From positions 1 to 24,386 of the IMG/VR virus record IMGVR_UViG_3300025133_009651: a DNA stretch of 24,386 bases; one strand, given 5' to 3'. Positions 1 through 24,386 of this stretch are shown in pieces. Each line of letters starts with the position of its first letter. Positions within the stretch are counted from its first letter, which is position 1. The notes under the pieces were generated by a model. It saw only the letters and a list, made by a program, of their open reading frames with translations, did no database searches and was not told where the DNA came from. The DNA comes from a virus. Both the position numbers and the translations under genes were made by a program.

Positions 1-2
1 CT

Positions 3-929
3 TCATCTCAAAGTTTCCTCAAAAACTTGATCCCATTTATTCAGATATTCATCTATATGAAAATACTTAACTGCAGTCTCTCTTCCTGCACATCCAAGGT
101 CTTTTTGCATTTGCTTTGATTCCAATATTTTCTTAACGGATTTTAACATATCTTCTTTTGTATCCGCAAAAAGACAAGTTTTGTTATCCTCAAGATATCT
201 GTCTATACCAAAATTCTTTGTTGTAACAATCGGCGTTCCACACATAAGCGCCTCCGCTCTAGTTCTTGGCATTGCGCTTCTTGTTGTCGTGTTTAAGAAG
301 ACGCTATATTTATTATAGGTTCTGGCAAGCTTTGAAAGAGGGTAACACCCTATAGACTCTTTTCTGCTGTCATTTCCGTGTCCAAGCAAATCACATTTTC
401 CTAACTTTTCAGAGACCCATACCCACTCATCAAAGCCTAGAACCTTTTTTCTTTTCTTAAAAAGACTTGCTGCGCTAAGAACTCTCTGGTTTCTATTCAA
501 GTTTAAAAAATCAAACTCTCTCGGATCAAAACCATGCGGAATATAAAAGTGCTTTTGTTTTGGAAAATCCTTTCTATATTTATCCATTACAACCTTTGAG
601 TTCCACACGACACTCTTTGTCCAAGTTGGAATTTTGTATGGCAAATATGTTTGCATAACGGCAACTCCAGGAGTATTTGCCCTTGCTCTAAAATGTCTAT
701 ATCTAGCCGGATTTAATCCTGCTCGAACCATTATAATATTAAATGTTTTTTGTGCAGCACTTTTTTCATAAATATACTTTACATTTTTATTTTTTGGCCT
801 TCCCAGCTCCTTTGGATCTGGAGGGCGGCCTCCTAAGCCTGTGCAAAAAAAATGATGACCCGTCTTAAAAAACTCATATTGATGCCCTCCATGTACTAGC
901 CAGTCCATTATTCTTAGCTTCTTAGCCAT
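3..929 (-). CDS. Short GT-B-type glycosyltransferase, divergent active-site signature
   Basis: A 308-residue protein, shorter than the usual 350-400 residues of the family. It keeps the acceptor-domain start (MDWLVHGGHQYEFFKTGHHF, Gly-Gly-x-x-Tyr-Glu), a linker segment VVWNSKVVMDKY…FYIPHGFDPREF and the donor-domain end PRTRAEALMCGTPIVTT…DRYL. In the E-x7-E signature the second Glu is E226, but the first position is Ser218, so the catalytic pair is incomplete. It could be an altered enzyme or a partner subunit of another glycosyltransferase. Start: TAATG overlap with the upstream gene and AAAGGA 8 nt before the ATG. The stop is at 3-5, so the protein is complete, but the operon may continue beyond the left edge. 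It is soluble, with no membrane segment. Confidence 0.8.
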   Translation of the reverse strand: MAKKLRIMDWLVHGGHQYEFFKTGHHFFCTGLGGRPPDPKELGRPKNKNVKYIYEKSAAQKTFNIIMVRAGLNPARYRHFRARANTPGVAVMQTYLPYKIPTWTKSVVWNSKVVMDKYRKDFPKQKHFYIPHGFDPREFDFLNLNRNQRVLSAASLFKKRKKVLGFDEWVWVSEKLGKCDLLGHGNDSRKESIGCYPLSKLARTYNKYSVFLNTTTRSAMPRTRAEALMCGTPIVTTKNFGIDRYLEDNKTCLFADTKEDMLKSVKKILESKQMQKDLGCAGRETAVKYFHIDEYLNKWDQVFEETLR

Positions 930-2053
930 TATAAAAATCCTTTAAATCTTTTTTGAGATAATATTTGTTCAATTTTTTCAGAGCAAGAAGATATATTCAT
1001 AGATGCTGCTAAAGATTTAGCATTTTTTGTTTTATATAAATATTCTTTGTTATTTATGTAAACATCTCTCATTAATACGCTAAGATGAGCAGATTTTGGT
1101 TGGGCCCACTTTTGATATGACTGATACCATCCGCTCCAATCCATATTTTTTACTCGAATCATATTATGATCTATAATAAAAGCATTATCATCATTTAACA
1201 ACTCTGTTATGCCTCCAAACTTAGTCGTTATAATGTGACTATCGCATAACATAGCATCGTGAATCGGCATCCCCCAGCCTTCTCCATGATGAGGCAAAAC
1301 AAAGGCATCACACATCTTGTGTAGCCCAAATAAAACTTCTTTTTTTAAATTATCCGTTATTAAATAAACCTTTGGTAAATCCTTTTTATTTATCATTCTC
1401 TTTATTTTTAATATATCGTTTTTTATTTTTGAAACTCCATGTCCCGAACACTTTAATGGATTTACTTTTAATATTAAGACCACATTATCATTTGCATCAA
1501 ACTCTTTATAATATGCCCTCAATAAAGCATTATAGCCTTTTCTCTCATTCCATTGAAATACAGAATAAAATTTAAAAGTTTTATCCGATAGAACCAAAGC
1601 ATCTGTCACAGGAGATGGAATATCAACTTTTGAATAAATTACGTCTGTATTGCAAGGAGTGTGCAAAATCTCTATAGGCCCCTTAAATCCGGCCCTTAGG
1701 CATGCAGATTTGACAAGCTGACACGGTGCCCAAATCTCGTTTAGGCTGCGACAAATATCTCTTTCCCAAAGCTTTGGCAAGCAATCCGCTTCCCAATAAA
1801 AATATCCAATTTTATAATTTCTAGTTTTATGCCTACTAAAGGGCGGAGTATGCAAATAAAAGTCAATCTTTGGATTCCCAGAAAAGTTATTTAATTCTTC
1901 TTTAAAAAATCTTATACTTTTATTAGATTCAAATCTGGTTTGAACATTTGATCGAGAAAACGCCAAAGCAATATTAGTCACAGCATTTCCATAACCCCCA
2001 AACCTCTTTGGTTGCCCAAAAAATCTTATAGATGGCAAGCTCCTTTGCATCAT
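929..2053 (-). CDS. GT4/GT-B-type glycosyltransferase
   Basis: A 374-residue soluble GT-B glycosyltransferase. The N-terminal glycine loop (GQPKRFGGYGNAVTNIALAF) is typical of the GT4 acceptor domain. YFYWEADCLPKLWE…LNEIWAPCQLVKSAC parallels the YESSIMPKVW…LPSSNFSK segment of the first enzyme of the cassette, so these two are probably related paralogues. FQWNERKGYNALLRAY supplies the donor-site Arg/Lys. The signature is E258-GWGMPIH-D266, with Asp for the second Glu, a conservative change. Two Met codons start it (2053 and 2050); the first overlaps the upstream stop in ATGA. Its TAA shares one base with the next ATG (TAATG). Acceptor and donor are unknown. Confidence 0.87.
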   Translation of the reverse strand: MMQRSLPSIRFFGQPKRFGGYGNAVTNIALAFSRSNVQTRFESNKSIRFFKEELNNFSGNPKIDFYLHTPPFSRHKTRNYKIGYFYWEADCLPKLWERDICRSLNEIWAPCQLVKSACLRAGFKGPIEILHTPCNTDVIYSKVDIPSPVTDALVLSDKTFKFYSVFQWNERKGYNALLRAYYKEFDANDNVVLILKVNPLKCSGHGVSKIKNDILKIKRMINKKDLPKVYLITDNLKKEVLFGLHKMCDAFVLPHHGEGWGMPIHDAMLCDSHIITTKFGGITELLNDDNAFIIDHNMIRVKNMDWSGWYQSYQKWAQPKSAHLSVLMRDVYINNKEYLYKTKNAKSLAASMNISSCSEKIEQILSQKRFKGFL

Positions 2054-3582
2054 ATGTACTCGCCAAAAATAACCTTGGAGTCTCTGCTTTTCTCACGAAA
2101 GGTTAGTGCGCTGCTGAGTATATTCATAAAAAACTTATTAGATATAGCTTTTATATTATGATTCTTTATTATATACTCTCTTAAGTTTTGATGATAATTT
2201 TGCTGATCTATTTGGCTCTTTATAAGCTTTCTGTCTGACTTTAAAGAACCGCTTAATATATTAAAATTATCTAAATGTCCAAAGTTGCTCTTTATTTGGC
2301 CAACATCCGTTGAGTAAATCGGAAGACAACAAGACATTGCCTCAATTATTGAAATTGGAGTTCCTTCCATCTTTGATGTTAACAAAAATGCATCAAAAAT
2401 ATTATAATATTCTTGGATATTCTTCTTATATCCCAAAAATGATACATTATCAATATTATTATCTTGAGCAAATTTTTGCAACCCCGGCCCAAGAGGCCCA
2501 GATCCAGCAATTACCAGATGAATATCCGATAAATCTTTAACAAGCCTTAGCGCATACTCTATATTCTTCTCCGGAGAAAGTCTTGCCACCATTCCAAACA
2601 CAGTTTTGTCTTTTGGAACGTTTAAATCTCGCCTCAATGATTTGTCTTCCTTTCTAATGAAAAGATCTGTGTCAATGCCCACCGGCATTAATATTTTATT
2701 AAAACTTGAAACACCAGATATATCATCTGCTAAATTTTCGCTTACTTTAAATATAAAATCAACATTTGATCTTGATCTTAAGTGAGCAACGGCATCCTGC
2801 CAAAGAAAGTCGCTATGATATATCTCAATAATCTTTGATCTTATCTTTTTCTCATCCTTTAGACTAGATATAAGATTATACACATTTCTGCTGTTATAAA
2901 AGAGGATTATATCATGCTTATTTGAAGACAATACCGTAGATAACATTGACATATTTCTAATATACCTATGGTTTATGCTTGGATTCGATATTTCAAATTC
3001 TAATTTATTTTTTGATAAATATAAAAAATCTATATTAAAAGCATCTCTTTTTTCTTCAAAAATGCTCTTAAGATATACCTCCCCACCTCCATATATTCCA
3101 TATGGAATAATGACAGCAATCTTTTTCTTGTGGGTAATGTTTGTTATATTTTTCAAATAATTGTCTAAAATTTCTGATGTAATCTCCTCTGCCCTTGGCC
3201 TTTTTGTCGGAAGCTCCTCCAAGATTCCATCCTCTAATACAATTCTGGCTATTTCAATCCTTCCGAATGATCTTTTGGACCTGGCAAACTCAAGAACTCC
3301 ATTTATAACCTCTTTATTGCAGCTAACGGACTGCTCTGACCATGAACTTTTCGTAAAACTCATATCTGTTGAAAAAAGAATTTCTCCGCTTCTATTTTTT
3401 AAAGATAAGTTTAAATGGCCATTTCCGGAAATCTTTTTTCCAACAATCTTAATATTCACACCATTAATCTTTGGAATATTTGCTGACAAACTTGACTTTG
3501 CACTCATTATAAAGTTTTTCTCTACAAAGCTAACCCCATATGATTGCCATTTATTCTTTTTGTGTGAATCCAATATATTCAT
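2050..3582 (-). CDS. GT4 glycosyltransferase with extra N-terminal beta domain
   Basis: A 510-residue enzyme. Residues ~150-505 are a full GT4 glycosyltransferase: KKIAVIIPYGIYGGGEVYL with the Gly-Gly-x-Glu acceptor-loop motif, GMVARLSPEKNIEYALRL with the Arg and Lys that contact donor phosphates, VIAGSGPLGPGL, and the signature E406-GTPISII-E414 followed by AMSCCLPIYSTDVGQI. Residues 1-~130 form a separate beta-looking domain (GNGHLNLSLKNRSGEILFST…) not needed for catalysis, possibly a substrate-recognition or carbohydrate-binding module; I do not recognise its family. It overlaps both neighbours by 4 nt (ATGA). GGA lies 7 nt upstream of the start. It is soluble and cytoplasmic. Confidence 0.88.
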   Translation of the reverse strand: MNILDSHKKNKWQSYGVSFVEKNFIMSAKSSLSANIPKINGVNIKIVGKKISGNGHLNLSLKNRSGEILFSTDMSFTKSSWSEQSVSCNKEVINGVLEFARSKRSFGRIEIARIVLEDGILEELPTKRPRAEEITSEILDNYLKNITNITHKKKIAVIIPYGIYGGGEVYLKSIFEEKRDAFNIDFLYLSKNKLEFEISNPSINHRYIRNMSMLSTVLSSNKHDIILFYNSRNVYNLISSLKDEKKIRSKIIEIYHSDFLWQDAVAHLRSRSNVDFIFKVSENLADDISGVSSFNKILMPVGIDTDLFIRKEDKSLRRDLNVPKDKTVFGMVARLSPEKNIEYALRLVKDLSDIHLVIAGSGPLGPGLQKFAQDNNIDNVSFLGYKKNIQEYYNIFDAFLLTSKMEGTPISIIEAMSCCLPIYSTDVGQIKSNFGHLDNFNILSGSLKSDRKLIKSQIDQQNYHQNLREYIIKNHNIKAISNKFFMNILSSALTFREKSRDSKVIFGEYI

Positions 3583-4664
3583 GATATATCCAATATTTGC
3601 TTAGCTGCGCTTTTCCATGTAAACATTTTTACTGTCTTTTTAGATTCTTTTTCAAATTGCTTTTTAATTTTATTATAATTTTCATAAGCTTTTATCATAT
3701 TTTCCGATAATGAATCAATATGTGGCAGATAAGTCTTTGCTCCCGGAGAGGGCCTCCAATACTGATATTTATCAGATGCCTCTATTTCCTTCACATCAAC
3801 AAGCAAAGAATTATTGTCATTTAAAAAATCCAACTGACCCGTACACCTTGGGGCTATCACCACCATACCCGCAGCAAGTCCCTCTAAAAATGGCAGCCCA
3901 AATCCTTCTGCGGAAGATGCGCTCACCAAGCAATCGCAACTATTATATAGAGGGATCATGCTTGGATATTTGTGCTGAATAACCTCTACCTGAGGAAGCA
4001 TTCTTCCTTTGTGTTTTTTCTGGGCCTTTAGAATCTCCTTCACCACATCGCACTCAAATCTGTGCTTTGGTTTATCTAGTTTTATTTTCAAAACAAGACA
4101 TACGTCATCTCTATCGGTAAATGCCGAATAGTATGCGTCAACAAGAAGATTTATGTTTTTTCTATAATGAGGTATGGAAACATTTAAAAATTTAAACTTT
4201 TTCTTTGTTTTAAAGTTGTTTACTTTGGACTTATCTCTAAAGTCCTTTGGATTGATACCATGAGGCACGACAATACATTTCTCTTCTGGCCAACCCGAGT
4301 TGACAAAGACCTCTTTTGAAAAATTGCTTGATGGCAAAACATAATCAACATGCCTAATTTGATCAACCCAAACCTTTGGCATGATGCTTGATTCATAATT
4401 ATAAATTGCCAACTTTATCTTTGAATTTCTGTTGAACCTAAGCTTAAAATTTCTCGGAAGAGTATATGTTAAATCTATATCTGCATCGCCACATTCTCTA
4501 CAAAACTTTTTCCATTCATTTGGAAATAAGTCATAATCATTTATAGAACTCAAATATAAATCATGATTCATTAATCGGAATTCTTTAAGCAAGCTCCTGA
4601 CCGTAACGGCCCAGCTATGAGTCGTTCCAAGCATTGCCTGCGATCTGATTTTTAGTTTGCCCAT
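3579..4664 (-). CDS. GT4/GT-B-type glycosyltransferase (first of cassette)
   Basis: A 361-residue soluble glycosyltransferase of GT-B fold that transfers a sugar from an activated donor, most likely a sugar nucleotide. The C-terminal donor domain has the E-x7-E signature E253-GFGLPFL-E261 followed by GLAAGMVVIAP, as in GT4 enzymes. The acceptor half has YESSIMPKVW and the linker LPSSNFSKEVF…IVVPHGINPKDF, a common pattern in phage and capsule glycosyltransferases. Length is normal. There is no signal peptide or membrane segment, so it acts in the cytoplasm. It starts 88 nt after the tail protein gene, without a visible Shine-Dalgarno; its stop overlaps the next start (ATGA), so the two are translationally coupled. 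Donor and acceptor cannot be read from sequence. Position suggests a virion-linked substrate, but host-surface glycan is possible. Confidence 0.88.
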   Translation of the reverse strand: MGKLKIRSQAMLGTTHSWAVTVRSLLKEFRLMNHDLYLSSINDYDLFPNEWKKFCRECGDADIDLTYTLPRNFKLRFNRNSKIKLAIYNYESSIMPKVWVDQIRHVDYVLPSSNFSKEVFVNSGWPEEKCIVVPHGINPKDFRDKSKVNNFKTKKKFKFLNVSIPHYRKNINLLVDAYYSAFTDRDDVCLVLKIKLDKPKHRFECDVVKEILKAQKKHKGRMLPQVEVIQHKYPSMIPLYNSCDCLVSASSAEGFGLPFLEGLAAGMVVIAPRCTGQLDFLNDNNSLLVDVKEIEASDKYQYWRPSPGAKTYLPHIDSLSENMIKAYENYNKIKKQFEKESKKTVKMFTWKSAAKQILDIS

Positions 4665-4752
4665 GGTACAAGATTATACTTCAATGAAGTCAAATTCCTT
4701 GGTGTTTAAGCAGCCTCCGCGTCTATCGGATAGACTACATACGTTTCATTAT
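4665..4752 (-). promoter_or_regulatory. Intergenic region before the glycosyltransferase cassette, with two dyads and a -10-like box
   Basis: The longest non-coding gap in the window (88 nt). It holds a 7-1-7 dyad at 4721-4735 (GTCTATCGGATAGAC), a 6-1-6 dyad at 4678-4690 (ACTTCAATGAAGT) and, abutting the latter, a minus-strand TATAAT at 4673-4678. The hexamer is only 8 nt before the ATG at 4662-4664, and no ribosome site precedes that ATG, so a transcript from it would be nearly leaderless. A TTGACT lies only 9 nt before TATAAT, too close to be a normal -35 box; an activator-dependent promoter with the dyad in place of a -35 is possible. There is no T-tract to make either dyad a standard terminator. 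Whether the cassette has its own promoter or is read through from the tail genes is undecided. Confidence 0.35.
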
Positions 4753-7700
4753 TTAGGGCAAGTGGAAGAAGCATGGGAATGGACCATCAACAAAGGTTCC
4801 TGTTGCTGTGCTGCCGGCAACGAAGAAGCATATATCATCATCTTCAAAATCTGTTTCGTCAATACACGTTCCGATTCCAATACGAGCCAAATCCTTGATT
4901 CCTATGGTTACATCGCCATTTATAAATCCAGACTTTTTAAGATGAACACCAAACTTCAATACCGTTCTGTTTGCTGCATTCAAAACATCATATAAGATGT
5001 TCTTAGTCTGCAGCGCTACTATTCCCGTGCTCGAATCAAGGCTTGCCCCAACTTTAAAAATAACTCCCGTAGTTATGTCTTCATATGCTATACTAAATGA
5101 CATACTCGGAGATATGACCATTTCTGCCACAGCTGTTGAGCTTGGCTCAACGACCAAAGCTTTGTAATAACCTGGAAGATGACCGGTTTGCGAAAGATAA
5201 TATAGAGCCAAACTGGTTATGTCAACCGAAAAGGCTCCCCCTGCTGCAACATCTCCTGGGCTGAAGGTTGTTATAAACGAAGTATCTTTTTCTATAGGAT
5301 AATCAATTAATACGCCTAAGTTATCAGCGTTTAATATATCATAAGGCATAACATTGAAGCTTTCTGTCGTTGAGATAGCATCTACTGCAGTCATCTCTAA
5401 TGTTGCAGATACAATATTGGTTTTTTGCGTTAATAAGAACGGGAATGTTGCCGTAATCATGTTTATAACACTACTTGAATCTCTGCTTATTTCTACAGAA
5501 GCACTAGAGGCGGAAGAGCTAGACGAAAAACTATGCCTAAGAACCATCTCGTATAAAGAAGCAGCATAAATAATTCCAACATTTGGATTATCATATTGAG
5601 CAATTTCAACATTTATTTTAGCATCACCAGATCCTGGCTGAGTACCGGCAACTGTTCCTATCTTAACATATTGTCCAGTTGGATTGCTTGAAACATCTAA
5701 TAGAGTATTGTCAAAATACATTCCAAAAACAGCTTCGTTTGTCCTTCTGAATCTAAACATTATTTCATCGCCAAGATCATCTTTTGCCTTGACCGAATGA
5801 TCAAAATCGCTTATAACAGTGGAAGTTGATATGGTTTCTATAATTCCGCTAAAGAATAGCTCTATATCTTCATACGCATTTTGTCTCCATCCCAATTTGA
5901 TGGTAGCCTTTGTGTCGTCAAGATTAGTTATTACCAATGTTGAAAAGAAGGCAACTTGTCCAAACTTTAAATCATCTTTGTCCCAAGTTGTTCTGGCTGC
6001 GGTAAAGTCAATGACAAAATCATCTGATATATCTGATATGGTTGCCGTTGGATACTCTAATCTCGCATATCTTTCGCTTGCGTTAATAGTCTCAAGCGCG
6101 AAGAATGCTGGCTCATTGGATCCAGACACTGCAGTGATTGTAGCATAGCCGCCAGCAGGTTCATCTGTGGTCCACTGAGAGAACCCAAGGACACTTGGGT
6201 ATGAATGGTCCGTAAAAGCCTCAGAAACGACCTCTGAGGACGTCATAAGCGATGTCTCGTCTGCATATCCGTCTGTAGCATATCCGTCCACCAAAGCATC
6301 GACATGGAGGCTTGCTATGCATTGACTTATCTTTACCCGGCCCTTGGTTATATCCGTATTTCCGCCCGAATCTTCGCACCCAACATATGTTCCATCGGAA
6401 TACTTCATGGCGGGATATCCCGATGCTGTTTTGCAGGTTGTAGAATGGGCTTTTATAAAGTTTGTATATAAATCAATTTGACAATCATCTATTGATCCGG
6501 GAGGCAAAGGAATAGTTATTGTTGCATATTCTATATCGCCATGATATGGAACTCCGGGCTCTTTATAGATCTCTCCCTTCGGAATGAATAGATCGTTTGC
6601 CAAAACCTTTTGATTCTTATACTGAGGAGTACAATCTTCTTCTTCAATACAGGTCTCTTCTTTGCAAACGCATTTTTCTTCAAACTCTTCTATAAAGTTT
6701 GTTTCGACATATCTTCTTAAATCACATGAATCGATAAACATCTCTTTGTGAGATGCTCCGATATATGATATTGACCAATTTTTTGCTACAAACGGAACAT
6801 TTAGAAGATTTATATTATCCGCATAGGTATTTACTTTTGTTCCGCTTACTATAACAAGGTCAAATGCGCTAGATCCAAGGAAAGTAATTGCTGCACCATC
6901 AGAATCCGTAACAGCGACAGATACTCCCGTTCCAGTTTCATCAACCGTCTTAGAATATATAATATATTCGCCAGTATCACTCTCTCCGGATGGAACTGTG
7001 ATCTTATCCCCAACTCTTATTGCCAGAGCTTGAGTGTCCGAAGCCGTTGTAAAGCTTATGTCGTCTCCTCCGCTGACAGTATTCCCTGTCGCAGCAGAGC
7101 TTGCCGAGTCAGAAGAATCAAATAAAGTTGGATAATCATCTTTCTCCAGAACATTTTCTAATTTTAAAGTTAATACCTTAAAGTTCTCGCTTACGGTAAA
7201 GTTTACGTATCCATCGACCGCGTCTTCTATAAGCTCTATGTCAAAACCATCTACGGTTCCGTCCTCATTTAGATCTGCCTTTGTAAAGTCTAATAGGCTA
7301 AGTTCGCCTCCAAGGATTTTTCTTTCCGTAGTTTCTGCTGTAATTGTATTTCCAACTACATTCACCAGCTCAATGATATCATTAGATGTTATCTCTTTGT
7401 CATCATCAAAGTCTGCAGCATATACAACCTTACACTCTGCTCCTATAATTCTATATCTTGAATTACATTCACAATCTGTATCTGGAGTTATAATTCTGTT
7501 TATAAGATTTTCAGACAATAGCTCCGAGCTTGGATTGATAAAAACAATTTCGTCGGAACCTATAATTCCCGGCTTGCTAAAAGATCCGGTTATATCTTGA
7601 GCATCTCTTACGTTATTATCTCTAACGCGAGCTAATAAAATCGGAGGATTATCCTCATCTACCTTGGCAAGCTCAGCGGTTGTCATTATAGATACAGACG

Positions 7701-9324
7701 GAGCATCTTGTATTCTTGTATTGACAAAATTGCCAGTTCTTGGATGTATACCTGGAGCCCCAAACTCATCTTTGCGCTGCAAGACTACATAGTTATCCGT
7801 TCCCTCGGATACATTGCTCAAGGATATATTTCTCAAGAAATGAGAGATTAACGTGCTGCCCACATATTCTTCTGTTTTTGGCAGAATAACCGGATAGCCA
7901 TCATCCGTATATGCTATTCCGTCCGCAACCTCTACGGCATCTGAATGAACAACAAACCAAAGAGAAGAGTCATAATCGTCAACATATACGAGATTGTTTG
8001 GATCAAATTCAAAAAATCTTGTTGTTTGCTTGCCAAACTTTTCAATTACGTTTAAACTTTGTCCATTATCTGTTTTTCTTTCGGACTTTGTAAAGCCCTT
8101 CTGCATAATAACAGTTCCGGTTCTATTATCACCCCGCCTGCTTACAAGAAATGCATAATATTCATCCGCATTTATAGAGGGTTCAATGTTTGGATCAGCT
8201 ATTAATGTTCCGGAAAAATCAAAGCTGACAATCTGCGGAGCCCCATCAAACTTGTATCCCAAAACCTCAAGGTCTTCTTGAGAATAAGACATTTCAATGA
8301 TAGGAGAAGGATCTGGATCAAAGTCTATTAAATTATCCGGATGAGGATCTGTTACACACTGAATATCTGTTGATAAAGTGTGTAGAGAGATAACTATATC
8401 GCCGGAAAAATCATATTCAGAACCAATCGCTGCCGCTTCATCTTTTTCAACAGAAAATAATAAATCAATTTTCTGTATATTATCTGTTTTAGCTAAGAAT
8501 TTTTGACCATAAGCCGTTGTTTGATCTCCATCCTTACTAAACTTTATTTCGCTTTGCGCTTCTAGCTCAAAATATAAATCATTAAAATTATATACAGATC
8601 CTAGACCGCTCTTTATTTCATCTTCGATTGTTTTATCTGTTCCAGATGTTATAAAGTTTGCAAGACCTACGTTTGGAGACTCGATCTGATAAACAGAGCT
8701 GGTTCTTGGAAATACAAGAAAAGGCTCCGATTCTCTTATTAAGAATTTTCCGCTGCTGTCTAGCGTATTTTCGCTTTTTACGCTTAACTCATTGTGAGTT
8801 CTTCCTGTTCCTCCGGAAAAATTGTTGAAGAATATAGATACAACCTTGATATAGTAATTCTCTGTAATATTTGTTTCATTTTTATTAAACTCAACAATCT
8901 CCGCAACAATCTCACCAGCTTCGCTTAAGCTGCTGTAAGCCGCGCCAATAATCAGCACTTTTGCGGATACTCTTCCCCCAAGATCTAGGCCTGAAGCCTC
9001 TATTTCTAGTCTATTTCCATAAACAGTATCGCTTGGCTGTCTGTCTAAATAGATCGCCTTACCATCGTATGTCCCCGAATTGATAGCAAATTCTGATGCA
9101 TTCTCTTCGCCAGCAGCAGTATGTACTCCTGGATTGCTTGTGTCCAAGAGAACTCTGCTTTCAAAGAGTCTATCTCTAACAACTCCGCTCCCATGGAAAT
9201 CACCCGTAGAGTCGGAGATAAGGCCTCTATAGTGAATCTGTTCACTATCAAGATCGGCCTCTGTTATTCTTTGTCCGTCAAAAAAGTTTGCTCTTGGAAA
9301 CCTTTCTCTGTTAGCCTTTGCCAT
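4753..9324 (-). CDS. Large tail fibre/appendage protein with baseplate-docking N-terminus and dockerin-like pair
   Basis: A 1523-residue beta-rich protein. Residues 11-50 read ANFFDGQRITEADLDSEQ…DFHGSGVVRD, matching a pattern I associate with baseplate-attached proteins of contractile phages and injection systems (FDGQxLTxxDf…eQxY…HGxGvV), so this end probably docks on the baseplate. Two 12-residue calcium loops follow at D638-D649 (DFDDDKEITSND) and D684-D695 (DLNEDGTVDGFD), each followed by a short helix as in dockerins. Cys pairs flank them (C618, C620, C631 and C885, C887, C892, C898). Residues ~745-825 form a small beta module (VGDKITV…GEYII), ~1012-1022 a DGYA cassette, and ~1300-1450 a Ser-rich start and a beta sandwich of the kind found in carbohydrate-binding or DNRLRE-like domains. 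Start 9324 has AGGAG 7 nt upstream. Likely a surface-exposed receptor-binding or enzyme/partner-docking appendage. The glycosyltransferase cassette begins 88 nt after its stop. Confidence 0.75.
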   Translation of the reverse strand: MAKANRERFPRANFFDGQRITEADLDSEQIHYRGLISDSTGDFHGSGVVRDRLFESRVLLDTSNPGVHTAAGEENASEFAINSGTYDGKAIYLDRQPSDTVYGNRLEIEASGLDLGGRVSAKVLIIGAAYSSLSEAGEIVAEIVEFNKNETNITENYYIKVVSIFFNNFSGGTGRTHNELSVKSENTLDSSGKFLIRESEPFLVFPRTSSVYQIESPNVGLANFITSGTDKTIEDEIKSGLGSVYNFNDLYFELEAQSEIKFSKDGDQTTAYGQKFLAKTDNIQKIDLLFSVEKDEAAAIGSEYDFSGDIVISLHTLSTDIQCVTDPHPDNLIDFDPDPSPIIEMSYSQEDLEVLGYKFDGAPQIVSFDFSGTLIADPNIEPSINADEYYAFLVSRRGDNRTGTVIMQKGFTKSERKTDNGQSLNVIEKFGKQTTRFFEFDPNNLVYVDDYDSSLWFVVHSDAVEVADGIAYTDDGYPVILPKTEEYVGSTLISHFLRNISLSNVSEGTDNYVVLQRKDEFGAPGIHPRTGNFVNTRIQDAPSVSIMTTAELAKVDEDNPPILLARVRDNNVRDAQDITGSFSKPGIIGSDEIVFINPSSELLSENLINRIITPDTDCECNSRYRIIGAECKVVYAADFDDDKEITSNDIIELVNVVGNTITAETTERKILGGELSLLDFTKADLNEDGTVDGFDIELIEDAVDGYVNFTVSENFKVLTLKLENVLEKDDYPTLFDSSDSASSAATGNTVSGGDDISFTTASDTQALAIRVGDKITVPSGESDTGEYIIYSKTVDETGTGVSVAVTDSDGAAITFLGSSAFDLVIVSGTKVNTYADNINLLNVPFVAKNWSISYIGASHKEMFIDSCDLRRYVETNFIEEFEEKCVCKEETCIEEEDCTPQYKNQKVLANDLFIPKGEIYKEPGVPYHGDIEYATITIPLPPGSIDDCQIDLYTNFIKAHSTTCKTASGYPAMKYSDGTYVGCEDSGGNTDITKGRVKISQCIASLHVDALVDGYATDGYADETSLMTSSEVVSEAFTDHSYPSVLGFSQWTTDEPAGGYATITAVSGSNEPAFFALETINASERYARLEYPTATISDISDDFVIDFTAARTTWDKDDLKFGQVAFFSTLVITNLDDTKATIKLGWRQNAYEDIELFFSGIIETISTSTVISDFDHSVKAKDDLGDEIMFRFRRTNEAVFGMYFDNTLLDVSSNPTGQYVKIGTVAGTQPGSGDAKINVEIAQYDNPNVGIIYAASLYEMVLRHSFSSSSSASSASVEISRDSSSVINMITATFPFLLTQKTNIVSATLEMTAVDAISTTESFNVMPYDILNADNLGVLIDYPIEKDTSFITTFSPGDVAAGGAFSVDITSLALYYLSQTGHLPGYYKALVVEPSSTAVAEMVISPSMSFSIAYEDITTGVIFKVGASLDSSTGIVALQTKNILYDVLNAANRTVLKFGVHLKKSGFINGDVTIGIKDLARIGIGTCIDETDFEDDDICFFVAGSTATGTFVDGPFPCFFHLP
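6259..6291 (-). repeat. Third DGYA-type cassette
   Basis: Encodes DGYATDGYADETS near residues 1012-1024 of the 1523-residue tail protein. Two GACGGATATGC cores lie 15 nt apart. The protein-level pattern is shared with the cassettes at 12752-12812 and 11424-11456 in the giant tail gene. Confidence 0.75.
7240..7413 (-). other. Dockerin-like pair of calcium-binding loops
   Basis: Both loops have acidic residues at positions 1, 3, 5 and 12 (D638, D640, D642, D649; D684, N686, D688, D695) and a hydrophobic residue at position 8. Asp rather than Glu at position 12 is typical of dockerins rather than classical EF-hands. The loop starts are 46 residues apart, longer than in typical type I dockerins. 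Calcium binding is likely; cohesin binding is unproven. Confidence 0.65.
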
Positions 9325-9331
9325 TAAGTGT

Positions 9332-9336
9332 CTCCT
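9332..9336 (-). promoter_or_regulatory. Strong ribosome-binding site of the 1523-residue tail gene
   Basis: AGGAG on the minus strand sits 7 nt before the ATG at 9322-9324. It is the best Shine-Dalgarno match in the window and fits a highly expressed structural gene. Confidence 0.7.
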
Positions 9337-9381
9337 AACCTAATCTATTATCGATACATTTAATATTATTAATAGAGCCTA

Positions 9382-10602
9382 TTAACATGGATCACGTGGA
9401 AACTTTACTAATGCATTTGTGTGTGCTGGCTTTAGCCTATTTACCAAGTCAACAATCAGGTCTTCAACTTCATCACTGTCTATCTTACCGAAACCATCTT
9501 CTACATCTATATCAAAATTAAATATGCCACTTTTTGGGTCAATAACCGTTGTGTAAAAATCTTCACCACTCTCCTGTTCGAAATCTAGTAACAATGTCGT
9601 TGCATCATCCTTTACTACTGGCATAATAGTAGCTATATTTGAAGAATAATTTGGATCAATATATTCTCCGGAAGGATCCTTCGATGCGTTTCTCATTATT
9701 CTGCTAAATCTTATATTGTCTAACCTGGACAAAGCTGATTGGCTTTCGAAAACATCCGAGCCGATGCAAACCAGCCTGAAGTCATCTTTTAGCTTAATAT
9801 TATAGTTAACCTGCTTGGACGCACCCGATTCGCTTGTCGTTTGGCCATAGACAAATCCTGTTCCGTAAACGGCCCCGTGTTGACCATATAAAATGTATCC
9901 GGATTCGGTTCCGTCAACAAATAATCTCATGGTATCGGAAGCTGAGTTTGTTTTCCATGTACACATTATTCTGTGCCAAGTATTTCTGCTCCAATCTATA
10001 TCCTTCGACAAGATATTGGTTACTCCATTTGCCTTTATAGAAAAGACAATTTGGCTTCTGCTGTTCTTATAAACCGAAACTCTATCTCCTGCGGAGTCAA
10101 TTGGAATATAAGAAACTATAACATCTACTCTTGCGCCAGGAAGGGCATCCTCTAGGTAAACTCGCTTTCCATCTGCGCTAAGTCTGCTTTCAGACGAAAA
10201 GTCCTTTATAACACCGGTTCCGCCGGTCAATCTTCCGGTTATCTGACTCCTGTAAACTTCATCAAACAGGATCTGGTCGGCTTCATCTTGTGTGTAAAAG
10301 CCCGAAAACTCCTTGGTTTGCTCCATAAGCTGTATGCTTACAATTTCTTTTGCCGAAGTTGGAAGATCTATTATCGTGGGCGAAAACGATTTAATTCTCT
10401 TTTTAACAACAGAATAAACATCAACATAATATCTATCTTTTTCATCACCAATCGTATCCATCAGTGGGCTTACCCAAAACTCTATAGATCCCTCTGACTT
10501 TCTGAAGTGTGAAAGCCTATTGTTTATAACCAACGGCGATGTATTGAAGAACCTTGTTGACAAACCGAAATTATCATTAACACTGTTGTGGCTTACAAGC
10601 AT
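9382..10602 (-). CDS. LamG-like (concanavalin-fold) tail protein
   Basis: A protein of about 406 residues from the preferred start; in-frame ATGs at 10617 and 10647 would lengthen it to 416 or 421 residues, with 14 or 44 nt overlap with the giant gene. The LamG pattern is clear: GSIEFWVSP near the start, then an inserted beta segment of roughly 100 residues, then NTWHRIMCTWKTN…MRLFVDG, then LDNIRFSRIMRNAS and a final DDATTLLLDFE strand. The same end motif (IDEFRI…TLLLSHFDD) closes the giant upstream protein, so the two C-termini look paralogous. LamG folds in phage tails commonly bind carbohydrate, hence an inferred role in adsorption or in decorating the baseplate/fibre. It ends in …KFPRDPC with a lone terminal Cys. 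The next gene starts 57 nt downstream with a strong ribosome site. There is no signal peptide or membrane segment. Confidence 0.72.
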   Translation of the reverse strand: MLVSHNSVNDNFGLSTRFFNTSPLVINNRLSHFRKSEGSIEFWVSPLMDTIGDEKDRYYVDVYSVVKKRIKSFSPTIIDLPTSAKEIVSIQLMEQTKEFSGFYTQDEADQILFDEVYRSQITGRLTGGTGVIKDFSSESRLSADGKRVYLEDALPGARVDVIVSYIPIDSAGDRVSVYKNSRSQIVFSIKANGVTNILSKDIDWSRNTWHRIMCTWKTNSASDTMRLFVDGTESGYILYGQHGAVYGTGFVYGQTTSESGASKQVNYNIKLKDDFRLVCIGSDVFESQSALSRLDNIRFSRIMRNASKDPSGEYIDPNYSSNIATIMPVVKDDATTLLLDFEQESGEDFYTTVIDPKSGIFNFDIDVEDGFGKIDSDEVEDLIVDLVNRLKPAHTNALVKFPRDPC

Positions 10603-10603
10603 T

Positions 10604-13600
10604 TTATCGCTTCTCATAAGTTTTTGACTCGTTAAAGAGTGGGCCATTATATGCGTGGTGACACTCTATGTAAGTCTCAACTGCCGAATCTTTATCAAAT
10701 CCCATGCGGACCATTGAAGACACAAACATATCTTCATTATTAATGTAATTTAGCAATTTCTCTCTATCTTCAAACTCTAATTTAAATTTAAAATTATTTT
10801 CGGTATTTAAGAATTCTTTTTGCCTTAACCTTCTTGCCTGAAGAGCTATTGGGTCATCAAAATGGCTTAAAAGAAGAGTTTGATCATCTGGACAATGTGG
10901 ATTGGGATTTAAATAATCCTCTGTAATGCTTCTTGTTCCATCGGTATCGTTTTCGGTTGGACGCGTATCGCTTGACATTTCCGTTATAATTCTGAACTCG
11001 TCTATTGTTCCGCCAAATTGGCTCTTTTTATTTATATCGCAACCTATATAAGCCTTATCGCCAACCATTGGAAGGCTTACATTTAAAAATGCAGGATACT
11101 CAAGATGATAACTTCCGGGATGTAGCTCAAAGGGATAATATCCATTTGATCCAAATACTGTTAAAATGAATCTTCCATTCGTGTATCTAAATACTTCTGC
11201 ATATTCGCCATTATTGTCCGATACAGTTATAGGATTGGACTCAACAAGCTCAATGACGCAAGGCTCATAATTTGAATCTGCCAAATATAGCGTTCCAACG
11301 ATCTTTGTTACAGACTTGAACAGTTTTTCCCCTCGAATCTCTCCATTTCCTCGAACGAAAAATTCTTCCTTATCTGTCCCGTCTACAGTTTTTCCATGTA
11401 CAACGATCTTATTTTCAGATGTATTGTCTGCATACTCATCAATATATCCATCTACCTTCTCACAGAAAGCTGTATTGTCTGAGTCGAAGTTTATAGAAAG
11501 ATATCTTCCCATATTCTTCTTGTAAACCTGACCCACCTCTGACGTTACAAGGTGCTCTCCATTCTTGCTTAATAGTCCTATCTCAAAGGTAGACTCATAA
11601 AGACTTCCATCTTTTGTTGACGTGTCAATGCTTGGAATAGTTCTAGGAAGAATGATTCTTCTTATATAGACATCATCAAGAGATACGGGCTCAACAGAGT
11701 GTGACATAATCACGCTATTTCCGCTATTTATATCGTATTCTTTTTTATCCAGATGATAGTAAGAAGAGCTTGATAAATTAATTATTCCTTTGCAATTTTT
11801 ATAAATCAAACCAAAGGTTTTAATATGAATATCTAGGTCTGAAAATTGAACCGTACTATTATAGTTGCACTCCGCATCTTGACCAACAAACTCTATGACT
11901 CTTGTGTCCAGATTAACTCGAAATTGTGGGTTTATTATTTTTGCCCCACTCACAATGTTTACCACACCGCTATCGACCGTATATGTAATTCCTCCAAGCT
12001 CTTTTTCAACTCCTGCGCAATCCGTTTTTGAAATTATAAAAGAACTATTTCTAAGATCTGTTGCTACATCCCTTTTTATTCCCGCTGTTGGCGGAAACAT
12101 AAACTTAATATCGGATGCTGATGCATCAAAACTTACTATGTCTAAGTCTAAGTTTCGAACAAATGTTACGCTATTGCCATTTACGCTATTTATAATATAT
12201 TCTTTTCCTACATAGGTTGGCGCAACGCTAGACTCTAAGATGATTATAGATCTGCCTACCATATCTTGCGCAAAATTAGCGCTACTTGAACTAAAAGTAG
12301 AGGTTCCAGCCAAAGTTGTACCATCTGTAAATATGCTGCAATAATCTATGCCATCTACAAGAAAGTCTTGCAGAACTTCTTTGCTAATATCTGAAAATTT
12401 ATCATTAATTCTTATAGGAACGGGGCCGCCAAACTTATAGATATTTGGAGCCTCAAGTCCATCTATAAATAAATGCATTTCATCCTTCTCATAAAGGGTA
12501 TTTAGCCTCCAGCTTGCCGCTACATGATGAAGCTCTCCAGGTTTAAAGCTTTTTATATTCGTTGCTATATTGTACATGTTGACATCGCCGCTCTTTGATA
12601 GCGAATTATCAAAAACTCTAAAATTCATAAAGCCTTTGCCGTCTTTAAATATTGATATTCTATTTTCCGACTCTCGCTGCCCGCTATCAAAGATATATCT
12701 TAGCTTATCTGATGTAAAATAAAGCTCATCAACATCGAACTCTTGCACTGAAGCGTAACCATATCCATAACCATCTGAAGACGTATCTGCATAACCATCT
12801 GCATAGCCATCTTCTCCAATTACCGAAAATCCAAACTCTATTTTTGAATCTGTGCTAATGAAGAAGTCTCCAGCCTCAAGGGTTGTAACTCCATCCTCGT
12901 ATCTTGCGCTATACTCTATAAGGCCCAGGTCAAGAACATTTCCATCTAATTCGCTATGGAAATCTACCGCGCTTGACAATGATCCATCGAATAAATGTAT
13001 TGCAAAAAATGGCTCGCTAAGTAATTCGCAAGCTTGAGACGTATTTGCCGAAAAGTCATCAACATCGAGCTTGCTCAGAATCTGAGAATTAGACTTAACC
13101 GTTATGATCCCTGTCTTGCTATTTTTGTTTAATGTAAGCTGATTGAACAAACCGTTATCCCAATCAAAATATGATATATCGACTATTTCACTTGAGTTGC
13201 CGTCTACAACCAAGACCAATGGCTGCCCCAGATCGCTTATGGCCAAAGCAACTTTTACATTTATATCGTTATCATAAATGTGTATTGGAGTTATTCCGGT
13301 TATGATTCCAGATATAGCCCCTTCAAACTCGCCAACCGAAGAGGCCGAAAGTCTAAAGTCTACCTCTGCGACCCTAAAGCTAACCGTTGCAGAATAATTT
13401 CCTCCATAACAAGGCAGGCTTGTATATGCGAAGCTTCCATCTGCTATATTATGATTGCAATCATCTACGCTTGCAACAGATGGTCCCATTCTATAAACAC
13501 CACCGCTTGAAGTCGTGGCGAAAGCCCCATGCTTCATCCAGGCTGAAGCCTCTCCTTCTGCTCCTCCTATCAATATATTGATGAGTTCCGAAGATGTTTC

Positions 13601-16600
13601 TCCGATCTTTTTCCACCCATCTCCTTCTCCCTCACCCTCTAAGACTCCATCTCCACAATATCTGTACTCCGAGGCACAAACCAATCCCGTTGGGCACCCT
13701 GATCCGTCCTCTTCTCTGTGCGCTCTTACGACCGAAGAAAACTCTCCGTCTGTTGTTATTACTCCGGCAAATATATGGCTCATTGGAACATATGAATATA
13801 CAAGATCATAAGGCAAAGCCGAACTACCAACGGCTGCGGCTACTCCCGTTGGCATATAAACAGACTCGCTGGCTCTCGTTCTAAGAACCCACTGTCCAAC
13901 GTCATCTGCTAACGGAGATAGACATAATTCGTCAAACCCTATAAAAACTCCTTCCGCAGAATCTGCATTATATGGTAACCCAACCGACGTATCTGGAAAA
14001 TCACTCTTGTTAACCTCAAAGGGAATCCTTCTTGGATTTCTGGCGCTTGCACCTATATAAATATCTGCCTCATCAAACCTATTATGTATAGAATACTTTA
14101 GACTATTGATATCTATAACAGATTTGCTGGTTCTATCAAGTGTTCCTACTGCGATTTTATCAGATAGGCTACTTGAGTTATCTACAGATACAATGCCTCC
14201 TGCTATATTGAACCATTTATCAAGATTTAGACTACTGTAAATTACAGCTTCCGCCTCAACATCAATAAGGTCTGTATAAAATAAATCTATATTCTTCTTT
14301 TCCGAAGTAATGGAACTAGTAATTACAACCTTAACATTGTTTTTCATCGGATCTCTCACGAAGGAGAGGTCTACATAATCTGACATCCAATCAACTATGT
14401 AGCTTTTTGCTTCATATCCTAAATATGTTGCTGCATCAGGACTCGTCTTAGTAAGTATAGATAAAGTTTGATAAAGAACTGTTATTTCGCCAGTTGGAAG
14501 CAAGCTATTTATAGCATCCGCTCCTTGGGCCGTTATATATTGCTGATTTTCCGGAATCCTGTTTACTACAAAGCCAGATACTGTATCTGGGATAGAGTCT
14601 AAGACTAACTCTTGGTCTTCATCCAAAAATGCATATACTTCATAAACCGCTCCACGAGTATCTAAAACTCTAAAAGCAGACGGCTGATCATCGAATGGCA
14701 CATCGGTATCGCCTATATAGCTAAAATCTATATTAAAATCTAACTCAATTCTAATTGACTGAAAATCCTTATCTCTGAATTTTGATAATTCAGCCAGCGT
14801 ATCATCAACTGCACATTTACAATTTCTTGTGATATGCAGTCTGTTATAATCTGGAATTTCATTATGTTCTATATGTTCATCGCCAACTCTAAACGTATAT
14901 ATTTTTCCACTATCCGGATTGATTAGCGGCCTCATTGAAAACATAGAAAATAGAAGCTTTTCTTTATCTCCTATGGAAATAAAAGCTGGACTGCAGAATC
15001 TATACAGCGTGTCTTCGCTACCTTCCGCTATAAGACCTCTAGATGCATCTGACAGAGATCTTCCAAGCCCAAGGATGCCCAGGTTCACTATATTAAACGC
15101 AAGGTCCTCTGACGCCCTTCTCCTTGGCGGATTTATATCATTAGGAGCAGAAAAGCTAGATACCTTTAACGAAATATCAAGTTCTGTTTTTACAACCCTA
15201 GAGATAGAAGCCTCTTCTTTCACAAGGGCAAAAGCTCCAATCAGCTCTTCCTCTTCGCCTCCAGCTATATCATCGACCCAAGAGCTAGTATAGTTGTGAA
15301 TAGTTACGCTTGGCGCTGAGCTGTCTACGCCGCCAACCGCATCCTCTGACGATAAAACGTTAAATCCATTTTTATAATCAAAGATATTGTCTCCAAGTTT
15401 ATATGCATAATGCTTGAGTCCAATATTGTCTATATGTATTGTTAAAGTTGCATCATTATCAATGCCGGCCCACTCTGGACAAACCCATGCAGAAATCGTG
15501 CCCTCATCCAGATTTATATTTGAGATAGCAGGAACAGAGACGACCGTATCGTCCTTTATCATTATTCCTTCTTCAAATTTACAGGGTTTAAACTCAATAG
15601 TTCCGTCTATCTTTATTTCTTGTGGATTAAGATACTCTCTGCCCAAGATCCAGTTTCCAAAAACAGATTCTGTAATTCCTGGAGTTATATCTGTGAAAGA
15701 TTCAACCAAAGATCTGAAAGCAGGGATGGTCGGGCCCTTTGTAAATGCCTGTACCGTTCCGGCTAAGGCGCTTCTGTATAACTCGCGGTCTGTGGTCAGG
15801 GGAAATCTTTGGAAAAATGGTATTTTCGTCAAAACACCAAAGTTTTTCCTTAAAGCATCTCTTAGTGCTCCATACTTGTATGTAGCATAATAAGTTTCTC
15901 CCTCATTTATCGCGCTTCCTACCGACCAATCTATTTGGTTATCCCCATATTCGTATGAAACGTAAACATCATCATATGAATATACATAACTCAAATAAAG
16001 TCGTCCCGCCCTATAATCAACGCCAACCTTAGTTCCGACTTCTGGAACAAAAGTTGTCTTATAAATTACATTTACAGGATCTCCCTTGTTCACATATGAA
16101 TCAGACGGAATGGTTATTGTAACACCCGAGCTAGAGGTTACAACTGTTGATTTTACAATTACTTGGGCGCTTCCTAGTGCCGGGGAGCTTGCGCTAACAT
16201 TGTTTTCTGCCGGAACAGAAACCACTATTTTTGACAATGCAGCATCAAAACTAACAATTGTAAAGCGATTATCATCACTATCTAATAAAAAGTCTCCGCT
16301 TGTATCAATGCTATCCAAAATTATGCCAGACTTAATATCTGCAGAAATATTTGCACCCGAAGCTTCCGTATTAACTATCTCTAAACCATCTATTTTTAGA
16401 ACATTAAGCTTTTCATCAAAAATCTCAGAATCGGTTGGTGTATGAATTATTTTATAAACTTCATCAAACGATGAATCATTAATTACAATTTCATAATTGC
16501 TTCCACTCTCTGCAAGCCTGGTGCTATGCGTCTTTTTTAAGTCTATTATGTTGTCTTCAAATGACATAAATATAGGATTAAAGATATTTCCGCCGCCACC

Positions 16601-19318
16601 TTCGGCCAATTCGTTTACCGAACTAGATCCTAAATCTTCTTTTCTGCTTGCCTTAACAGAAGAGGTTAGGCCCGCCCCCTCTAGTGAGGCCAGAGAGTAG
16701 ACTCCCTTCATATCAGAAGCGCCAGTCGGAAGAACCACAGTATAGTCATCCAAAATAACGCAAATGTCTTTAAGCTTACCATGTAGATCAAAAGCGGTTG
16801 TCTTTTCGTCTGGAAGCAAAAGAGTAGGTTCTAAATCAAGAAGCGTAACTTTATCAGCAGTATTTGTCGGATTCTCATAGACTATAGAGGCATCTTCCAG
16901 TGTATCCGAAGATACAAGCTTCTTTGAAGCTTCTACGATGCTTATAATATTACTGCTAAATGTCGAAATAGACCCATGCCTATAGTTGACATATCCTAAT
17001 TCATAATTCTGATTATAAGAAACGGCTAAATAAATTTGACCATGTTTATAGTCTATGCTGTAATCTCCTACCTTGCGCAATCTGGACAGGTTTTCGTAAA
17101 AATCCTCTCCCTTTTTTGATGCTATCGAAGATACAATGTTGCTATCAAAAGCTCTTTCTGTTCCTGGATTAGTCTCGATGTCTTTAAAGTATTTTTCTTT
17201 AGAAAATAAATCTGATTTCGTAAATTCGATAGAAGAGTTTACATAAGACCCAATGGCATCCTCTGAATCATTTAAAATATGTGTCTTATCCAGACTAAAG
17301 GTCAAACCCTTGGTTCCAATAGTTACATCTTCTTTTAAGCTTGGAGCCGTTGCTGCGGCATTTATCGCCATTGAGCTAATCAGATTATTAGAATCTGGAC
17401 TTCCAAAGAACTTAATTTGCAGATCTTCAATATCGTCAGAACCGCTTAGCCCCTTGCTTCTTATGAAATAATTTTGAGAGTTATAATCAATCAATTCTGC
17501 GGGGATTCCTGGAAAAAACTGAATATTATCGTTTGAAGCATTTGCTGTTATTTCTACAGAAAAAACGGGACAAACAAATTCTCCAATTGGCTCCAACCTT
17601 TCAAGCTCAACTAAGTCAAATTTTGCCAATTCGTTATTTTCTGTTTTAAACTCTGGAGATCGTCTTCCTGTGAAATATATTTCATCATCTGTGTGGTAAA
17701 GCGAAGAATACACCTCTCCAGTTGTTTGGTTATATATCCTAAAAACATTTGTTACAGGAGTATTTTTTGGATTTATTACAAAAGATGATGCAAAATCATT
17801 TGCAACATGCTCATTAAGAATCTCCGTGTGACATGGCGCTTTATAATCAACGCTTTCAACATAAACTTTATCATAATTAAAGTCTATGTTTACCTCTTCG
17901 TCTACTATGCTTCTGTTGCTTGCTGCAACAAACTCATCATCTTTTATGTAATAGTCTAAATTCTTTGAAAATACATTTCTATAGAGATATGTTGCAATAT
18001 TGTTCTTTGAACCGGTTCCTTCGCCAACCTCTTCTGCGCCAACAACAATCACTTCTCCTGTGGAATAATTTATTGCATATTCGCCTATCTTAGATGGCAA
18101 CTTTGAAGAATTAAACACAAGCTCCAGCCGAAATGCCTCAGATGCTTCTGTTGTGTTTTCTCCAGCGGCAAAAGTAACTCCGCCTCTTTCTGGCACACTA
18201 TTGTTAGCATCAACAATTGGAGCATTATCTAGGAAAAACCTTGTTATATTGGTTGGAATGGACTCTGTGTCAATCTGCTTTAAATTATAAACTTCTATTG
18301 ATGCCTCATTGACCTTTCTGCCCGTATCTTTATACAGATAAGATACCTTTATCGTATCACCAACGGTTGGTTCATCAATGTTTCCAAATTCCGATAACAA
18401 AACCTGATTGCTTTTAAGGTCAATATAGCTAAAAGCATATGATGGATCATATCTGTTGCTATTTATAGAGTATTTATTTGTTAAAATATTATATTCCGTA
18501 CCTATATCCCCGTTACAATCTTCTTCGTCCGTAGACCTTATAAGTTTTAAGCTGATTAATTTGATTATATTTTTGTTTTTTAAAGATATCAAAAACCCTT
18601 TAAAGCTATTCCCTTCTGAGGAAAGAGAGATCTCCTCATCCTTAACGTATATCTCCTGCAATGCTATAGGATGCTTGGGAATAGAGGTATGTCTGCTTAT
18701 CGTAGATGTTGAGCTATAATCTAAGGATCTAAATATCAAATTATTTTTAGTTGGATTTGAAGAAACACGCTCTACAACATATGCATTTTCATTGAACAGC
18801 CTGTCTGTTGCTCCAGAGCTTCTAGTCCTCTGTTCGTCAATAACTTCTTGTATTATATAGTTATCGCTTAATAATTCTCCAATATGCTTTTGTGCTTGAA
18901 AAATCTCTTCTGCTTGAGCATTGATGATATTGCTTACGTTAGAATTCTCAAGATCATAAAGCCTTGGAATATTTATAAGCATACGGTCCCTAACGGGATT
19001 GTGATTCTTTAAACCTACGAAAAATAATTTTCTAGTTACGTCATCATTAACTAGCGGGATGCCTCTAGAAGACGCAAACAATACATCATCTGAATCCAGA
19101 AGTTTTAAGACATAGTAGTTGCCAGCAACCTGCGGTCTCGTCTTTACTATTACAAAGCTACCTTCTACAGTAACCTTAACTACCTCTAAATCATCAATAT
19201 TTCCGCTGATTGACTCAATCAGAAAATTGTCCTTCCCTAAAAGTTCAGTCAGCTCTCCGTTGAATGCTACTTTTAGTTCGGTACTTGATGGTATAGAGAA
19301 AGAAACTGGCCTTAACAT
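10604..19318 (-). CDS. Giant baseplate/tail protein with gpI-like core and LamG-like domains
   Basis: A 2904-residue, mostly beta protein. Residues 1-~130 start with a beta domain and then a helical stretch (NIPRLYDLENSNVSNIINA…). Residues ~130-1120 are beta modules in which a Gly/Asp-x-Tyr-x-(Asn/Asp)-Tyr-x-x-Gly-x-(Val/Ile/Leu) motif recurs near 410, 750 and 1095. Residues ~1147-1230 (ALRDALRKNFGVL…DRELYRSALAGTVQAFTKGP…FRSLVESF) resemble P2 gpI-type tail proteins. A LamG/concanavalin-like domain begins near 1245 (GTISAWVCPEWAG), and another spans about 2165-2300, with the hallmark HHVAASWRLN…MHLFIDG. The last ~170 residues contain GGTIDEFRI and TLLLSHFDD, a typical LamG ending, then a charged helical tail. 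ATG 19318 has AGGA 8-9 nt upstream. Its position after J matches gpI in P2 or gp7 in T4. Inferred role: a wedge/fibre-network protein whose LamG parts bind glycans. Family names are from motifs only. Confidence 0.75.
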   Translation of the reverse strand: MLRPVSFSIPSSTELKVAFNGELTELLGKDNFLIESISGNIDDLEVVKVTVEGSFVIVKTRPQVAGNYYVLKLLDSDDVLFASSRGIPLVNDDVTRKLFFVGLKNHNPVRDRMLINIPRLYDLENSNVSNIINAQAEEIFQAQKHIGELLSDNYIIQEVIDEQRTRSSGATDRLFNENAYVVERVSSNPTKNNLIFRSLDYSSTSTISRHTSIPKHPIALQEIYVKDEEISLSSEGNSFKGFLISLKNKNIIKLISLKLIRSTDEEDCNGDIGTEYNILTNKYSINSNRYDPSYAFSYIDLKSNQVLLSEFGNIDEPTVGDTIKVSYLYKDTGRKVNEASIEVYNLKQIDTESIPTNITRFFLDNAPIVDANNSVPERGGVTFAAGENTTEASEAFRLELVFNSSKLPSKIGEYAINYSTGEVIVVGAEEVGEGTGSKNNIATYLYRNVFSKNLDYYIKDDEFVAASNRSIVDEEVNIDFNYDKVYVESVDYKAPCHTEILNEHVANDFASSFVINPKNTPVTNVFRIYNQTTGEVYSSLYHTDDEIYFTGRRSPEFKTENNELAKFDLVELERLEPIGEFVCPVFSVEITANASNDNIQFFPGIPAELIDYNSQNYFIRSKGLSGSDDIEDLQIKFFGSPDSNNLISSMAINAAATAPSLKEDVTIGTKGLTFSLDKTHILNDSEDAIGSYVNSSIEFTKSDLFSKEKYFKDIETNPGTERAFDSNIVSSIASKKGEDFYENLSRLRKVGDYSIDYKHGQIYLAVSYNQNYELGYVNYRHGSISTFSSNIISIVEASKKLVSSDTLEDASIVYENPTNTADKVTLLDLEPTLLLPDEKTTAFDLHGKLKDICVILDDYTVVLPTGASDMKGVYSLASLEGAGLTSSVKASRKEDLGSSSVNELAEGGGGNIFNPIFMSFEDNIIDLKKTHSTRLAESGSNYEIVINDSSFDEVYKIIHTPTDSEIFDEKLNVLKIDGLEIVNTEASGANISADIKSGIILDSIDTSGDFLLDSDDNRFTIVSFDAALSKIVVSVPAENNVSASSPALGSAQVIVKSTVVTSSSGVTITIPSDSYVNKGDPVNVIYKTTFVPEVGTKVGVDYRAGRLYLSYVYSYDDVYVSYEYGDNQIDWSVGSAINEGETYYATYKYGALRDALRKNFGVLTKIPFFQRFPLTTDRELYRSALAGTVQAFTKGPTIPAFRSLVESFTDITPGITESVFGNWILGREYLNPQEIKIDGTIEFKPCKFEEGIMIKDDTVVSVPAISNINLDEGTISAWVCPEWAGIDNDATLTIHIDNIGLKHYAYKLGDNIFDYKNGFNVLSSEDAVGGVDSSAPSVTIHNYTSSWVDDIAGGEEEELIGAFALVKEEASISRVVKTELDISLKVSSFSAPNDINPPRRRASEDLAFNIVNLGILGLGRSLSDASRGLIAEGSEDTLYRFCSPAFISIGDKEKLLFSMFSMRPLINPDSGKIYTFRVGDEHIEHNEIPDYNRLHITRNCKCAVDDTLAELSKFRDKDFQSIRIELDFNIDFSYIGDTDVPFDDQPSAFRVLDTRGAVYEVYAFLDEDQELVLDSIPDTVSGFVVNRIPENQQYITAQGADAINSLLPTGEITVLYQTLSILTKTSPDAATYLGYEAKSYIVDWMSDYVDLSFVRDPMKNNVKVVITSSITSEKKNIDLFYTDLIDVEAEAVIYSSLNLDKWFNIAGGIVSVDNSSSLSDKIAVGTLDRTSKSVIDINSLKYSIHNRFDEADIYIGASARNPRRIPFEVNKSDFPDTSVGLPYNADSAEGVFIGFDELCLSPLADDVGQWVLRTRASESVYMPTGVAAAVGSSALPYDLVYSYVPMSHIFAGVITTDGEFSSVVRAHREEDGSGCPTGLVCASEYRYCGDGVLEGEGEGDGWKKIGETSSELINILIGGAEGEASAWMKHGAFATTSSGGVYRMGPSVASVDDCNHNIADGSFAYTSLPCYGGNYSATVSFRVAEVDFRLSASSVGEFEGAISGIITGITPIHIYDNDINVKVALAISDLGQPLVLVVDGNSSEIVDISYFDWDNGLFNQLTLNKNSKTGIITVKSNSQILSKLDVDDFSANTSQACELLSEPFFAIHLFDGSLSSAVDFHSELDGNVLDLGLIEYSARYEDGVTTLEAGDFFISTDSKIEFGFSVIGEDGYADGYADTSSDGYGYGYASVQEFDVDELYFTSDKLRYIFDSGQRESENRISIFKDGKGFMNFRVFDNSLSKSGDVNMYNIATNIKSFKPGELHHVAASWRLNTLYEKDEMHLFIDGLEAPNIYKFGGPVPIRINDKFSDISKEVLQDFLVDGIDYCSIFTDGTTLAGTSTFSSSSANFAQDMVGRSIIILESSVAPTYVGKEYIINSVNGNSVTFVRNLDLDIVSFDASASDIKFMFPPTAGIKRDVATDLRNSSFIISKTDCAGVEKELGGITYTVDSGVVNIVSGAKIINPQFRVNLDTRVIEFVGQDAECNYNSTVQFSDLDIHIKTFGLIYKNCKGIINLSSSSYYHLDKKEYDINSGNSVIMSHSVEPVSLDDVYIRRIILPRTIPSIDTSTKDGSLYESTFEIGLLSKNGEHLVTSEVGQVYKKNMGRYLSINFDSDNTAFCEKVDGYIDEYADNTSENKIVVHGKTVDGTDKEEFFVRGNGEIRGEKLFKSVTKIVGTLYLADSNYEPCVIELVESNPITVSDNNGEYAEVFRYTNGRFILTVFGSNGYYPFELHPGSYHLEYPAFLNVSLPMVGDKAYIGCDINKKSQFGGTIDEFRIITEMSSDTRPTENDTDGTRSITEDYLNPNPHCPDDQTLLLSHFDDPIALQARRLRQKEFLNTENNFKFKLEFEDREKLLNYINNEDMFVSSMVRMGFDKDSAVETYIECHHAYNGPLFNESKTYEKR
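10610..10615 (-). promoter_or_regulatory. Ribosome-binding site candidate that decides the LamG gene start
   Basis: GAGAAG on the minus strand is 7 nt before ATG 10600-10602. The two upstream in-frame ATGs (10647 and 10617) have no comparable site. This favours the start at 10602, just past the stop of the giant gene. Confidence 0.35.
11424..11456 (-). repeat. Second DGYA-type cassette, degenerate
   Basis: Encodes DGYIDEYADNTS near residues 2621-2632 of the giant tail protein. It matches the pattern Asp-Gly-Tyr-x, Asp-x-Tyr-Ala-Asp, x-Thr-Ser seen at the other two sites, but no exact DNA repeat remains. Confidence 0.5.
12752..12812 (-). repeat. Five 12-nt units encoding a DGYA-type repeat
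   Basis: On the minus strand the stretch divides into consecutive 12-nt units encoding DGYA, DGYA, DTSS, DGYG and YGYA (residues ~2170-2190 of the giant tail protein). The units share the core GATGGYTATG. Related short cassettes occur at 11424-11456 and 6259-6291. Confidence 0.85.
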
Positions 19319-19326
19319 ACTTTGTC

Positions 19327-22300
19327 CTAATTGATTCTAAACTTATTTCTCGATATTGCTTCAAAAATAACAGAACCAGGTGATATTGTTTGATTATCCA
19401 ATGCTTTTATAAATGCTTTTCTACCTGTCTTGTCAGACTCATTAAACATGGAAATATTAACTGAGTCGACACCGCTTTCTCCTGCAGCAACTGCAATTAT
19501 ATCAGAATAATCAACAATAGCTCCAAGTCTTGATGTATTTAGCAAATTAGTAACAGAATTTATTACATTTTCAACAATTTTATCAGCCTCACTTAAAGCA
19601 TCATCATTAATCAACAGCGTTCCATCTACGTCTACAGTTAATTCTTCGGCTTCTTTTACAAGGATATCAGCAGTGATTGGCCTAACTCTTTCTGCTTCAA
19701 CTGTAGTATCTACAATAAGCCTATTAACGTTATAGGCTACCGTAATTCTCTCTCCCTCTTTTGGTGCCAAAAAGTCATAATCCACGTAATAAGCTTGGCC
19801 ATTTTCCGGCTGATTTAAAGGCTTAATATCAACGCTGCCTACCAAGTTTCCTGCGGTAGATCTAAATCCAGATGACACAGACACCCTGCTTATTCTTCCA
19901 AATCTTGCATTTGTTGTTCTTGCTCCTGATGAAGCAAAATATAACTCTTCGTATCCTTCTGAGTTGTATATCAGAATTTCTATTCTAAGCTTATCCCCAG
20001 AACTAATAGACATAGCGTTATTGACCGGAACTGACGGAAGCGTAAATTGATAATTTTCTAAATCTAAATCTGCTTGGGCGGCTCCTATATCATAGTCTGT
20101 ATTCTTTAAATAATACCCCAAAATACTAAATTCTTTATCTACTTTATCATTCTTGTCTAACGTGCAAACTTTATCAACTCTTGCAATTCCGACATTTGTT
20201 GGAATAGAGGCTAAATCAAGGGCCTCTTTCAGTTCTGATTCTATGTCAAAAGCAAGGCCTGTCATGGTGACTCCCGCTACAACATCTAATGTATACCTAT
20301 CAATAGTTGTTCCTGAGACCTTTATCTTTCCGGCGCTTGATGCTCCAGATATTCCAACTTGTAATTTTGTTGGTCCAAATCTAACTATTGAACTAGGCTC
20401 TCCTGCTGAATTGAATTCAAAAAATACTGGCTGATTATTCGTTGATGTGCTCGTGGTTTCTGGTCCAATCAAGGAATTGGTTGTTGTGCCGCCTATAATG
20501 GGCAAACCATCCAAAGTAACCTGCGAGTATACAGAGATTATGTTTGCAACATATGTAACATAAGCGTAATCTCCGGATAAATACAGGTCTTCAACTATAT
20601 CTAAAAGCTCTTCTGCTTCCAAAACACTTTCTGATGGCAGAGTTATCTTGTCATTATAGTTGGAGCCATCTGTTTTGTTTATATCAAATAATTCTGTTTT
20701 GTTATAATGAACAGTAACGTCATCTCCAATAGAGCCAACAGCGTCTGAGGGAAGGTAAATAATTCTTGCGTCAAAAGATCCATCTGCTGCAGGTGTACTA
20801 TAAAGCTCAAGGTTATCGCTTGTTCTTTTAACAGATATAATATTTACGATAACATCTTCAGCGGCGTCAAGCTCTATCCCAACAATGCTTGTTGCGCCCA
20901 CCGTGCTAACAACAGATAATGTTGATGTTGTTTCAACTTTGTTATAAACAGATACAACCTTGTTAATTTCAAAATCTGTTTCTATTTCAAAAACCAATCC
21001 ATCATCTGTTTTTGTGATTATTGCTGCTTCTTCGAAGATTCCTCCGCTAGACGTCCAATCTATAGAGTCTGTTGCCGAAGGATCTCTAAATTGAGAAAAG
21101 CTTTTTGACCCACCATAGTCGACATAAGAGTCATATTCTTGTCTCCATGTATAATTGGTATTCAAAACATCTGCAGCAGTTGGAAGAGATCGTCCTGTTA
21201 TTTGAACAATCCCGCTAGTGTTTAGTCCATCTGAGTCTAAATTTTGATCAACAACAGAATATATCTCGCCTGTTGTCTTGTTTTGAACCTTGCTAACCCT
21301 AACAACTGGTGTGTGCAGCAATTTAATATATTCTTTGCCCGCAGAACTTACTTCTGAATTTTCTCCAATTTCATTAATATCCCTATACACTCCGGTCACA
21401 TCGTTTATATCTGTAAAAGTGAGGGCATCTACGCTAAATGATTCACCCTTTGTAATGCTTTCTCCATTTACAATCTTGGTGTTGGAAATAAAATGAATTT
21501 TATCAAAACCAAATGGACTCCCTCCCGTTTCTGGATTTAAATCTTTTTGTAATTCAAAGCTTCCAGAAACAATTCCATCGCCATCTGTAAATGACTCTGT
21601 TAAAATGCCCGAAGAGCTGCCAACAACGGATATCATGGAGTCTACTGGCTGTGCCGGTATAGAGCCAGTTGAAAAGGCCAAAACTCTTCTCTCTTCTGAC
21701 GTTCTCGTTTGATCTTGCCCTACCTGCCCCAGTGTGTGGTCATTTCTTTCGTCTGAAATATTGCCTGCTCCAGATAGATCTGTAAAGATAAAGGATTCTG
21801 AGACAGCCTCAATGCTTCTTCCTAAAATATATATGTCAACCTTTCCGCCTGTTCCTGAGCTTATTATTCTACTGGAACCATCGTCAAGCTCTATCGTTTC
21901 TGTTCCGTCTCTAAGCATCAAAGAGTTACCCGGTTCAACAACTAGGGCATCTGTAACTCCGCTTACTCCCAAAACAGCATTTCTATACCCAGCAGAAGTG
22001 CCTACGTTGGCTCCGCTAAATACCGAGAGAATTCTTGTTCTAAAGGAATTGTCCGTCTCCCTGTTTGCCCCGCCAGTCATAGCGGTCAAGTTTATAACAG
22101 AAACTGCAAATGGCAAATCCGTTTCTATAATTTGAAGAGTCTCCCTGTTTGCCCCGCCGGTCATAGCGGTCAGGTTTATAACAGAAACTGCAAATGGCAA
22201 ATCCGTTTCTATAATTTGAAGAGATCCTACATTTCCCGTAGTTCCTGTTCGTGTTGCTTGCGCCGGAATCTCTATTGCATATGTGCTGCTTATGCCTGCT

Positions 22301-22737
22301 ATATTTAAAGACTTTCTCATGCGACTTGCGTTGGCTGCCAGCCTGTTTTTGTCTGTAGCTGACATAACAAAGTTTCCAACCGTTCTATACTTAGATCCAT
22401 TTCTAGCAGTTACAAGTGTTCCGCTTGGTATCGAAACATCTGATATCAAATTATTGGTACAAAAGATAACAATTCCACTAGCAGCAGAGCCTGTGTTTCT
22501 TGTAGATCCAAAGTTTGCCGCTAAACGATCTAGGTCTCTCCCCGTGGTTGTAGCAAGAGATTGCTTTTCGGACACCAAATTAATAGAAGAATACAGCCTT
22601 GATATTTGATCTGCTGGCAGATCAACAAACAAATCCCGTGTAACCGTGCCAGGCTTTGTATCGAGATTTGGCTGAGAAAAGCCAAGTCTCTGTATCATGG
22701 TAGAAACAATTTCACTAAACGATCTAAATGTAGCCAT
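19327..22737 (-). CDS. Baseplate J/gp6-like wedge protein, unusually long
   Basis: This is a baseplate wedge protein of the J/gp47/gp6 family, which forms the inner ring of contractile-tail baseplates. At about 1136 residues it is far longer than P2 J (about 300) and longer than T4 gp6 (about 660). The N-terminal third carries the family pattern: a helical start, then Thr-Gly-Arg-Asp-Leu-Asp-Arg-Leu-Ala with a following Gly-x-x-Arg (residues ~65-80), IPSGTLVTARNGSKYRT (~100-116), and GGANRETDNSFRTRI (~220-235). The middle (~250-950) is beta-rich and low in Cys, with several modules absent from small J proteins. The C-terminal ~120 residues (LLINDDALSEADKIVENVIN…) look like the family's usual end domain. 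A 28-residue unit is perfectly repeated at 173-200 and 201-228. I chose ATG 22737 over the adjacent GTG 22740 on ribosome-site spacing. The stop TAG forms part of the next gene's AGGA site, 8 nt before its ATG. Confidence 0.88.
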   Translation of the reverse strand: MATFRSFSEIVSTMIQRLGFSQPNLDTKPGTVTRDLFVDLPADQISRLYSSINLVSEKQSLATTTGRDLDRLAANFGSTRNTGSAASGIVIFCTNNLISDVSIPSGTLVTARNGSKYRTVGNFVMSATDKNRLAANASRMRKSLNIAGISSTYAIEIPAQATRTGTTGNVGSLQIIETDLPFAVSVINLTAMTGGANRETLQIIETDLPFAVSVINLTAMTGGANRETDNSFRTRILSVFSGANVGTSAGYRNAVLGVSGVTDALVVEPGNSLMLRDGTETIELDDGSSRIISSGTGGKVDIYILGRSIEAVSESFIFTDLSGAGNISDERNDHTLGQVGQDQTRTSEERRVLAFSTGSIPAQPVDSMISVVGSSSGILTESFTDGDGIVSGSFELQKDLNPETGGSPFGFDKIHFISNTKIVNGESITKGESFSVDALTFTDINDVTGVYRDINEIGENSEVSSAGKEYIKLLHTPVVRVSKVQNKTTGEIYSVVDQNLDSDGLNTSGIVQITGRSLPTAADVLNTNYTWRQEYDSYVDYGGSKSFSQFRDPSATDSIDWTSSGGIFEEAAIITKTDDGLVFEIETDFEINKVVSVYNKVETTSTLSVVSTVGATSIVGIELDAAEDVIVNIISVKRTSDNLELYSTPAADGSFDARIIYLPSDAVGSIGDDVTVHYNKTELFDINKTDGSNYNDKITLPSESVLEAEELLDIVEDLYLSGDYAYVTYVANIISVYSQVTLDGLPIIGGTTTNSLIGPETTSTSTNNQPVFFEFNSAGEPSSIVRFGPTKLQVGISGASSAGKIKVSGTTIDRYTLDVVAGVTMTGLAFDIESELKEALDLASIPTNVGIARVDKVCTLDKNDKVDKEFSILGYYLKNTDYDIGAAQADLDLENYQFTLPSVPVNNAMSISSGDKLRIEILIYNSEGYEELYFASSGARTTNARFGRISRVSVSSGFRSTAGNLVGSVDIKPLNQPENGQAYYVDYDFLAPKEGERITVAYNVNRLIVDTTVEAERVRPITADILVKEAEELTVDVDGTLLINDDALSEADKIVENVINSVTNLLNTSRLGAIVDYSDIIAVAAGESGVDSVNISMFNESDKTGRKAFIKALDNQTISPGSVIFEAISRNKFRIN
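22055..22222 (-). repeat. 84-bp in-frame tandem duplication (2 copies) in the J-like gene
   Basis: Copies lie at 22055-22138 and 22139-22222 and match at 82 of 84 positions. The two differences (ACT/ACC for Thr and TTG/CTG for Leu) are both synonymous, so the encoded 28 residues (LQIIETDLPFAV…GGANRET) are identical. One copy gives the canonical J-family layout, so the extra copy is the inserted one. Confidence 0.97.
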
Positions 22738-22744
22738 CACCCAT

Positions 22745-22748
22745 CCCT
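22745..22748 (-). promoter_or_regulatory. Ribosome-binding site that decides the J-like start
   Basis: AGGG overlaps the stop codon of the upstream gene. It stands 7 nt before ATG 22735-22737 but only 4 nt before the GTG at 22738-22740, so the ATG is the better start. Confidence 0.5.
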
Positions 22749-23178
22749 ATACTATCCTTACTGTAATAATATCTTTTACTACCGTAAGCTCTTTTGTCAA
22801 CACAGAAATAAAAATATTATAAAGCCTTGGATCTACATTGTCTCTTGCAACCGAAATACTTGATATATCTATAATAATTTCACCTGGAGTTAAAGCTTGT
22901 CTTCTTGACTGCGCCCGCTGAAGAGACATTAAGTTTCTAACCGCATTTCTTGCCGAAGACTCTAAATCTAAAGATACCAATCTTTCGTCTGCCTGATGGC
23001 CGATTTGTAACGCACCTATGTGGCTTCCATATTTTGGATGATACTTGTTGCCTCCAAGGTCTGTTAACAATATTTTTATAATATCCTGTCGTAATTTTGA
23101 ATTACCAGCAACTACCCTTACAGTCCCATCGGTTTCTATTTTTATATCCCCTCTTACTAGGGCTAAATCAAAAGACAT
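22747..23178 (-). CDS. gp25/W-like baseplate wedge protein
   Basis: A 143-residue protein of the GPW/gp25 family, the small wedge component that helps connect the tail sheath/hub to the baseplate in contractile tails. The length is typical for the family (about 100-150). Visible family features are an N-terminal beta segment (residues 1-25), then the core LRQDIIKILLTDLGG followed by Pro-x-Tyr-Gly-Ser (HPKYGS) around residues 29-52, an Arg-rich helix (RNAVRNLM…) and a C-terminal beta hairpin. The start at 23178 is supported by AGGA 9 nt upstream. The stop TAG is followed within a few bases by the J-like gene, and its last bases are part of that gene's ribosome-binding site, so translation is probably coupled. 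The order W then J is that of P2-like baseplate operons, which strengthens the call. Assignment rests on motif and synteny; no search was run. Confidence 0.85.
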   Translation of the reverse strand: MSFDLALVRGDIKIETDGTVRVVAGNSKLRQDIIKILLTDLGGNKYHPKYGSHIGALQIGHQADERLVSLDLESSARNAVRNLMSLQRAQSRRQALTPGEIIIDISSISVARDNVDPRLYNIFISVLTKELTVVKDIITVRIV

Positions 23179-23187
23179 AATTAATAT

Positions 23188-23191
23188 TCCT
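23188..23191 (-). promoter_or_regulatory. Ribosome-binding site of the gp25/W-like gene
   Basis: AGGA on the minus strand ends 9 nt before the ATG at 23176-23178. It supports that Met as the start. Confidence 0.6.
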
Positions 23192-23227
23192 AAACTCTGT
23201 TTTTTATGTTAAAAATAATAGAAATAT

Positions 23228-23235
23228 TGTTTATA
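23228..23235 (-). promoter_or_regulatory. Weak T4-late-like promoter candidate
   Basis: In the 71-nt AT-rich gap 23179-23249 the minus strand reads TATAAACA, one mismatch from the T4 late promoter box TATAAATA, about 50 nt upstream of the gp25/W-like start. AT-rich DNA gives such matches by chance, so this is only a candidate. No hairpin or terminator is visible in the gap. Confidence 0.2.
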
Positions 23236-23249
23236 AGAATCTAATAAAG

Positions 23250-24386
23250 TTAATCATCTTGGTCAAGGTCTGGAAACACAAACTCACCATCGGGCTGTTC
23301 AAACATATATAAAAATAATTTATAGGCATCAAAAGCCCTTAGCGCTATATCGTTTACCGCCGTTGCTATGGTATCTCTATCTTCTGCCATTTGGTCGAAA
23401 AATCCACTTGAATATTCTAGTTTTAAATTTATAAACTGTTCTTCTGTCAATAATGATATTAAAGTTTTTTCCTCTGCCGTAAAAAGTGCAATTAAAAACG
23501 CAATAACGTCAACTGCCCCTACTCCTTTTGCCACTCCCAATTTTGATGATATTTGAGATTGACCTGCATCCCCTTTCTTTGCTGCCTTTCTGACTTCTTT
23601 TTCGTTTAATTTGTTTAATTCGCCTTCTCCCAATTTTGATGATATTTGAGATTGACCTGCATCCCCTTTCTTTTCTGCCTTTCTGACTTCTTTTTCGTTT
23701 AATTTGTTTAATTCGCCTTCTACCCACAGCCTTGGCACATCCATTGTAGCTAAAACTGCCCCCATCAGGTGGGCGCTTCTAACGCTGCTATTTCTAACAG
23801 TATCTTCTTGCAGATCTAATGCAATTGGTGCTTCATTGTCTCCCAGGATTAACATAAGAGCGTCTTCCATTGCCTTCATCGCCTCTAGTCTACATCTTTC
23901 CGGCGAACTCTCGCAATGCTCTACCTTAGACAAAGGCGTTGCTGAATTATCTGATTCAATATCTATATTTCTCTTCGGAGCCAAACCTGTTTGATGCTGT
24001 ATCTTAAGAATGTCTTCTCTGTTTTTCTTTATATCTATTACGAAACTATGCAGCGTAGTAAAAAGCCTAACCACAATCAAGGATTCTAATAAGCCCATTT
24101 GATCTGCAATATCCGCATAAGATATTGGTTTTTCATATGTTCCAACCGTTATGGGAGCACTATCTCCCTCTGATAAATTGGGAGCATTAAGAATTGTTCC
24201 GCTAACCACATCTAATCTTATTCTAATTATTGCTTCTAATAATGTTGACTTTAATGCTTGACGATTTACGGTTCTTAAGGTCTTTGGCATAAATGGTTCG
24301 GCAACCATTCTTTTTGGCTCATTAATGCATTTGGCTATTCTGCCATCTTGAACCGGAGGAAATAATAAATATGAAAATTTCCAAAA
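23250..24386 (-). CDS. Uncharacterised phage structural-region protein, 5' end beyond the window
   Basis: I do not recognise a family. The first in-window Met that opens a long frame is at 24308 (352 residues), but the same frame stays open for another 26 codons to the window edge, reading sensibly (…FPPVQDGRIAKCINEPKR-M…), and no good ribosome-binding site precedes 24308. I therefore call it partial, with its true start outside. The protein looks mainly helical: a hydrophobic helix around residues 75-95 (numbered from the 24308 Met), a Cys-containing stretch near 130-140, a Lys/Glu-rich segment at 197-258 made of two nearly identical 31-residue units, and an acidic C-terminus ending DLDQDD. 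It has no signal peptide and no obvious membrane anchor. It sits directly upstream of the gp25/W-like gene, 71 nt away, so a virion assembly or baseplate/tail role is inferred from position only. The coding status is well supported by length and by the continuous minus-strand layout; the function is open. Confidence 0.65.
   Translation of the reverse strand, partial: FWKFSYLLFPPVQDGRIAKCINEPKRMVAEPFMPKTLRTVNRQALKSTLLEAIIRIRLDVVSGTILNAPNLSEGDSAPITVGTYEKPISYADIADQMGLLESLIVVRLFTTLHSFVIDIKKNREDILKIQHQTGLAPKRNIDIESDNSATPLSKVEHCESSPERCRLEAMKAMEDALMLILGDNEAPIALDLQEDTVRNSSVRSAHLMGAVLATMDVPRLWVEGELNKLNEKEVRKAEKKGDAGQSQISSKLGEGELNKLNEKEVRKAAKKGDAGQSQISSKLGVAKGVGAVDVIAFLIALFTAEEKTLISLLTEEQFINLKLEYSSGFFDQMAEDRDTIATAVNDIALRAFDAYKLFLYMFEQPDGEFVFPDLDQDD
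23534..23719 (-). repeat. 93-bp in-frame tandem duplication (2 copies)
   Basis: Copies lie at 23534-23626 and 23627-23719. They differ at one base (g at 23581 versus t at 23674), which makes an Ala/Glu difference. Each encodes a 31-residue charged unit (GELNKLNEKEVRK…QISSKLG), at residues 197-227 and 228-258 counted from the Met at 24308. The 93-bp period keeps the frame. Confidence 0.97.

Follow-up and report, generated by a model that had tools for sequence, protein, structure and literature searches.

In a lineage of jumbo phages (very large phages from aquatic settings), the tail genes anchor a glycan island, and the locus described here is best explained as its left end. For its function, the single most likely reading, to which we give about an even chance from the sequence, is cytoplasmic glycosylation of virion (tail) proteins, following a logic like that of chloroviruses. 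The window, meaning the whole stretch of DNA analyzed (24,386 bases), is an entire IMG/VR contig. The minus strand carries all of the genes covered, which comprise a baseplate set, a giant tail protein, a 1523-aa open reading frame (ORF), and four glycosyltransferases (GTs). Along that strand, the order is a 352-aa ORF, a gp25-like gene, a Baseplate_J/gp6-like gene, the giant tail protein, the 1523-aa gene, and then GT-A through to GT-D. The features are as follows:

3..929, minus strand: GT-D, 308-aa GT4 with Ser218 in place of the first Glu of EX7E (PF13524, 5e-13)
929..2053, minus strand: GT-C, 374-aa GT4 (E258, D266; PF00534, 3e-11)
2050..3582, minus strand: GT-B, 510 aa, GT-B-fold GT4 domain (E406/E414) plus an N-terminal beta domain (PF00534, 8e-28)
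3579..4664, minus strand: GT-A, 361 aa, retaining GT4-type, EX7E (E253/E261; PF00534, 2e-11, alignment, and model/PDB match)
4753..9324, minus strand: 1523-aa tail/baseplate protein, "tailN" (ORF call, domain search, and relatives)
9382..19318, minus strand: ~3,320-aa tail protein, LamG-like domain towards the C-terminus, here as 2904-aa and 421-aa ORFs
19327..22740, minus strand: Baseplate J/gp6-like wedge protein, 1137 aa (PF04865, 3e-24)
22747..23178, minus strand: gp25-like sheath initiator/baseplate protein (domain search)

The 1523-aa gene and the start of GT-A are separated by an 88-nt gap, in which we found neither a terminator nor a convincing promoter, and the GT-A/GT-B, GT-B/GT-C, and GT-C/GT-D junctions overlap by 4, 4, and 1 nt, respectively. 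An earlier sequence-only reading had described four consecutive GT-B-type genes on the strand of the tail genes, and these coordinates and the Pfam matches bear this out. Its count of four GTs and its report of no sugar-nucleotide gene are lower bounds only: the contig terminates two bases beyond GT-D, after the stop codon, so that "four GTs, no sugar genes" is a truncation effect, and relatives continue with genes for sugar-nucleotide synthesis. A nucleotide search of a phage collection with the window gave zero matches.

All four GTs passed the cut-off of Pfam Glycos_transf_1. The EX7E motif is present in GT-A and GT-B, with EX7D in GT-C and SX7E in GT-D, where the position of the first Glu is held by Ser218 in each of the five aligned sequences. 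GT-B also has an extra all-beta N-terminal domain of ~118 aa. Both GT-A and GT-B were modeled with the two-Rossmann GT-B fold, and the predicted structures matched BshA, HepE, WaaG, and 3oy2. The best structural match in the PDB for the GT-A model was chlorovirus NY2A B736L (3oy2), a generic GT4 likeness at ~15% identity; its margin over other GT4 enzymes was small, and we would take it as a lead only. B736L itself is without an assigned function (PMC5408694). Searching viral structures with GT-A returned GTs of a generic kind from phages and giant viruses. A pattern-seeded search of 84,980 cellular genomes, which could miss divergent sequences, found no relatives of GT-A, which thus appears unlike a recently borrowed capsule gene. 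One relative, G025, has a GT-A (L041:16762-19158) with an intein carrying a LAGLIDADG domain inserted in the catalytic region.

The linkage between tail gene and GT was then surveyed in related genomes, as the sequence-only reading had proposed, and proved to be conserved. Baseplate J, GT-A, GT-D, and the tail protein served as queries to gather relatives, which lay on IMG/VR contigs of up to 452 kb. We obtained 25 non-redundant GT-A genes, and the tail gene lay upstream in all 24 cases with upstream DNA, with GT-A on the same strand and one to four ORFs downstream of it (24/24). Reciprocally, where the contig reached far enough past the tail gene, GT-A was present at every such tail locus (35/35, on contigs that are partly redundant). 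Each of 23 genomes had one full-length GT-A, and among the relatives surveyed there were zero cases of GT-A apart from the tail gene. The pairing persists even in genomes that are without GT-B to GT-D and whose tail protein is only 25-31% identical. This linkage is far beyond chance, and an obligate pairing of tail gene and GT-A is apparently new among phage glycan islands. The clade nearest the window gave 15 non-redundant examples of the full order of tail gene, GT-A, GT-B, GT-C, and GT-D, with the window counted among them and an inserted gene in a few. Pairwise identities of the tail protein correlated with those of GT-A (Mantel r 0.93, n 25) and with those of GT-B, GT-C, and GT-D (0.91, 0.85, and 0.71, respectively; n 14), as expected from vertical co-inheritance, so these values show a stable partnership and do not point out the acceptor. 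Because phages conserve the gene order of their late regions in any case, adjacency to the tail gene does not by itself identify the acceptor either.

Relatives also revealed what lies beyond the end of the contig. GT-A to GT-D are not the bare four-enzyme cassette of the earlier reading; they open a large glycan island that supplies its own genes for sugar donors and that, in the clade nearest the window, spans about 16-43 kb (GT-A to TubZ, five bounded islands). At the far end there is a GT4, GT2, GT4 set and then a TubZ-like tubulin, which the terminal GT4 adjoins or is fused to. A second, compact clade has kept GT-A and is without the large island, with ~4-7 kb from GT-A to TubZ in most cases and 19 kb in G033; the member examined in detail, G024, has an epimerase/dehydratase and a Fapy-DNA glycosylase before TubZ. 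As GT-A is kept in both clades and island size is variable, GT-A is the constant part and everything else is cargo that can expand. The fusion of GT4 and TubZ-like tubulin is a single frame of 824 or 831 aa in G011/G012 and G036 (L031:398-2872, minus; L173:1965-4439, minus; L172:16685-19180, plus), while the two are separate overlapping genes in G022, G029, and G031.

Cargo varies by genome. The island of G022 (395 kb) encodes NeuB, two proteins of CMP-sugar synthetase type, KdsA, a KdsD-like SIS protein, an FkbM methyltransferase, a weak GT8 match, GT29, and UDP-glucose dehydrogenase. That of G020 has two GT29 genes, KdsA, a cytidylyltransferase, WbqC, sulfotransferases, an aminotransferase, and a nucleotidyltransferase, and that of G011 has GT2, sulfotransferases, and UDP-glucose dehydrogenase. 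GDP-mannose dehydratase and methyltransferases also belong to the repertoire. Across 97 island ORFs of the clade, we counted 18 Glycos_transf_1 proteins, 8 GDP-mannose dehydratases/epimerases, and 5 UDP-glucose dehydrogenases. CMP-sugar synthetase and GT29 occurred in exactly the same 3 of 17 genomes, with a chance of ~0.0015 for identical sets of three when shared ancestry and fragment length are ignored, which suggests that donor synthesis and transferase were gained as a unit. The proteins of the GT29 "sialyltransferase" family are at L110:16069-16728, L110:17503-18117, and L036:12525-13163, and this family was silent in 14/14 prokaryotic control genomes. A TubZ-bounded, expandable island and the pairing of CMP-sugar synthesis with GT29 are apparently new.

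We then weighed what such an island might modify. A rival reading is that the phage makes or alters the LPS core/O-chain or the capsule of its host during infection, using the host flippase and ligase, which we regard as possible and distinctly the less probable reading; with the same reserve, the purpose would be to exclude rival phages or to mask receptors, which would keep progeny from being caught on debris. The sugar repertoire (NeuB, KdsA, KdsD-like, CTP_transf_3, GMD, UDP-glucose dehydrogenase, WbqC, and sulfotransferases) is indeed like that of LPS and capsule loci, and the conserved ends and variable middle recall O-antigen loci. Comparable islands have been read in this way, namely the 15-gene polysaccharide cluster of jumbo cyanophages (P-SSM2), interpreted as superinfection exclusion (PMC7824862), and the GTs and LPS genes inside the host-recognition island beside the tail fibers of pelagimyophages (SAR11 myophage HRC; PMC7029224). 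However, the bounded islands contain no multi-spanning membrane protein: a hydropathy scan gave at most two candidate segments per ORF of the fetched regions, against six to nine for Escherichia coli Wzx and Wzy-type proteins used as controls. With controls working, the Wzx-type flippase PF01943 was found in 0 of 12 records and the initiating phosphoglycosyltransferase PF02397 in 0 of 17, with Wzy and PF00953 covered through the transmembrane scan only. The islands thus have no flippase, polymerase, or initiating transferase of a Wzx/Wzy-type O-antigen or capsule locus; what they present is soluble GTs linked to structural genes, without export machinery. In the absence of a multi-spanning protein, Wzx flippase, and PF02397, the enzymes are most likely soluble and act in the cytoplasm, where the target is most likely a virion protein, a host-supplied lipid acceptor on the cytoplasmic side, or DNA. 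The unbroken attachment of GT-A to the tail gene and its lack of a detected cellular relative also speak against modification of the host surface.

Glycosylation of modified bases in the phage genome is a very improbable function for these enzymes. Phage GTs that act on hypermodified DNA are known, according to the text of PMC12619734 that cites Pyle et al. 2024, but the thymidylate-synthase/dCMP-hydroxymethylase family PF00303 was found in 0 of 12 records with controls working, which makes a DNA target unlikely. The TET/JBP family PF12851 was found in 0 of 17 records, but there the control was silent too. The GTs adjoin tail genes and not replication genes, and sulfotransferases and Kdo/NeuB genes would be unusual in a DNA modification system. 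We also consider it improbable, if less so, that the locus is the relic of an old insertion site, in which auxiliary genes would insert preferentially at the tail end and the function of the GTs would be an unrelated one (e.g., a secreted glycoside, or decoration of TubZ or the replication apparatus). The variability of the island, its inserted ORFs, and the intein would fit this, as would the fusion of GT4 with TubZ in two independent genomes and their adjacency in three others; against it, no genome seen has given up GT-A, and members of the compact clade hold on to it despite losing other cargo.

Soluble products together with a conserved linkage to the tail gene favor a cytoplasmic acceptor such as a virion protein. 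For virion glycosylation, we propose that GT-A would be expressed in the late tail operon and would add the first sugar(s) to a virion protein, the likeliest being a tail or baseplate protein such as the neighboring 1523-aa product. GT-B, GT-C, and GT-D would then extend a conserved core glycan. Strain-specific island genes beyond the contig end would make the activated sugars, with donors predicted to be CMP-Kdo or another CMP-nonulosonate, GDP-6-deoxyhexose, and UDP-uronate types. Outer residues could be added by further GT4, GT2, GT8, and GT29 enzymes and then sulfated or methylated. Assembly would take place in the cytoplasm on soluble acceptors, as for the chlorovirus capsid protein, and each phage strain would end up with its own surface glycan. 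The sequences themselves establish gene content and order, conservation, linkage, catalytic motifs, and the lack of export genes in the islands; we infer the acceptor, the sugar sequence, and the purpose, which may be shielding, adhesion, or host recognition. Against virion glycosylation stand the Kdo, 6-deoxyhexose, and uronate precursors, which are typical of LPS and capsules, and host flippases and ligases, which could serve a phage-made glycan. More tentatively, and at somewhat less than an even chance, the lineage may practice autonomous phage virion glycosylation, in which a strain-specific tail glycan would be built in the host cytoplasm with CMP-nonulosonate/Kdo synthesis of its own in some members, GT29, and sulfotransferases, and in which the nucleating GT would be the obligate partner of one tail protein. 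The usual reading of glycan islands in phages is that they hold LPS or host-surface genes. A GT seen only together with its tail gene, in an island of soluble donor-synthesis and transferase proteins that lacks an export step, offers a testable alternative, namely that jumbo phages coat their own virions with glycans that they make themselves, that vary among strains, and that are possibly sulfated and sialic-acid- or Kdo-like. If true, this would be a parallel to giant eukaryotic viruses, with consequences for views on recognition, decay, and antigenicity in phages.

Glycan islands of phages are an already known type, of which this system is a variant. Like the islands of cyanophages and pelagimyophages, those of the latter lying beside tail-fiber genes, it is a variable island of large marine myophages that combines GTs with genes for sugar production, and by architecture only (GTs and sugar-donor genes in a variable island) it is an LPS-type island of the cyanophage kind. 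Going by descriptions, it is set apart by the fixed partnership of GT and tail gene, the conserved four-GT core, the TubZ boundary at the far end, CMP-sugar synthesis and GT29 in some members, and an export step in none examined. In chloroviruses PBCV-1/NY2A, the capsid protein is glycosylated in the cytoplasm and most or all of the machinery is virus-encoded (PMC5408694). The likeness lies in viral genes for both donor synthesis, such as GMD, and GTs; the difference is that these are eukaryotic viruses in which the linkage is to the capsid and not to the tail. Distantly similar GTs of Streptomyces phages were set aside as a parallel, as they are not beside tail genes. To our knowledge, virion glycosylation in mycobacteriophages involves few GTs and no sugar-donor island, and the hosts and GT families differ from those of the present lineage. 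Glycans on mycobacteriophage capsid and tail tube subunits are reported in the text of PMC12619734 that cites Freeman et al. 2023. Moraphages are aquatic jumbo phages of 200-307 kb; gp25, gp6, and four putative GT orthogroups without an assigned target belong to their core genome, a four-GT core that we liken to the present one by count and description alone (PMC12619734). A weak parallel is seen in Microcystis phage Mel-JY01, where a GT/FkbM gene lies two ORFs beyond a "structural protein."

Finally, we compared the tail and baseplate proteins. The 1523-aa protein is the best candidate for the acceptor, by linkage only. It has a conserved N-terminal NFFDGQ motif and a pair of dockerin-type Ca-binding repeats at residues ~637-700, which is kept in 15 aligned relatives; no relative of the protein was found in INPHARED. 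Decoration of the tail, as first proposed, gains from the conserved linkage and soluble products and loses its suggested acceptor site. The Ser-rich stretch placed at residues ~1300-1315 lies in fact at 1261-1288 and is missing from the tail proteins of close relatives (G020, G011, and G013) that all share the same GT core. As comparison with relatives revealed no conserved Ser/Thr-rich acceptor in the tail protein, we dropped this stretch. For baseplate J, the nearest match was Bacillus phage G (29% identity over 29% of the query), in which no GT is annotated downstream of the baseplate genes. The ~3,320-aa tail protein is split in the window by a small indel near an A-run (10604-10647) and is intact in the 97% identical L003, so the split is probably a sequencing or assembly error. 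The window also has two near-perfect, two-copy tandem duplications, one of 84 nt in the baseplate J gene (22055-22222), missing from the 97% identical relatives L003 and L004, and one of 93 nt in the 352-aa ORF (23534-23719); these are either recent slippage or an assembly artifact.
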